Part shown: one piece after another, positions 1-53,820 of the stretch | How the letters are laid out: each line of letters begins with the position of its first letter | How positions within the stretch are numbered: the stretch's first letter is position 1 | Source of the DNA: a virus | Length of the DNA stretch: 53,820 nt | IMG/VR virus record: IMGVR_UViG_3300025671_012102 | Location: 1 to 53,820 of that record | Strand: one strand, 5' to 3' | The notes under the pieces: generated by a model | Told to the model about the DNA's origin: nothing | The model's database searches: none | What the model saw: the letters and a program-made list of their open reading frames with translations, nothing else | Program-made: the position numbers and the translations under genes

Positions 1-1017
1 ATGGCTACGGCTTATAGGAAGAACAGTGGTTGGCGTGGTCAAGCGGCAATCAATGGAAAAAGAAAAACAAAGGAAGGTTTTTCCACTAAACGCGATGCAA
101 TGGCTTGGGCGGCTAATGAAGAGCGCTTAGCAAAAGAAAGCACCTCTTCTGATATTCCAGATCGCCCCTTTAGTGAAGCGCTAGAACGCTACCGTGATAC
201 GGTCAGTGTGACCAAGCGTGGTCAAAAATTTGAAATCCGAAGAATTGAACGCTGGTTGGGCAAAAGCGCCGACGAACCAGCAGACCCACTCTGTTTTATA
301 TCCCTCCAAGACCTTCAATCAAAACACTTTGCCGAATGGCGAGACAGACGCCTGCAAAAAGTAGCCGTTGGCACAGTCTTACGTGAATGGACCGTACTTT
401 CTTCTATTTGCAGTCAGTGTGCGAAGGAATGGGGCTGGTTGAAAGAAAACCCAATGACAAGGGTGAAGCGTCCCAAAGAACCAGAAGCGAGAACAAGACG
501 GCTGTTGCCTGGCGAATTTGAACAACTGATGATCGCCACACAATACGACATAGAGATACCACCAGAATCCAAAAGCGAGCGCATCGGCGCGGCCATCGTC
601 TTTGCCATAGAAACCGCTATGCGTGCCGGTGAGATTTGTGGCATAACATGGGAGGACGTGAATTTAGAAAGGCGCACCGTTCACCTACCCAAAACAAAGA
701 ACGGTAATCCTCGTACCGTGCCGCTATCCACCACAGCCGTGAAAGTATTGGAAAAGCTCAAGACCTTAGATGACTGCAGGCTAAAAGCGTTTAATCTAAA
801 ATCAGACTCGCTTGATGTGAATTTCAGAAAGATACGCAACAAGTGCCTAATAGACGATCTACACTTTCACGATCTGAGACGGGAAGCACTGACACGACTA
901 GCAACTAAAGTGGACGTACTTAACCTAGCGAAGATATCAGGCCATACAGACCTAAGAATCCTGCAGCGGGTTTACTACGCACCAGATATGGGTGATATTG
1001 CATTGATGCTGGATTAA
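1..1017 (+). CDS. int: Tyrosine recombinase, phage integrase
   Basis: Site-specific recombinase expected to integrate and excise the phage at a host att site. The protein has 338 residues. An N-terminal arm-type DNA-binding segment (about 1-50) is followed by a SAM-like core-binding domain (about 55-155) and a catalytic domain (about 165-330). Visible catalytic residues are Arg208 (TAMRAGE), the HDLR box with His290 and Arg293, His315 in SGHTD, and the nucleophile Tyr325 or Tyr326 in RVYYAP. All active-site residues are present, so the enzyme looks intact. The window begins at its ATG, so its ribosome binding site and the neighbouring attachment site lie outside view. A gene of this kind at the outer edge of a prophage fits an att-proximal position. 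Assignment to the tyrosine recombinase family is secure; the target site cannot be told from this sequence. Confidence 0.97.
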   Translation: MATAYRKNSGWRGQAAINGKRKTKEGFSTKRDAMAWAANEERLAKESTSSDIPDRPFSEALERYRDTVSVTKRGQKFEIRRIERWLGKSADEPADPLCFISLQDLQSKHFAEWRDRRLQKVAVGTVLREWTVLSSICSQCAKEWGWLKENPMTRVKRPKEPEARTRRLLPGEFEQLMIATQYDIEIPPESKSERIGAAIVFAIETAMRAGEICGITWEDVNLERRTVHLPKTKNGNPRTVPLSTTAVKVLEKLKTLDDCRLKAFNLKSDSLDVNFRKIRNKCLIDDLHFHDLRREALTRLATKVDVLNLAKISGHTDLRILQRVYYAPDMGDIALMLD

Positions 1018-1035
1018 CTTGATGGATTTATATAT

Positions 1036-1656
1036 ATGGAGAGTAATAGTTTTACCTTAGGAGATATGTCAGAAGGGCTAATCAGACAAAGACGAAACTT
1101 GATATCTGTTTCTTGTATTCTTGTATTTCTAAAGTTTGCGGGTGTTGAAATTAGTAAGTTAAGTTTTCTTGGGTTAGATTTTGATGAATTAAAAAATCCT
1201 TCTGCTTTTTATTTGCTTATATGGGTAGCGTACTTCTACTTTGCACTACGTTATTACCAGTACTTTTGGCAGGAAGGTAGGTCTAAGGTCACAAATAATT
1301 ATATTAGTGGTGTGAGGAATCGTACCATTAATAAAGTATGGACTAATGCGAAAAAGAGCAAAATAAATGGAGAGTTTCGTACATATGAACCTAACACTTT
1401 AGAAGAATTAGAAGCTAATGATTGGAAGTATGAGGCAACTTATAGAAAAGCTGATGGGACAAAAATTGTCGTGGGAATGGTTCTGGAGAAAAAAGAACGT
1501 GTTAAATGTAGGGTGAATACAATTATTAATCTTACGTTCCATACCAGTATAGTGACTGATTACTTACTGCCATTCTTGTTCGCTATCGGTGCACTTTCTT
1601 ATTGTGCTACTGGATCAACATCAAGTTTGTTTTGGGCTTTAAGAGATAGCTTTTAA
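1036..1656 (+). CDS. Multi-spanning membrane protein of unknown function
   Basis: A 206-residue protein I do not recognise. It has three probable membrane segments: about residues 22-38, 57-75 and 173-190. A charged cytosolic or periplasmic section (about 80-165) between the second and third is rich in Lys and Glu. It starts 18 bases after the integrase stop, with only a weak GGAT-like ribosome binding site, so it may be read with int. Its base composition is AT-richer than the integrase, which suits a cargo (moron) gene. The next visible structure on this strand is the hairpin at 1742. Superinfection exclusion or envelope modification is a common role for such genes, but nothing in the sequence proves it. 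Confidence 0.7.
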   Translation: MESNSFTLGDMSEGLIRQRRNLISVSCILVFLKFAGVEISKLSFLGLDFDELKNPSAFYLLIWVAYFYFALRYYQYFWQEGRSKVTNNYISGVRNRTINKVWTNAKKSKINGEFRTYEPNTLEELEANDWKYEATYRKADGTKIVVGMVLEKKERVKCRVNTIINLTFHTSIVTDYLLPFLFAIGALSYCATGSTSSLFWALRDSF

Positions 1657-1741
1657 AATATTATTTAATTCATGAAAGTTGTGTGAGTTAAGGAAAGATA
1701 TTTGATGCCGAAAAAATATGCTAATGAAAATCAGAATAAAA

Positions 1742-1775
1742 GCCGCTCTACCTAGGTAGAACGGCCTGTTCTTTT
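1742..1775. terminator. Bidirectional hairpin terminator
   Basis: Arms GCCG plus TCTACC (1742-1752) pair with GGTAGA plus CGGC (1755-1765), with one opposed C/A inside the stem. On the plus strand the hairpin is followed by CTGTTCTTTT. On the minus strand it is followed by CTTTTATTCT. It can therefore end the transcript of the membrane protein at 1036-1656 and also the minus-strand small peptide gene at 1774-1851, whose stop codon lies immediately beside it. Confidence 0.65.
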
Positions 1776-1851
1776 ACTTGCGAAAAATAAGAACTAGTAG
1801 CTTCACAATATTCACTACCAGGGCAGTCACAAGGACAGCTATTTCTAGCAT
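1774..1851 (-). CDS. 25-residue hydrophobic peptide, candidate type I toxin
   Basis: A 25-codon frame encodes a single hydrophobic helix: it begins MLEIAVLV, runs through ALVVNIV and KLLVLI, and ends FRK. One membrane-spanning helix with a short basic C-terminus is the general form of TisB- and Ldr-like type I toxins, and the opening M-x-(E/D)-IA pattern recalls TisB. A GAGGTG ribosome binding site lies 3 bases before ATG, inside the arm of a perfect 6-bp hairpin (1854-1874). A five-codon frame (1845-1862, MRCLC) starts in the hairpin loop and stops inside the peptide's second codon, suggesting translational coupling. A terminator (1742-1765) follows at once. Everything here is direct observation of sequence; the toxin role is inference. 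No antisense RNA has been located with certainty. Confidence 0.5.
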   Translation of the reverse strand: MLEIAVLVTALVVNIVKLLVLIFRK

Positions 1852-1853
1852 AA

Positions 1854-1874
1854 GCACCTCATTATCCTAGGTGC
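1854..1874 (-). promoter_or_regulatory. Hairpin burying the ribosome binding site of the 25-residue peptide
   Basis: Read on the minus strand, GCACCT (1874-1869) pairs perfectly with AGGTGC (1859-1854) around a 9-base loop. The second arm contains the AGGTG ribosome binding sequence for the ATG at 1851. The loop contains an upstream ATG that opens a five-codon frame. Folding would block translation until the structure is opened, as in many type I toxin mRNAs. Confidence 0.5.
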
Positions 1875-1889
1875 CGCTTGGTTGTATGT

Positions 1890-2072
1890 TTATCTGGCCT
1901 TCCACACACCAACATCGATGAAATGGTGCAAGCACACGGCAGTTAAAAATCCCTCTTTGCCAGCTAGCTGTCACACTAGGTTAGGGGTGTCTCCCCTAGC
2001 GATGAAGACGGTTCTAGAGATTAATTCACCGTTTACAACAGTAGTAATCTCCTTAATTGCCGATGCAGCCAT
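1890..2072 (-). pseudogene. Possible 61-codon reading frame interrupted by in-frame TGA
   Basis: On the minus strand an ATG at 2072 opens a frame of 61 codons to a TAA at 1890-1892, interrupted once by TGA at 1971-1973 (codon 34). The residues on both sides read like ordinary protein: VVNGELISRTVFIARGD before the stop, and AGKEGFLTAVCLHHFIDVG after it. No good ribosome binding site is visible before the ATG. It may be a decayed small prophage gene, or a chance frame in a structured regulatory region; a 69-codon frame on the opposite strand (1882-2091) covers the same bases. I do not recognise a family. Confidence 0.25.
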
Positions 2073-2223
2073 TAACTCATCGATTCAATGATTCTAAAGC
2101 AATGTTTAGGTTTAAGACAAACTAGGATTGGATATAATTGTGAAAAAGGTTACTATTTGACCTATCGATGAGATGGTGCATTGCGCACATGATGTTAGGC
2201 CGTCAACCGAACATCAATGAATT

Positions 2224-2247
2224 AACTGCCCAAGTGGCGGTTTTTTT
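2224..2247 (+). terminator. Rho-independent terminator
   Basis: AACTGCC (2224-2230) pairs with GGCGGTT (2236-2242), with one wobble, around loop CAAGT, followed by a run of T to 2247. It would end any short transcript that begins in the 1863-2220 region, before the nuclease gene at 2397. Confidence 0.6.
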
Positions 2248-2396
2248 GTGCCTGGCGTTTGGTTTGACTAGCGCAAAAGAGCAAAACAATTTACTGTAAA
2301 GGAAATGACAACAATATGAAGCAATCATACACTCAGATTGCAGTGCAACTACGCTAGAAAAGCGCAGCATGTCACACTAGTAGTACAAGGGAAGTT

Positions 2397-3275
2397 ATGG
2401 CTAATAATGATAAGGGACGTGTCTTCGGCCATATTCCTGGGACCACAGTAGGTCAAATTTTTAAAGACCGTGCCGCTTTAGCGAAAGCCGGTATTCATAA
2501 ACCCAACCAAGCCGGGATTAGCGGTAGTGGTAAAGAAGGCGCGGACTCTATTGTCTTATCCGGTGGTTATGAAGACGATGAAGATCGTGGGGATGAGATA
2601 ATTTACACCGGTGCTGGCGGTCAAGACCCAGGGACCAAAAAACAAAACGCAGATCAAACCCTAGATGGCAAAAATCTAGCCCTAGCCAGAAGCCACCTAG
2701 AAGGTTATCCGGTTCGCGTTTCTCGAAGCCTCAAGCACAAAGACCCAAAATCAACAGAAAAAGGTTATGAGTATTCAGGCTTATACAAAGTAGATGACTA
2801 CTGGCAAGAAAAGGGCCGTTCTGGTTTTTATGTTTGGCGATACCGTCTTATTGCCTGTGACGAACAACCTATCCAAGTAGCACCTAACGAACCATCAAAC
2901 GGCTATACTGAGGCTAGGCGAGTACAAACCACCGTTCAGCGGATCGTTCGAGATACCAAAATAGCCAAGCACGTAAAGCTGCTGCACAACTACCAATGCC
3001 AAGTATGCGGGACCTCGTTAGAAACCAGTGCCGGTTTATATGCCGAAGCCGCCCACATCAAACCATTAGGTCAACCTCACAACGGGCCAGATGTAGAAAG
3101 CAACATCCTCTGTCTTTGCCCCAATCACCACGTACTCTTTGATAATGGTGGGTTCACCATCGATGATGAACTAAAGCTGATCGGCATAGAGGGCGAATTG
3201 AAGACAGTAAAAAAGCACAAGATTGAAAAAAAATTTATCCAGTACCACCGTGAACACTATCAGGTGAGAAGTTAA
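2397..3275 (+). CDS. SRA-HNH modification-dependent restriction endonuclease
   Basis: A 292-residue two-domain protein. The N-terminal part (about 6-155) has the YDG/SRA signature: GHIPG at 11-15, SGGYEDDEDRGDE near 55-67, DQTLDGKN near 86-93, and the late GYEYSGLYKVDDYW motif at 123-136. SRA domains flip out and read 5-methyl- or 5-hydroxymethylcytosine. The C-terminal part is an HNH nuclease: Cys201/Cys204, AHIKP with His220, Asn236, the CLCPNHH segment with Cys239, Cys241 and His245, and Asp249. This architecture is known from type IV restriction enzymes such as TagI and ScoMcrA. The likely role is cleavage of DNA carrying modified cytosine, protecting the lysogen from other phages. The ribosome binding site AAGGGA precedes the ATG. 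It stands alone, with no methylase gene beside it, as expected for type IV enzymes. Confidence 0.88.
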   Translation: MANNDKGRVFGHIPGTTVGQIFKDRAALAKAGIHKPNQAGISGSGKEGADSIVLSGGYEDDEDRGDEIIYTGAGGQDPGTKKQNADQTLDGKNLALARSHLEGYPVRVSRSLKHKDPKSTEKGYEYSGLYKVDDYWQEKGRSGFYVWRYRLIACDEQPIQVAPNEPSNGYTEARRVQTTVQRIVRDTKIAKHVKLLHNYQCQVCGTSLETSAGLYAEAAHIKPLGQPHNGPDVESNILCLCPNHHVLFDNGGFTIDDELKLIGIEGELKTVKKHKIEKKFIQYHREHYQVRS

Positions 3276-3360
3276 TTTTTGATTAAATCAGATATAAATA
3301 ATTTTTAAATTTAGGCTTTATTTAAACCTGAAAATATTTTCTATTAATGGACGCTAAAAA

Positions 3361-4143
3361 ATGAAATCAAAAAATCACAGGATAAAGTTTTATATTATTC
3401 TATTTTTTTCATTGTTGTTATTTATGGTTTTGGTTGTTTGCCCTTTAGGAAACGCACTCTATGATAAATATAGAAATAATGAGTTAAAGGTAGACGATTC
3501 TTTAATCTTGCCAAACGTTGTTATTGCTGATGCCTGTGATGAAAACGATCAGAATTGTATGAAGAACGTTATTCTTATTAATTCGGCGATTAGCTTAAAT
3601 ACTATAGAATCTTTTAATAAATTAAAACTTCCAGAAAATGTTGATACAGTATGTTTTTCAAGCTCTGGAGGTAATGTTGAGGTATCAATTCTAATCGGTA
3701 ATTATATTAAAAAACATGGTTTTAATACCTGTATGGCCTCAAAATATAAGATACATAATATATTGCAAGATGGGGGGGTTCTTACTATGCATACTGGAGG
3801 ATGCGCTTCTATGTGTCCGTTAATACTTTTAATGGGGGAAGAAAGGTATGCAATAGGTGGTAATTTCAAAATTGAACTTCATCACATAGGTAAAACACGT
3901 AATTATTGTATTTGCGAAATTAAAACGAATTCATCTGATAGTGATGGTGACGTCATATCAATGCTGAGCTCTGTCGGAACAGAGAGCGATATAAATAAAA
4001 AGATAGATTTTTTTCGATTATCACAAGAAACAGATTTTAAAGAAGATAAATTGTATCGAGTTACTGAAGATGAACTTCAGAAGTATAGAGTGTTTACAGA
4101 GTACTATTCTAGTTCACCATTAAGTGTAAAAACTGATGTATAG
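3361..4143 (+). CDS. Membrane-anchored ClpP/COG3904-like protein
   Basis: A 260-residue AT-rich gene product. One N-terminal membrane anchor (about 8-33) is followed by a periplasmic-type domain. Within it, SSSGGNVEVSILIGNYI (from about 100) resembles the SPGG oxyanion loop of ClpP/crotonase-fold serine proteases. GGCASMC (146-152) places a Ser150 where COG3904 proteins have their catalytic serine in C-A-S-x-C, and ELHH (His174/His175) matches the later catalytic histidine region. This is motif-level similarity only. In COG3904 relatives, substrates are largely unknown. It lies 85 bases after the SRA-HNH gene in the cargo block; low GC points to recent acquisition. A defence or envelope role is possible but unproved. 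Confidence 0.55.
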   Translation: MKSKNHRIKFYIILFFSLLLFMVLVVCPLGNALYDKYRNNELKVDDSLILPNVVIADACDENDQNCMKNVILINSAISLNTIESFNKLKLPENVDTVCFSSSGGNVEVSILIGNYIKKHGFNTCMASKYKIHNILQDGGVLTMHTGGCASMCPLILLMGEERYAIGGNFKIELHHIGKTRNYCICEIKTNSSDSDGDVISMLSSVGTESDINKKIDFFRLSQETDFKEDKLYRVTEDELQKYRVFTEYYSSSPLSVKTDV

Positions 4144-4217
4144 TTGAAGTATTCTGGAGCTAGTTGGTATTTATTAGTTATAAAAAAACAATACCTATTC
4201 AGGTTAAAGGAGTAATC

Positions 4218-4424
4218 ATGGACAGTTCAACACCAAACTACGCGGTTTCTAGCAATAAGAAAAAAGCCATCTACTCCTTGAAGAGAATTTAGAAAAGTGT
4301 GGTGGCATGCGCCAAATTTCATATGGTTGAGGTTCTTGCCTATAAAGTAAAGACAATAGAGCTAAGAGACGGCGGACATCCGCTTATCATCCTAACGGAA
4401 CAAGAGTGGGTTAGGTTTATTTAG
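4218..4424 (+). pseudogene. Small gene broken by an amber codon
   Basis: A strong ribosome binding site (AAAGGAG, 6 bases before ATG 4218) opens a frame of 68 codons ending at TAG 4422-4424, but TAG at 4290-4292 (codon 25) interrupts it. The part after the stop reads as ordinary protein, with AKFHMVEVLAYKVKTIELRD followed by a GGHPLII segment, and has no good start signal of its own. The simplest reading is a small regulatory or hypothetical prophage gene inactivated by one nonsense change. An alternative is translation of only the 24-residue first part. The family is not recognised. Confidence 0.5.
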
Positions 4425-4551
4425 TCTGTTTGGTTAAGAAGAGTGCTTTCTACAAGATGCTAAGAAATTGATAGGTGACTAAGTTAAGAGTGTTCCTGAT
4501 GTTTTCTTATAATTTTTTCAGTATGATTTTTAAATATAAGCTTGAGTAAAT

Positions 4552-6087
4552 ATGAACCAAAAATACTATTTATTTTATACTATCAATCTTATTGTTAGGC
4601 TTTTTCCTGTACTTTTTAGTAAAAAAATGAAAAGCATTTCTAATGCTTTTTTTGAGTTCAAAAAATATAGTGAGAATAATGATAGATACAAGGATCTAAA
4701 GAGCCATAGTTTATTAGACCCTAAGGTTGATTGGAGTTTAGTGGCTGTGCACTCAGCATTTTCAATTTCTTCTAACCATGCAGATAAAATTTATAAGTGG
4801 ATAAAAGATCGAAGGCATTATGAATCAGGTGGTGTGGGGAAATCACGTATTGATGATAATTCATGGCATAATTTGGGGTTCTTTGTACCGAATGGTATAA
4901 AAAGTATAGATGCTATTCCTGTCGGTTTAGATTCTAAGTTTGTTAAGAGCTGTGAAGTGCATTTTGCTTCAATATCTGGGTTGTATTATATATCAATTTA
5001 TTGGTTTTTAAGCGAGGAAGCTAATGATTTGGTTAAATCTTTAGATGTTTCAAATGAAAAATCTATGGAGATTAAAGTTAAAACATGTAATCCATTTAGT
5101 TTTGGTTATGGCATATTACATCACTACAGTAAGATATCTTATTGTAAGGACTTGATAGAAAATAATCTAAAATTGTTAAATGATGATATTTCATATCTGG
5201 AAAAAAGAATAAATAATATTTTAATGGGGCGTTCATTTGATTATACTTCTATAAGGAATTTAGAGGTATTAGTAAAGTCCGATGACTCATATTTCAATTT
5301 AATTTCAGATAATTTGGTAGATGAAGATAGGTGTATTAATAGTTTTTCTATTGATCGAAATCCACCACTCTTGCCTATGATTAATGAAAATAACGAATCT
5401 TTTTTAGATGATTTTTCACAATTTGGAATTGATATACCATTTAATTCGGTTTTTATTAAATCTGAAAACTTAACGGATGAAGATAGAAAAGAAAAATATG
5501 GCTTTTCCTATGGGAACACTTCATGTCATATTCATGATTCTCATAATTTTCTTTCTATTTTTTATCTCTTGGATAATGAGTATAATAATCTTGTCGATAA
5601 ATATTCAAGTATAATATCAAATGAACACTATGAGGAAAGTGATCATTATGAAATGCTTTATGAAGCTTTTGTTGAATTCGATGCTTTATCTAGAAAAATT
5701 GAGAAGGTAAATTCTGATGGATGGGTGTTGTTTTCTGACTTTTCTAAAGAGAAAAAAATATTAGAATTGTTTTTTTCTAAAACTAAATGTACTTTTGAAA
5801 AAATAAGTAAAACAAAGTTAGAAGTGGAGGTTCTTAAGAGAAATAAAAATGAAAAAATACAGTCTAGTAATTTGAAGTATCAAAAAAGAAACTCAATTTT
5901 AATTGTTATATTGGTGATTGTTCAAATTGTTATAGGTTTTTTTAGTTTGGATGAAAATAAAATAAATATATTGATGTTGTTTTTAAAAACTCCTTTTGGT
6001 TTTTTCATTGTCCTAGTTTTAATAATATGCATTGGGTATTTTTTATATAAAATTTTAGTTAAGTTGGGAAGCTTTTTAATACGATGA
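4552..6087 (+). CDS. Large AT-rich membrane protein of unknown function
   Basis: A 511-residue protein with no family I recognise. The body (about 1-440) is hydrophilic, with a stretch rich in Asn, Ser, Asp and Lys. The C-terminus has two strong membrane helices (about 449-466 and 476-500) and a short basic tail. A hydrophobic N-terminal patch (about 5-20) could be a further membrane contact. It is markedly AT-rich compared with the phage core, follows the nuclease and ClpP-like genes, and is closed off by the terminator at 6105. A soluble sensor-like body with C-terminal membrane helices resembles abortive-infection effectors in general layout. This is inference from layout and location only. 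Confidence 0.65.
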   Translation: MNQKYYLFYTINLIVRLFPVLFSKKMKSISNAFFEFKKYSENNDRYKDLKSHSLLDPKVDWSLVAVHSAFSISSNHADKIYKWIKDRRHYESGGVGKSRIDDNSWHNLGFFVPNGIKSIDAIPVGLDSKFVKSCEVHFASISGLYYISIYWFLSEEANDLVKSLDVSNEKSMEIKVKTCNPFSFGYGILHHYSKISYCKDLIENNLKLLNDDISYLEKRINNILMGRSFDYTSIRNLEVLVKSDDSYFNLISDNLVDEDRCINSFSIDRNPPLLPMINENNESFLDDFSQFGIDIPFNSVFIKSENLTDEDRKEKYGFSYGNTSCHIHDSHNFLSIFYLLDNEYNNLVDKYSSIISNEHYEESDHYEMLYEAFVEFDALSRKIEKVNSDGWVLFSDFSKEKKILELFFSKTKCTFEKISKTKLEVEVLKRNKNEKIQSSNLKYQKRNSILIVILVIVQIVIGFFSLDENKINILMLFLKTPFGFFIVLVLIICIGYFLYKILVKLGSFLIR

Positions 6088-6104
6088 GCTATGTTAAATT
6101 ACAC

Positions 6105-6132
6105 AAAAAAACCGCCCTTTGGCGGTTTTTTA
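6105..6132. terminator. Bidirectional terminator between cargo block and leftward operon
   Basis: AAAAAACCGCC (to 6116) pairs with GGCGGTTTTTT (from 6121) around CTTT. With A-runs on one side and T-runs on the other it serves both the plus-strand gene ending at 6087 and the minus-strand operon ending at 6152. Confidence 0.85.
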
Positions 6133-6151
6133 ATGTCTGTTGTAAATCAAT

Positions 6152-6436
6152 TCAATGCGTCATTTTCTGAGCCAATGCCCATGACATTACGTCGCTGGCG
6201 ACCCAACGCCAGTTGGTGCGGTTTTCTGATCCGCCTACGTTTCTTGCTTGTGGAAAGGTGCGTTTGCACGCTACGTCGCCCATGAATTTCTTTTTTGATA
6301 ACCCAAGGTAAGCGGCGCATTCGTCTGAACCCCATAGGGTTTTGTTGTCTGCGACTTTCGGTTTGCTTAGGGTTTGGATCAGTTGTTCTAGCTTTTCAGC
6401 AAGAGAAGCGTCAATTTTATTAATATCTGAATTCAT
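6152..6436 (-). CDS. AlpA/Xis-like helix-turn-helix protein
   Basis: A 94-residue protein with an N-terminal helical segment (about 1-30) and a MerR/AlpA-like winged helix (about 34-85). The motif WGSDECAAYLGLSKKKF is the recognition helix-turn-helix, and RNVGGSENRTNWRWVASDV is the typical wing followed by W-x-x-x-D-V. Such proteins act as transcription regulators or excisionases. It is the last gene of the leftward early operon, the one nearest the integrase on this strand, which makes an excisionase role attractive but unproved. The ribosome binding site GGAGAAT-like sequence precedes the ATG. Compare the second AlpA-type gene at 12687-12851, the first of the same operon. Confidence 0.65.
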   Translation of the reverse strand: MNSDINKIDASLAEKLEQLIQTLSKPKVADNKTLWGSDECAAYLGLSKKKFMGDVACKRTFPQARNVGGSENRTNWRWVASDVMSWALAQKMTH

Positions 6437-6453
6437 CTTATTCTCCTTCAGCT

Positions 6454-6702
6454 TTAGGCTGCTAGTTCTAGATTTGATATGTATGAATAACGACGGCCTT
6501 GGTGCATCAGTCGTTTAATTGTTTCACGAGCGCGAGCTTGGCCTTCTTGGCCCATGCCGTTTTCCATTGCGGCGTAGATCAGCCTTATTTCTGCTTCTAT
6601 GGCATCACCGTATGCATCGCTAAAGTTTTTGCATTCAGGCGTGTAATGCGACAAACGTAAGGCGGCATTAAGCGCCTCATTTGCTAGTTTATGAGTGGTC
6701 AT
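6454..6702 (-). CDS. Small conserved-type phage protein, unknown function
   Basis: An 82-residue helical protein, beginning MTTHKLANEALN. I chose the ATG at 6702 because AAGG lies 8 bases upstream; the open frame runs further up to 6783 but that part reads poorly (MAWVWLQFKAP). The sequence is Ala-rich with several Arg and Tyr near the C-terminus (RRYSYI). No motif is recognised. It lies 17 bases before the AlpA-like gene and should share its transcript. Confidence 0.55.
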   Translation of the reverse strand: MTTHKLANEALNAALRLSHYTPECKNFSDAYGDAIEAEIRLIYAAMENGMGQEGQARARETIKRLMHQGRRYSYISNLELAA

Positions 6703-6838
6703 TTTGTTTACCTTTGGCAAGTTGGTCTGAGAAATGAAGAGGGCGCTAATGGGCGCTTTGAATTGCAGCCAAACCCAAGCCACTTATGGGCGCTGTGCCA
6801 AGCTAGGTGTGGCACCACCTACTGGCTGCAAATCAAAG

Positions 6839-6862
6839 AGCCCACCAGTGTGTCGGTGGGCT
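6839..6862. terminator. Hairpin in the leftward operon, possible attenuator
   Basis: AGCCCACC (6839-6846) pairs perfectly with GGTGGGCT (6855-6862) around an 8-base loop. On the minus strand it follows the stop codon of the gene at 6873-7715 and is trailed by CTTTGATTT, a weak T-rich tail. It could reduce read-through into the last two genes, 6702-6152. Confidence 0.4.
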
Positions 6863-6872
6863 AGTCGCTCTA

Positions 6873-7715
6873 TTAGCTGCCTAGTGAGAAAGAGCCAACA
6901 TAAACATTGGCGCTTTCATCTAATTTTTCGGTAAGAATTTCTTTAAACTCTTGCGCCATTTCTTCTTCGTGGGTTTCGAGGTTAATGACTCGAAGTACAA
7001 CTTTTGGTTCGCTGCTTGTAAGAATGCCAACACGAAAAACAAAGGTTCGTTCTGGTAAGCCTGCATAGGGAATGCAGCGGAAGTAAACGAAGTTCGGGCG
7101 AGCGTCTTTTGCTTGTGCCTGAATAGATTCTCGCGCTGATCGTTCACGCCCAAAGTTGTGCTCGCCATGCTCTTGGGTTTGTGTGGCGCTAACTGTGATA
7201 TTACGAAGGGCGTTAGCGGCCACCTTTACTGTTATGTTTTCGCCAACATCACCTGTTATTTCAATAACATTTGCTTGCCAGTCCTCAATAAACTCAGCTG
7301 CTTCCTTTTGCCCTAGCTTGCTGTCATTGATTCTAGTTAGAGCACGAAAGGCCGCTGTGGGTTTTAATCGAATGCTGGCAACATCATCACCATGACCAGC
7401 TGAGTCGTGATTACCCAAGTTGAAGAATGCTTTGGCGTTCATATCTTGTGCATTGATGTATGTGGTGTTTTCCGATTTAGAGTTGGCGTAAGTCGCAAAG
7501 TCTTCGATGCTTTCGGTGGTCATAGTGCCGCGAAAGCGATCACGCGAATGCTGAAATCGCTCCAATGATTCGAGCACAACACCGTCGCCTTTTGGCACTG
7601 CAATGACGTTAGTTGAAAGATATTCGTTATCAAAATACGTGATTAGTTTATCGCTTAGGGTAATAGCTGCTTGGTTTTGCTCTAAGTGGACGATGGCGTC
7701 TTTATTTAATGGCAT
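6873..7715 (-). CDS. DUF2303 (YfdQ-like) phage protein
   Basis: A 280-residue protein matching the DUF2303 family, whose best-known member is YfdQ of an E. coli prophage. The typical order is visible: an N-terminal VVLESLERFQHSRDRFRG segment (about 46-63), the central LGNHDSAGHGDD block (about 99-110), a LKPTAAFRAL stretch, and the late ARPNFVYFRCIPYAGLPERT block (about 204-223). Length fits the family. The biochemical role is not established; these genes accompany phage recombination and SSB genes, as here. The ribosome binding site AGGAAA stands 5 bases before the ATG. Confidence 0.8.
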   Translation of the reverse strand: MPLNKDAIVHLEQNQAAITLSDKLITYFDNEYLSTNVIAVPKGDGVVLESLERFQHSRDRFRGTMTTESIEDFATYANSKSENTTYINAQDMNAKAFFNLGNHDSAGHGDDVASIRLKPTAAFRALTRINDSKLGQKEAAEFIEDWQANVIEITGDVGENITVKVAANALRNITVSATQTQEHGEHNFGRERSARESIQAQAKDARPNFVYFRCIPYAGLPERTFVFRVGILTSSEPKVVLRVINLETHEEEMAQEFKEILTEKLDESANVYVGSFSLGS

Positions 7716-7757
7716 GCTGGTTTCCTGTTTTTTTAGATGGGTAGTTAGTGCGAAGTT

Positions 7758-8126
7758 TTAAAAACGATTAATAGGACCGTCTTTTGTCTTCGATTCTTTT
7801 TCAAACATTTGAAGCTGATTTTCTGGGTACATGGTGATGTTGCCTTTTTCGTTCACTACGAGCGGGGTTAGAAGCTCTAGGTCCTCGGTTTTCTTTCCGT
7901 TTTCAGTCGGAATGACACAGGACATTTTGTGGTTACAAACCACGTTCATGCCCGAGCCTTGAGGCTTGATTTTGATTTCAAGGGTGACGCTTCCGCCTTT
8001 GCGGTTTTCGATCACTGCCGCGCCAATTTCTGACAGGGTGATATCCAGAGCTTTTAAGAATGCACCACCGCCTAAGTCGCTTAATAGCTCGGTGGTGTCT
8101 GTTGGTTTTAGGCCTTGTGATGACAT
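7758..8126 (-). CDS. Conserved-type phage protein in the recombination operon
   Basis: A 122-residue protein beginning MSSQGLKPTD. The ATG at 8126 is preceded by AAAGGAGAAACACC, a much better start than the GTG at 8207 that extends the same frame. The sequence predicts a helix (about 15-40) followed by beta strands (GGSVTLEIKIKP; VVCNHKMSCVIPT), giving a compact alpha/beta fold. It has no motif I recognise. Placement between SSB and the DUF2303 gene suggests a role in phage DNA metabolism; this is by association only. Confidence 0.6.
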   Translation of the reverse strand: MSSQGLKPTDTTELLSDLGGGAFLKALDITLSEIGAAVIENRKGGSVTLEIKIKPQGSGMNVVCNHKMSCVIPTENGKKTEDLELLTPLVVNEKGNITMYPENQLQMFEKESKTKDGPINRF

Positions 8127-8286
8127 GGTGTTTCTCCTTTGATGTGGGAAGGTTCGCACTGACGTAGCGGACACGGCTTTGCCTGCGGGGTAGGGTTTTT
8201 GAGGCACCTCCGCGTCTATGGCTAGCTACACTCGCGCTGGCTGTGGTTAGGTGGTGAGTTGTTTAACGACGGTCACGCTGGCCGTC

Positions 8287-8964
8287 TTAGCTAAAAGGTA
8301 TATCGTCGTCAAAGTCGTCGAAGTTGGGCGCTTGCTGCGACATTGGCCGCTGCTGCTGGCCTTGATGACGTTGTTGTGGTGTGGCTTGCTGGCCGTGCAT
8401 TTGGCCTTGTGGCTGGTTGAATCCTCCTTGTTGCGCACCGCCTTGCGCATTGGCATAACCATTCGGTTGGTTACCCCATGAGCCGAAGCTTTGCGGTTGA
8501 GCTTGCTGGTTATTTTGTTGCTGTGGTCGCTGTTGGTTTTGGCTATAGCCACCTTGCTGTGGCGCTTGGTTGCCATAACCGCCTTGTTGCTGATTGCCTC
8601 CTTGGGTCCCTCCATCTTGGCGACCGTCAAGCAATTGCATTTCGTTTGCGATGATTTCAGTGGTATAGCGTTTGATCCCGTCTTTTTCCCATTCACGAGT
8701 ACGCAAAGAGCCTTCGATGTAAACCTTGGTGCCTTTCTTGATGAAGTCGCCAGCGATTTGACCAAGGCGGAAGTTACCGCGATCCATGAAAACGATACGG
8801 TGCCATTCGGTACGTTCTTGCATTTCACCGGTTTGCTTGTCGCGCCAGCTTTCGGTGGTTGCCAGGTTAACATTTGCGACCGCTGCGCCTGATGGCATGT
8901 ACCGCACTTCGGCATCATTGCCAGCGTTGCCTATCAGGATGACTTTGTTAATACCTCTAGCCAT
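8287..8964 (-). CDS. ssb: Single-stranded DNA-binding protein
   Basis: A 225-residue SSB. The OB fold (about 1-112) is clear: [21 protein letters not shown] at the start, then [22 protein letters not shown] and [12 protein letters not shown] Gln/Gly/Asn-rich linker (about 116-205) follows, and the acidic tip ends DFDDDIPFS, the tail through which SSB recruits host replication and repair proteins. Length is normal to slightly long for the family. It protects single-stranded intermediates during phage replication and works with the exonuclease/annealing pair encoded upstream in the operon. The ribosome binding site GAAGG precedes ATG. Its start overlaps the stop of the 74-residue gene by 8 bases. 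Confidence 0.96.
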
Positions 8965-9181
8965 GACTGTTTACCTTCTTGGGTTTGGTTGGTTTCTTTT
9001 TAACGCCTGTACTGGCTCGACCGTTGATTGTGAACTCAGAACGTCGCTTGCCTGTTAGTGCGTCTTGGCCGCTTTCGCCTGATGGGATAACAGTCACACT
9101 TTGTTTGGCTAAAAACGCCTCAACATCACGCGCGATATTGGCGCGTAATGTTTCGTGTCTTGGGTTGATTGAGTCGCGCAT
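8957..9181 (-). CDS. Small basic phage protein upstream of ssb
   Basis: A 74-residue protein: a helical N-terminal half ([27 protein letters not shown]) and a Lys/Pro-rich basic C-terminus (KKKPTKPKK). An AGGTG ribosome binding site precedes ATG 9181. Its stop overlaps the ssb start, implying translational coupling. The basic tail may bind nucleic acid, but the family is not recognised. Confidence 0.6.
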
Positions 9182-9189
9182 TATTCACC

Positions 9190-9378
9190 TCACGCTGTTG
9201 CTGCGGCTTTCTGGTTTTGAATGCGAAGATAGATTTCTTCGCGGTGCACAGAAATTTGCTTAGGTGCGGTGATACCAAGGCGAACTTGGTTTCCTTTGAC
9301 ACCCAACACAGTGACTTGGATCTCTGCGTTATCGCCAATCATTAGTGATTCGCCTGAATTACGAGTAAGTACCAACAT
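9190..9378 (-). CDS. csrA: Phage-encoded CsrA/RsmA translational regulator
   Basis: A 62-residue CsrA homologue, close to the 61-residue E. coli protein. It begins [16 protein letters not shown], continues [18 protein letters not shown] and ends with [12 protein letters not shown]. The RNA-contact residues Leu4, Arg6 and Arg46 (equivalent to Arg44 of E. coli, shifted by a two-residue insertion after GD) are kept, so it should bind GGA-containing leader RNAs as a dimer. It lies in the recombination operon between the DUF1351 gene and the small gene before ssb, with a good AAGGA ribosome binding site. It could tune phage mRNAs or take over host carbon-storage, motility and biofilm control. The family is certain; targets are unknown. 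Confidence 0.95.
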
Positions 9379-9424
9379 GGTTAAATTCCTTCTTTAAAAT
9401 GGATAGAGTAGAGCGGGGAGAGTT

Positions 9425-10609
9425 TTAGAACTGGTTCCAAACGTAAACGCGACCAGAAGCACCATCGGCAATGGCCACGCGTCCTTGATTTTTCGTCCAA
9501 ACGTCAACGAGAGTGCCTTGGTTTGCGCTTGCAGATAAAGCAGCCTGAAACGCTTCTTCTCTCGATGTATGCACTCGATTTAACATTTCCATTGAGCCGT
9601 TTGGTGTGAATATTACGTCCACCTGTTCGGCTTGGTGCTGCACTGGCGCTGGTTGCTGCATCGCTCTTAGCTGCTGTTCCATATGGTTAATATTGCGCAA
9701 CTCTTCGCTGTGATTGCCTTCTGCATACGGCAAAGCTTCTTTAGCTTGCTTGATTCGCACTTGTAATTGTTCCTCTTTGGCGGGAGGGGCAAATCGTTGC
9801 GGCACTGGATCGGCTTGCTGTACGGGTTCTGGCGCGGCTTCTTGCTGTGCTCGCTGCTGTTCTTCTGCCACCTGGCGACGTGTCGCTTCTTCTGTTGCGG
9901 CTTGGCGTTTTAGCTCTGAAGTCATCATGTGAGCGAGTTTTCCAGCATAGGATGCTTCAGTATCAAACAAGAAGCTTTCAACGTGCTCGCGGGTAAGTGG
10001 TGCTTTCAAGCCTTCTTTATAAGACTGGTTTTCAAGCATCAAAAGGCGCTTTTCAGTCTGGTCCTGCAATCGACGATTGTTGTCGATTAGTGATTGAAGA
10101 TCACGCAATGTCGTTGACGTTAAGCTGTCTTTTGCGGTGAGGGCGGTTAACTTGACCAGCTTATCAATAGGGGCGTCACGGAACTCTTCGGCCACTTCAA
10201 GGTTATCCCATAGCTCTAGGCGCTTGGCTTCAATTGCATTGCGCACAACAACCTTGCGCTCGTCTTCAAACTTTTTGATTTGAGCGGTGAGCTTCTCGCG
10301 TGACTCTAGAATCTCGGTCACGATGTCGGCCACTTCTAAACCAAGATCATCAACTGGCTTTGTCACTAGTGCGGCCGCTTCTTTAAATCGATCCTTTAGT
10401 GACTTGGCTTGGCCGTTTAGATCTGCGGCCAATGCTTTGGCGTCTTTCACTGTGTCTACGGTAACAACGAGGTCGTATTTCTTTAACTCGTTGCGAATGT
10501 TTTGGCGAAATTCCTGCAAGTTGAATTGGATTTTTGCAGGGACGGAAGAAAGCAAAACCAACTCGGTGGTTGGTGCTTGGGTTTCGGTTTGTAGTGCTGC
10601 GTTAGACAT
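9425..10609 (-). CDS. DUF1351 coiled-coil phage protein
   Basis: A 394-residue protein resembling DUF1351 family members of phage recombination operons. The first third has the family pattern: FQEFRQ-type helix, YDLVVTVDTVKDAKALAADL (about 45-64), then a long coiled coil (about 65-140) with KKFEDERK. APLTREHVESFLFD (about 203-216) is a second conserved patch. A Gln/Ala/Glu-rich linker (about 235-275) precedes a small C-terminal domain (about 330-394). Function is not established; linkage to SSB, nuclease and annealing genes points to DNA recombination. The ribosome binding site AGGAG precedes ATG 10609. Confidence 0.75.
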   Translation of the reverse strand: MSNAALQTETQAPTTELVLLSSVPAKIQFNLQEFRQNIRNELKKYDLVVTVDTVKDAKALAADLNGQAKSLKDRFKEAAALVTKPVDDLGLEVADIVTEILESREKLTAQIKKFEDERKVVVRNAIEAKRLELWDNLEVAEEFRDAPIDKLVKLTALTAKDSLTSTTLRDLQSLIDNNRRLQDQTEKRLLMLENQSYKEGLKAPLTREHVESFLFDTEASYAGKLAHMMTSELKRQAATEEATRRQVAEEQQRAQQEAAPEPVQQADPVPQRFAPPAKEEQLQVRIKQAKEALPYAEGNHSEELRNINHMEQQLRAMQQPAPVQHQAEQVDVIFTPNGSMEMLNRVHTSREEAFQAALSASANQGTLVDVWTKNQGRVAIADGASGRVYVWNQF

Positions 10610-10628
10610 GGTTAGTGCTCCTGATTTG

Positions 10629-11513
10629 CTAATTAGTTTTCAAGCTGCTTTTGAGGCTTGTGGTTTTAGATTGGCTTTCTTCTTTGCCGCCAAAGTAATC
10701 ACTGACTCTGGCACCTTGTTTGATGGCGTTGAATACGCCAAAGAGTTCGGCTAAATCATCAACGCTGCAATCATCGACGCTGTGGCCGATGTAGGCGGTG
10801 ATCTGATCGGGCTTTATGCCAAACTCGCCAAACTCCACAACCATCTGACTTATTTTTGAACTCATTGATTGGGTGTTATTGCCAGATAACGTTCTACGGC
10901 ATTCAGCTAGCCCCAATTCAATGAACGTTTTTGGTACGATTGCCAGAATTCTGCCTCGCATTTGTTTGCTGGCAATGTTGGCTATGCGGTTATCAATATC
11001 AGCTTGATCTACGAGTGGGCGTGTTTTCTTTTGCTTTGTTCTTTTGTCTGTAAAGTCGAGGATATGCTCGACAGTTATTTGACGCTTGCTGTAGTTGTTT
11101 TTCTCCTTGTCCCATGCGTAGACCTCAATTTCTGATTTCCCTTTGCTACGTGACAGCTCGCGGTGTCCGTATTCAAAATTGCCGTAACATCGAGCAACTT
11201 CTTCAGCAAAACGAATAGAGGGGCCACTACCGCGATTAGGTACCGAGTAGAAAGCAGACTTCGCGAAATCCCAGTTTTTGCAGGCTTCAATCAATTCGCT
11301 TAATGCTTCGCTGTTTGAGCGAGGGAACATTTTTGCTAGCTGGATTTGGCTGCGAGCTTCAGCAATAGCGCGCTGCTGTTCAATTGCAATCGAACCAGTG
11401 TTGGCACTTTCGTTTTGGACTTGGGGTGGTGCTTGGTTGAAGGGGTTGGAGTGGTTTTGCTGTGCTGTGTTTTGCGGATAACGGTTTTGATCTTGATATA
11501 TTCCATTATTCAT
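10629..11513 (-). CDS. Probable single-strand annealing recombinase
   Basis: A 294-residue protein. After a Gln/Asn-rich N-terminus (1-40), a conserved core (about 45-235) contains EQQRAIAEARSQIQLAKMFPR, a SAFYSVPNRGSGPSIRFAEE block (about 86-105), and IASKQMRGRILAIVPK (about 178-193). Proteins of this kind are widespread in phages beside a PD-(D/E)XK exonuclease and SSB; the pairing here is the same. I infer that it is the annealing partner (RecT/Red-beta functional class) of the nuclease gene ending 8 bases upstream. Direct similarity to RecT is not evident by eye, so the biochemical call is moderate while the phage-recombination association is firm. Confidence 0.6.
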   Translation of the reverse strand: MNNGIYQDQNRYPQNTAQQNHSNPFNQAPPQVQNESANTGSIAIEQQRAIAEARSQIQLAKMFPRSNSEALSELIEACKNWDFAKSAFYSVPNRGSGPSIRFAEEVARCYGNFEYGHRELSRSKGKSEIEVYAWDKEKNNYSKRQITVEHILDFTDKRTKQKKTRPLVDQADIDNRIANIASKQMRGRILAIVPKTFIELGLAECRRTLSGNNTQSMSSKISQMVVEFGEFGIKPDQITAYIGHSVDDCSVDDLAELFGVFNAIKQGARVSDYFGGKEESQSKTTSLKSSLKTN

Positions 11514-11520
11514 AACTTAC

Positions 11521-12492
11521 TCACTTCGCCCAATGTGGGCGCTCTAATGTTCGTACATGCAGCCAATCGTCATTGCGTCGGCAATAAGCATATGTTTGGA
11601 GGTTTTCACGGTATTTTTCATACCCAATCTCTTTCCATTCGTCCGATAGCTGGACTACCTCGACTTCATATTTTCCAGCGCTCACAACGTCACTTACACA
11701 AAGAAACCAAAGGTCAGGACGTATTCCAAAGTGTTGAAAGTAACCGTCCGTGTACATTGCGTACTGCACGTGGTAGCGAAACTCTTCTACATGGCGCTCA
11801 AATCGATCAAGACCTGCCACTTTCTTTACATCGATAAGAATAGGTCTGTCATAAAAATCGAACTTCCTGTCAGGGCGTACTCGGCACATTTCCTCAGTTT
11901 CTTTGTCTTGCCAGAATATCGATGCTTCGTTGTAGCCGTCGGCCTCGAAAATCATTCTTGCAACGGGATGGGCAAACACAGATTCACGCATAATTTGAAG
12001 CTTTCGATTTTCTTCAAATGTCATGATTGTGCGATCGGCATTTTCCTCTTTGAATTGCGCCCATTTCGCTTTATCCACGTTGGTGCGCAAGTTGAGCTCT
12101 GGCGCGATAACAAATTGCTCGCTGAACTTTTCAGGCTCCAGAAGCAGGGTGTGAACAGCGGTGCCAAAATCTAAGGCAGATTCTTTTTCAACATCGCGCG
12201 GTGCGTTCTTGGACCAAATCAACTGACTTGGGTTTTTGTCGATCCAGTCCAATCCAGATTTTGAAATGCTGTCGTCGCGGTGGTAGTCGCGATTGCTGAG
12301 GTCGTAGTAAATGCCCGGTGCAATGCCAGAAGTAGTTCGAGGCTCAACGTACAGAGTGTCTTCATCTTCGAAGTCATCAAACTGTGGTGCCTGAAAGTGT
12401 GCAGCTTGCGAAAGCGGCAATTCGGCTTGCGTGTGAGCATCACCGAAAAGGTCAAACGGGTTTTGTTGTGCTGCTATGTTCATCGAGTCCAT
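11521..12492 (-). CDS. RecE-type PD-(D/E)XK exonuclease
   Basis: A 323-residue nuclease resembling the C-terminal catalytic domain of exodeoxyribonuclease VIII (RecE; DUF3799/PDDEXK-like). The N-terminus (1-55) is low-complexity and acidic. Catalytic features: GTAVHTLLLEP with His114, Glu189, Asp208 in RVRPD, the core LIDVKK with Asp221 and Lys223, and the QYAMY helix (Gln243, Tyr244). These are all in family order, so it should be active, chewing 5' strands of duplex DNA to leave 3' tails for annealing. It precedes the proposed annealing gene by 7 bases. The start at 12492 has AGGGACGG before it; an in-frame Met4 is an alternative. Confidence 0.85.
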   Translation of the reverse strand: MDSMNIAAQQNPFDLFGDAHTQAELPLSQAAHFQAPQFDDFEDEDTLYVEPRTTSGIAPGIYYDLSNRDYHRDDSISKSGLDWIDKNPSQLIWSKNAPRDVEKESALDFGTAVHTLLLEPEKFSEQFVIAPELNLRTNVDKAKWAQFKEENADRTIMTFEENRKLQIMRESVFAHPVARMIFEADGYNEASIFWQDKETEEMCRVRPDRKFDFYDRPILIDVKKVAGLDRFERHVEEFRYHVQYAMYTDGYFQHFGIRPDLWFLCVSDVVSAGKYEVEVVQLSDEWKEIGYEKYRENLQTYAYCRRNDDWLHVRTLERPHWAK

Positions 12493-12514
12493 CCGTCCCT
12501 AAAGGGGGTAAAGG

Positions 12515-12676
12515 TTAAAATTCATCAAGAAGTGGTCGAATCGCTTCTCGTACGTTTTGTTTGCGGTGAATCGCTATTGCGGCTGTACCAACAATCATGA
12601 ACAGCCAAGCGAAGATGAGAAGAAAACAAAGGCCTACAGAGAGGCCAATGAAAAACAATGCGTCTGCAGGTGCCAT
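12515..12676 (-). CDS. 53-residue membrane protein
   Basis: A short gene with a near-perfect ribosome binding site (AGGAGG, 7 bases before ATG 12676) overlapping the stop of the AlpA-type gene upstream. The protein has one hydrophobic helix (about 6-37; FFIGLSVGLCFLLIFAWLFM within it) and a basic C-terminal tail (HRKQNVREAIRPLL). It is too short and too generic to assign to a family. Tight coupling in the operon supports it as a real gene. Confidence 0.65.
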   Translation of the reverse strand: MAPADALFFIGLSVGLCFLLIFAWLFMIVGTAAIAIHRKQNVREAIRPLLDEF

Positions 12677-12686
12677 TGATTACCTC

Positions 12687-12851
12687 CTAAGCGGTTGCCG
12701 TTTCTGGCCAGCCAACGCGCTTTTCGCTTACTCGTATTTGTTTGGGGAAAGTGTTTTCTTTGATTTTGCGGTAAATCGTCGTGCGAGCTAACGTTGTGCG
12801 TCGCTCCACTTCTTTGCGATTCAATACCGTAACAGGTTTGTTTTCGCTCAT
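12687..12851 (-). CDS. AlpA-family DNA-binding regulator
   Basis: A 54-residue protein, MSENKPVTVLNRKEVERR at the start, with the AlpA/MerR-like fold: LNRKEVERRTTLARTTIYRKIK is the helix-turn-helix and FPKQIRVSEKRVGWPE the wing. I chose ATG 12851 because GAGGAC lies 5 bases upstream; the longer frame to 12911 has no such site. AlpA-type proteins act as transcription activators or excisionases. As the first gene of the leftward operon it is a likely early regulator. It pairs with the second AlpA-like gene at the operon's far end. Confidence 0.8.
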   Translation of the reverse strand: MSENKPVTVLNRKEVERRTTLARTTIYRKIKENTFPKQIRVSEKRVGWPETATA

Positions 12852-13055
12852 ATTGTCCTCCTGTGGTTTTCTGGCTGCGCACTCATGGAATGCGTACTCA
12901 GAAAAAAACATGGTTAAACATGCCCATCACACCTATCCCCATATTCAGAGGGGGATTCGGTCACAGCTCGCACCTATGGTTTATCGCCTTACATGGCAAC
13001 TCGGTGGTCTTTGCTGGAGCGGTTCGCCGCTTCGATGAGATAATAATGAACCAAA
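12852..13055 (-). promoter_or_regulatory. Leftward early leader with pL-like promoter
   Basis: This gene-free leader lies before the leftward operon. On the minus strand a possible promoter reads TTTACA (13072-13067), 18 bases, CATTAT (13048-13043); its -35 lies inside the operator cluster 13056-13087. An overlapping TATTAT (13045-13040) is an alternative -10. A hairpin of AGCGG with CCGCT around a four-base loop sits at 13018-13031 just downstream, and could be part of an antitermination signal. The remainder to 12852 shows no gene. Confidence 0.45.
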
Positions 13056-13087
13056 AGTACATTAAATGTAAAGTACTGAAAGTACAT
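13056..13087. promoter_or_regulatory. CI operator cluster at the leftward promoter
   Basis: AAGTACT-GAA-AGTACAT (13071-13087) matches the operator palindrome found at 14633-14649 in 15 of 17 positions. Next to it, AGTACAT (13056-13062) is a further half-site, and TACAT-TAA-ATGTA (13058-13070) forms a second dyad. The cluster covers the proposed -35 of the leftward promoter, so CI binding would silence the recombination operon. Confidence 0.65.
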
Positions 13088-13136
13088 TATTTTGAGTGTT
13101 TTTTTAATTTATAAAAAAATCAAGAAGTTGTGGGCG

Positions 13137-13167
13137 AAAAAAAACCGCCTCGGTGGGCGGTTTTTTT
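13137..13167. terminator. Bidirectional terminator after the CI transcript
   Basis: ACCGCC (13144-13149) pairs with GGCGGT (13156-13161), flanked by A-runs and T-runs. It lies 80 bases past the stop of the secreted protein gene (13246-13818) and would end the CI transcript before the leftward promoter. Confidence 0.8.
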
Positions 13168-13245
13168 GGGGTGTTGGAAGAGTTTTTTTGGCATGATTTA
13201 CTAAAAAGGTGGTTGTCGAGTTGGTGAATTGCTCTCAATAATACG

Positions 13246-13818
13246 CTAATAGTTTTTATCGAATTGGGTTAGTAGCCTTCGTATTGTGGTAATAATGTTT
13301 GTATTACAGTTTTCCCAAGAATCGAAGTTGGCTGGGCAAAAAATTAAAGTACTACGATTCCATACAGTGGCGTAATCAGGATGGATTGGGATATCTAGCA
13401 CTTCCTGAACGTCTAATTGGAAATCTCTACGAAGTGATACAGCCTCTTTGACGCTTAAGCCAATCTGATAAACTTCATCGTCAGCATCTGAAAATAAAAA
13501 TCTAAACGACCACTGAAGTTGCGTTGGATGGCTGCATGTGATTATTGATTGCGGCCCTCCGACCAAATCCTTCATAGAATTAATGCATTCAATTTTGGCG
13601 TTATCTCCAGAGTAATGCTGAATGCTATTTCTAGCAAAGCTCAAAAGTGTAAGGTCTTGTACTAGATTTATATGATCGATACCGATCTCTCTCTCTTTAT
13701 TTAGGGACTCAATGTAAGTGATGGTTGCCACCTTTATAGGGCTTTCTCGGCTATCTGCAAGCGCTTTCGAGTATGAGAGATTAATTGCTGCAAGAGTTAA
13801 GAGTAATGCAATTTTCAT
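13246..13818 (-). CDS. Secreted protein co-transcribed with CI
   Basis: A 190-residue protein with a signal peptide (1-21, cut likely after ALA before DSRES). The mature part mixes helices and strands and contains four cysteines (in KIECINS, ITCSHP, LIFCPANF and ENCNTN), which could form periplasmic disulfides. The gene starts 15 bases after the CI stop in the same direction, with AGGGA upstream, so it is expected to be expressed in lysogens. That position is typical of lysogenic conversion or superinfection-exclusion genes. No family is recognised. Confidence 0.65.
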   Translation of the reverse strand: MKIALLLTLAAINLSYSKALADSRESPIKVATITYIESLNKEREIGIDHINLVQDLTLLSFARNSIQHYSGDNAKIECINSMKDLVGGPQSIITCSHPTQLQWSFRFLFSDADDEVYQIGLSVKEAVSLRRDFQLDVQEVLDIPIHPDYATVWNRSTLIFCPANFDSWENCNTNIITTIRRLLTQFDKNY

Positions 13819-13833
13819 TTCATCTATCCCTAT

Positions 13834-14556
13834 CTAAAGTATTGCTGAATACCAAAAAACCCGCCCGATAATGCGAATGTCTTTAGCTTCCTCCCCACTA
13901 ATTTCTTCATCTTGATAATCAGGGTTGGCTGATCTAATCCGCAAACCATTAAATGGCATACGATAAAGAAATTTTACCCGTAGCATGCCTCCGTGATTGA
14001 TGGCATACACTTTTCCATCTTTGATGTGTATGTCACTTGTATCCAATCCAACCGTTGCTCCATCTGGCAGCATAGGCTCCATACTATCACCACTAACCCT
14101 ACAGCATGCAGCCCTTGATGGAGCAACACCGGCACTTGATAAAGTTGATAAATTAAATCTCATTTGCTGTGTTGCTATTTCTGAAACGCTGTTAAATCCA
14201 TTTCCAGCAGATAGCTCGACTTCCGTAAAGAAAGGCACTTCTATTTCGTCATAATGAAGGGGCTCATCACTTTCGTAGACGTCAATATGACCAAGGTCGA
14301 TCGAATAATGGCTGCTTTTCTCTTGTACACTTGGGAATTTGACTTCACCTTCTCCAAAAGCTAACCACTCCGATCTCACGCCAGTGACTTTACAAATTAT
14401 TTCTAACTTTTCTCGTCTAGGTTGTGATTCACCATTAAGCCATTTGTTTGCAGCTTTCACTGTGGTGCCTGTTTGTTTTGCTAGCCATGCGCCAGCTCCA
14501 TGTCGTTCTACATTGATCAAGCGTAATGCTGTCATGAGGCGCTCTGGAAAAGACAA
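13834..14556 (-). CDS. cI: CI-type phage repressor with S24 peptidase domain
   Basis: A LexA/CI-class repressor of about 240 residues. The N-terminal helix-turn-helix (about 5-65 of this start) includes GAGAWLAKQTGTTVKAANKWL. The C-terminal S24 domain has an Ala-Gly cleavage pair (SAGNG, about residue 117), Ser158 in GDSMEP and Lys195 in LRVKFLY, so RecA-stimulated self-cleavage and SOS induction are expected. I chose TTG 14556 because GGTGG lies 5 bases upstream; the frame stays open to a TTG at 14592, which would run into the operator, and an ATG exists at 14535. It faces the Cro-like gene across the operator region and should repress both early operons and its own promoter. Confidence 0.93.
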   Translation of the reverse strand: MSFPERLMTALRLINVERHGAGAWLAKQTGTTVKAANKWLNGESQPRREKLEIICKVTGVRSEWLAFGEGEVKFPSVQEKSSHYSIDLGHIDVYESDEPLHYDEIEVPFFTEVELSAGNGFNSVSEIATQQMRFNLSTLSSAGVAPSRAACCRVSGDSMEPMLPDGATVGLDTSDIHIKDGKVYAINHGGMLRVKFLYRMPFNGLRIRSANPDYQDEEISGEEAKDIRIIGRVFWYSAIL

Positions 14557-14575
14557 TATAACCACCTTTCGTTTT

Positions 14576-14592
14576 ATGTACTTAAAGTTCAA
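14576..14592. promoter_or_regulatory. CI/Cro operator next to cI
   Basis: ATGTACT-TAA-AGTTCAA has the same form as the perfect site at 14633, with two changes in the right half. It lies just downstream of the proposed cI -10 (14592-14597, minus strand), where binding would block cI transcription. It is best explained as the weaker, autoregulatory operator. Confidence 0.6.
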
Positions 14593-14634
14593 TTGTCGTT
14601 AACTATTGCAGAATTGTCAGTTCATATTTAATAT
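14592..14634. promoter_or_regulatory. Divergent cI and cro promoters
   Basis: Plus strand toward cro: TTGCAG (14606-14611), 17 bases, TAATAT (14629-14634). Minus strand toward cI: CTGACA (14620-14615), 17 bases, GACAAT (14597-14592). The two face each other with operators at each outer edge (14576-14592 and 14633-14649), the classic lambdoid switch plan. Promoters were judged by eye and the exact boxes may differ. Confidence 0.5.
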
Positions 14635-14649
14635 GTACTAAAAGTACAT
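14633..14649. promoter_or_regulatory. Perfect CI/Cro operator next to cro
   Basis: ATGTACT-AAA-AGTACAT is a perfect 17-base palindrome overlapping the start region of the rightward transcript, 14 bases before the cro ATG. Related copies at 14576 and 13071 identify it as the repressor's recognition sequence. Confidence 0.75.
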
Positions 14650-14663
14650 TAAAGGTCATTAAA

Positions 14664-14897
14664 ATGAACTCACTGAAAGAAGCAATAAACCTTATTGAAG
14701 GCGGAGTGCCTAAAGCTGCTGATGTATGCGGTGTAAGTGTTCGTGCTGTTTATAAATGGCTAGACCGAAACCGATTACCACGAACTGAATATACCGGTGA
14801 AACCAACTATGCCAAAAAACTAGAAGCTGCCAGTAATGGAGCTGTTAGTGCAAAAATTTTATTAGATTTTACCAAAACGCCCACAGAGGCGGCTTAA
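14664..14897 (+). CDS. Cro/YdaS-like repressor
   Basis: A 77-residue DNA-binding protein, first gene of the rightward early operon and divergent from cI. The helix-turn-helix is AAEV-type: GGVPKAADVCGVSVRAVYKWL (about 13-33), followed by LPRTEYTGETNYAKKLE, a pattern seen in Cro/YdaS proteins that bind the same operators as CI. It would repress cI during lytic growth. The ribosome binding site AAAGG lies 8 bases before ATG. The function is assigned from fold and position. Confidence 0.85.
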   Translation: MNSLKEAINLIEGGVPKAADVCGVSVRAVYKWLDRNRLPRTEYTGETNYAKKLEAASNGAVSAKILLDFTKTPTEAA

Positions 14898-14918
14898 CCC
14901 AAAAAACAGGAGCTACTT

Positions 14919-15146
14919 ATGCCAGCAGCTAAACCACTAGATCAGCAACACATACATGACTACCGCCCACGTTTCACTGATGAGGTGCATAGGAAAATAT
15001 TGCAGCTCACAGCCGAGTTAACACGACTCAATGGGGGTGAACCTGTCCCTAAAAATGTCGTACTTCGTGCTTTAGCAGAGCGACAAATTCAACGTTTACG
15101 CCAAAGCGATTTAAACGAGATCTTAACGTCTATCCACGTCAGCTAG
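14919..15146 (+). CDS. Small early rightward protein
   Basis: A 75-residue, mostly helical protein (MPAAKPLDQQHIHDYRPRF at the start) with many Arg and Glu residues. It follows the Cro-like gene by 21 bases with AGGAG before ATG. Its place is that of CII in lambda, but there is no convincing CII-like helix-turn-helix, so it is left unassigned. Confidence 0.65.
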   Translation: MPAAKPLDQQHIHDYRPRFTDEVHRKILQLTAELTRLNGGEPVPKNVVLRALAERQIQRLRQSDLNEILTSIHVS

Positions 15147-15166
15147 AAGGGACGAAGGGGGATATT

Positions 15167-15388
15167 TTGAGCAATGAAACACAGCCCTTGTTAGTGCAAG
15201 TAAGTGACGAGTATGCGGAGGTGTTGGATTCGTTCGCTAGTGCGACGGATCAAACGCCAACGGAAGCAATGGAGCTGCTTGTTAAAGACAGCTTGGAAGA
15301 GGCTTTACGAGATCCGAGCTTCTTGCTCGATCTTCTTGAAGACTGCCAGGTATTAATGGGTAAAAAAGAGCCTCTTGTTCTTCATTAG
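15167..15388 (+). CDS. Small acidic early protein with TTG start
   Basis: A 73-residue protein, SNETQPLLVQVSDEY after the initiator. The start is TTG 15167, preceded by AAGGGGG at good distance; no in-frame ATG competes. The segment ATDQTPTEAMELLVKDSLEEAL resembles the paired helices of a ribbon-helix-helix regulator, with VQVSDEYAEVL as a possible strand. This is a weak structural guess. It is acidic overall and belongs to the rightward early operon. Confidence 0.6.
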   Translation: MSNETQPLLVQVSDEYAEVLDSFASATDQTPTEAMELLVKDSLEEALRDPSFLLDLLEDCQVLMGKKEPLVLH

Positions 15389-15410
15389 AGGGACTAGGGG
15401 AAATTGGAGC

Positions 15411-15440
15411 CAATAAAAAAGCCCGGGTGGCCGCCCGAGC
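15411..15440 (-). terminator. Terminator facing leftward transcripts
   Basis: GCCCGGG (15421-15427) and CCCGAGC (15434-15440) form a GC-rich stem. On the minus strand it includes a G-U pair and is followed by TTTTTTATTG. No minus-strand gene lies nearby, so it may stop antisense transcription from entering the immunity region. Its plus-strand tail (TTCTT) is poor. Confidence 0.5.
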
Positions 15441-15456
15441 TTCTTAACGGTTTCGT

Positions 15457-15480
15457 ATGCAAATAAAACCGTATTTCTAA
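15457..15480 (+). other. Seven-codon leader frame
   Basis: A short frame encoding MQIKPYF ends 10 bases before the next ATG, whose product starts with the same MQIK. The repeated start (ATGCAAAT(T)AAA) suggests a small duplication or a leader peptide. There is no clear ribosome binding site. Confidence 0.25.
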
Positions 15481-15490
15481 GGAATTTAGT

Positions 15491-15640
15491 ATGCAAATTA
15501 AACAGATGTTTTTCAAGTCAATTCGCAGTTTATCGGCATTTTTTATGTTTTGGGCGCCATGTTCGCTGGCATTTAAGGCGCACTTTTGGGCGTGTAAAAA
15601 ATTAGATCGTCAGCAAGTGACTAAGGCGGTGGTGTTATGA
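15491..15640 (+). CDS. 49-residue hydrophobic early protein
   Basis: A short gene with AAGGA 7 bases before ATG 15491. Its stop overlaps the ATG of the next gene (ATGA at 15637-15640), a strong sign of real translational coupling. The peptide starts MQIKQMFFKSIRSL, has a short hydrophobic centre (SAFFMFWAPCSLAF, about 14-27) and a basic tail. It may associate with the membrane. Unassigned. Confidence 0.55.
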   Translation: MQIKQMFFKSIRSLSAFFMFWAPCSLAFKAHFWACKKLDRQQVTKAVVL

Positions 15641-15912
15641 GTATGCAACTTCTTCAAACTGTTATGAGCACTCAATTTGATAATCCAAAATACAAGTTGA
15701 TGCTTGCCCAAATGGCCCATGATGCGGACGAAAATGATACGTGTCATACAGCTATTGGTGATATTGCCAAGCAGTGCTGCCTAAATCTTGGAAAGACTTT
15801 TCAGTGTATTCAAGACCTTGAGCAAGCGGGGTATATCAAGATCGAGAAAAACATCAGAGACGTTTGTTTCAAATTAAACCCTGCCCGTATATCAGAGAAA
15901 GGGGCTCATTAG
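15637..15912 (+). CDS. Winged-helix protein of the replication block
   Basis: A 91-residue protein with a winged helix-turn-helix (about 35-80): TCHTAIGDIAKQCCLNLGKTFQCIQDLEQAGYIKIE, read with a gap between helices, is the typical MarR/O-type pattern, with a final strand VCFKLNPAR. It overlaps the hydrophobic gene before it and ends 2 bases before the next ATG. The start may be the second ATG (15643). A replication-initiation or regulator role is likely by context. Confidence 0.65.
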   Translation: MSMQLLQTVMSTQFDNPKYKLMLAQMAHDADENDTCHTAIGDIAKQCCLNLGKTFQCIQDLEQAGYIKIEKNIRDVCFKLNPARISEKGAH

Positions 15913-15914
15913 TA

Positions 15915-16712
15915 ATGAGTGTAGATGCAACGCGTTGGGCTTGGTTAGCAAGCCCAGCCAAATCGTCTGAATTGCTTGTGCTGCTTTCAATGGCAGATAG
16001 AGCGGGAGAAGACCACACTTGTTGGCCTTCCATAGCTCGTATGGTCAAAGACACAAAGCTGAATGAGAAAACAGTTAATACGGCGCTTAAGGGACTTGTT
16101 GAGCAAGGTTTGATTTGTGATACCGGTCGAAGAGTTGGAAATACTGGTCGTGTAAAAGTGTATCAGTTAGTTGGTGTCTTAGGCCGTGACGAGCAGTTAG
16201 AAAAGACAGCAAGACCTAAAAAGAAGGGAAAAAAGAATACACCCGAAATAGGGGGGATTAAATCTAATACCCCCAAAAACGGAATACTTCCAATTTTACC
16301 GTCTAATACCCCCGAAATTGGGGGGACTAAATACCCCCAAAATAGGGGGTCAGAACCTATCACTTTAGAACCTAACAAAGAACCTAACACTTCTTTGAGT
16401 TCGCCTCCGGCAAACGCCTCAACAAAAACCAAACAGTCTTGTGTATTTCCAAAAGACTTTGCGGTTGATCAAACCATGGTGAATTGGCTGAACGAAAAGG
16501 GGATTACCGCACCTTGGCAACTCGAAACGGAAAAGTTTGCTAATCACCACATTGCCAAAGGTTCACTTTTCAAGGATTGGCGAGCGGCATGGCGAACGTG
16601 GATGTTGAACTCAATTAAATATCAGGTTCCAGCTCAACAGCAGGCAGCAATTAAAACTGGACGACAGGGTGTACAAGACGCGCTTGGCAACATTGATGAC
16701 ACGGATTGGTGA
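15915..16712 (+). CDS. Phage replication initiator, O/DnaT-like
   Basis: A 265-residue protein (start ATG 15915, two bases after the preceding stop; the frame is open from 15864 but that part overlaps the upstream gene). An N-terminal winged helix (about 1-85) carries the SIARMVKDTKLNEKTVNTALK helix-turn-helix. A repetitive linker (about 107-145) with NTPEIGG-like repeats is the protein reading of the DNA iterons described separately. The C-terminal part (about 178-240; TMVNWLNEKGI, FKDWRAAWRTWM) resembles the DnaT/O-type DNA-binding domain. No helicase or helicase loader gene follows, so the host helicase machinery is probably recruited. Confidence 0.75.
   Translation: MSVDATRWAWLASPAKSSELLVLLSMADRAGEDHTCWPSIARMVKDTKLNEKTVNTALKGLVEQGLICDTGRRVGNTGRVKVYQLVGVLGRDEQLEKTARPKKKGKKNTPEIGGIKSNTPKNGILPILPSNTPEIGGTKYPQNRGSEPITLEPNKEPNTSLSSPPANASTKTKQSCVFPKDFAVDQTMVNWLNEKGITAPWQLETEKFANHHIAKGSLFKDWRAAWRTWMLNSIKYQVPAQQQAAIKTGRQGVQDALGNIDDTDW
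16236..16350 (+). repeat. Four iteron-like repeats, probable replication origin
   Basis: Inside the replication gene, four repeats start at 16236, 16266, 16305 and 16330. Each begins AATAC and has a C-run; three are also palindromic, of the form CCC(C)-six bases-GGG(G), while the second lacks the G-run. Lambda-type phages carry their origin as iterons inside the initiator gene, so the arrangement suggests that the encoded protein binds here. The alternation of C-runs and G-runs also gives strong hairpin potential. Confidence 0.6.
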
Positions 16713-16727
16713 GGTGGTAAATGGGTT

Positions 16728-17051
16728 TTACGGTTTGGAAACGGCTTCGTCAAAGGTATCACCAAATTCTTTATCTTCCTCGTAGTTAGGGTTCAGGTGA
16801 TGGAGGTCAGCTAAAAGCTCAGCGTTTTTAGATTTAAGTGTTTTTAATTCAGTTTTATAAGAGTGGAGAGAGAAAAATGACCGTACTAGAACTGCTGTTA
16901 TTCCTGTTATTAACCAAAACAATTGCAGATAACTCAACTCACCTAATAGACGGGCCCCAAGATCTTGAAGAAGATACGAAATTGCACCCCAAATCAGGAC
17001 ACCACATAACGTTCGGGTATGTTTCTCGGTTTGTATTAATAAATGCTTCAT
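16728..17051 (-). CDS. Lone minus-strand membrane protein
   Basis: A 107-residue protein encoded against the direction of its neighbours. The ATG at 17051 is chosen over an upstream TTG. Two membrane helices (about 16-34 and 42-60) precede a coiled-coil tail (YKTELKTLKSKNAELLADL, about 66-84) and an acidic end. A plus-strand frame (16838-17125) covers much of the same DNA but reads less like a protein. A single opposing membrane gene within a lytic operon is typical of a gene expressed in the lysogen, for example for exclusion. No family is recognised. Confidence 0.55.
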   Translation of the reverse strand: MKHLLIQTEKHTRTLCGVLIWGAISYLLQDLGARLLGELSYLQLFWLITGITAVLVRSFFSLHSYKTELKTLKSKNAELLADLHHLNPNYEEDKEFGDTFDEAVSKP

Positions 17052-17232
17052 CGGCAACAATATCCTATTCAGTTGTTAAGTTAGGGATGTCTATAGCTCT
17101 AATGCTTGGGATACAGCCAGCGTAGGTTATCGCACATTTATTGATCAAAAAAGTATTTTAAGGGACTCAGGGCAAGGGGCGTAGTGTCCCGAAAACCACG
17201 GACATTACGATTTGAATTGCAGGTGAAGCGGT

Positions 17233-17634
17233 ATGACAGAAAAGAAAACGGTTCAAGTATTGCCCAGTATTTTCAAAGGGCTTAGCAAGCAAGAGGTTGA
17301 TGAGTTGGCTAAATGCGCACCAATTGAAAGCTTACGAACTGAAAGATTGAAGCAGCGCTCGCTAGGTTTGCTAGATGATTTACGAAGAGACTTTGTAGAG
17401 GTCAGAAAGCACAACCCAGGGCGCAAACCAATTATTTTTCTTTCACAAAAATTTTATGACGATCTTTTTTGGGCGCGAAATCCATACCATGGAGTTTTGG
17501 ATGAAATAGAGGAGACAGGGACGCTATTTGGGGCTGATTTGAAAATATTTTTAGAGCCTCCGATGCGCAATATCAAAGATAGAAACTGTAAAGGTTATTA
17601 CATCCACTGCATGAACCCTACGGTGAGAAGATGA
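17233..17634 (+). CDS. Early phage protein upstream of ninB
   Basis: A 133-residue soluble protein starting MTEKKTVQVLP, with an alpha-helical first half and mixed second half (KPIIFLSQKFYDDLFW; KGYYIHCMNP). Its stop overlaps the ninB start by four bases (ATGA). It is therefore part of the recombination (nin-like) block. No family is recognised. Confidence 0.65.
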   Translation: MTEKKTVQVLPSIFKGLSKQEVDELAKCAPIESLRTERLKQRSLGLLDDLRRDFVEVRKHNPGRKPIIFLSQKFYDDLFWARNPYHGVLDEIEETGTLFGADLKIFLEPPMRNIKDRNCKGYYIHCMNPTVRR

Positions 17635-18086
17635 AAGCAGCAAAAGCAGATATCACAATAGAAATTAACGGGGAAGACGACCTGCGTACCAAGATGATGC
17701 AGGCTTGGAAATTGGTTTGTAAGGGTATCAAGGCGAATGAAACCAAAGGCCCCGTCGTCCTCAAATTAGGTCGAAAAAAGAGAAATAACGGCCAGAACGC
17801 AAGGTTATGGGCAACGCTTACAGACGTGGCCACACAGTTGGAATGGTATGGCGAGAAGCTAAGCCAAGAAGATTGGAAGCATGTTTTTACCGCGGCACTG
17901 AAAAAGCAGAAAGCGGTACCGGGCATCGATGGCGGCTTTGTTGTTCTCGCAACACACACAAGCACGATGAATAAAACCGAGTTTTCAGAATTACTCGAGT
18001 TAATTTATGCGTTCGGTTCAGAGCGCGGGGTGCGTTGGAGTGATCCAGTGATGAAGTATTACGAAGAGTTGGGGCTAGTCGCGTGA
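17631..18086 (+). CDS. ninB: NinB/Orf recombination mediator
   Basis: A 151-residue homologue of lambda NinB (Orf). Matching blocks are QNARLWATLTDV (about 55-66), EWYGEKLSQEDWKHVFTAALK (about 71-91), VVLATHTSTM and EFSELLELIYAFGSERGVRWSD (about 117-138). In lambda this protein helps load recombinase on SSB-covered DNA, substituting for RecFOR. Length is normal. It overlaps its neighbours on both sides (ATGA and GTGA), showing a tight operon with the YbcO-like and RusA genes. Confidence 0.93.
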   Translation: MKAAKADITIEINGEDDLRTKMMQAWKLVCKGIKANETKGPVVLKLGRKKRNNGQNARLWATLTDVATQLEWYGEKLSQEDWKHVFTAALKKQKAVPGIDGGFVVLATHTSTMNKTEFSELLELIYAFGSERGVRWSDPVMKYYEELGLVA

Positions 18087-18391
18087 AAGTAAGATCGGAC
18101 GCAATACGCAAAAGTGCGCGCGGCCAAGATTGCGCACTAAGAATACCTGGTCATTGTAATTTTGATCCAGAGACGACGGTGTTGGCCCACGTTGGCCGTG
18201 ATCGTGGTATGTCGATGAAATGTGACGACACCATGGCGGTGTATGCATGTTCGGGGTGTCACGATGCGATAGATGGTCGAACTACTCTGCTCGATAAAGG
18301 GACTCAAGCCTTATACATTCTCGATGCACTCGAACGCACGCAAAACCACCTGATTCAATCAGGCCTTATCTCTGTTAAGGGGCAAAAATGA
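18083..18391 (+). CDS. YbcO-like (DUF1364) nuclease
   Basis: A 102-residue protein resembling E. coli DLP12 YbcO. Shared blocks: RKSARGQDCALRIPGHCN (about 9-26), PETTVLAHV (about 29-37) and YACSGCHDAIDGRT (about 54-67). The cysteine and histidine pattern (Cys17, Cys25, His36, Cys56, Cys59, His60) fits a zinc-bound HNH-like nuclease core. The start is GTG 18083, overlapping the ninB stop. Likely role: nuclease acting with NinB and RusA on recombination intermediates. Confidence 0.85.
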   Translation: MKVRSDAIRKSARGQDCALRIPGHCNFDPETTVLAHVGRDRGMSMKCDDTMAVYACSGCHDAIDGRTTLLDKGTQALYILDALERTQNHLIQSGLISVKGQK

Positions 18392-18798
18392 AATACGGTC
18401 GTGAAGTGACGTTCACTATCCCTGAAGCATCGATCCTGCTTAATGTGTGGCAGCGGATGCACTGGAATAAGCGTCGCGAATATCACAAAGAGTTATGTTG
18501 GAACGTACGTGCTGCGCTAGAAAGCGAAGGTTACCAGCGCCTAAGTCCCTTTAAAAAATGCAAGATCGAAATAGACCGCTATTCCTCAGTGTTGGGCGAC
18601 TGGGATGGCGTAATGGGAGGACTTAAACCTTTATTTGATACGTTAGTCGTCTGTACCAAAACAAACCCGCTTGGGCTTGGCGTTATCGAAGACGACAACC
18701 CCAAATGCATCATTGAATGCCCAGTTATTAGACAACACAAATCAACACGTAAAGCGGCCTCGACAGTCGTGACAATTACAGAAATATTGGAGGCCTAA
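18388..18798 (+). CDS. rusA: RusA-type Holliday junction resolvase
   Basis: A 136-residue RusA-family endonuclease. Acidic metal ligands are visible at Asp71 and Asp73 (LGDWDGVMGGLK) with Lys80, Asp84, and Asp102/103 in GVIEDDNP, matching the family's D-x-D...K...D arrangement. The N-terminus has the typical SILLNVWQRMHW substrate loop. It cuts four-way junctions formed during recombination and thus trims DNA before packaging. It overlaps the previous gene by four bases, and the next gene starts 2 bases after. Confidence 0.9.
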   Translation: MKYGREVTFTIPEASILLNVWQRMHWNKRREYHKELCWNVRAALESEGYQRLSPFKKCKIEIDRYSSVLGDWDGVMGGLKPLFDTLVVCTKTNPLGLGVIEDDNPKCIIECPVIRQHKSTRKAASTVVTITEILEA

Positions 18799-18799
18799 C

Positions 18800-19699
18800 A
18801 TGCAATATTTATCAGCTCGCCAAATGTGGCACGACGCATTCTACTCGCGTAGTGCAAATGACCAGCTGCTAGAGATCAATCGATCTAATGCAAACTTACT
18901 TAGACGGAAACCGGTAATGAACGAGACACAGACACGTGGACCAGCGGACAATTCCTCTCGTGTGATGCACATGGCAAAAGCAGGGCGCGTACAGTCAGAG
19001 ATAGCGAAGTTACCCGCACATTTACAAGCATTTGGTATGTATTGCTGGGCACCGAAAGAACAGGACACGTTACCAACCTATAAACACCATAACGAGATTG
19101 CCAACGCGCTAGCCCGTGAGATCAAAGAGAAGTTTCCACAGGAATACAGCTATTACACCAGTCGCGTGAGTATCGTAGTTCTGAACGTACTCAAATACGA
19201 GTTTGAGCGCGATAAGGGGCGCAAACCGCAGAACATCGACATTACTCTATCAGGTGCCATGGCGATGTCAAAAGAAAAAGTACAGGCGCAATGGGGACAC
19301 ATCATTAAGCACATTCGCTGCTGTATTCGAGATATGCATTTAGCAACTGATACAGATAAAAATCTATCAATTGGCATTCTGCATTTATTAAAAGAGTGGC
19401 AAACACAGACCGGTGCTGAAGCCACAGAAAAGCATTCAGTTATAGCAAGCCTCGCTTTGAAGTCATTTGCTCACCAAGACCAAGCCTATTTATTCTCGGC
19501 AAGTGAAGAGCGTAAACCAGTGAAGCAATCGAAACCACTTTATACGCAAGAATACCTAAGCTGGCGCGTGGGTGTAGCGCAAGCTAACTGGAGGCGTGAC
19601 GGCTGGCAAGATGCGCTTGACCAGATGACGACTGTATTAAATCAATGGGCAAGAGAATCGTTGGAGACAATTAGTATTCATAAAAAAGCCAGCATTTAG
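18800..19699 (+). CDS. Protein in late-regulator position, function unknown
   Basis: A 299-residue protein with a strong GGAGG ribosome binding site 7 bases before ATG 18800. It ends the early rightward operon, where lambdoid phages place the Q antiterminator. The sequence is mostly helical; ALEANALAREIKEKF-like and WRRDGWQDALDQMTTVLNQW (about 267-286) stretches stand out, and MAMSKEKVQAQWGHIIKHI (about 154-172) may be DNA-contacting. No zinc finger or clear Q signature is seen. Late regulation is proposed from position alone; the strong terminators at 22440 and 22514 before the lysis genes would need an antiterminator. Confidence 0.6.
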   Translation: MQYLSARQMWHDAFYSRSANDQLLEINRSNANLLRRKPVMNETQTRGPADNSSRVMHMAKAGRVQSEIAKLPAHLQAFGMYCWAPKEQDTLPTYKHHNEIANALAREIKEKFPQEYSYYTSRVSIVVLNVLKYEFERDKGRKPQNIDITLSGAMAMSKEKVQAQWGHIIKHIRCCIRDMHLATDTDKNLSIGILHLLKEWQTQTGAEATEKHSVIASLALKSFAHQDQAYLFSASEERKPVKQSKPLYTQEYLSWRVGVAQANWRRDGWQDALDQMTTVLNQWARESLETISIHKKASI

Positions 19700-19704
19700 C
19701 TGGC
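19682..19704 (-). terminator. Terminator for the minus-strand cassette
   Basis: GCCAGC (19688-19693) pairs with GCTGGC (19699-19704) around ATTTA. On the minus strand it is followed by TTTTTTATG. It sits 26 bases past the stop of the gene at 19730 and overlaps the end of the plus-strand gene. Confidence 0.75.
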
Positions 19705-19729
19705 CTAATAGGTGAACAATATCCTTAAC

Positions 19730-19954
19730 TCACTGCGCTGTTATTGATAGTACCTCGATTTGGTAATTTTTCTTGTAAGCCTCTTCATCCGAATCATTTC
19801 TATCCTGTGATGGTATTAGGACGTTATCGGGAATATGCTTCTTTTTTATAGAAAAAAGGATATAGGTTATGTCAGGCTTTCTTGATAACTCTATTATCAT
19901 AGAAAGCTTTTCATCTTTGTATTTATAATCAATTAACCAATTTTTCTTTTCCAT
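19730..19954 (-). CDS. Small minus-strand protein, possible cargo
   Basis: A 74-residue protein beginning MEKKNWLIDYKYKDEKLS. ATG 19954 has GGAG 6 bases upstream and is preferred over upstream starts that run into the dyad at 19990. The protein appears to be a small alpha/beta fold with charged loops. It has its own terminator (19682-19704), and a large dyad lies just before it, so it looks like an independent, regulated unit. No family is recognised. Confidence 0.5.
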   Translation of the reverse strand: MEKKNWLIDYKYKDEKLSMIIELSRKPDITYILFSIKKKHIPDNVLIPSQDRNDSDEEAYKKNYQIEVLSITAQ

Positions 19955-19973
19955 ACAATACTCCATCTTGATT

Positions 19974-20038
19974 AGTGCGCACTTTCCGTACGCAGTGCGC
20001 ATCGTGCGCACTGCGTATTTTTATCTGAGTCGTATAAT
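19974..20038. promoter_or_regulatory. Large dyad with a consensus -10 nearby
   Basis: ACGCAGTGCGCA (19990-20001) and TGCGCACTGCGT (20005-20016) form a perfect 12-bp inverted repeat with a three-base centre. A further palindrome, AGTGCGCACT (19974-19983), repeats its core. A perfect TATAAT lies at 20033-20038 on the plus strand, but no good -35 precedes it. The block may be an operator, or a plus-strand terminator (ATTTTTAT follows). It lies between two minus-strand genes. Confidence 0.45.
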
Positions 20039-20058
20039 ACAGAATAGCGTAATAGACT

Positions 20059-20883
20059 TTATGAAAAAACTTTTTTTAGCAAATCTTCTTCTTTATCTAA
20101 AGCTGCTTCCGGCATTTTTTCAATGTGCCTTTGGCAGTAAGTGTTTAGACTTTCAACATCTTGATATTTTTCAGGGTTAGATAATCTAAAAAGCTCATGT
20201 AAAATTTTTTTAACGCTATCTCTATAAGTTATCAGAGTTCTATCAGGGTTTACATCAATGGAGCATAGGATCACAGCTTCCATGTAAATTTCACTTATAA
20301 TATCGATTACACTTAAAGCAAACCTATTTATTTCTCGTTGATCTTCATCCGATAGATCACTTGATATGAGACATCTATTTCTAGTATATTTTTTCTCCAT
20401 TTTTTCGAAGATAACGCGCCCTTCACTCTTCGATAAAGTTGAGGCTTTCATTGCTGATGTTTTAAGCCCGCATACAATATTTATTTTTCTTTCTGTTGAT
20501 AACTTGTTTTTCCAATCATTGACGTTAAACCAACCAAAGGCCAGCAGGCCAACAGTGCCGAGTCCGGCGAGCATTGAGCCAACCATAGTCCAAAAATCGG
20601 TAGCGTCCTTGTAGCAAAGCGCAAGTGCAATTGTCGCCCCAAGCGCAGCGCCCGTTATTAGGGTTAGTCCTTCGTTAAGGAGGAAGTCAATTATGTGGCT
20701 TAGTACAGATTTTGGAGGTGAAAGCTTCTTTTCCATTTGGCATTGTTCCGTGTTGGTTCGATTGTTCACGCTTGCACTTCTCATCTTTAGTACAAAGTTA
20801 AGAAGGGGAGGTGTTGCGTAGCGTTTAAATAATATGTACATTTTAATTCTGTTTAGGGAAGTTAACACATACCAATCAATCAT
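20059..20883 (-). CDS. Two-helix membrane protein of unknown function
   Basis: A frame of 274 codons. The true start is uncertain: ATGs lie at codons 1, 15, 34 and 50, none with a strong ribosome binding site; codon 34 or 50 would give 241 or 225 residues and remove an unconvincing N-terminus. Two adjacent membrane helices (about 73-90 and 97-118, full frame) are followed by a helical soluble domain (about 125-274). The gene is AT-rich, opposes the late operon and is divergent from the gene at 20899. It looks like cargo. No family is recognised. Confidence 0.55.
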   Translation of the reverse strand: MIDWYVLTSLNRIKMYILFKRYATPPLLNFVLKMRSASVNNRTNTEQCQMEKKLSPPKSVLSHIIDFLLNEGLTLITGAALGATIALALCYKDATDFWTMVGSMLAGLGTVGLLAFGWFNVNDWKNKLSTERKINIVCGLKTSAMKASTLSKSEGRVIFEKMEKKYTRNRCLISSDLSDEDQREINRFALSVIDIISEIYMEAVILCSIDVNPDRTLITYRDSVKKILHELFRLSNPEKYQDVESLNTYCQRHIEKMPEAALDKEEDLLKKVFS

Positions 20884-20898
20884 AATATGGAGATTTAT

Positions 20899-21339
20899 AT
20901 GTCAGATTCTTTTGTCTTAGAAGCATTGTTTATCCAACAGCGTCTTCAGATATTATCCATGGCCGATTCATTCCCTGATTTTTATGTGTATGCGTGGGAA
21001 GAGGGTATCTACCCTTACTTAGAAGATACAGATGGAACAGTCGTTAGAAAACCTCACGAACCTTATGAGTCTTGCTTCCGCTACGGTAGGTTAATGGTTA
21101 AGTCAGTTACAGAGTTTATAGATGGGAAATGGATCAATAACGAAACTATCACATTTAGAGACCTTGAGCGTCAATTCAAAGGGTATGAGCCACATAAGCT
21201 GCAAAAAGTTTGCAGGTACTTATTTTTAAAGGGGGCGTTTGATGATGAGCTGTGGAATAGTTTTATCACACCTCAGTGCTCTTCGTCCGCTTATGGAATA
21301 AAAGCAGACTACGACTCAAGCTCTATCTATTTTATTTGA
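20899..21339 (+). CDS. Small plus-strand protein, unknown
   Basis: A 146-residue soluble protein starting MSDSFVLEALFIQQRLQ. ATG 20899 has GGAG 7 bases upstream; an in-frame ATG at 20887 lacks such a site. The sequence is rich in aromatic residues (FPDFYVYAWEEGIYPY) and ends in a Ser/Tyr-rich tail. No motif is recognised. It starts close to, and diverges from, the membrane protein gene at 20883. Confidence 0.6.
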   Translation: MSDSFVLEALFIQQRLQILSMADSFPDFYVYAWEEGIYPYLEDTDGTVVRKPHEPYESCFRYGRLMVKSVTEFIDGKWINNETITFRDLERQFKGYEPHKLQKVCRYLFLKGAFDDELWNSFITPQCSSSAYGIKADYDSSSIYFI

Positions 21340-21370
21340 TTTAGACAACTAGATGTTCACGGAGGAACAC

Positions 21371-21529
21371 ATGGAACAACTAAAGCAATTGCTCGACAAC
21401 CTAGAGCTCATTTCATTTCAAGACATTTCAGAGATCCCCGAAGACAAGCAGCATGAGGTGGCCGAGCAGATAGAGCGGCTGCAAGATAACCTAAAGCAAT
21501 TGAGTGAACGTAAGGAATATCATGGATAG
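21371..21529 (+). CDS. 52-residue coiled-coil peptide
   Basis: A short gene with GGAGG 5 bases before ATG 21371. The peptide is almost entirely charged helix: MEQLKQLLDNLELISFQDI followed by EQIERLQDNLKQLSERKE, with leucine/isoleucine heptads. Its stop overlaps the start of the next gene by eight bases. The strong ribosome binding site and coupling support it. Confidence 0.6.
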   Translation: MEQLKQLLDNLELISFQDISEIPEDKQHEVAEQIERLQDNLKQLSERKEYHG

Positions 21530-21755
21530 AATTTCAGCACTAAATATGTATCGATTAAATCAGCTTGATAGATGTGAAATAACCGAATGTGAAGAAGGTG
21601 TCTTCAATATTAAAATTTTTGGAATAGAAGAAGATGGCGAATTCCTTACAGAAGACGGTGCGATATTGCCAATGCGTATTGCAGAGAAATCCTATGCGAT
21701 GCTTATGGCTAGACGCATAGGATTTAAGCCAGATGAGATTGAATTTATAAAATGA
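21522..21755 (+). CDS. Small acidic protein
   Basis: A 77-residue protein beginning MDRISALNMYRLNQ; ATG 21522 has AAGGA 6 bases upstream. It is acidic and probably forms a small beta-rich fold (CEEGVFNIKIFG; EDGAILPMRIA). It overlaps both neighbours (8 bases before, ATGA after), so it belongs to a three-gene unit ending with the membrane protein at 21752. Unknown function. Confidence 0.55.
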   Translation: MDRISALNMYRLNQLDRCEITECEEGVFNIKIFGIEEDGEFLTEDGAILPMRIAEKSYAMLMARRIGFKPDEIEFIK

Positions 21756-22387
21756 CTGTAGCTAAAGAGTACTGGAATATACCCAAACCCTCAGAAGACT
21801 TCTTAACGACACAAGGCACAAATCTAACTGTGTTTGTGGATCATGCGGATAACACATTGGTTTGGGGGCTTGGTGCTAGCGATGTGACTGCAATTGCTGG
21901 TGTGTTTATCGCGCTAATAGCGATTTTAATTTCTATTTGGCAGGTTATTGTCTCTAGAAAGCATGACCTGATATCAGTAAGACCAATTCTGAGTTACAGC
22001 ACTTTTATGAATGCTGAAATAGGCAAGTATGTAATAACTATTTGCAATGTCGGCGGTGGACCTGCAATTATAAAAGAGGCTGCTGTGTATTTTAAGTCTA
22101 AGGCCATAGTTATGAATGATGATGACAACACTTATAATGCATTAGAAAAAGCGATTTTTTCAAGTTTTAAGCCAGAACACGATATAAGATTTTCGGTTCC
22201 ACCTCTTGGGAAGGGGGCAGTAATAAGCTCAGGTGAAAAAATATCTATAACAATAGAGGTTGGAAAGCCTGAATTGGTTAAAAGAGATTATTTTTCAAAA
22301 CCTTTGGCGGATGTGTTAGTTGAAATATTCTATACGGGTGTCTATGGAAAAAGCGTTCCGCCTCTTAAACTCTCATTGGGCTATTGA
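21752..22387 (+). CDS. Single-helix membrane protein with beta-rich domain
   Basis: A 211-residue protein. One membrane helix (about 44-66; IAGVFIALIAILISIWQVIV) separates a short N-terminal part from a beta-rich C-terminal domain (about 75-211) with ICNVGGGPAIIKEAAVYF and GAVISSGEKISITIEV. That pattern, an N-terminal helix followed by a sandwich-like domain, is common in proteins of unknown function in bacteria and phages. It overlaps the gene before (ATGA) and is followed by two terminators. No specific function is claimed. Confidence 0.6.
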   Translation: MTVAKEYWNIPKPSEDFLTTQGTNLTVFVDHADNTLVWGLGASDVTAIAGVFIALIAILISIWQVIVSRKHDLISVRPILSYSTFMNAEIGKYVITICNVGGGPAIIKEAAVYFKSKAIVMNDDDNTYNALEKAIFSSFKPEHDIRFSVPPLGKGAVISSGEKISITIEVGKPELVKRDYFSKPLADVLVEIFYTGVYGKSVPPLKLSLGY

Positions 22388-22439
22388 CACCGTGATAATA
22401 AAAAACTAACCTTTTTCCCATAGTCCAAAACTCTGTAAA

Positions 22440-22462
22440 AACCTCGCTTAGGCGGGGTTTTT
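22440..22462 (+). terminator. Terminator before the lysis cassette
   Basis: AACCTCGC (22440-22447) pairs with GCGGGGTT (22452-22459), one wobble, around TTAG, followed by TTT. It ends the unit 20899-22387. Confidence 0.7.
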
Positions 22463-22513
22463 GCGTTTTTGGCTCCCAATTTTCGAATCTGACTGGCATA
22501 AGTCAGCTCCATT

Positions 22514-22547
22514 GCCGCCCACGTTTTTAGCGTGAGGCGGCTTTTTT
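22514..22547 (+). terminator. Second terminator directly before the lysis cassette
   Basis: GCCGCC-CACG (22514-22523) pairs with CGTG-A-GGCGGC (22531-22541) with one bulged A, followed by TTTTTT. Only 15 bases remain before the first lysis gene, so late transcription must either read through by antitermination or start between hairpin and gene. Confidence 0.75.
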
Positions 22548-22562
22548 ATTTCTAGGATTTGT

Positions 22563-22910
22563 ATGACAGCTAGTAACGATCTTCTAGTTCAAGAACTTAG
22601 AGAACATCGCAAGGTATCAAGTGCTCAGCACTCTGAATTGCGTACTGCTGTGGTTGATATGGCGAAGTCTGTCTCTGAATTGACCGTGGTTGTTGCTCGA
22701 TCAGAAGAGCGTCATTTGCGACAAGATGACGGATTGAAGCGAATTGGTAAGCAGGTTGATGACCACGAATCACGTTTGCGATTAGTTGAGACTGTTTCAT
22801 TAACTCAGAAAGGTTATATCTCTGGCGGCTGGAAAGTGGTGACTGTCGCAGCGACCATTATTGCTGCTGTTGTTTCATGTGTCATAACTGTGGGGGTTAA
22901 GTATCTATGA
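22563..22910 (+). CDS. Coiled-coil/TM protein of the lysis cassette, holin candidate
   Basis: A 115-residue protein. A long amphipathic coiled-coil part (about 5-80) is followed by one membrane helix near the C-terminus (about 91-112; VVTVAATIIAAVVSCVITVGV). That layout is like XhlA-type hemolysin/holin proteins. Its stop overlaps the endolysin start by four bases (ATGA). Together these suggest a holin or holin partner. It could also be an anti-holin. A GGATTTGT-like weak ribosome binding site precedes ATG. Confidence 0.6.
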   Translation: MTASNDLLVQELREHRKVSSAQHSELRTAVVDMAKSVSELTVVVARSEERHLRQDDGLKRIGKQVDDHESRLRLVETVSLTQKGYISGGWKVVTVAATIIAAVVSCVITVGVKYL

Positions 22911-23458
22911 GCCAGCTATCACAGGATTTTAAGAAAGCGTTTGAGCTAGTGATTATCCATGAAGCTGGCTTTGTGAATGATCCACGAGATCCAGGTGGCA
23001 AAACAAAGTTTGGTATCTCTGACCGCAGAGACGGAGAGATTGACGGGCTAGCTGATACAAACGGTGACGGGCTTGGGGATAAAGCCATCGAGTTATTAAC
23101 ACTTGAAGATGCTGGGAATATTTATAAGCGTGAATACTGGGACAAGTGCCGTTGTGACGAGTTGCCTAGTGCCATCGCAACAGCTCTATTTGATACCGCT
23201 GTGAATGTCGGAAACCACCAAGCCAAATTGTTATTGCAGCGAGCCTTGGGCGTAAAAGATGACGGCATCATTGGCCCCATCACAATGAAGAAAGCCCAAC
23301 AAGCAAGCCAACCTTATTTAATCGCACGATTCATGGCAGAGCGCCAAATGTATTACGCAGCACTGAAAAGCTGGAATACATATGGTCTTGGCTGGACTCG
23401 TCGTGTGATTGAAACCGCGCATTACTGTCTGTCACTTATCAATAAGGAGGTGAAATGA
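22907..23458 (+). CDS. GH108 endolysin (N-acetylmuramidase)
   Basis: A 183-residue peptidoglycan hydrolase of the glycosyl hydrolase 108 family. The catalytic block IIHEAGFVNDPRDPGGKTKFG (about 16-36) has Glu19 as catalytic acid. The peptidoglycan-binding C-terminal half (about 95-175) shows AVNVGNHQAKLLLQRALG and DGIIGPITMKKA. An Asp/Gly loop (GLADTNGDGLGDKA) sits between. No signal peptide is seen, so release depends on a holin. It overlaps the genes on both sides. The family call is secure. Confidence 0.92.
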   Translation: MSQLSQDFKKAFELVIIHEAGFVNDPRDPGGKTKFGISDRRDGEIDGLADTNGDGLGDKAIELLTLEDAGNIYKREYWDKCRCDELPSAIATALFDTAVNVGNHQAKLLLQRALGVKDDGIIGPITMKKAQQASQPYLIARFMAERQMYYAALKSWNTYGLGWTRRVIETAHYCLSLINKEVK

Positions 23459-23772
23459 TTAATGCAATTGTAAATGTCATCTTAGGCATGTTCTCAGGGG
23501 CTGGTGTGGCGGGAATTTTCGCCAATCTAGTGAAAGAAGCGCTTTTGGCGCTGGTTATGAAGATCGAATGGAAGGTTGTGATTGAGCGAGCTACAACGCG
23601 AATTGTAGTTGCTGGCTTGCATCGACTGGCTGCGTTATCTACTAACCAGTTATTAACAGAAACGGTGGAAGACTTCGTTAATCAGTTACAAAGCAAGGGC
23701 TTGAAGCAGGCCAACCAAACGTATGAATCGGCAAAGAAATATCGGCCAATTAAAAACACTGAAAGTTCATAA
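23455..23772 (+). CDS. Small membrane-associated lysis-cassette protein
   Basis: A 105-residue protein overlapping the endolysin stop by four bases. Its first part is hydrophobic (about 1-36; two short stretches, INAIVNVILGMF and NLVKEALLALVM), the rest helical and charged. It may be a second holin component or a membrane regulator of lysis. No spanin signature is evident. Assignment rests on position. Confidence 0.5.
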   Translation: MINAIVNVILGMFSGAGVAGIFANLVKEALLALVMKIEWKVVIERATTRIVVAGLHRLAALSTNQLLTETVEDFVNQLQSKGLKQANQTYESAKKYRPIKNTESS

Positions 23773-23777
23773 GTCTG

Positions 23778-23808
23778 CGCCTCAGTCACTAAGTGATTGG
23801 GGCGTTTT
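23778..23808 (+). terminator. Terminator after the lysis cassette
   Basis: A 12-bp stem (23778-23789 with 23793-23804, two wobble pairs) around TAA is followed by TTTT. It separates lysis from packaging genes. Confidence 0.75.
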
Positions 23809-23842
23809 CTTATGGGGTTTAACTAGAAGGTATTAAATACAA

Positions 23843-24418
23843 ATGGCTAAGTACGATCTAGAAGCAATCGAAGCGGATTACCGTGCCGATTTATTGAGTA
23901 ACCGTGCGATTTCTACAAAGCACGGCTGCTCAGAAGCTTCTATTCGTAAGTGGGCCCTGAAATTCGGCTGGCAAAAGGATTTAAGCGGCAAAGTTAAGCA
24001 GGCGACAAAAGCTAAGTTGACTAAAACCGTAGCTGAAACAACACCTAAAGTCATTGAGCGTAAGCAGCGTGAGCCAGATGCGAAGCTGACAGATGAAGAG
24101 ATCGTTGAAGAAGCGAGCAATGCCGCGGTTGATGTGATCACCAGCCACCGTACAAGAACAGCTGAGTATCAGGGCATTGTAAGAATCTACGGCTCTAAGT
24201 TGAGAGAGCAGCTAGACAATGGAAAGCTAAAGGTGCTGGCACCAAATGGCGATCCTATAGAGATTGATATTCCGCTTGAATACATCGGTAAGTGCCTGAA
24301 CTCGGCTACTCAGTCGTTAGAGCGTTTAATTAAGTTAGAGCGCCAAGCCTACAACCTAGACGATCAGCAAGACAGCAGCTACGAGGATGATTTAGAAGCA
24401 TTGTCCGAAGGTTTGTAA
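23843..24418 (+). CDS. terS: Terminase small subunit
   Basis: A 191-residue DNA-recognition subunit of the packaging motor. The N-terminal helix-turn-helix is visible as AIEADYRADLLSNRAISTKHGCSEASIRKWALKFGW read as two helices (about 8-43), followed by a basic linker, helical oligomerisation regions and an acidic C-terminus (SSYEDDLEAL). It lies 3 bases before the large subunit, the standard order. Specific recognition of the phage pac or cos site is expected; neither site is identified here. Confidence 0.88.
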   Translation: MAKYDLEAIEADYRADLLSNRAISTKHGCSEASIRKWALKFGWQKDLSGKVKQATKAKLTKTVAETTPKVIERKQREPDAKLTDEEIVEEASNAAVDVITSHRTRTAEYQGIVRIYGSKLREQLDNGKLKVLAPNGDPIEIDIPLEYIGKCLNSATQSLERLIKLERQAYNLDDQQDSSYEDDLEALSEGL

Positions 24419-24421
24419 ACC

Positions 24422-26065
24422 ATGGCGATGGATAGGGCGGAAAGACGCAGGCTCATAAAAGAGCTACGCAAAGACTACAAGGTTTTCGCCAAGCGTTGCT
24501 TAAAGATCAAGATCAAAGCGGGTGAGATTGCGCCTTTTGATTTCAATGCCGCACAAGAGCACATTCACAAAGAAATAGAGGACCAGCTTAAACGCATTGG
24601 TAAAGTGCGGAAAGTGTTGCTTAAAGGTAGACAGCAAGGCGGGTCTACTTATGTTGCAGGTCGTTACTATAAGAAAGTAACTGAAACTAAGGGTTTCAGC
24701 GCGTTCATACTTTCTCACGAAGCTAAGACAACAAGCCGCTTGTTCGAAATGATTCAGCGCTACCACAAGCACTGCAATCCTCTTCTTAAACCGCGAGCTG
24801 GCAAAGACTCAGCACAGGGAATGAACTTCCCTAAGCTGGATTCAGGATTTGAGCTAGCCACAGCCGGTAACAAAGAGACAGGGCGTGGTTTTACTTCTCA
24901 GTTATTTCACGGGTCAGAAGTAGCGTTTTGGCCGAATGCCGATGCCATCCTCGCGGGTATTTTGCAAACATTACCCGATGTGCCAGGCAGTGAAGTCGTA
25001 CTTGAATCCACGGCCAACGGTGCTGGCGGGATCTTTTACGAATACGTTCAAGATGCGTTAGCCGGTAACGGTGAATATGAGCTGATCTTTGTTCCTTGGT
25101 ACTGGCAACCAGAGTATAGAGCAGCAGCACCGAAAGACTTTAAGCGCACGGAAGAAGAAGACCATTTAGTTAAGCTTTGCCGAAACCATCCAGATGGACC
25201 TAAGTACAGCCACACACTAACCAACGATCAATTAATGTGGCGTCGCAACAAGGTCTACGAGCTAAAAAGCCGCGACAAATTCAAGCAAGAGTATCCGTGC
25301 TACATCAAAGAAGCCTTCTTGTTCTCAGGTCGTCCAGTATTTGACCCGAATCACACTGAAGCCGCTTTTGCTGACTGCAAGGTTCCGCTTGCTCGATATC
25401 GAGTCACACCCGAAACGGGGCGTATGTCACTCAATGCAGAGGGTGAGTTCACGATTTGGGAGCGAGCCGAAGCAGGCAAGCTTTACGCAATTGGTGCCGA
25501 CGTTGCCGAAGGGCTTGAAACTGGTGATTTCTCAAGCGCTGACATTCTTAACGAGCAAGGTGAGCAAGTCGCGCATTGGCGCGGCCACATCGACCCAGAT
25601 CGTTATGGTGAGCTGCTTTACTATCTCGGTAAGCGCTACAACAACGCTTATTTAGGTGTTGAACGAAACAATCATGGCTTAACCACGCTTACCGCTCTGC
25701 AGAAGAAAGACTATCCGAACCTTCATATTGAAGAAGACGTTCAGCGCCAAGGTGGTGAAAAGAGCATGAAGCGTATCGGCTGGCTAACAACGAGTAAAAC
25801 GAAACCGTTGATTATCGACAACCTGGCGTCTGAGCTACGCGATGGAACAAGCGGAATTCGAAATAAAGACACAGTTGACGAGTGCCAAAGCTACGTTATC
25901 CACGAAAACGGCAGCTATGGCGCACAGTCAGGCAAATACGACGATCGAGTTATGAGCTACGCAATTGGCAAAGAAATGGTTAAGCGTATGCCGAAAATAC
26001 ACATCCCAGATCACATTATTCAAGATGCATTTCATTCATCAGCAGACAGCACAGCAGGTTATTAA
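24422..26065 (+). CDS. terL: Terminase large subunit
   Basis: A 547-residue packaging ATPase/nuclease. The ATPase domain has a Walker A variant KGRQQGGST (68-76) and Walker B with Ser165-Glu166 in LFHGSEVAFW, then a coupling LESTANG motif (about 194-200). The C-terminal RNase H-like nuclease shows Asp360 (AIGADVAEG), Asp374, Glu414 (GVERNNHG) and Asp507/Asp508 (KYDDRV). All catalytic residues are present. It powers DNA entry into the procapsid through the portal, whose gene overlaps its stop (TAATG). An in-frame ATG at 24428 is an alternative start. Confidence 0.97.
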   Translation: MAMDRAERRRLIKELRKDYKVFAKRCLKIKIKAGEIAPFDFNAAQEHIHKEIEDQLKRIGKVRKVLLKGRQQGGSTYVAGRYYKKVTETKGFSAFILSHEAKTTSRLFEMIQRYHKHCNPLLKPRAGKDSAQGMNFPKLDSGFELATAGNKETGRGFTSQLFHGSEVAFWPNADAILAGILQTLPDVPGSEVVLESTANGAGGIFYEYVQDALAGNGEYELIFVPWYWQPEYRAAAPKDFKRTEEEDHLVKLCRNHPDGPKYSHTLTNDQLMWRRNKVYELKSRDKFKQEYPCYIKEAFLFSGRPVFDPNHTEAAFADCKVPLARYRVTPETGRMSLNAEGEFTIWERAEAGKLYAIGADVAEGLETGDFSSADILNEQGEQVAHWRGHIDPDRYGELLYYLGKRYNNAYLGVERNNHGLTTLTALQKKDYPNLHIEEDVQRQGGEKSMKRIGWLTTSKTKPLIIDNLASELRDGTSGIRNKDTVDECQSYVIHENGSYGAQSGKYDDRVMSYAIGKEMVKRMPKIHIPDHIIQDAFHSSADSTAGY

Positions 26066-27966
26066 TGAGCAATCCTACAGATTTTGAAACACCAGAAGTG
26101 TCGGAAGAGCTAAGCGACAATCTTGGTACCAAAGTGCGCGGCTTGTTTGCGACCGCTGAGCGTGAGCGTCGTGATTACGAGGATCAATGGCTTAAAGATT
26201 TGCGTCAATACAAAGGTGTTTACGACGATGAAGTTGTTGCGAATATCGCAGCAGGCCGTAGTAAGACATTCATTCGCTTAACTCGCTCAAAAGTAAAAGC
26301 CATGGATTCTCGTTTGATGGATATTCAGTTTCCAGCGGGTAGCCAGAAGAACTACAGACTTGAAGCAACCCCCGTTCCTGATATCGATCCAACATTACGC
26401 GAGCAAGTCATTAACGAATGGTTTGCTCAAAACGCATCACAAAGCGACTTACCACCACAGCCACCGACGCCAGAGCAGATAGAAGACGTTATTAAAGAAG
26501 CAGCAGAAGATCGTGTTGAGCGAATGTCTGAAGAGATTGACGATCAGTTAAGCGAGCTGAAATACCGCGAAATCTGCAAAGACGTTATTCATAGCGGTAA
26601 TGTGTTTGGCACTGGTGTTTTGAAAGGTCCATTGTTTGAAACTCGGCTCAAGAAGCGCTGGATAGAAACGGCTCAAGGTGTTTCGCTCGTTGAGCATGAG
26701 GAAATGAAGCCTTACTTTGAGTTCGTGCCAATTTGGGATATTTACCCAGATATGAACGCCATGACGCTAGAGGACTGCGAGTACGTTATTCAGCGCCACA
26801 CAATGCTAGCCTCAGACCTTCGCCAGCTTGCCCGACGTGGTGACTTCGATAAGAAGAAGATCAAGGAATACATTGCTGCGAATCGTAACGGTGACAAGAG
26901 CCAGACTAAGCAGCATGAGCAAGAATTACGCTACATCAACGGAAACAAAGACTCTGTATCAGCAATCGATAATAAACAGTATGAAGTGCTTGAATTCTGG
27001 GGTTATGTTGACGGTCAAGACCTTGTCGATATGGGTGTGGAAGGTATTGGCGAAGATGAAATAGACGATGAATTCGAAGCGAATGTGTGGGTTCTAGGTA
27101 ATACGGTCATCAAAGCCGAGCTAAACCCAACTGCACATGGGACTCGCCCTTATAACTTCTATTACTTTGAAAAAGATGAGACGGGGATTTTTGGTGTTGG
27201 CCTTCCTGCCATCCTTGCCGACACTCAAAGCATGTTTAACGCTGCCATTCGTATGAGCATTGATAACGCAGCTATTTCATCAGGAGCGCAGTTCGAGATT
27301 GATTTGACTGTGTTAGACATAAATAAAAATCCAGAAGCTACAAAGATCTTCCCAAATCGCGTTTGGTTTAAAACTGGCAACTCTTCTGATAATCGAAAAG
27401 CTCTTACTGTTCACACTATCCCAAATAACACCAGCCAGCTTCTTAACCTGGCACAGCTTGCAAAAGAATTGGGCGATGAAGCCAGTACTATGCCGAGCTA
27501 TATGGGCGGCAATGATGCAGGGATTGGTGGTGCAGGCGATACAGCCAGTGGGTTATCTATGCTCATGGGTGCTGCAGGAATCACCGTGAAAGACGTTGCC
27601 CTTAACTTTGATATGGGTATCACTCAGCCAGCCATGACAGCTTTGTACAACTGGAATATGCAGTTCAATCCTAACCGTGAAATCAAGGGCGATATGAATG
27701 TCACCGCTTTGGGCGCTGTTTCTCTCGTTGCAAAAGAGATCAAGAGTAAGCAGCTTACCGAATTTGCGGTATCAACTAGCAATCCAATGGATGCCCCTTA
27801 TGTTAACCGTCAGAAGCTTAATGCTGAACGAGTCAAAGCGCTCGATTTACCAGAAGATATTTTGTACACCAAAGAAGAATCTGACCAGCTGCAATCTCTA
27901 CAGCAAGAAAACCAAGCTCTTATGCAGCAACTACAAAAGCAGGTAGGTACTGATGTCGCAGCATGA
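26065..27966 (+). CDS. Portal protein, podovirus type
   Basis: A 633-residue portal subunit, a twelve-copy ring expected at the capsid vertex. Recognisable parts: an N-terminal helical segment (ERERRDYEDQWLKDLRQYKGVY, about 32-53), the FVPIWDIYPDMNAMTLEDCEYVIQR block (about 222-246), a wing beta region, and the LPAILADTQSMFNAAIRMSIDNAA helix (about 380-403). The C-terminus (about 590-633) is a Gln-rich coiled coil, the barrel-like part of long podovirus portals. It follows terL with overlapping stop/start codons. Length fits P22/BPP-1-like portals. Confidence 0.92.
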   Translation: MSNPTDFETPEVSEELSDNLGTKVRGLFATAERERRDYEDQWLKDLRQYKGVYDDEVVANIAAGRSKTFIRLTRSKVKAMDSRLMDIQFPAGSQKNYRLEATPVPDIDPTLREQVINEWFAQNASQSDLPPQPPTPEQIEDVIKEAAEDRVERMSEEIDDQLSELKYREICKDVIHSGNVFGTGVLKGPLFETRLKKRWIETAQGVSLVEHEEMKPYFEFVPIWDIYPDMNAMTLEDCEYVIQRHTMLASDLRQLARRGDFDKKKIKEYIAANRNGDKSQTKQHEQELRYINGNKDSVSAIDNKQYEVLEFWGYVDGQDLVDMGVEGIGEDEIDDEFEANVWVLGNTVIKAELNPTAHGTRPYNFYYFEKDETGIFGVGLPAILADTQSMFNAAIRMSIDNAAISSGAQFEIDLTVLDINKNPEATKIFPNRVWFKTGNSSDNRKALTVHTIPNNTSQLLNLAQLAKELGDEASTMPSYMGGNDAGIGGAGDTASGLSMLMGAAGITVKDVALNFDMGITQPAMTALYNWNMQFNPNREIKGDMNVTALGAVSLVAKEIKSKQLTEFAVSTSNPMDAPYVNRQKLNAERVKALDLPEDILYTKEESDQLQSLQQENQALMQQLQKQVGTDVAA

Positions 27967-28192
27967 TTACTATGATGAAGCACTAAAAAAGCTTAAAGAG
28001 TCTGATAACGCTAAGCGCCTTACCATCAACCTATTGAAAGCATCGGTAGAGAAGTGGAAAGAGGATTGTATTGGCGCGACTCACATTGAAATTGACCGTT
28101 ACCATGGCGCCATCATTCACACCCGATCAACCATTGATTTACTCGAACAAGATTTAAAAGGCTTTGAGCTACAGACTCAAAGTTACACCTAA
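27953..28192 (+). CDS. Small helical protein after the portal
   Basis: A 79-residue charged helical protein beginning MSQHDYYDEALKKLKES and overlapping the portal end by 14 bases. Two helices (about 8-35 and 48-70) are predicted. A terminator follows. Genes of this size after podovirus portals are common, with unknown role; a head-assembly aid is possible. Confidence 0.6.
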   Translation: MSQHDYYDEALKKLKESDNAKRLTINLLKASVEKWKEDCIGATHIEIDRYHGAIIHTRSTIDLLEQDLKGFELQTQSYT

Positions 28193-28219
28193 TTTGCCCC
28201 TCGCCAGAGGACAGCAAAC

Positions 28220-28243
28220 AACCCGCCATGTGCGGGTTTTTTT
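28220..28243 (+). terminator. Terminator between portal and scaffold genes
   Basis: AACCCGC (28220-28226) pairs with GCGGGTT (28232-28238) around CATGT, followed by a T-run. It may adjust the ratio between portal and scaffold/capsid expression. Confidence 0.75.
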
Positions 28244-28281
28244 GTATCTGGATACTACCAAACTAGCCCGGAGAAATAGCA

Positions 28282-29124
28282 ATGCCGAAAGATGAACTTG
28301 AACTAAGTGCTGAACAATTAGAAGCAAAAGCATTCGACGATGCGTGGAATGACGATGCACCTGATACCGATGACTTTGCAGATGACGTTGACGACGATAC
28401 TTCTGATGAAGAAGCCGAAGACGACACAGACGAAGACAGCACGGACGAATTGGAAGAAGAAAGCGACGAGGATGAATCAGACGATCAGGACGAGGACGAG
28501 TCCACAGAAACGGATGAAAACGCAGAGCAGCCAACCGAAGACAAAGACGCACAGCGCCTAAAATCTTGGGAGGGTCGACTTAGGGCCGATGAAGCGCGAT
28601 TGAAAAAAGAGCGTGAAGAAATTGAGCGTAAGCGCAAGGAAGCTGAGCAGCAAAACGGCAATGAATCTGATGACCAGCAGGATACCGACAACGGCCCTGA
28701 CGAATTTGAAGAAGAGTTTCCAGAAGTTGCCGATTATCTGAAAAAGCATATTCAACCACTTCGAGAGCAATTATCGCAAAGCCAGCTTAAACAGCAGCAA
28801 GAAGCAGCTGAGGCACATATCAATCGAATTACTGCCTCACATCCAGATGCTTTAACGGTTGCTGGAAGCGAAGACTTTAAATCATGGATTGATGATCAGC
28901 CTTACAAGAAAGCGAAAGACTACGTTCATGTTCAGCAAAACGGCACACCAGAGCAGGTCATTGCCATGCTCGACGACTTCAAAAAACACAAATCCGAATC
29001 CACTAAGTCAGCCCCCACCAAACAACCATCGAGCGTCGTTAAAACTCGACGTACAGCCAAGCCAAAAGGCCGTGTGTCGAAAAATGACTTCGATGGCGCG
29101 TGGGAAGAGGCTAACAGCAATTAA
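28282..29124 (+). CDS. Scaffolding protein
   Basis: A 280-residue protein with features of phage scaffolds. Residues about 20-90 are extremely acidic (long Asp/Glu runs), 95-125 form a basic coiled coil (LKKEREEIERKRKEAEQQ), 140-210 are helical, and the C-terminal 30 residues are basic (KTRRTAKPKGRVSKNDF), the part that in other scaffolds binds coat protein. It lies directly before the major capsid gene, 12 bases apart. It should shape the procapsid and leave before DNA fills the head. Confidence 0.85.
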   Translation: MPKDELELSAEQLEAKAFDDAWNDDAPDTDDFADDVDDDTSDEEAEDDTDEDSTDELEEESDEDESDDQDEDESTETDENAEQPTEDKDAQRLKSWEGRLRADEARLKKEREEIERKRKEAEQQNGNESDDQQDTDNGPDEFEEEFPEVADYLKKHIQPLREQLSQSQLKQQQEAAEAHINRITASHPDALTVAGSEDFKSWIDDQPYKKAKDYVHVQQNGTPEQVIAMLDDFKKHKSESTKSAPTKQPSSVVKTRRTAKPKGRVSKNDFDGAWEEANSN

Positions 29125-29136
29125 TAGGAAGCCATT

Positions 29137-30120
29137 ATGAAATACGGTGATATTTCTCCACGTACTGCCGCGCATGTATCCAAACAGTTATTGGAGCGCG
29201 GCATCCCTTACATGTGTTTGGAGCTATTTGGTCAAACAAAACCATTACCAGCAAACTCCACGCAATCCATGACGTTCCGACGTTATGAAGCGCTTGATCC
29301 AACTCCCAAGGTGCTTACTGAAGGCGTCACACCTTCAGGTAACACGCTAACCAAAACAGACATTACCATTCAAACCGAACAAGTTGGTGATTGGATTGAA
29401 TTGACTGATGTGATCCAAGATACACATGAAGATCCGGTGTTGTCTGAATCGGTAGATATTTTAGGCGAGCAGTCTGCAGAAATGCTTGAGCTTATGCGAT
29501 ATGGCAAATTAAAAGCAGGCTCTACAGTGTTTTATGCTGGCACAGGCGTAGTGTCGCGAGACGGTGTGAAAACCAAAATGACTCGTGACCTACAGCGTAA
29601 GGTAACGCGTTTTTTGCAGGCTCAAAAAGCTAAGAAAATTACTAAACGTGTTGCCGCTTCTCCAAATTACGGCACCTCCCCTGTCGCACCTGCCTATGTG
29701 GGTATTTGCCATACGGACTTGGATAGCGATATTCGAGACATGGAAGGCTTTGTTCCAGTTGAAAAGTACGGTTCCGGCATGTCCCCGTTTGAAGGCGAAA
29801 TTGGTAAGTGTGAGTCAGTGCGCTATATCTGCTCTCCAGTGTTTAATCCTTTTGCCGATGCAGGCGCAGCAAGCTCTGATATGTTGTCCACCACTGGAAC
29901 AAACGCTGACGTTTACCCGATTATGTTCTTTGGTGCGAACGCATACGCACTGGTGCCGTTTAAAGGCAAAAACGCAGTTACCCCAATGGTGGTTAACCCT
30001 AAACCGGCAAACGGTGATCCATTAGGTCAGCGTGGTTCTGTGGGTTGGAAGACTCGCACTGGTACCGTAATTTTGAATGACTTATGGATGGCGCGCGTTG
30101 AGGTTTCAGCAAGCGAATAA
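29137..30120 (+). CDS. Major capsid protein, N4-gp56 type
   Basis: A 327-residue coat protein with the pattern of the N4-gp56 family: an opening DISPRTAAHVSKQLLERG, then TFRRYEAL (about 47-54), LTEGVTPSGNTLTKTDITI (about 60-78), a QVGDWIELTDVIQD block (about 81-94) and, at the end, GSVGWKTRTGTVILNDLWMARVE (about 301-323). It has the HK97-like fold in known relatives and forms the shell. Length matches the family. Position after the scaffold gene supports the call. Confidence 0.92.
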   Translation: MKYGDISPRTAAHVSKQLLERGIPYMCLELFGQTKPLPANSTQSMTFRRYEALDPTPKVLTEGVTPSGNTLTKTDITIQTEQVGDWIELTDVIQDTHEDPVLSESVDILGEQSAEMLELMRYGKLKAGSTVFYAGTGVVSRDGVKTKMTRDLQRKVTRFLQAQKAKKITKRVAASPNYGTSPVAPAYVGICHTDLDSDIRDMEGFVPVEKYGSGMSPFEGEIGKCESVRYICSPVFNPFADAGAASSDMLSTTGTNADVYPIMFFGANAYALVPFKGKNAVTPMVVNPKPANGDPLGQRGSVGWKTRTGTVILNDLWMARVEVSASE

Positions 30121-30140
30121 TCCATAAAGCAAACCCAAAA

Positions 30141-30168
30141 AGGCTCACTAATTCAGTGGGCCTTTTTT
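30141..30168 (+). terminator. Terminator after the capsid gene
   Basis: AGGCTCACT (30141-30149) pairs with AGTGGGCCT (30155-30163), one wobble, around AATTC, with T-run to 30168. It would favour high capsid expression over downstream genes. Confidence 0.75.
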
Positions 30169-30201
30169 GTTTCTCCATTTTACTTATTTAAAGGTGATGA
30201 T

Positions 30202-30654
30202 ATGTCCGCTAAAAAATATACAAAAACTGCTCTTGGATCTTTAACTGAAGATGAGCTTATTCAAATCGGTGCTGATGACTTCAACTTAGAGCTTGATGAA
30301 GAAATGTCAAAAGACGATATGGTTGAAGAAATCTGGGAAGCAATCAAGGCAAGTAAAGAGAGCGAAAAAGATGCTAACGAGTCGCTTAAAGCAACGCCCA
30401 ACGACCAAAAAGAAAAGGTCGAAATTGAAGTGGCTAAAGGTGGCGAAAACGAACCTGATTATGTGGCCCCTGCCATTAACGGCAAGGTGTGGCGAATCAA
30501 ACGTGGCGAAAAAGTTATGGTTCCTAAGTTTGTAGCGCGTCACCTACAAAGTCTTTCTAACACTATTTATAAAGAAGTGAAAGATAGCAACGGTAAGGTG
30601 ATTGCTCGTAAGGCCGAAGAAGTGAAACGCTTTAACGTACAGGTAAGTATCTAA
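30202..30654 (+). CDS. Virion-associated protein with HeH/LEM-like N-terminus
   Basis: A 150-residue protein. Residues about 14-48 (LTEDELIQIGADDFNLELDE and onward to DMVEEIWEAI) look like a HeH/LEM helix-hairpin domain found in phage head proteins. A charged linker follows, then a beta-rich end (VWRIKRGEKVMVPKFVARHL, about 96-115). It lies between capsid and connector genes and is probably a head component. Its stop overlaps the next start (TAATG). Confidence 0.65.
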   Translation: MSAKKYTKTALGSLTEDELIQIGADDFNLELDEEMSKDDMVEEIWEAIKASKESEKDANESLKATPNDQKEKVEIEVAKGGENEPDYVAPAINGKVWRIKRGEKVMVPKFVARHLQSLSNTIYKEVKDSNGKVIARKAEEVKRFNVQVSI

Positions 30655-31016
30655 TGGCTGCGCTGGCTGAGTTCCGCATTGATATTGCGCCTGATGTGCA
30701 GCAGTGTCCGACGCTCTTTATTGACCGTCAGTTAATTCACGTCGCTATTGAGTTTTGCAAAGAGACAAAGATTGCGGAGCCGCCAGCGCTAAGTTCTAAC
30801 GAAGTACCGGACGAGCTTTTGGAGTACATCGAAGGGATAGCCCACGGTGTAAAGGCTCGCTTATTTGCAATGCCAAGTAAGCCGTGGACACAGACAAATC
30901 TCGTCGATTATCACCAAAACAAATTTGTTGAAGCAAAAGCAGACGCTAAAGCGGCTTACATCATTGGCGAGCAATCCAACCCACTAACCATTGAATCTAA
31001 GCCGTTCGGCTTTTAG
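30654..31016 (+). CDS. Probable head-to-tail connector component
   Basis: A 120-residue protein with the alternating helix/loop pattern of small connector proteins: DVQQCPTLFIDRQLIHVAIEF (about 14-34) then VPDELLEYIEGIAHGVKARLF and a DYHQNKFVEAKADAKAAY helix. It lies between the HeH-type gene and the adaptor-like gene. The role is inferred from order in podovirus genomes; no motif gives proof. Confidence 0.6.
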   Translation: MAALAEFRIDIAPDVQQCPTLFIDRQLIHVAIEFCKETKIAEPPALSSNEVPDELLEYIEGIAHGVKARLFAMPSKPWTQTNLVDYHQNKFVEAKADAKAAYIIGEQSNPLTIESKPFGF

Positions 31017-31024
31017 GAATCATC

Positions 31025-31696
31025 ATGGCAACCACATTAGTCGTAAAAGTCATTAAGCGCGTCCAGCGTATTATCAATGATAAAACAGGGATCATTTGGC
31101 CTGAATCTGAATTGCTCGAAGACTTTAACGATGCGATTAAAGACATTGTTTTGCATCGTCCAGATGCCAGCACAATTAACACAGTATTTGATTGCGCTAC
31201 TAGCTCAAGCAAGCAGCTCTTGCCTAGCGATGCATTGCGATTGGTGGAGGTGGTTCGAAATATTGGCGGGAACGTCATCACTAATATTGATCGATCTACG
31301 CTGAATGCGACGCGCCCTGATTGGCACCAAAGCACACCAACGATTGCGATAGAGCATTACGTTTATGATGAACGTGATCCTAAGACGTTCTATCTCTATC
31401 CGCGTCCTGCGAATAACGGTGAAGACGCGCACCAAATCGAAATCGTGTATTCAACATGTCCCGCTGATATCGAAATAGATGAAGCGAGCATTAAAAACGG
31501 CTCTAGCACAATTACCATTCCAATTGATGACACTTATTCAAATGCGATTATTGATTTCATGTTAGCGCGAGCGTACAGCAAAGACCTTGGTTCTGCGGCT
31601 AACGCTAATCGATCAGCGCGTCATTACCAGCTATATGGGAACGCTTTGGGCGTAAAACTTCAGTCTGATGCAATGATGATGAAAGAGGGGGCTTAA
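31025..31696 (+). CDS. Probable head-tail adaptor
   Basis: A 223-residue protein resembling the adaptor (T7 gp11-type/DUF6682-like) proteins of short-tailed phages. Features are the N-terminal helix VIKRVQRIINDKTGIIWPESELLEDFNDAIKDIV (read across about 8-41), the QLLPSDALRLVEVVRNIGG block (about 64-82), a beta strand YVYDERDPKTFYLYP, and a C-terminal helix with ARAYSKDLGS. Similar proteins sit below the portal and carry the tail. Call based on pattern and gene order. Confidence 0.65.
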   Translation: MATTLVVKVIKRVQRIINDKTGIIWPESELLEDFNDAIKDIVLHRPDASTINTVFDCATSSSKQLLPSDALRLVEVVRNIGGNVITNIDRSTLNATRPDWHQSTPTIAIEHYVYDERDPKTFYLYPRPANNGEDAHQIEIVYSTCPADIEIDEASIKNGSSTITIPIDDTYSNAIIDFMLARAYSKDLGSAANANRSARHYQLYGNALGVKLQSDAMMMKEGA

Positions 31697-31699
31697 ACC

Positions 31700-33289
31700 A
31701 TGGCCTGGCCGACATTTACCGTTGATGTAACGCAAAACAGCAATCAGATTAAGGTTTATGGACCTGTACCAGCTAGCCAGTTACCTGCTGGTTTTGAGGC
31801 TATCATCAACGGCATTGGAAACCTAGAAGTAAGTTACGGTACAGCTGTCATGTATGACGGCTCAAACAACCCTTACTCTCACTTGTATTTAGCACGCCCA
31901 TATAAAGGTTCGACAGCTAGCAATGTAGAAATGGTCGTCAAGCCAACTGGCTCGCAATTTAACGATGTTGTTAGCATTTTCCAGAACGCCTCTAATTTAC
32001 TAAACAGCACCATGGCCGGCTTTCGCCAGTTCGTTGAAGGTACCAGCCCTGTATCTTTTCAACCGTTGGATGAGAATGCCGAGCCTATTTCCATTAAGCC
32101 ATTACTGCAGATGAATCAGGAAGCCCAAGCAGCGGTAAACCAAGCTATTAGCGCCTTCCAGAACGCAGCAGGCACCGCAGCTGGCTATGACGTTACGTCA
32201 AGTACGACTGATACAGGGAATGGTGCGAATGGTAAGCCTAAGTTGTTGAGGGTTGGGGATGGAGGGATTTTGGGAAATCCCATTCCTATTGCAAGCGGTA
32301 ATCTTGATTCAGTAATAGTGCCAGGGGTTTATGCCGTTAGTTCTGGAACAATTGGCAATCCAACAAATGATAACGGAGTGCTAATCGTTAGCCTTCGAGC
32401 AGCTAACCGAATACATCATCGATTTTTGCAACTTGGAGGGCAAAATTTTGTTGGTGAATACGAAAGGGTGAGTTATGGCTCGATGCTGTGGTCGCCATTT
32501 GAGAAGGTATTAACAACTGGCAACACTGGTACAGCTGTTGGCTATGATGTGACATCTAACGCGACTGATAAAACGCCAAACAGATTGTTGAAAGTGGGTG
32601 ATTTTGGTCTAGGAGGTGGGGGGTTATACGGGTTTTTTGGCCTTGATCTAAATAACTATATTGAAACGGGTGTTTACAGAAATTCGTCACATGCGAATTG
32701 GAATAACTCAACAAATAAACCTCCGTCTATTGCAACAGCACTTAACCAGACGTTTGTTCTTACTGTAGACAGAAATCAATCATCAGCTTTAACGCAAATG
32801 CTTCATGTTGAATCTAATAGATTTTTTATAAGAGCTAGAAATATAACTGATACATGGACGCCATGGCGAGAGGTTCTTCACACTGGCAACCTAGTAGGTA
32901 CAGTATCTCAATCATCAAGTGTACCAACTGGTGCAATCATTCAACGCGGCTCAAATGCAAACGGCGAATACACTAAGTTTGCGGATGGTACGATGATTTG
33001 TGTTGCAGATAAATCTCTGACTTTTGGGTCTAGTGCAGCTGCAACTATTGGCGGGTTGGCGGGCTTTAGAACTAGCTCCGGTGATGTTGCGACACAATTC
33101 ACTTTACCATCATCATTTTCTGGTGAATTTTCAGTCGTCATCTCATCCAGAGTTTCAACTGGTCCATTAATTATATTGGGTGGTGGCAGGACTTCTGACT
33201 CGGTTGCATATATTAGTGCTTTTAGCACTATGAGTTGGTCTAATTTGATGCAGACTTTTAATTATGTATGTATTGGCCGCTGGTACTAA
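31700..33289 (+). CDS. Tail fibre with tandem pyocin-knob repeats
   Basis: A 529-residue host-recognition fibre. The N-terminal part (about 1-155) resembles the T7-fibre-like attachment domain with FQNASNLLNSTM. Two homologous modules start near residues 162 and 280, each with GYDVTS, then LLRVGD or LLKVGD, followed by a pyocin-knob-type domain ending in HTGN or TTGN. The last part (from about 400) has GAIIQRGSNANGEYTKFADGT, a widespread fibre-tip motif. Internal duplication shows module growth. Adjacent small genes (33299, 33663) are probably fibre partners. Confidence 0.85.
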   Translation: MAWPTFTVDVTQNSNQIKVYGPVPASQLPAGFEAIINGIGNLEVSYGTAVMYDGSNNPYSHLYLARPYKGSTASNVEMVVKPTGSQFNDVVSIFQNASNLLNSTMAGFRQFVEGTSPVSFQPLDENAEPISIKPLLQMNQEAQAAVNQAISAFQNAAGTAAGYDVTSSTTDTGNGANGKPKLLRVGDGGILGNPIPIASGNLDSVIVPGVYAVSSGTIGNPTNDNGVLIVSLRAANRIHHRFLQLGGQNFVGEYERVSYGSMLWSPFEKVLTTGNTGTAVGYDVTSNATDKTPNRLLKVGDFGLGGGGLYGFFGLDLNNYIETGVYRNSSHANWNNSTNKPPSIATALNQTFVLTVDRNQSSALTQMLHVESNRFFIRARNITDTWTPWREVLHTGNLVGTVSQSSSVPTGAIIQRGSNANGEYTKFADGTMICVADKSLTFGSSAAATIGGLAGFRTSSGDVATQFTLPSSFSGEFSVVISSRVSTGPLIILGGGRTSDSVAYISAFSTMSWSNLMQTFNYVCIGRWY

Positions 33290-33298
33290 GGAGCACTT

Positions 33299-33670
33299 AT
33301 GAAAATAATTTTATCCCCTACAGATTCAAATAAAACAACAACTGTTTCATTGTCCGGCTTAGTTTTAACTATCGATGATGTTGAATATGATCTGTCAGTC
33401 ATTCCAGAGGGTGGCCAAGCAGAGCCCGAAGAAGACTCTCATTTCATCGGCATAGTTACTCGTGAATCTGTCACGATTAAATACGAGTATGACAGCTTAA
33501 AAGCGGAGCCGAACCAGTCAACTGATTGGGCTGATTACACGTTTGATATTGATGAGGGCGAGGTTCCTTGCCCTATTAAGTGGTTACCAGAGCCAGAAGT
33601 TCTTGCGCCTGTAGTGGAGCCCGATCAAATAGATGAAGACCTTATTCAATCGGAGTCTGAGAATGTTTAA
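33299..33670 (+). CDS. Small protein following the tail fibre
   Basis: A 123-residue acidic, beta-rich protein (MKIILSPTDSNKTTTVSL at the start) with a Pro/Glu-rich C-terminus. It follows the fibre gene by 9 bases and overlaps the next gene by 8 bases. Genes here often encode fibre-associated or virion proteins. No family is recognised. Confidence 0.6.
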   Translation: MKIILSPTDSNKTTTVSLSGLVLTIDDVEYDLSVIPEGGQAEPEEDSHFIGIVTRESVTIKYEYDSLKAEPNQSTDWADYTFDIDEGEVPCPIKWLPEPEVLAPVVEPDQIDEDLIQSESENV

Positions 33671-33893
33671 AAATATCAAAACAGCTGAGCAATTAGCTGT
33701 TGAAAAATTAGCAGCTGAGCAAGCGCAGAAAGTTGCTGAGTCAAAAGCCTATCTCGCTAAGACCGATTGGATTATCTCGAAAGTGGGTGAGGCAGCAATG
33801 CTAGGAGAGGGAGCTGAAGCTCTCAAAACGAAATATGCAGTTGAAATCGCAGCACGAGAAGAAGCGAGAGCATTAATTAACTTGCACGAGTAA
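33663..33893 (+). CDS. Probable tail-fibre assembly-type protein
   Basis: A 76-residue helical protein starting MFKNIKTAEQLAVEKLAAEQ at ATG 33663 (the frame is open further up but overlaps the previous gene more). The YLAKTDWIISKVGE segment followed by a charged helix ending AREEARALI resembles the C-terminal ends of tail-fibre assembly chaperones. Modest confidence. A terminator follows. Confidence 0.55.
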   Translation: MFKNIKTAEQLAVEKLAAEQAQKVAESKAYLAKTDWIISKVGEAAMLGEGAEALKTKYAVEIAAREEARALINLHE

Positions 33894-33915
33894 CAAACAC
33901 TCAAATAACCCACGG

Positions 33916-33933
33916 CCGCGAAAGCGGTTTTTT
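33916..33933 (+). terminator. Terminator after the fibre block
   Basis: CCGC and GCGG around a GAAA tetraloop (33916-33927), followed by TTTTTT. A short but typical stem. Confidence 0.6.
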
Positions 33934-33950
33934 TATACCTGAGAAAACCT

Positions 33951-35546
33951 ATGACCCTACGAATCACAGATTTTGCTGGCATAGCGCCCGTTGTTGCCCC
34001 ACACAAACTTAATACGCTTGCTCAGGTTGCCAAGAATGTCCGACTCGAAAGTGGCCAGCTTGAAGCGATGAAGGGCAATGCGTTTGTTGCGTCGACACAA
34101 CTTAACAATATTCAGTCCATTGCACGCTATCAGCCTGGTGAAACACCTTACTGGTTTGAGTTTAGTTCTCACGTCGATATGGTGCCGTCTCAGATATTTG
34201 GTTCAGCACGTAGTGAAATGTATTGGACGGATGGCGTGAAGCCAAAGCGCACCACGTCAAGCATTGCTACGGCAAGCGCGCCATATCCAAGTGCATCTTT
34301 TTCTTTGGGAGTGCCTGCGCCAGACGGCCAGATAGTTGCGAGCGATATTACAGGCGATGAGCCAGAAACGGACTTTGAATTGGAAGATCGTGTGTATGTG
34401 GTCACGTTTGTGACAGAGGAAGGTTACGAGGGGGCGCCATCGTTGCCAGTTAACATTGAGCTAGGAACCGAGCAGGGCTGTACGCTTTCTAATTTACCAA
34501 CTTCATACGATGGTAACTACAACATCACTCGAAAACGCATTTACCGTGGCACCGCTGCATCGAGTGATATTCATTTTCTTACCGAGTTGGATTTAGCGAC
34601 AAGCACTCATGTTGATACTGCAGAAGCATTAACACTTGGTGAGGCGCTATCAACTTACGACTACGATTTGCCGCCTGATGACTTAATAGGGCTGACTGTT
34701 ATGCCCAATGGTGTGCTTGCTGGCTTTAACGACAATCAGCTTTGCTTTTCAGAACCTTTCTTGCCTTACGCTTGGCCTACTATCTACAGATTAACAACCG
34801 AAAACCCGATAGTGGGCATTGCGGCTATTGGTTCTGGCTTGCTAGTGACAACGACGGGTAAACCGTATTTGGCGTTGGGTACGACACCGGGCTCTATTCT
34901 GCTTCAGCAAATGGACAGTAACCAAGCATGCGTTAGTAAGCGTAGTTTGGTTGATGTGGGCAATGCTGCTATTTATGCATCCCCTGATGGTTTGGCTAAG
35001 GGAAGTGCGTCAGGCGTTCAATTAATCGGTGACGACTTGTTTTCTCGTGATCAATGGCAGGCACTAAAGCCTGAAAGTATTCACGCTTATTACCACGATG
35101 AAAAGTATATTTTCTTCTATGATAATGGCGCCAAGCGAGGTGGTTATATTTTAGATCCGTCAGCAAAGACGGGCGCGTTAACTGAGTTAGATTTTTACGT
35201 CGATTCGGGCTTTAACGATTTGGCGACGGACACCCTTTATTTCCTTAAAGACGGTGAGATCCTTTCCTTCCAACATGGCGATCCTGTCAGCTACACATGG
35301 CGTTCGGCACAATTCCAACTACCTAATTTAATGCCATACAGCGTTTGTCGTGTCGTGGCTGACTCTTACCCCGCTGAAATATCGATTATTTACGATGGTG
35401 AAGAAACGGTAATGACCTATGTGGATGATCAGCCGTTTCGTTTTCCTGCTGGACGACGAGCTCGCTTTATCGAGGTAGAGCTTCGCGGGACCAACTCAGT
35501 AAAGCAAGTCATGCTTGGCAATGATATGGAGTCTGTAAATGGCTAA
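33951..35546 (+). CDS. Nozzle/tail-tubular-like structural protein
   Basis: A 531-residue beta-rich protein. The opening ITDFAGIAPVVAPHKLNTL followed by AQVAKNVRLESGQLEAMKG is typical of the large tail proteins below the adaptor in podoviruses (nozzle/gp12-like). Many repeated strands suggest a propeller-like fold, with YRLTTENPIVGIAAIGSGLLV and SKRSLVDVGNAAIYASPDGL in the middle, and RFIEVELRGTN near the end. It overlaps the next gene by 8 bases. Structural role is well supported by pattern and position, the exact role less so. Confidence 0.75.
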   Translation: MTLRITDFAGIAPVVAPHKLNTLAQVAKNVRLESGQLEAMKGNAFVASTQLNNIQSIARYQPGETPYWFEFSSHVDMVPSQIFGSARSEMYWTDGVKPKRTTSSIATASAPYPSASFSLGVPAPDGQIVASDITGDEPETDFELEDRVYVVTFVTEEGYEGAPSLPVNIELGTEQGCTLSNLPTSYDGNYNITRKRIYRGTAASSDIHFLTELDLATSTHVDTAEALTLGEALSTYDYDLPPDDLIGLTVMPNGVLAGFNDNQLCFSEPFLPYAWPTIYRLTTENPIVGIAAIGSGLLVTTTGKPYLALGTTPGSILLQQMDSNQACVSKRSLVDVGNAAIYASPDGLAKGSASGVQLIGDDLFSRDQWQALKPESIHAYYHDEKYIFFYDNGAKRGGYILDPSAKTGALTELDFYVDSGFNDLATDTLYFLKDGEILSFQHGDPVSYTWRSAQFQLPNLMPYSVCRVVADSYPAEISIIYDGEETVMTYVDDQPFRFPAGRRARFIEVELRGTNSVKQVMLGNDMESVNG

Positions 35547-37863
35547 GGCAAAGCGGCCACAGATTGAGCCAGCCCGATTTACTGGCCAGCTTGCAGGCAT
35601 TAACACAATACTTAATGCCATTCGTGAGCAAATGCAAATAGATCAGGGCGACCGTGGCGACCCATTAGATCGAGCGGTGAAGATTCGAGATTTAACCGAT
35701 GCGGGTGTAGCCGAGTTTCTTTTGTCAAAACGAGGCAAAGGGCAGTACGCAAGTATTGTTGCACCGGCTGGCAATCAATTGGTGACAGCGGCACCACCAA
35801 ACCCTGAAAATCTGCAAGCTAATCCAACAACTGCAACTATTTACTTAACGTGGGATGCGCCTAACTACCCTTATCATGCTTACACCGAAGTGTGGCGCAA
35901 CACAGAAGATAACTTATCTACCGCAATAGATTTAGGCGCTCGTCCAGCGTATCGCTATTACGCTGACCCTGTGGACTCAGGACGCACGTATTACTATTGG
36001 GTTCGCTTTGTTACCCACGCTGGTAAAAAGTCCGATTACAACGCTGTGGATGGCGTCAGCGCAACAACCAATCTTGATCCATCGGTTGTCCTTGAAACGC
36101 TGAATGACAAAATCACATCGAGCCAGCTTGTAAAGGACTTGCGCGACGAAATTGAGCTTATATCTGAATTGGAAGGTGGGTTGGCTCAAGAAGTAGAAGC
36201 ACGAATTCTCGCAGACACAAAGGAAAAACAAGAGCGGATTGCCAGTATACAGCAAGAAGCCGAACAGACGGCTAATAGCATTCTTCTTGAATCACAGGAG
36301 CGAATTAAATCATTTCAAGCGCTTCAATCTATTGAAAGCTTGGTTGGCAATGATGCAAGAGAACTAAAGGCACTCGCTCGTATCTCGAATGAAGAAGTGT
36401 CCCGCATACAGCAATACCAAGAACTGTCTGCATCGTATCAAACGTTAAAAAGCACTTCTAATGCTCAAATCATTCGACTCGATGAAGCAATAGCAAGTGA
36501 AAGCGAAGCACGAGCATCGTCTATTGTTTCGCTAACAGCTAAGTTTGAAAACGATTTGGGCATCGCTAGGGATGCGGCTGTAGAGGAAGCGATTAACGTC
36601 ATTACCACGAATGACGATGTTATAGCTCAAGTAATCACCAAGATAAGCGCGGCAGATACGGCAAACTGGGCAACAACGACTTATGTGACAGATAATGTTG
36701 TCACACCACTGAATGCCCTAGCTACTCGAACAGACACGCTAGAAAGCCAATATCAATCGTTAGGCAGCACATACCTCTCTCAATCAAGTTTTACGGATTG
36801 GCAGCAATCGTACACATCAGATCAAACTGCAACGGCTGAGCGTCTAAATTCGCTCGCAACGTCATTAACTAACCCTAGCACTGGCTTATCAAGTAAAGCC
36901 AGCCTGAGCCAGTTAACCCAAGCTAAAAACGATATTTATAACAGTGCTGTTTCACAATTTGGCAGCATTGAAGCCAAGTTCCAGAATCAACAAAGTGACA
37001 TTAATGCTCGTGCTACTCAGACAGAACTTAATGAGGTGGCGGCAGGGCTTGATGGTGTAAGTGTTAATCGGCTGTCTCAAGCTATCACGACTCTAAAACA
37101 ATCAGATTTTGAATCACAAACTCAGTACATTAAAAATATTGAGCAGTCATCAAAAGCCGATCGCTCCCAGATGACGCGATATGAGCGGATGGAATCAGAG
37201 TACAAGACGGGATTGAGCGCAACTAAGGCGTCTATCACTCAACTTGCAGAAACAGTAAGCACCGAATCCACTGCTCGAGCCAACGCAATTACCCAATTGA
37301 CGACCGAGATTAATGGTCAAAAAGCAACACTTGAACAGCAAGCATCAAGCATTGATGGTATACGCACAAACTGGGCGGTTAAGTTTCAAATTGATAATGA
37401 CGGTGTAAAGCGCGTTTCTGGTTTTGGTATAAGTGCGGATGGCGAAAGTACAGGCGCACACTTCGATGTTGATCAATTTAGCATTTCAAAGCCCGGTGCC
37501 GAGAAACTAGATTTTTCTGTTGCTGATGTGTTGCAACCGGATGGTACCACTAAGCGCATGGTGGTAATGGATGCGGCCAGCATAGTAAATCTAGTGGTTA
37601 AAAACGCAATGATAGAAAGCATTTCTGCTGACAAAATCACAGCTGGATTACTTGGCGCTCAGTTTGTAGATACTGAAAACCTAACAGTAAAAGACGCCAA
37701 ATCATCGAACTATCTTTATCAAACGTCAGGGTGGCGCCTCACAAAAGATGGATTTTTTGAAATCAATTCCAGCACTGACGATGGCCGAATACAGCAAGAT
37801 GGTAACGGCATGAGGGTGTATGACAAAAATGGTGTACTACGTGTAAAAATGGGGAAATTGTAA
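35539..37863 (+). CDS. J-like tail protein with FN3 and DUF1983 regions
   Basis: A 774-residue virion protein. After an N-terminal helical part (1-80), a fibronectin type III domain (about 84-178; PENLQANPTTATIYLTWDAP) leads to a very long coiled-coil region (about 190-640) rich in Gln, Ser and Ala. The C-terminal part (about 640-774) matches the DUF1983 region of phage tip proteins such as J: NWAVKFQIDNDGVKRVSGFG, SISADKITAG and a final VYDKNGVLRVKMG. It probably forms a central spike or receptor contact. Its presence in a short-tailed phage indicates module exchange with long-tailed phages. Its stop overlaps the next start (TAATG). Confidence 0.8.
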   Translation: MAKAKRPQIEPARFTGQLAGINTILNAIREQMQIDQGDRGDPLDRAVKIRDLTDAGVAEFLLSKRGKGQYASIVAPAGNQLVTAAPPNPENLQANPTTATIYLTWDAPNYPYHAYTEVWRNTEDNLSTAIDLGARPAYRYYADPVDSGRTYYYWVRFVTHAGKKSDYNAVDGVSATTNLDPSVVLETLNDKITSSQLVKDLRDEIELISELEGGLAQEVEARILADTKEKQERIASIQQEAEQTANSILLESQERIKSFQALQSIESLVGNDARELKALARISNEEVSRIQQYQELSASYQTLKSTSNAQIIRLDEAIASESEARASSIVSLTAKFENDLGIARDAAVEEAINVITTNDDVIAQVITKISAADTANWATTTYVTDNVVTPLNALATRTDTLESQYQSLGSTYLSQSSFTDWQQSYTSDQTATAERLNSLATSLTNPSTGLSSKASLSQLTQAKNDIYNSAVSQFGSIEAKFQNQQSDINARATQTELNEVAAGLDGVSVNRLSQAITTLKQSDFESQTQYIKNIEQSSKADRSQMTRYERMESEYKTGLSATKASITQLAETVSTESTARANAITQLTTEINGQKATLEQQASSIDGIRTNWAVKFQIDNDGVKRVSGFGISADGESTGAHFDVDQFSISKPGAEKLDFSVADVLQPDGTTKRMVVMDAASIVNLVVKNAMIESISADKITAGLLGAQFVDTENLTVKDAKSSNYLYQTSGWRLTKDGFFEINSSTDDGRIQQDGNGMRVYDKNGVLRVKMGKL

Positions 37864-38198
37864 TGGCGGAAGTTATTTTGACTTTGATCAAGGGAGAGGG
37901 AAAAGAGTTTCCTCTATCGTTCAATGACCAATCGGGAAACAGACTTGATTTTACTGGCTCTAGTTTCTCATTTGCCATCGACATCATGGACGAGGAAAGA
38001 GTGATTCAGCGCACGATAGAGCAAGAAAGCGTCACAGTTTCCCAGAGCGAGAAAGGGAAAATAAACATAGTGTTTGATCAGAGCCTTGTAGATGAATTGC
38101 CGCTAGGCGTTCATGGCTTTCGAATCAAAAGCAACATTGGGGATCACAATGACAAATACACAATCGCAAGCGACTTGGTGCGCGTTGTAAATGGCTGA
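37863..38198 (+). CDS. Small beta-rich virion protein
   Basis: A 111-residue protein starting MAEVILTLIKGEGKEFPL, with alternating strands typical of an immunoglobulin- or BppU-like small domain (FSFAIDIMDEERVIQRTI). It overlaps both neighbours, so it is tied to the tail-tip block. A baseplate/fibre-accessory role is likely by position; the family is not certain. Confidence 0.6.
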   Translation: MAEVILTLIKGEGKEFPLSFNDQSGNRLDFTGSSFSFAIDIMDEERVIQRTIEQESVTVSQSEKGKINIVFDQSLVDELPLGVHGFRIKSNIGDHNDKYTIASDLVRVVNG

Positions 38199-38538
38199 TT
38201 ATGGCTTTGCTACTTACACGCAAGATGGCGTAGAAGGTTTTAATCTAAGCACTCGAATCACAAAGAAGGTGCTGGATTTAACGATTGAGGCAGACAGTTC
38301 CGGCAGCATGACGGTGTCTGTTCCCGATAATCTCGCTGTCGCAATCACTGTTATTCAGCTGGATGGTGACGCTTACATGCGACATTACCCACATCGAGTT
38401 ACATTTGATGCGAGTACGAACGTATTAACCTATTCGCCAGGTGTGAATCCAGACCCAAAACTGAATGGTTTTGAAGAATGGAGTATTCCGAAGCGCAGCA
38501 GATCCGCCATTATTATTTATGGTTTTGTTCCCGGGTGA
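38191..38538 (+). CDS. Small virion protein, DUF6453-like
   Basis: A 115-residue beta-rich protein: MADYGFATYTQDGVEGFNL at the start, DLTIEADSSGSMTVSVPDN in the middle, IPKRSRSAIIIYGFVPG at the end. This start and strand pattern is shared by small tail-associated proteins of several prophages. It overlaps the gene before by 8 bases and precedes a larger protein whose start (MTYGFEVTING) is related, suggesting the two share an N-terminal module. Confidence 0.6.
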   Translation: MADYGFATYTQDGVEGFNLSTRITKKVLDLTIEADSSGSMTVSVPDNLAVAITVIQLDGDAYMRHYPHRVTFDASTNVLTYSPGVNPDPKLNGFEEWSIPKRSRSAIIIYGFVPG

Positions 38539-38541
38539 TTT

Positions 38542-39489
38542 ATGACGTACGGTTTTGAGGTTACGATCAATGGCACCCAAGTTAAGCTGGATGACGAATA
38601 CGAAAACATTGTGTTGCTAGGTAAGAAAACTGTCCAACTCTCAGCAGGCTATCAAGTGGTTTCATTGTCAGAGTTTGAACACGAGAATCTAACAACCTGT
38701 ATTCGCCATCTAGGCTTTGGCGTGTCATTCTTAGGGTATATTTATAGCAATGGCAAACGAGCTGGATTAAGGCTATACGCAAGTGCGGCAGGCAAAGCGG
38801 AACTTGCATTACTTGTTCCATTTTACCCAATGCCAGAGCAAGGATATGGCGTTATTTTATATAGCGAGTTTGGAGAGCAGAAATTTCATTCTGATCACAT
38901 TTATTTCGATGTGAAAAATACGGGTGATTTGAATATTGGGGGGATCAATACAAGCAAAGACATGTATGTTTTAAGCAACCCTGAAAGCCCATCATTAAGG
39001 TATTACCCCCGTTACGAAGAGTATCAATTGCCTGTCTATGGTCAGGTTCCTTATCAGTCATGTAGTACATCATATCGATATGTGACAACTTGCACTTACG
39101 TTCCACCAAAAATGGTATGTGGTTACGTAAATGGCAGTTATTCCTGCAGTTACCAAGGAGGTGGGCAAGTATGTACGTCGAAACTTGAACCATATCAAGT
39201 TTGTAATACCTTTTATAAAACTGAAATTGTTGGATATCGAACAGAGTCTAACAGTTGGGTGAATTGCACGAAAACAATCGGCATGATTCAGCAAAGCATT
39301 GATGGCAATTTAAGCAAAACTACCGTGACGCTGAATAATAATCAGTATGCGTACGGGGTCTATGACTATGGCAACTACAATCACTTTAATGGATTGTCAT
39401 TTTCTTTGCCTGCCACTTTTATATTTAACCCACCATCAAACAAACTGGCGTTCAGTTCCCGAACCATTACCTGTAAAGCCATAGTTTAA
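38542..39489 (+). CDS. Cys/Tyr-rich virion protein
   Basis: A 315-residue protein. The first part (about 1-150) is beta-rich and starts MTYGFEVTING, related to the upstream small protein. Residues about 180-245 form an unusual Cys/Tyr-rich region: SCSTSYRYVTTCTY, VCGYVNGSYSCSY, QVCTS and YQVCNTFY, with repeated Y-x-x-C units. A beta-rich tail with SLPATFIFNPPSN follows. The cysteines may form disulfides outside the cell or bind metal. Probably a tail-tip or receptor-contact protein. Confidence 0.6.
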   Translation: MTYGFEVTINGTQVKLDDEYENIVLLGKKTVQLSAGYQVVSLSEFEHENLTTCIRHLGFGVSFLGYIYSNGKRAGLRLYASAAGKAELALLVPFYPMPEQGYGVILYSEFGEQKFHSDHIYFDVKNTGDLNIGGINTSKDMYVLSNPESPSLRYYPRYEEYQLPVYGQVPYQSCSTSYRYVTTCTYVPPKMVCGYVNGSYSCSYQGGGQVCTSKLEPYQVCNTFYKTEIVGYRTESNSWVNCTKTIGMIQQSIDGNLSKTTVTLNNNQYAYGVYDYGNYNHFNGLSFSLPATFIFNPPSNKLAFSSRTITCKAIV

Positions 39490-39578
39490 TTAACAACCAA
39501 GACTGACAATTGATAACGAATAAGCTATAGTTTTCCCATGCTGCCATAAGTGTGTGCAGTCCCATTCTTTTTAAATTA

Positions 39579-39602
39579 AACCGCCCCAGTGGCGGTTTTT
39601 TT
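39579..39602 (+). terminator. Terminator after the tail-tip block
   Basis: AACCGCC (39579-39585) pairs with GGCGGTT (39591-39597) around CCAGT, followed by T-run. Same stem as other terminators in this genome. Confidence 0.8.
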
Positions 39603-39622
39603 GTGCCCAAAAAAGGTGATTT

Positions 39623-40315
39623 ATGAAAGTCAGCCGAACCTATGACATAGAGGCGGTTGACGCCATATTGAGAGATCCGTCTGTATTTGGTGGCATTATT
39701 AACGACAGCTCACCGGATAAAGCAGACTTTACTGCCAGAGAATTATTGTTAAATCGTCGCAACATTGTGCTTATGGTATCGGAAGAAGGGGAGAATATTG
39801 GGTGTTTCATCTGTGTGCAGTGCTCACCTTCGACCTACGAAGGGCATATAAATTTAACGGCACTTTGTAGAGGTAGAAAGGCCCTTGAAGCTCTTGATCT
39901 TGGAGCGAGCTGGTTATTTACGAACACGGACGCATTTCGAATTATTGGGCTCACCCCAGAATCAAACAAACCTGCTTTATCTATCACTAGGTTGGCTGGC
40001 TACTGCAGGATTTCTGTTAGAGAAAAAGCCATATCTATCTCAGGGCACAAGCAGAACATAATCCAATCAGAGTTAACGCTTCATAAGTGGCTGTCAAATC
40101 AACAAGCTTACGAGAGTGCAAATACAGGGCTTGATACCTGGCACCTTCAAAACCTTTTTTTCGCTAAGGCTCTTGTTGAGTCTGGTAACGCCAAAAAAGC
40201 GGCATTCCTACTCTCAGAGCTATCACATCAATCTTATGCAAAGCGAATTTGTATTAAAGATTATCCATTTATCAAAATTGAAGCGACAAGCTTCCATGTC
40301 AAAGACATTTTTTAG
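39623..40315 (+). CDS. GNAT-like phage protein (DUF2824-type)
   Basis: A 230-residue protein. The first 150 residues match the acetyltransferase-like proteins found near podovirus ejection genes: MKVSRTYDIEAVDAILRDP at the start, ENIGCFICVQCSPSTYEGHINL in the middle and RLAGYCRISVREKA toward the end of the domain. A helical C-terminal section follows (about 150-230). A DUF2824-like assignment is from pattern memory. Whether it is catalytic or structural is unknown. RBS AAGGTG lies before ATG. Confidence 0.6.
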   Translation: MKVSRTYDIEAVDAILRDPSVFGGIINDSSPDKADFTARELLLNRRNIVLMVSEEGENIGCFICVQCSPSTYEGHINLTALCRGRKALEALDLGASWLFTNTDAFRIIGLTPESNKPALSITRLAGYCRISVREKAISISGHKQNIIQSELTLHKWLSNQQAYESANTGLDTWHLQNLFFAKALVESGNAKKAAFLLSELSHQSYAKRICIKDYPFIKIEATSFHVKDIF

Positions 40316-40324
40316 GAGAAACAT

Positions 40325-41017
40325 ATGGCAGTAGGTGCGGCAATTGGTGGCGTTGCTTTAGGCGCCATAAGCGGGAATAAAGCTAATAAAAATGCAAGCA
40401 AGTCAATTGATCAGCAAGGCGATGCCTTAGCTGCTCAAAACGCTATCGCTCAGCAGCAAATGGATATGGCTCAAGAGCAATATGACTATTACAAAACAAC
40501 ATATCGTCCTCTTGAGGAAGAGATTGTTGCAAATGCAGGGCTTTCGGATGCAGAGCAACAAGAAATGGTTACGAAGGCAGGGCTTACCACTCAATCAGCA
40601 TTCGATAGTGCCGAAGCTTCTCGAAACCGAAACCTTCAGCGCATGGGCATTAATCCAAACTCAGGAGCCTATGCTGAAAACACGCGCAAGAGCGCTATTT
40701 CAAAAGCTGTGGCAAAAGCCAACTCCCAAAACACAGCAAGAGCGCAGGCAGAAGAAATGGATTACAACCAAAAAGTTGCAGCGGTCGGCCTTGGTAAGGG
40801 ACTTCCAACGGCAGCAGCCGGATTAATGAGCAGTGCATCGAGTAACTACGCTAACCAAGCAAGTGCCTACGGCCTTAATGCGCAGATGTATGGACAACAA
40901 GCATCTAACAGTATGCAACTTGGCATGGGGATAGCGGGTGCAGCAATGGGTGCTCAAAATGAGGACGGTAGCTTTAATTCGAATCAATTTGGTAAAGGCT
41001 TATTAGGAGTATTTTAA
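40325..41017 (+). CDS. Internal virion (ejection) protein, small
   Basis: A 230-residue protein with Gly/Ala-rich ends (AAIGGVALGAISGN; LGMGIAGAAMGAQ) and a central helical part rich in Gln, Asn and Ala (QNAIAQQQMDMAQEQYDYYK). That composition is characteristic of proteins packaged in podovirus heads and ejected with DNA. It is the first of three successive genes with this role and precedes the next by one base. The call is from composition and gene order. Confidence 0.7.
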   Translation: MAVGAAIGGVALGAISGNKANKNASKSIDQQGDALAAQNAIAQQQMDMAQEQYDYYKTTYRPLEEEIVANAGLSDAEQQEMVTKAGLTTQSAFDSAEASRNRNLQRMGINPNSGAYAENTRKSAISKAVAKANSQNTARAQAEEMDYNQKVAAVGLGKGLPTAAAGLMSSASSNYANQASAYGLNAQMYGQQASNSMQLGMGIAGAAMGAQNEDGSFNSNQFGKGLLGVF

Positions 41018-41018
41018 T

Positions 41019-42134
41019 ATGAGTTACGGTTTAGGTTTTATAGCAGATGGTTTATTGAAGGGCCAAGAACGTAATAGAAACTGGGGGTTGCGCCAAAGGC
41101 AAGAGGAACGAGCTCAAACGACGTTTGGTCTTCAAGTTCCAGTGCTTGAAGCAAAAGCTCAGGAAGCCAAGGAGTATGTTACTCCTGACGCAATAGAGCG
41201 AAGAAATACGATTGCTGGAAACAACCTAGCCATATCGAGCAATAATGCTGAATCCTCCGGATATGATAGGGATCTCAAGAAAAATGATGCTTCTACAGAC
41301 AATATTGCAAGAATCAACCGAGAACGTGAAGCTAAAGCGTTAGGGGCTGAAAGCTTAGCTAAGGGCTATGGGCTTGGTAATGCGATTAAGCAGCAGCAAA
41401 TAGACATGACGAATTTAGGTCCACTGTCTAAAGAAGGTAGAGACCTGCTATATAACAAAAACAAATACGATCTAGAGGCTCAGGCGTGGGAACATAAAAT
41501 GAGGGAGGCAGTCAACCAAACAGACAAGCTTAAAGCAATGATGGCTTTATCTGAGGTGAAACTGAACAGAGAGTTCAGAGTTATTGAGCTGGCCAGAAGT
41601 GGCAACACGAAGGCAGCGGCATCATTAATTAATGGATTTAGCGACAACCCTTATAAGAATGTTGTTGATGCTGTGTTTACAAAAGAAGGCGGTATAACTG
41701 GGTACAATGAAAAAGGCGAGATCGTTGCTGAGTACACTCCAAAAGAAGTCGCAGGCATTGAATTGGAGATCAGAAATAAAGAAGCCAAAGCAAGAGAGGC
41801 TAAGGCAGGAACACCAAAAGTCAATTTCGAAAAAATCTATAATGATTTGGGCGAGCAAATTGGCGAAAGACCATTCATTACTAAAACAGACCCACAAACA
41901 GGCCAGCCTTACAAAGAGTATGTGGAAGAGCGAAAAGGCACGATTTCCCAGACAGACAGCGATGAAGAGATTGCTCTTGCGAAAACCATGGTGAAAGCGG
42001 GAGAGATGACACCTGACCAGTTCCAGCAGCTTTATGGTCAAGCTTACGCACCAAATCAAAATAATGCCTCGCCAAGTGCTAGTAACAAGCCAAGGCAAGA
42101 TGATTACGACGTAGATATTCCTTTAATCTTCTAA
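41019..42134 (+). CDS. Internal virion (ejection) protein, medium
   Basis: A 371-residue, strongly helical, charged protein starting MSYGLGFIADGLLKGQERN. It is rich in Ala, Lys and Glu (KEVAGIELEIRNKEAKAREA) with a flexible Ser/Asn/Pro-rich end. No enzyme motif is visible. Lying between the small ejection protein and the giant polyvalent protein, it is best taken as a second ejected protein. Confidence 0.65.
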   Translation: MSYGLGFIADGLLKGQERNRNWGLRQRQEERAQTTFGLQVPVLEAKAQEAKEYVTPDAIERRNTIAGNNLAISSNNAESSGYDRDLKKNDASTDNIARINREREAKALGAESLAKGYGLGNAIKQQQIDMTNLGPLSKEGRDLLYNKNKYDLEAQAWEHKMREAVNQTDKLKAMMALSEVKLNREFRVIELARSGNTKAAASLINGFSDNPYKNVVDAVFTKEGGITGYNEKGEIVAEYTPKEVAGIELEIRNKEAKAREAKAGTPKVNFEKIYNDLGEQIGERPFITKTDPQTGQPYKEYVEERKGTISQTDSDEEIALAKTMVKAGEMTPDQFQQLYGQAYAPNQNNASPSASNKPRQDDYDVDIPLIF

Positions 42135-42150
42135 AACACCGCAATTTTCA

Positions 42151-42178
42151 AAGCCGCCCACCGAGGCGGTTTTTTTTC
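42151..42178 (+). terminator. Terminator before the giant gene
   Basis: AAGCCGCC (42151-42158) pairs with GGCGGTTT (42165-42172), with one wobble, around CACCGA, followed by a T-run. Only 18 bases separate it from the giant gene's GTG, so expression of that gene requires read-through. Confidence 0.75.
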
Positions 42179-42196
42179 GTTTGGAGAAAACACAAC

Positions 42197-45100
42197 GTGG
42201 CCGATTACACAAGAGAAGAGATAGCGCGCCTAGCCGCAATCAAAAAAAGAATTAATGGCAAAATGGAGAGCCTTGGTTCGTCACCTGAAAACGAGCAGGG
42301 CTTTTTAGGTGATGCGGTCGATGCTGTTCAACATGGTTTGTTGAGTGGAGCAGCAGACTTAACGGACGGTGTTGGCTATTTAACTGGATCTGACACTATT
42401 AGAAAGGGCGCGAATTATCTAAGAGGCCAAGCAGACAACCAAATTAATCAAATGTCACCAGATGGTCGTGAGGCGTTTCAAGGGTTTGGTATTCAGGCTG
42501 ATGAAAGCAGCCCAACTGGTTATGGCTTCAAAGATGAAAGCAGCTTAAAAGGCTTTGGTCTTAATGTGCTTAGCGGTGTAGGCAGTTTTGCCCCAACAAT
42601 GGTGCCAGGGCTTGGTGCTGCCAAAGCGATTTCAGTTGCAGGTAAAGCAACAGGGCTTGCAGGTAAAGGAACAAAAGCGGCCACAGCACTAGATAAAGGC
42701 GCTGATGTTGTAGGCTTTGCAGGTGCTGGCGCTGCGAGCATTGGCGGATCTACAGGCAACCAAGCTTATGAAACCGTCGTTAACGCTGACTTTCACACAT
42801 TAAAAGACGCTGAAATTTTCCAAAAAGAATACTGGAACCTGAGAAAACTCAAAGAGCTTGATCATATTTCCGCACTGAAGCAAGCGCGTGAAAATGTGGC
42901 TCGCGAGCTGGCAACGGAAGCGGCAAAAGATGGCGCCATCATGGGGGCGATCACGCAAGGCGCACTTGGTCCAGTGATGGGCAAGTTATTCCGTGGTGAG
43001 GCTGGCAGTATCGGTAAAGCAGCCGCCACCGGTGCAATTACCGAAGGCTCACAAGAGTTTGTTGAAAGCGGTGGTCAAACTGCTATCTCAAACATGGCTG
43101 TTAATCCAGCGGTACCAACCAACACAATGGATAATGTCGTTGGCGATGCGCTGACAGGTGCCATGGTCGGTGGCCCCGTAGGTGGTGGCTTTGGTGCAGC
43201 TGGCGCTTCTTTCGGTCGCTTTCGTAAGCCTAAAGACAACACGGATGATCCGCTTGATCTTTCCGAGCAAGATCAAGGCTATCAAGCAGTAGAGCGGCAG
43301 ATTGCCGAAATTGAAGGCTTGATGGTTGAAAATGGCGACAATTTAACAGATTCTGAATTTGCAGAGCTTGAAGCAAAGCGAAATGAGCTACTACAAAGAC
43401 GAGCGGAAATCACTGGTGAACAGCCTATGGATTTTTCTGGTCCAGTCGAAAGCCAGGTGCAACCAGAGCAGCTTGCTCTTCCCAATCAAAATATTATCTA
43501 TGGTGAACGCCCAGAGCCAAGCCAAGAGCAAATCCAAGCGCGTCAAAAGAACCAAGCTGCCTTTGAAGGCCAATTTGGTGAGCCACGGAATACAGGAAGA
43601 GAGGGTGAATACCTTGGTCAGGTCTTTCCGGAAAGCGCCAATCAACAACAAGGCGGTAATGTCTATGATGGTGAAGTGTTGCGCGATCCTTTGTCACTTG
43701 AAGCGCCACAGCAAGCCGGTGATGTACCAGCGCTAGAAGATGCAGGGATTATTTATGGCGAAAAACCAGAAAGCAATGCTCGTCCAGCTCGTTCCAATGG
43801 TTTAACCGACCCATACACCGCGCCACAGCCAAGCCGTAAAAACGACAATCCAATCTATCAAGAGATTAAACATAAACAGCGATTGCTTGAAGAACAAGAG
43901 CAATCAGTAACAGAAGAAGCAGCGCCACAGCTTAACCAACAAGCAGTCCCTGAAGCACCGTTAGAGAAATCAGCTCCACAAAATGAAGTATTAGTATCAG
44001 AGTCTAAAAATGTAACTGAGTTGCCAGCAGTTGAAAGTAGTCCTGTTACTCAGCCGCCATTAGAAGGCATTGTCGCCGAGCAAGAACAGCCATCATCTGC
44101 AGAGCTGCCAACTGAGGGCAGCGAGCCAATCAAGCAAGCATTAGATAAGGCTGCACAGGACACAAATACCCAGCCAACTGAAAAGCAGATCGAGGCTGAT
44201 AACTATAAAAAAGGTCGGGTATCTCTTCATGGCTTAGATATCGCCATTGAAAATCCTAAAGACTCTGTTCGCTCAGGCAAAGATAGTGATGGTAAAAAAT
44301 GGGAGTCTAAAATGGCTCACCATTATGGCGATATAAAAGGCATTAAAGGGGCCGATGGCGATGACCTTGATGTATTTATTGGCGATAAACCGGAAAGTGA
44401 CAAAGCCTATATTGTCGATCAGGTCGACCCAAAAACAGGCGAATTTGACGAGCATAAAGTCATGCTTGGTTTTGATGATAAAGCGCAAGCTGAAAGCGGC
44501 TATCTTAAAAATTACGAGGATGGCTGGAAAGGTGTTGGTGCTGTGACTGAAATGCCAATCAGTGAATTTAAAGAGTGGATTAAGTCTGGCGATACGACAA
44601 AGCCGGTTAGTGAATTGATGGGCGGTAAAGCAGATAAAGTCATTGAAGCAGAACCAGCCGAGTTGCCACCTGTCACTGTTAAATTATCTTTATCCAATAA
44701 GCCTTTTAAAACCGAGTCCAGCGCTCGTTTATCTCGTACATTCAAAGACACACCTAATGCCGAAGTTGTACCTGTGGATGGCGGTTTTGGCGTTAAAGAG
44801 GGGGAAGTAGCCAAGCAGAATGCAGAACCAGCAACAGCCAAAGTCAATGTAGACGAAAGCGATGAACCACCTTATGCCCATTATCATTCAGTCCAAAAAA
44901 ACTTGTTTGATGGTAAAGAGGTGACAGCTGATGAGGTAAAACAAGGCTTTGAGCGCCTTGCTGGTGACCCTGCAAGAGCAAAAGCTGAGCTAAATAAGCT
45001 AACCAAGAAAGAATTGGCAAAAATAGTTAATGGTCATGTTTATTCTGATGAAAAGAAAGCCCGCCTAGTGGAGCGTGCTTATCAATCGAGTATTAGTCGG

Positions 45101-48100
45101 TACCGATTCATTGGAAATAATAAAGGTTCTTTTACTTCTCATTCCATTAAGTTAGATGGCGTAATTGATGAAACACGTAAACACCTGAATTCATTAAGCA
45201 ACGAATCGCTAAAAGATTACGGTGCCCACCTTCGCGAGCAACAAGCAGAGCGTCAAAAGAAGTTTAATGAATACAAAGAGAGATTAACCAACCCAAAAAC
45301 AATAAAAGACTTTCAAGACTCTATAGCGACACTTGGCAAAGGTCGTTTATCTGATGAACAGCTTGCTCAGTACGATAAGCTACTTGCTGAAAAAGAAATG
45401 ACAGATAAGCCAGCCGTTAAACAAGGCCTAGAGAGTGATGAAAAAATAGAGCTTGGCGAACCAGAAGAAAGTACTCATGGAAAAACAGGAGACACTATCT
45501 TCAATGTAAAGGCAATTACTCGCATTGGTAAGGAGAAATTTAAGGAAGCGGCTAATTTTGCTCGATCTTTGGGTGGTGGTTACTACCGTAGCAATTTTTA
45601 CTTTAAAAGCCGCGAGGATGCAGGGCTTTTTAGCAATTGGATGAATGGAGAGGATGTAGACCTTACCGAGAAAAAACAGGCGAGAGATCAAGCCAAGAAA
45701 GAAAGCGCTGCAAGCCGATTAAAATCAATGGCAGATAGCCTAGAACAGCAAGCGAACGAAAGACTTAACTCCGAGCGCAAAGAGAATACTATAAAGCGAA
45801 TGAGAGAGGCAGATAGTGCTCGCAACGCTGCAAATAATGACATTGAAACGGCCAGACTTCTAAAAGCCATTGCAGATAACCCTAAGTCTGTATTGAAAAA
45901 TCTCACGCAAAAAGTGCAAGTAGAATTGTTTCAGCAGCTTCAAAAATCACTTGTCCACTATGCCCCTTCTGAGCTAAAGCAAAAAACACCGGATGGATAT
46001 GATCATTTTAGAGGTGACGTAAGCTCTGAAAAAAAAGCACAGCTTGTAAAAATGCCTTTAGCTGAACTTCATCAAAACTTAGTAGATGATATTGCGAAAA
46101 AAAGTGAAGGTAAAAAAGGCTTTATTCTCTTATCTAGGATGCTTGCTAAAAAATCAAAACAAAGTGAGAGAGGAAAAGTTATACCTTTAGATCAGCGTGA
46201 AATAGAAGGAATTATTAAGTTTTATGAAGCGAATAAAGAAGATTTTCAATACAGTTTTTTGAAGAATAATGTCGAAGATTATAAGCGATTGAAGCGTATG
46301 GGCATTACCAGCAAGCCAGCTCTAAGGGCCGCCTTGTTAGAGTTTATGAACATAGAGAAAAAGGTAGATAAGCCAGAAACAGGAAAAAGTAAACTGGAAG
46401 TCATGCAGCGCAATTTAAAACAAAGAGTGCTTGGAAACCGTAATGCCTTTAATGACTTCTTTCCAACTCCAACAGAAACGGCTAGTGAGATTATTGATCT
46501 AGCAGATATTCAGCCTGGCATGAAAGTGCTTGAACCTTCTGCCGGTAATGGCTTGCTGGCAGACGCAGCAAAAGAGGTTGGTGCAAAAGTCGATACTGTT
46601 GAAATGGCTGGCCAGTTGCGTGAAATTCTAAGCGAGAAAGGTTACAGGCTAGTTGGTGATGATTTCCTAGAATACAGCGGCGGCATTGGCGAATACGATC
46701 GCATCGTTATGAATCCCCCGTTTAGCAACGACCAAGATATTCAGCATGTTGCGCATGCCTATGACAAATTAAAGCCAGGCGGTCGATTAGTCGCGATCGT
46801 GTCTAGGATGGCAGGCGAGCGCCAAAACAAACGCAATAAAGCATTTAGTCAATGGCTTGATGACCTTGGTGCCGAAACTCAAGCGTTACCAGAAAACGCT
46901 TTTAAATCCTCGTTAAACCCAACAGCCGTGCGAACTAAGGCAATCATCATTGATAAGCCAGAAGACGGCAGTATTAATGTTCCGGAAGAAGTTAAGCCAC
47001 CTAAAGAAGCGCTAATGTCAATTAGCGAGCGCGCGGCAAGTGGTATGAAAGCCGAAGATATCCGAAAAGCAGTTGAACCGCTTATCAAGCAGCTTCACGA
47101 AGAAAACACCTTTCAAGTTGTCCAGTCTGTTAACGATTTACCCTTTGCCGTGCGCCTTCTTGTTAAAAAGCAGTTATCTAAATCGAAAGGCGAGAATGCA
47201 ACCGTTCGCGGTGTGAATGCCGGTGCCAAAAACTATCTTATTGCTGATGGTATCAAGGACGAAAAAGAAGCGGTTTCTATCTTCCTTCATGAAGTGGTTG
47301 GGCATAAAGCTGTTCTGGATATGCTAGGAAAGGAAGGCGATTCCATCATGGAACGTATTGCTTACAGCTATGGACCTAAACAGCTGCAGGACTTAATTAA
47401 AGCCTATGGTGCAGATTTCAAAACCAAAGAAGGGCGCATTCTTCTTGGCAAAGAAAAAGTGGCCCAAATGGCTGAGAGGAACGAGAAACCTTCTTTGCTT
47501 GGCAAGCTGGTAGCAAACGTAAAAGCATGGTTGCGCAATTACTTCCCCAATATCAAATGGTCAGATAATGACGTGCTCAACATGCTGGCAACCGCGAGGG
47601 ATAACGTCGAAAACCGCTACATGGTGAAAGTTGACCTAGATTCAGCCGAATCGAAAAGCGATTCAACCGAGAAAGAGGCTAATCTCTCTATAAGGGCCAA
47701 AAACAAAACAGAGCCAACCGAAGAAACACCATACGACACTCTATATAGAACATTAGGGCAAAAAGATAAAACCGTCTTCCAGAAAGCAAAAGATGAAATG
47801 AAGCGTCAATTTAAAGCCGGTGGGTTGCTTCCTGACTCTGTATTCAGCAAAAAAATTGAACGTGATTCAAACATGAATGCCAGCGAACTGGATGTTAGCG
47901 CTTATCTATCATCATTCAGAGCAGCTGTGAAAAAAGCATATGGGAAAGAGTACTCTGATTTAAACGATACGCTTAAACAAAAAATCAATAATCAGATGAG
48001 TTCGACTGACCCAGATAAGACCATACCTTTCTCCGTTAGGCTGGAATTGATGAAGATGAGATTTAGCATCAAAGGCTTATCGCAAGAATATGCTGCCATT

Positions 48101-50368
48101 CTAAAGAGTGATATGGAGCAATTAAGAAACGAAGGCAAAGACACAGCTGCAAACGAAAAAGCTCAACTATTGGAAACGATATTGGGCAATTTGGACACAT
48201 ACACTAATAGATCATATAAAGCCTTTGATGATCCGAAATGGCCTAAAAAAGTCCCTCAGAATATCTTAGATGATGCTAAAAACTACCTTGAATCACGCTA
48301 CCTTGATCAAGGGTTATCAGAAAAGCAGATTCAAGAAAAAGTTGCTAGGACAATACGAACTATCTTGGAAGAGGGAACAGCTTATGAGGATATGGGGAGC
48401 TTTATAAAAGAAAGTAAATTAGGTGCTAAGGATTTAAGTACCTTGAAGAAAAGAAAGGAAATCGCCCCTGAAATTCGGGCATTGTTAGGCGAATACCAGG
48501 ACGTTGAAGTTAACTTTGCCAAGACAGTTACAAAGACAAGTCATCTCGTCGCAAACCATAAGTTTCTTCAGCATGTTCGTGATTTAGGTGAAAAAGAAGG
48601 CTTCTTGTTTACGGAAGAAAACAAACCTCTCGATAAAAGTGTTGTGAAAATTGCCGCGGATGGTTCGGAAGTTATGGCGCCATTAAATGGCTTCTACACT
48701 TACCCTGAAATCGAACAAGCTTTTAGAGAGGCTCTTGGTAAGCAGGGTGATATGCCAGCATGGTTAAGTGGAATTATTCGATTAAACGGCATTGTGAAGT
48801 ACGGGAAAACTGTTCTATCACCCACCACGGCAATGAGAAACATTTGGTCTGCTTTTTTCTTCTCTGTAGCAAACGGGCATTTTGACGTTAGCCAAATGCG
48901 TAAGTCTATCGAAGTTAGAAAACAGTACTTTGGTGGCGACAATGACAAAAGTAAATTGGCCTATCTTAAAAAATTAAAAAGCCTTGGGGTTATTTATGAT
49001 ACGCCTTATGCGGGTGAAATGATGGACCTTTTAGAAGATTCTCGCCTGCGGGATTTTATGACTAACAAGAAGGTCTTTTCATCGTTTACTAAGCTTAATG
49101 ACTTTGCTCAAAAATTTTACCAGTACGGTGATGATATGTGGAAAATCATGGGCTGGGAAAACGAGAAAGCCATGCTCATGAAATACAAGAAAATGAGCGA
49201 ACCTGATGCCGAAGTTGCTGCCGCTGAACGCATTCGCAATACATACCCAACTTATTCGATGACAGGGCGATTTACCCAGTCTCTCAGACGCTTCCCTCTT
49301 GCTGGTACCTTTGTTTCGTTTCCCGCTGAAATTATTCGAACTAGCTATCATATGATTCGCTATCTTAAGCAAGACTTTAAAGAGTCACCTGCTTACGCTA
49401 GACGTAAAGTAGCCGGTTTGGCTCTGGTCAGCAGCTTAGCATTTGCTGCCCAAGGAGTAAGTAAGGCGTTAATGGGGCTTGACGACGACGAGGAAGAAGC
49501 TGTTAGAGATATGGCTGCATCTTGGCAGAAAAACTCAAACATATTGTTTACTGGCCGCGACGAAAACGGAAATATTCAATATTTGGATATGTCGTTTCTT
49601 GATCCCTACAACTATTTCAAACGTCCAATTAATGCCATGTTAAGAGATCAGCCTATTAAAGACATGGTTGCTCAATCCGCTTCTGAAATGCTGACCCCTT
49701 TCTTTGGTGAAGACATTACCTTTAGTAATTTGATGGAGGTTTACACAAACAAGAAAGGCAGTGGCGGGAAGGTGTTTAATGAACAAGGATCAGTGGGAGA
49801 TCAGGCTATGGATATAGCTGACCACTTAAGGAAAGGTTTACAACCGGGCTTTATGAGCAATATGGAACGAATGTATAAGGCTATGGAGGGAGATGTTTCT
49901 GCCAGTGGTAAAAAATACACTGTACAAGATGAAATGGCCGCTCTTGTTGGCTTTAGAATGTCAACATTAGACCCTAAAACGGCACTTTATTATCAGAGCT
50001 TCGACTTTAAGCAAAGCAAAGCTGATGCCGCAAAAATACTAAAGGATGTTTTAAGAAACCCTAACAAGGTGTCAAAATCCGATCTAGAAAACGCAAGAGA
50101 TACGATGCTTAAAGCTAGAAAAAATTCATACGACAGGATGATGCGATTAGTTAAGTCTGCGAAAAAAGCAGGTATGACAAACCCAGAGATAGGACAAATA
50201 TTGAAGTTAAGCGGAGTCAGTCGACAAGACGTTATGTCTCTCATTCTTGGGCGTATGCCAAAAAATGATAGTTATCTTGAAATGGCTGCTTCTATATCAA
50301 AAAGAGCAGAGGTTTTGTACGGCAAAGAGTCTGGAAACGAAATCATAAGTAGAGCGAAAGGACTGTAA
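42197..50368 (+). CDS. Giant polyvalent virion protein (2723 residues)
   Basis: A 2723-residue multidomain protein, start GTG 42197 with GGAG upstream. Visible parts in order: Gly/Ala-rich hydrophobic N-terminus (about 40-400); Gln/Pro/Glu-rich linker (about 420-665); pyrophosphatase-like domain of polyvalent proteins (about 668-800; MAHHYGDIKGIKGADGDDLD); small GGGYYRSNFYFKSREDAG domain (about 1090-1150); N6-methyltransferase-type domain (about 1400-1560) with VLEPSAGNG from 1444 and NPPF at 1506-1509; zincin-type motif HEVVGH (His1698, Glu1699, His1702); LPD38-like C-terminal region (about 2205-2480) with a membrane helix (about 2405-2428). Such polyvalent proteins are thought to enter the host with DNA and counter defences early in infection. 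Enzymatic activity is inferred from kept motifs. Confidence 0.88.
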   Translation: MADYTREEIARLAAIKKRINGKMESLGSSPENEQGFLGDAVDAVQHGLLSGAADLTDGVGYLTGSDTIRKGANYLRGQADNQINQMSPDGREAFQGFGIQADESSPTGYGFKDESSLKGFGLNVLSGVGSFAPTMVPGLGAAKAISVAGKATGLAGKGTKAATALDKGADVVGFAGAGAASIGGSTGNQAYETVVNADFHTLKDAEIFQKEYWNLRKLKELDHISALKQARENVARELATEAAKDGAIMGAITQGALGPVMGKLFRGEAGSIGKAAATGAITEGSQEFVESGGQTAISNMAVNPAVPTNTMDNVVGDALTGAMVGGPVGGGFGAAGASFGRFRKPKDNTDDPLDLSEQDQGYQAVERQIAEIEGLMVENGDNLTDSEFAELEAKRNELLQRRAEITGEQPMDFSGPVESQVQPEQLALPNQNIIYGERPEPSQEQIQARQKNQAAFEGQFGEPRNTGREGEYLGQVFPESANQQQGGNVYDGEVLRDPLSLEAPQQAGDVPALEDAGIIYGEKPESNARPARSNGLTDPYTAPQPSRKNDNPIYQEIKHKQRLLEEQEQSVTEEAAPQLNQQAVPEAPLEKSAPQNEVLVSESKNVTELPAVESSPVTQPPLEGIVAEQEQPSSAELPTEGSEPIKQALDKAAQDTNTQPTEKQIEADNYKKGRVSLHGLDIAIENPKDSVRSGKDSDGKKWESKMAHHYGDIKGIKGADGDDLDVFIGDKPESDKAYIVDQVDPKTGEFDEHKVMLGFDDKAQAESGYLKNYEDGWKGVGAVTEMPISEFKEWIKSGDTTKPVSELMGGKADKVIEAEPAELPPVTVKLSLSNKPFKTESSARLSRTFKDTPNAEVVPVDGGFGVKEGEVAKQNAEPATAKVNVDESDEPPYAHYHSVQKNLFDGKEVTADEVKQGFERLAGDPARAKAELNKLTKKELAKIVNGHVYSDEKKARLVERAYQSSISRYRFIGNNKGSFTSHSIKLDGVIDETRKHLNSLSNESLKDYGAHLREQQAERQKKFNEYKERLTNPKTIKDFQDSIATLGKGRLSDEQLAQYDKLLAEKEMTDKPAVKQGLESDEKIELGEPEESTHGKTGDTIFNVKAITRIGKEKFKEAANFARSLGGGYYRSNFYFKSREDAGLFSNWMNGEDVDLTEKKQARDQAKKESAASRLKSMADSLEQQANERLNSERKENTIKRMREADSARNAANNDIETARLLKAIADNPKSVLKNLTQKVQVELFQQLQKSLVHYAPSELKQKTPDGYDHFRGDVSSEKKAQLVKMPLAELHQNLVDDIAKKSEGKKGFILLSRMLAKKSKQSERGKVIPLDQREIEGIIKFYEANKEDFQYSFLKNNVEDYKRLKRMGITSKPALRAALLEFMNIEKKVDKPETGKSKLEVMQRNLKQRVLGNRNAFNDFFPTPTETASEIIDLADIQPGMKVLEPSAGNGLLADAAKEVGAKVDTVEMAGQLREILSEKGYRLVGDDFLEYSGGIGEYDRIVMNPPFSNDQDIQHVAHAYDKLKPGGRLVAIVSRMAGERQNKRNKAFSQWLDDLGAETQALPENAFKSSLNPTAVRTKAIIIDKPEDGSINVPEEVKPPKEALMSISERAASGMKAEDIRKAVEPLIKQLHEENTFQVVQSVNDLPFAVRLLVKKQLSKSKGENATVRGVNAGAKNYLIADGIKDEKEAVSIFLHEVVGHKAVLDMLGKEGDSIMERIAYSYGPKQLQDLIKAYGADFKTKEGRILLGKEKVAQMAERNEKPSLLGKLVANVKAWLRNYFPNIKWSDNDVLNMLATARDNVENRYMVKVDLDSAESKSDSTEKEANLSIRAKNKTEPTEETPYDTLYRTLGQKDKTVFQKAKDEMKRQFKAGGLLPDSVFSKKIERDSNMNASELDVSAYLSSFRAAVKKAYGKEYSDLNDTLKQKINNQMSSTDPDKTIPFSVRLELMKMRFSIKGLSQEYAAILKSDMEQLRNEGKDTAANEKAQLLETILGNLDTYTNRSYKAFDDPKWPKKVPQNILDDAKNYLESRYLDQGLSEKQIQEKVARTIRTILEEGTAYEDMGSFIKESKLGAKDLSTLKKRKEIAPEIRALLGEYQDVEVNFAKTVTKTSHLVANHKFLQHVRDLGEKEGFLFTEENKPLDKSVVKIAADGSEVMAPLNGFYTYPEIEQAFREALGKQGDMPAWLSGIIRLNGIVKYGKTVLSPTTAMRNIWSAFFFSVANGHFDVSQMRKSIEVRKQYFGGDNDKSKLAYLKKLKSLGVIYDTPYAGEMMDLLEDSRLRDFMTNKKVFSSFTKLNDFAQKFYQYGDDMWKIMGWENEKAMLMKYKKMSEPDAEVAAAERIRNTYPTYSMTGRFTQSLRRFPLAGTFVSFPAEIIRTSYHMIRYLKQDFKESPAYARRKVAGLALVSSLAFAAQGVSKALMGLDDDEEEAVRDMAASWQKNSNILFTGRDENGNIQYLDMSFLDPYNYFKRPINAMLRDQPIKDMVAQSASEMLTPFFGEDITFSNLMEVYTNKKGSGGKVFNEQGSVGDQAMDIADHLRKGLQPGFMSNMERMYKAMEGDVSASGKKYTVQDEMAALVGFRMSTLDPKTALYYQSFDFKQSKADAAKILKDVLRNPNKVSKSDLENARDTMLKARKNSYDRMMRLVKSAKKAGMTNPEIGQILKLSGVSRQDVMSLILGRMPKNDSYLEMAASISKRAEVLYGKESGNEIISRAKGL

Positions 50369-50369
50369 T

Positions 50370-50567
50370 CTAGTCATCACCCAAGTAATAAATAGGAACA
50401 CTTGTATCGACATGGATGTCATCTTCTAAGTCCCTTCCCCAAAAGATCCCACTAAAACAGAATATTAACCAAACAATGAAGAACCAGCCGTGCCAGTTGT
50501 CGGTTATTTCATTCTCAATTTTCATGCGACGCTCATGCCATATTGAACGCTTCTTTTTTTTGCGCAT
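50370..50567 (-). CDS. Small membrane protein
   Basis: A 65-residue protein with a highly basic start (MRKKKKRSIWHERRMK), one membrane helix rich in Trp and Phe (about 25-45) and an acidic C-terminus (LEDDIHVD). AGGAG stands before ATG 50567. It converges on the giant gene, stopping one base after it, and begins the right-hand cargo block. Basic-inside topology suggests the acidic tail faces the periplasm. Unassigned. Confidence 0.6.
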   Translation of the reverse strand: MRKKKKRSIWHERRMKIENEITDNWHGWFFIVWLIFCFSGIFWGRDLEDDIHVDTSVPIYYLGDD

Positions 50568-50630
50568 TCAGCAATCTCCTAGATTATTTACATAGTAAGA
50601 GTAGCTGCAGAATTAAGAAGTGTGAAGGGA

Positions 50631-51185
50631 CTACTCGTGTTTAGTAACAATGTACATCGTTACTAGGTCAGTACCGGTATCGTTGATCACAGGAATTGTT
50701 TTGAAGCCGTGTTGTTCATAGTATTCAATGAGCGGTTTTATATTTTCACATTCCAAAGTTATGACCTTCCCACCAATTAAGTCTTGAGCGGCATGAATTA
50801 TCCCATAAGCTTCAGCTAGTAGGTCTTTCAACGATATAGGGTTGTTATCAATGTTGAAGTTCTTGCCTATCTGACCTATCAGGTGTGTTTTGATAATGCC
50901 ACCACGAGCTTTTAGCTTTTTAACTAGGGTAGTTGAAGCTAGCTCTGTATCAATTTTGATTTCTTTTGATGACACCGTTGTATAGCCGAGAAGGTCTCCG
51001 TTGCTCTTATCCAAAAGAAAATAAGTACGTGAAGCAGCTTGTCTTTCGTTGGCTATCGCGGTATTTGATAGGAAGTGTTGTACATCTGGATTTCTTGAAC
51101 TAAAAGTATCGATGATGGCCTCAGCATAGGATTGACCATCATCGTCTTCTAGGATTTTCTTGAGTGAGAGAAGCGTTGTTTTAAT
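50631..51185 (-). CDS. GNAT-type toxin candidate lacking a canonical start
   Basis: The frame is open from a TAG upstream of 51185 to the stop at 50631 and reads as one continuous GNAT protein of about 184 residues. LIGQIGKN (about 102-109) corresponds to the acetyl-CoA-binding loop, and YYEQHGF (about 155-161) is the classical final GNAT motif. Upstream of a TTG at 51014 the reading is still convincing (SLKKILEDDDGQSYAEAIID, FLSNTAIANERQAASRTYF), but no ATG, GTG or TTG exists there. An ATT at 51185, 9 bases after AAAGG, is the best start candidate. It overlaps a 59-residue gene in the order antitoxin-toxin. A damaged gene is the main alternative. Confidence 0.55.
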   Translation of the reverse strand: MKTTLLSLKKILEDDDGQSYAEAIIDTFSSRNPDVQHFLSNTAIANERQAASRTYFLLDKSNGDLLGYTTVSSKEIKIDTELASTTLVKKLKARGGIIKTHLIGQIGKNFNIDNNPISLKDLLAEAYGIIHAAQDLIGGKVITLECENIKPLIEYYEQHGFKTIPVINDTGTDLVTMYIVTKHE

Positions 51186-51328
51186 AGCTGCATACCTTTC
51201 TTGCTATCTTTATTCAGGTCGCGTTTCGCTGCCTTTACCGTCACTGGTGCTTCGATGTCTTTTAAGAATTTAAGGCTAGCTTCTTTATCTTCGACAACAA
51301 ATGCTCTTTCAAATGATATTGTAGACAT
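51149..51328 (-). CDS. 59-residue antitoxin-like partner of the GNAT gene
   Basis: A small protein starting MSTISFERAFVVEDKEASL, with AGAGG before ATG 51328. It has a short beta-like start and a helical end with KGMQLLKQRFSHS, a pattern I associate with small antitoxins that precede GNAT or other toxin genes. It is Lys-rich (net basic), as are DNA-binding antitoxins. The last 37 bases overlap the GNAT frame in a different phase. No helix-turn-helix or ribbon-helix-helix is certain. Confidence 0.55.
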   Translation of the reverse strand: MSTISFERAFVVEDKEASLKFLKDIEAPVTVKAAKRDLNKDSKKGMQLLKQRFSHSRKS

Positions 51329-51459
51329 AATATTTACCTCTGAACGTCTTGTTATGTTCTGTAGCCATCTTGGCTAAGGTATGTACAGTATCGTATTAAC
51401 ACAAATCAGTTTCTAATTGATTTTTACTATGTACTTAACAAAAAAAGGAGTTTGAGAGC

Positions 51460-52134
51460 ATGATAAAGCGTTTATTTTCACACATGTTGTTAATTGTGGT
51501 GTCGGTGCTGTCGATTTCGACACATGCTTACGAACCAGTCAAAAAATCAAAGTCAGCTATTTGCCATGCGCCAGGCACAGAGTACTACAGCCGAACCAAG
51601 AACTTTACTTCCTATGACACTTTAGACCAGTGCCTTGCTAGTGGTGGCCGATTACCCAAAGGTCAAAGCTACACGCCCCAGTCAAAGCCTAAAGTCGCAT
51701 CAGAAACACCAACCAAATACAGCCGAGAGGAATTTGGAAGAGGCTGGGCCGATGAAGATAAGGATTGCCAAAACACTCGACAAGAAATACTGATCTCTCT
51801 ATCTACAGCACCTGTTCGTTTCTCAGATGATCGAGAATGCAGAGTAACGTTTGGTCGTTGGATTTCGATGTACTCAGGAGAAGTGATTTTTGATGCTTCA
51901 AAACTGGATGTTGATCACATTGTTCCGTTAAAGTGGGCGTGGGATAATGGTGCAGATAAATGGAGCAAAGATAAGCGAGAACGGTTTGCGAATGATCCCG
52001 CTAACCTAGTCGCTGTTGAGGCTTCGTTAAACCGGCAAAAAGGTGCAAAAGGGCTAGACGAATGGCTACCACCTAAAAACCAAACGCAGTACAAGGCGAG
52101 ATTTGAGCGAATTTTAAAGAAGTATGGGATGTGA
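51460..52134 (+). CDS. Secreted HNH nuclease (GmrSD C-terminal/DUF1524 type)
   Basis: A 224-residue protein with a signal peptide (1-23; cut after THA). A small Cys-containing region (about 33-66; ICHAPGTEYYSRT, then QCLASGGRLPKG) is followed by an HNH nuclease (about 85-224): LDVDHIVPLKWAWDNG with Asp152-His153, FANDPANLVAV with Asn182, and SLNRQKGAKG with Asn191. These are the active-site pieces of the DUF1524/GmrSD C-terminal fold. The protein is likely periplasmic or secreted and cuts DNA, for example incoming phage DNA or environmental DNA. The ribosome binding site AAAGGAG lies about 12 bases before ATG. It is monocistronic. Confidence 0.85.
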   Translation: MIKRLFSHMLLIVVSVLSISTHAYEPVKKSKSAICHAPGTEYYSRTKNFTSYDTLDQCLASGGRLPKGQSYTPQSKPKVASETPTKYSREEFGRGWADEDKDCQNTRQEILISLSTAPVRFSDDRECRVTFGRWISMYSGEVIFDASKLDVDHIVPLKWAWDNGADKWSKDKRERFANDPANLVAVEASLNRQKGAKGLDEWLPPKNQTQYKARFERILKKYGM

Positions 52135-52152
52135 GTTGATAAGACTTTGAGC

Positions 52153-52698
52153 TTAATGTGATAGTTTTTTAACTTCCGCATTAGCTTTATAAATACCTAA
52201 GATAAATTCCTTGAGCTGATTTTCAATCACCTCTCTTACAAACGACGGGCATCTGTCAGACTGACATGAAATGATAGATCCAGTGTCCCAAGATGTTGCG
52301 TATTGGTTTGCTGATGTAAAATTGTAATCCCTTAGTCTAGGCAAGCTAGCCAATTCATCTAGCCTCAGCTCAACATGGATGGAAAAAATGTTCGACGTAC
52401 TTATTTGTAGCACTAGCACATTTGAGGTGAGTGCTGGGCTTTCAATACACTTATTTAAAGTGTTGACATCTTGTGTTGCATTACAAACGTCTCTGTCAAT
52501 AATGCTAATATTATTTTGCATTAATTCTAGTTCGATTAGGTTTGATATTGTGCGCTCATCTAGCATGACATTCTGATAGTCTCCACCCAAAGAAACATAA
52601 GTCTTTACTTCATCTATACCTGTTAACTCTCGTGAAACCTCAGCAGAAATGCCACTTGAAGATAAAAATAGAATTATTGAAAATATGAGCTTTTTCAC
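52153..52698 (-). CDS. Secreted protein of unknown function
   Basis: A 181-residue protein with a signal peptide (1-19; cut after ISA). The mature part has Cys pairs (DVCNATQDVNTLNKCIE; SIISCQSDRCPSF) that may form periplasmic disulfides. It converges with the HNH nuclease gene (stops 18 bases apart). Its features resemble the secreted protein gene next to cI (13246-13818) in size and export, but not clearly in sequence. No family is recognised. Confidence 0.65.
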   Translation of the reverse strand: MKKLIFSIILFLSSSGISAEVSRELTGIDEVKTYVSLGGDYQNVMLDERTISNLIELELMQNNISIIDRDVCNATQDVNTLNKCIESPALTSNVLVLQISTSNIFSIHVELRLDELASLPRLRDYNFTSANQYATSWDTGSIISCQSDRCPSFVREVIENQLKEFILGIYKANAEVKKLSH

Positions 52699-52826
52699 TA
52701 CGCGTCTTCCTTGATTGAGAATTGATTTAGTTTAACAAGAAACTTGAATCTAGTTTAAGTATAAACTAATATCACTTCGCGCTGGCAAAATCCAGCGCTC
52801 GGGATTGGCGTTCCGAAAATACAAGA

Positions 52827-52862
52827 TGGACATACCGCCATCAAGCGGTTTTTTTATGTCCA
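52827..52862 (+). terminator. Nested hairpin in front of the C4 RNA
   Basis: An outer stem TGGACATA (52827-52834) with TATGTCCA (52855-52862) encloses an inner stem CCGC (52835-52838) with GCGG (52845-52848) followed by TTTTTT. The inner hairpin and T-run look like a terminator; the outer arms add stability. It may limit transcription into C4 and the antirepressor gene, or belong to the C4 precursor. Confidence 0.5.
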
Positions 52863-52958
52863 TAGCTTTGCTCTTCTATGGGCGGGCTGAGTGGGGGTGC
52901 ATTCGTGCACACCAGACCTTGTACTGGTACGCCAACTCTACAAAAGCCCGTCCACCCT
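52860..52958 (+). ncRNA. c4: C4-type antisense RNA controlling the antirepressor
   Basis: The sequence has the architecture and conserved words of the C4 RNA family known from phages P1/P7 and many prophages. A closing stem GGGCGGGCT (52880-52888) pairs with AGCCCGTCC (52945-52953, one wobble). Inside are hairpin GTGCA-TTCG-TGCAC (52897-52910) and hairpin ACCAG/CTGGT (52911-52928). Two stretches are complementary to sequence just downstream: ACGCCAA (52929-52935) with TTGGCGT (52961-52967), and GGGTG (52895-52899) with CACCC (52953-52957). In P1, C4 RNA blocks ant expression by such pairing. Here the antirepressor gene starts 46 bases further on. An additional TTGGCGT lies upstream at 52805-52811. 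Confidence 0.82.
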
Positions 52959-53004
52959 AATTGGCGTTAGGCAGACGGAAGCGAAACCTATACAAGGACC
53001 CATC

Positions 53005-53820
53005 ATGAATAGTTTAACTATCCTATCTAGAAACATCCGTATACTTGACGGATTGTATTCCCTTAATGACCTTCACAAGGCAGCGGGCAACGACCCTAAA
53101 CATAAGCCGATTCAATATCTACGTAACGCACAAACTAAAGAATTAATTGAAGAAATCGAGAAAGGTGCGAATTTGCACCTTTCTATAAAAGTAACTAAAG
53201 GCTCTAAAGGTGGCACTTGGGTTTGCAAAGAGCTGGTATATGCCTACGCAATGTGGATCAGCCCAAAATTCCATCTTCATGTTATCCGTGCTTTTGATCA
53301 GCTTGTAACAAAACCAAAACTTTCTGATACTACCGAACGAAAAGCTTTGAACATTTGTGTTCGCTCATTGGCAAATGCTCGCTCTCATACTGGCGAGCCA
53401 GCCGACTATGCAAGCGTTTGGAAAATGGTAAACGGCTATCTTGGTGTTGCTCATATTGAAGAGGCCACAGTCGAGCAAGTAGAGAGGGGTGTGGAGTTTG
53501 TGCAAAGAGCTATTGAAGGTGAATACATTGGCCGACTAGACGCTCCTATTGCCAATTCAAACGCAGAATTAGAAAGCAGAGTGGCAGCACTTGAAGCCAC
53601 AACGGCCTCATTGGAAAAAGAGCTTATCTTTATTCACAGCCATGCTGAGAAATTAACCCAAGACTTTAACGGCACGATTTACCCGGCATTAAAGGGACTG
53701 AATCCAAAGTTGTTTGCCGGTGTTCGTGAGCGTATGTTTTGTATCTACTCCCATAGCTCAAAAAGATCTGTTGATGGCTGGAAACAACAATCTCTTTTAT
53801 CTTCACTGCAAACACATTAA
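53005..53820 (+). CDS. ant: KilA-N domain antirepressor
   Basis: A 271-residue protein. The start ATG 53005 has AAGGA 7 bases upstream; the longer open frame to 52891 lies in the C4 RNA and is not coding. The KilA-N domain (about 5-105) shows IRILDGLYSLNDLHKAAGNDPKHKPIQYL read as two segments, then GGTWVCKELVYAYAMWISPKFHLHVIRAFD. A helical region (about 120-180) and coiled coil (about 188-230) follow. Proteins of this type bind DNA or phage repressor and promote lytic growth. Location directly after a C4 RNA is the known c4-ant arrangement. The gene ends exactly at the window end with TAA and is complete. Confidence 0.9.
   Translation: MNSLTILSRNIRILDGLYSLNDLHKAAGNDPKHKPIQYLRNAQTKELIEEIEKGANLHLSIKVTKGSKGGTWVCKELVYAYAMWISPKFHLHVIRAFDQLVTKPKLSDTTERKALNICVRSLANARSHTGEPADYASVWKMVNGYLGVAHIEEATVEQVERGVEFVQRAIEGEYIGRLDAPIANSNAELESRVAALEATTASLEKELIFIHSHAEKLTQDFNGTIYPALKGLNPKLFAGVRERMFCIYSHSSKRSVDGWKQQSLLSSLQTH

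Follow-up and report, generated by a model that had tools for sequence, protein, structure and literature searches.

Phage polyvalent proteins form an already known class, in which unrelated catalytic domains are joined in a single large chain (over 2000 aa), and their packaging into virions was proposed by Iyer et al. in 2017 (PMC5512222). In that survey, phage-type members are giant late-gene products with an InPase, an adenine methyltransferase, a zincin and an LPD38-like end. A DarB-like example, gp69 of the Bcep22-like podophage JC1 (4515 aa; PMC9144972), is a giant virion protein whose gene closes the morphogenesis module, preceded by an acetyltransferase-like gene and by genes for virion proteins. 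It has a lytic transglycosylase, a methyltransferase, a helicase, LPD3 and, near the C-terminus, LPD38 proper as defined by Pfam; an InPase is not listed. DarB of phage P1, compared here from its description in the literature, is a virion-carried adenine methyltransferase homologue (methylase plus SNF2 helicase) that the phage requires to withstand type I restriction. It belongs to a set of six Dar proteins. These guard only the DNA of their own virion, by a mechanism that is unsettled (PMC12810830, PMC12707154) and that some regard as physical shielding (PMC12707154).

Giant virion proteins of another kind are the virion RNA polymerases (vRNAPs) of N4-like phages (Schitoviridae), such as N4 gp50. 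PMC5512222 reports that the N-terminal region of the N4 protein serves injection, mentioning relatives of it only in related phages, and that the C-terminal region is required for encapsidation; the two roles are cited as unpublished data in PMC4496689. The paper on the N4 structure found no structural relative of C2.

The 2723-residue protein analysed here joins an InPase, a methyltransferase and a zincin, and was rightly called a polyvalent protein in the initial annotation. It is a variant of the class: compared with the proteins described in PMC5512222, it has no SNF2 helicase after the methyltransferase (which also sets it apart from P1 DarB), and its C-terminus falls outside the Pfam LPD38 family. 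With N4 gp50 it shares giant size, adjoining virion proteins and, in the same order, an N-terminal domain (robustly), a zincin and a large helical C-terminus, but an InPase and a methyltransferase replace the RNA polymerase, the C-terminal homology is only suggestive, and the phage family and gene layout differ. The two features that go beyond the known class, and most deserve attention, are this shared N-terminal domain and an exchange of cargo in the same slot between near-identical phages, seen twice; neither was found in the passages of PMC5512222 that were consulted. In our preferred reading, to which we give a probability of roughly 0.6, the product would be a virion-packaged ejection protein, with a chassis made of the N-terminal domain, the zincin and a conserved helical C-terminal region. 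Its cargo would be the InPase and a single exchangeable slot, here occupied by an adenine-N6 DNA methyltransferase together with the upstream segment that belongs to it.

Genomic setting

The window (the whole 53,820-bp virus record that was analysed) carries a temperate phage of a marine bacterium, with an integrase gene at nt 1-1017 and a gene for a CI-like repressor at nt 13834-14592. The late genes run from terminase (nt 24422-26065) through portal/adaptor (nt 26065-27966), major head protein (nt 29137-30120) and tail genes to the giant gene, a late/packaging location within a portal- and terminase-encoding phage that is characteristic of polyvalent proteins. The giant ORF begins with GTG about 11 nt after a GGAG RBS-like site and is open over all 2723 codons; it takes up 15.2% of the window, in agreement with the 15 percent first reported. 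Features of the locus are listed in Table 1.

Table 1. Domains of the giant protein and the genes directly upstream, with their positions in the window.
Feature	Position (nt)	Strand	Basis
Head-morphogenesis / acetyltransferase-like protein, 230 aa	39623..40315	+	phrog_651, E 2.4e-7; position as JC1 gp63
Virion structural / ejection-type protein, 230 aa	40325..41017	+	phrog_8003, E 5e-20
371-aa protein preceding the giant gene, candidate ejection partner	41019..42134	+	Position; no family match
Polyvalent / ejection-type protein, 2723 aa	42197..50368	+	GTG start
N-terminal domain, residues 21-360	42257..43276	+	Profile homology to N-terminal region of N4-like vRNAPs
Pro/Gln/Glu-rich linker, residues 361-635	43277..44101	+	Sequence
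InPase domain, residues 662-796	44180..44584	+	PF18823, E 1.4e-57
Exchangeable cassette, residues 881-1604 (helical region, small alpha/beta part, methyltransferase)	44837..47008	+	LPD5+LPD1 replacement in L003/L083
TaqI-like gamma-class N6-adenine methyltransferase core, residues 1405-1590	46409..46966	+	FPTP, EPSAGNG, NPPF; structural model
Zincin metallopeptidase-like domain, residues 1605-1835	47009..47701	+	HEVVGH (47288-47305), third ligand E1753
Conserved helical C-terminal region, residues 1836-2723	47702..50365	+	Distant relative of LPD38 (hhalign)

Two ejection-type proteins had been placed ahead of the giant gene. One of them matches a virion-structural PHROG, whereas the 371-aa protein next to the giant gene matches no family. 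Direct homology between the small virion genes adjoining the giant gene and their counterparts in the Cellulophaga phage phi18:3 and the Pseudoalteromonas phage Y3 was not detected.

A terminator-like hairpin with a T run lies at nt 42150-42177, just 5' of the giant gene, and can also be read before the corresponding gene of the related locus L003. It could reduce the amount of giant protein made, but a single site of this kind is no more than chance would be expected to yield.

N-terminal domain and relation to N4-like polymerases

A profile of the N-terminal domain was built from 44 homologues, with known vRNAP records absent among them, and in an initial search it matched residues 158-446 of N4 gp50 at 46.7 bits. 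In a controlled test on seven vRNAPs, those of Vibrio phage 1.238.A (58.9 bits), EcP1 (57.9), N4 (49.5) and DSS3phi2 (43.6) were matched and those of LUZ7, MIF8 and Vibrio phage 1.026.O were not; reversed sequences scored at most 6.6 bits and 420 local shuffles at most 2.4 bits. When the search was reversed, a model of the vRNAP N-terminal region found two members of the window protein's family (L060, at 59.7 bits, and L004), and gave the window protein only 0.5 bits, although in the correct register, so that the link of the window protein to N4 runs via intermediates. These profile comparisons robustly support homology between the domain and the N-terminal region of N4-like vRNAPs, by which the N4 region would gain relatives beyond its own family.

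The zincin also connects the two groups of proteins. Its profile aligns with that of the C1 zincin of the N4 vRNAP (58.7%, E 9.4e-5; reversed control 0.1%), in accord with Iyer et al. (PMC5512222), and it is followed by a helical C-terminus, as in gp50. A T7-like RNA polymerase domain was not matched in the giant protein by either Pfam or PHROGs.

The shared N-terminal domain bears on a possible but clearly less probable account, in which the product would be a polyvalent protein of the usual DarB-like antirestriction kind, located inside the head and shielding DNA, without a special relation to N4 vRNAPs or a role as ejection channel, and in which the methyltransferase and the zincin would still act. 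Matches to PHROGs labelled as DarB-like antirestriction and as DNA methyltransferase agree with this, as do a gene order resembling that of Bcep22-like podophages whose giant protein is DarB-like, and the entry of Dar proteins with the DNA (PMC12810830). It sits poorly with an N-terminal domain homologous to vRNAP N-termini, and with the absence of an SNF2 helicase, the usual partner of a DarB-type methyltransferase.

Catalytic domains

The pyrophosphatase-like domain named in the initial annotation is an InPase, which matches PF18823 at 193.8 bits (Pfam cut-off 26.8). Its acidic metal ligands are conserved: D725, D751, E752, K754, E685, R692 and Y710 do not vary among 84 homologues, of which 94% have D720 and 70 have D722. 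The portal protein gp19 in PDB 9b41 terminates in the same domain (E 5e-35), InPase-portal fusions being known already from PMC5512222.

The HEVVGH motif (residues 1698-1703), likewise recognised before, belongs to a zincin with the HEXXH and downstream Glu pattern, H1698, E1699 and H1703 being found in 97-100% and E1753 in 95% of 78 homologues. The Pfam MPTase-PolyVal model (PF18818) did not match this domain at E 10; since twelve clades are described for the polyvalent zincin class (PMC5512222), that model need not cover every zincin.

The methyltransferase motifs FPTP (residues 1422-1425), EPSAGNG (1446-1452) and NPPF (1506-1509) vary little or not at all across 76 homologues. A predicted model of residues 880-1840 (mean pLDDT 83) aligns with M.TaqI over 160 residues (Z 18.0, rmsd 2.6, 26% identity), so that the methyltransferase predicted earlier from EPSAGNG and NPPF holds. 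Because the catalytic columns show little or no variation among 84 homologues for the InPase, 76 for the methyltransferase and 78 for the zincin, the three motifs are not chance occurrences, and their predicted active sites are intact.

The substrate is less firmly indicated by the fold. The model scores equally well with METTL5, an rRNA adenine methyltransferase (Z 18.1), and the substrate cannot be read from NPPF by itself, so that the enzyme might act on RNA or on the host, in host takeover, rather than on entering phage DNA. We regard this as unlikely: identity with METTL5 is 15% as against 26% with M.TaqI, and the protein has a TP cap motif together with NPPF. The TP motif, motif I and NPP(Y/F) are the set of features that PMC5512222 assigns to polyvalent EcoKI/TaqI-like N6-adenine DNA methylases. 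According to the same source, methylases of this type are nearly always fused to a helicase. Here, no helicase was matched 3' of the methyltransferase or anywhere else in the giant protein, nor in three related proteins (L101, L120 and L127). In the literature consulted we found no measured case in which a methyltransferase of this kind acts in antirestriction when the SNF2 helicase that normally accompanies it is missing. A conserved helical and alpha/beta region precedes the methylase, at the place where the DarB-type dyad has LPD36.

Exchange of the central segment

The best relative of the giant protein is encoded by a prophage of Marinomonas polaris DSM 16579 (L083), with 90% identity over residues 1-880 and 95% over residues 1605-2723. 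Between these parts, an unrelated stretch containing LPD5 and LPD1 takes the place of the methyltransferase cassette, and in the DNA the identity between window and relative stops at nt 44793 and returns at nt 47048. Two further loci (L003 and L093) have the same protein architecture and coordinates as this prophage. An independent pair shows the same replacement, with the methyltransferase in L101 and LPD5-LPD1 in L106 and L102, the C-termini being 94-95% and the N-termini 76-79% identical. A third pair (L115/L098) differs in the presence of LPD5-LPD1. In the Pseudoalteromonas phage Y3 (L002, nt 7498-20872), both cassettes are found in tandem in a single chain, together with ddrB-ParB and ART; an LPD38-like end is also present in the next gene, which starts with an ART-like stretch.

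Residues 881-1604 thus move as one unit. The approximately 500 residues before the methyltransferase accompany it in 76 homologues and are replaced together with it, so this stretch, helical except for a small alpha/beta part (residues ~1090-1150) and mostly left without an assigned fold before, belongs to the methyltransferase. Further effector domains had been suspected at about residues 800-1090, 1150-1400 and 1750-2200. For residues 880-1400 this was rejected, the stretch from 881 being inherited with the methyltransferase and confidently co-folding with it, and residues 1750-2200 are the end of the zincin and the start of the conserved C-terminal region. Since a near-identical prophage lacks the methyltransferase, the enzyme is not essential for this type of phage.

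All 15 ORFs with LPD5-LPD1 that were compared (including L003, nt 9001-16605) carry an invariant GSLAHEW(W/F/M)HA(L/M/V)D(N/S/H)YF motif. Its position is between LPD5 and LPD1, which rules it out as a part of LPD1. The alternative cargo may itself hold a metallopeptidase.

C-terminal region

The C-terminal 880 residues are common to about 30 relatives with differing middles. The Pfam LPD38 model (PF18857) was not matched in 26 members of the family or, at E 10, in the window, while in a positive control it matched 19 of 50 related-phage records, with E down to 6e-55. The region is nevertheless a distant relative of LPD38 outside the Pfam family, since its comparison by hhalign with LPD38-bearing C-termini gave 84% (E 7.6e-6, 481 co-linear columns) as against at most 0.3% for reversed and unrelated controls (unrelated 0.15%). 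The earlier description as an LPD38-type, membrane-linked end is therefore borne out as distant profile homology but not as membership of the Pfam family, and for the membrane link there is a single weak hydrophobic peak at residues 2404-2428. The predicted structure (pLDDT 72.6, pTM 0.65) has its best matches among phage proteins of the same kind, first that of Cellulophaga phage phi19:3. A C-terminal homologue, gp123 of Cellulophaga phage phi18:3, has the annotation of structural protein on the strength of MS/MS of virions.

In a VIA-align comparison of the C-terminal model with the PDB, the T7 core protein (9jyy_I) ranked first (Z 7.4, 268 residues, rmsd 6.3), as might be expected if the region were an inner-membrane channel domain of the T7 gp16 type. 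That is quite doubtful, as helical models can reach a Z of 7.4 with an rmsd of 6.3 by chance. Foldseek returned nothing significant for the C-terminal model and a profile comparison with 13 T7 gp16 homologues was null (0.4%), and kinship with gp16 was set aside as improbable.

Comparison with the N4 C2 profile gave P 0.01-0.07, not exceeding reversed controls, and this did not change when the C2 profile was deepened to 54 vRNAP sequences; pooling the family of the window protein and the LPD38 proteins in one profile brought no gain. Two profiles give one C2 register, identical over A5 columns 502-526 (reversed control off by 124). A structural alignment of the C-terminal model to N4 C2 (9pnr) ends at 558/3440 and the sequence profile at 558/3437, i.e., within three residues. 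Taken together, these results give a hint that the C-terminal region is related to N4 C2.

A putative delivery system

Packaging, ejection, cleavage, methylation and protection are steps that we infer, and in the preferred reading, that of a packaged ejection protein with chassis and cargo, they could proceed as follows. The C-terminal region would put the giant protein into the head, from which it would exit via the tail, with or ahead of the DNA, and the N-terminal domain would aid passage across the inner membrane. The zincin may cleave the chain and so release the cargo, self-cleavage having been proposed for the polyvalent class (PMC5512222). The methyltransferase would then mark the entering DNA, which host restriction enzymes would spare, early methylation thereby protecting the incoming phage genome. 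The InPase would remove pyrophosphate or a related nucleotide. Entry of the protein with the DNA, as the initial annotation also proposed, is likely by analogy, because mass spectrometry has detected homologous giant proteins in virions. Packaging is backed most closely by experiment in the case of the LPD38-bearing JC1 gp69, which follows a similar gene order and is represented by 51 unique peptides in CsCl-purified virions (PMC9144972). That the enzyme domains are mere relics in a protein serving assembly is very improbable. Structural annotations of many relatives (phrog_22602; phi18:3 gp123) would fit such a role, but across dozens of diverged homologues the catalytic residues hardly change, or do not change at all, amid varying surroundings, and one module is recurrently swapped for another.

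A broader proposal, for which we see even odds, is that polyvalent proteins and N4-like vRNAPs descend from one ejection chassis with interchangeable cargo; the joint claim includes an N-terminal injection domain, a zincin and a helical encapsidation domain of LPD38/C2 type as its parts. If true, the cargo would be an RNA polymerase in N4, an InPase with a methyltransferase in the window, or LPD5-HExxH-LPD1, and the N4 polymerase would be just one of the loads that a widespread delivery system carries. The ends of the chassis would be packaging and injection signals that are open to test, and a shared chassis would explain how many phages deliver differing enzymes in the first minute of infection. 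The near-identical natural pair, which differs mainly in having either the methyltransferase or LPD5-LPD1 as cargo, offers a route to the function of the uncharacterised LPD5-LPD1 module.

Other features of the window

The segment at nt 3001-6500, with two ORFs that lack a Pfam match, has a G+C content of 0.30-0.33, compared with 0.43-0.48 in most of the window, and is possibly a recent acquisition. Near the integrase gene, nt 2397-3275 encode a protein with SRA and HNH nuclease domains (PF02182, PF13391), and a GmrSD C-terminal/HNH protein is encoded 3' of the giant gene (nt 51460-52134). Both products are possible modification-dependent nucleases borne by the prophage.
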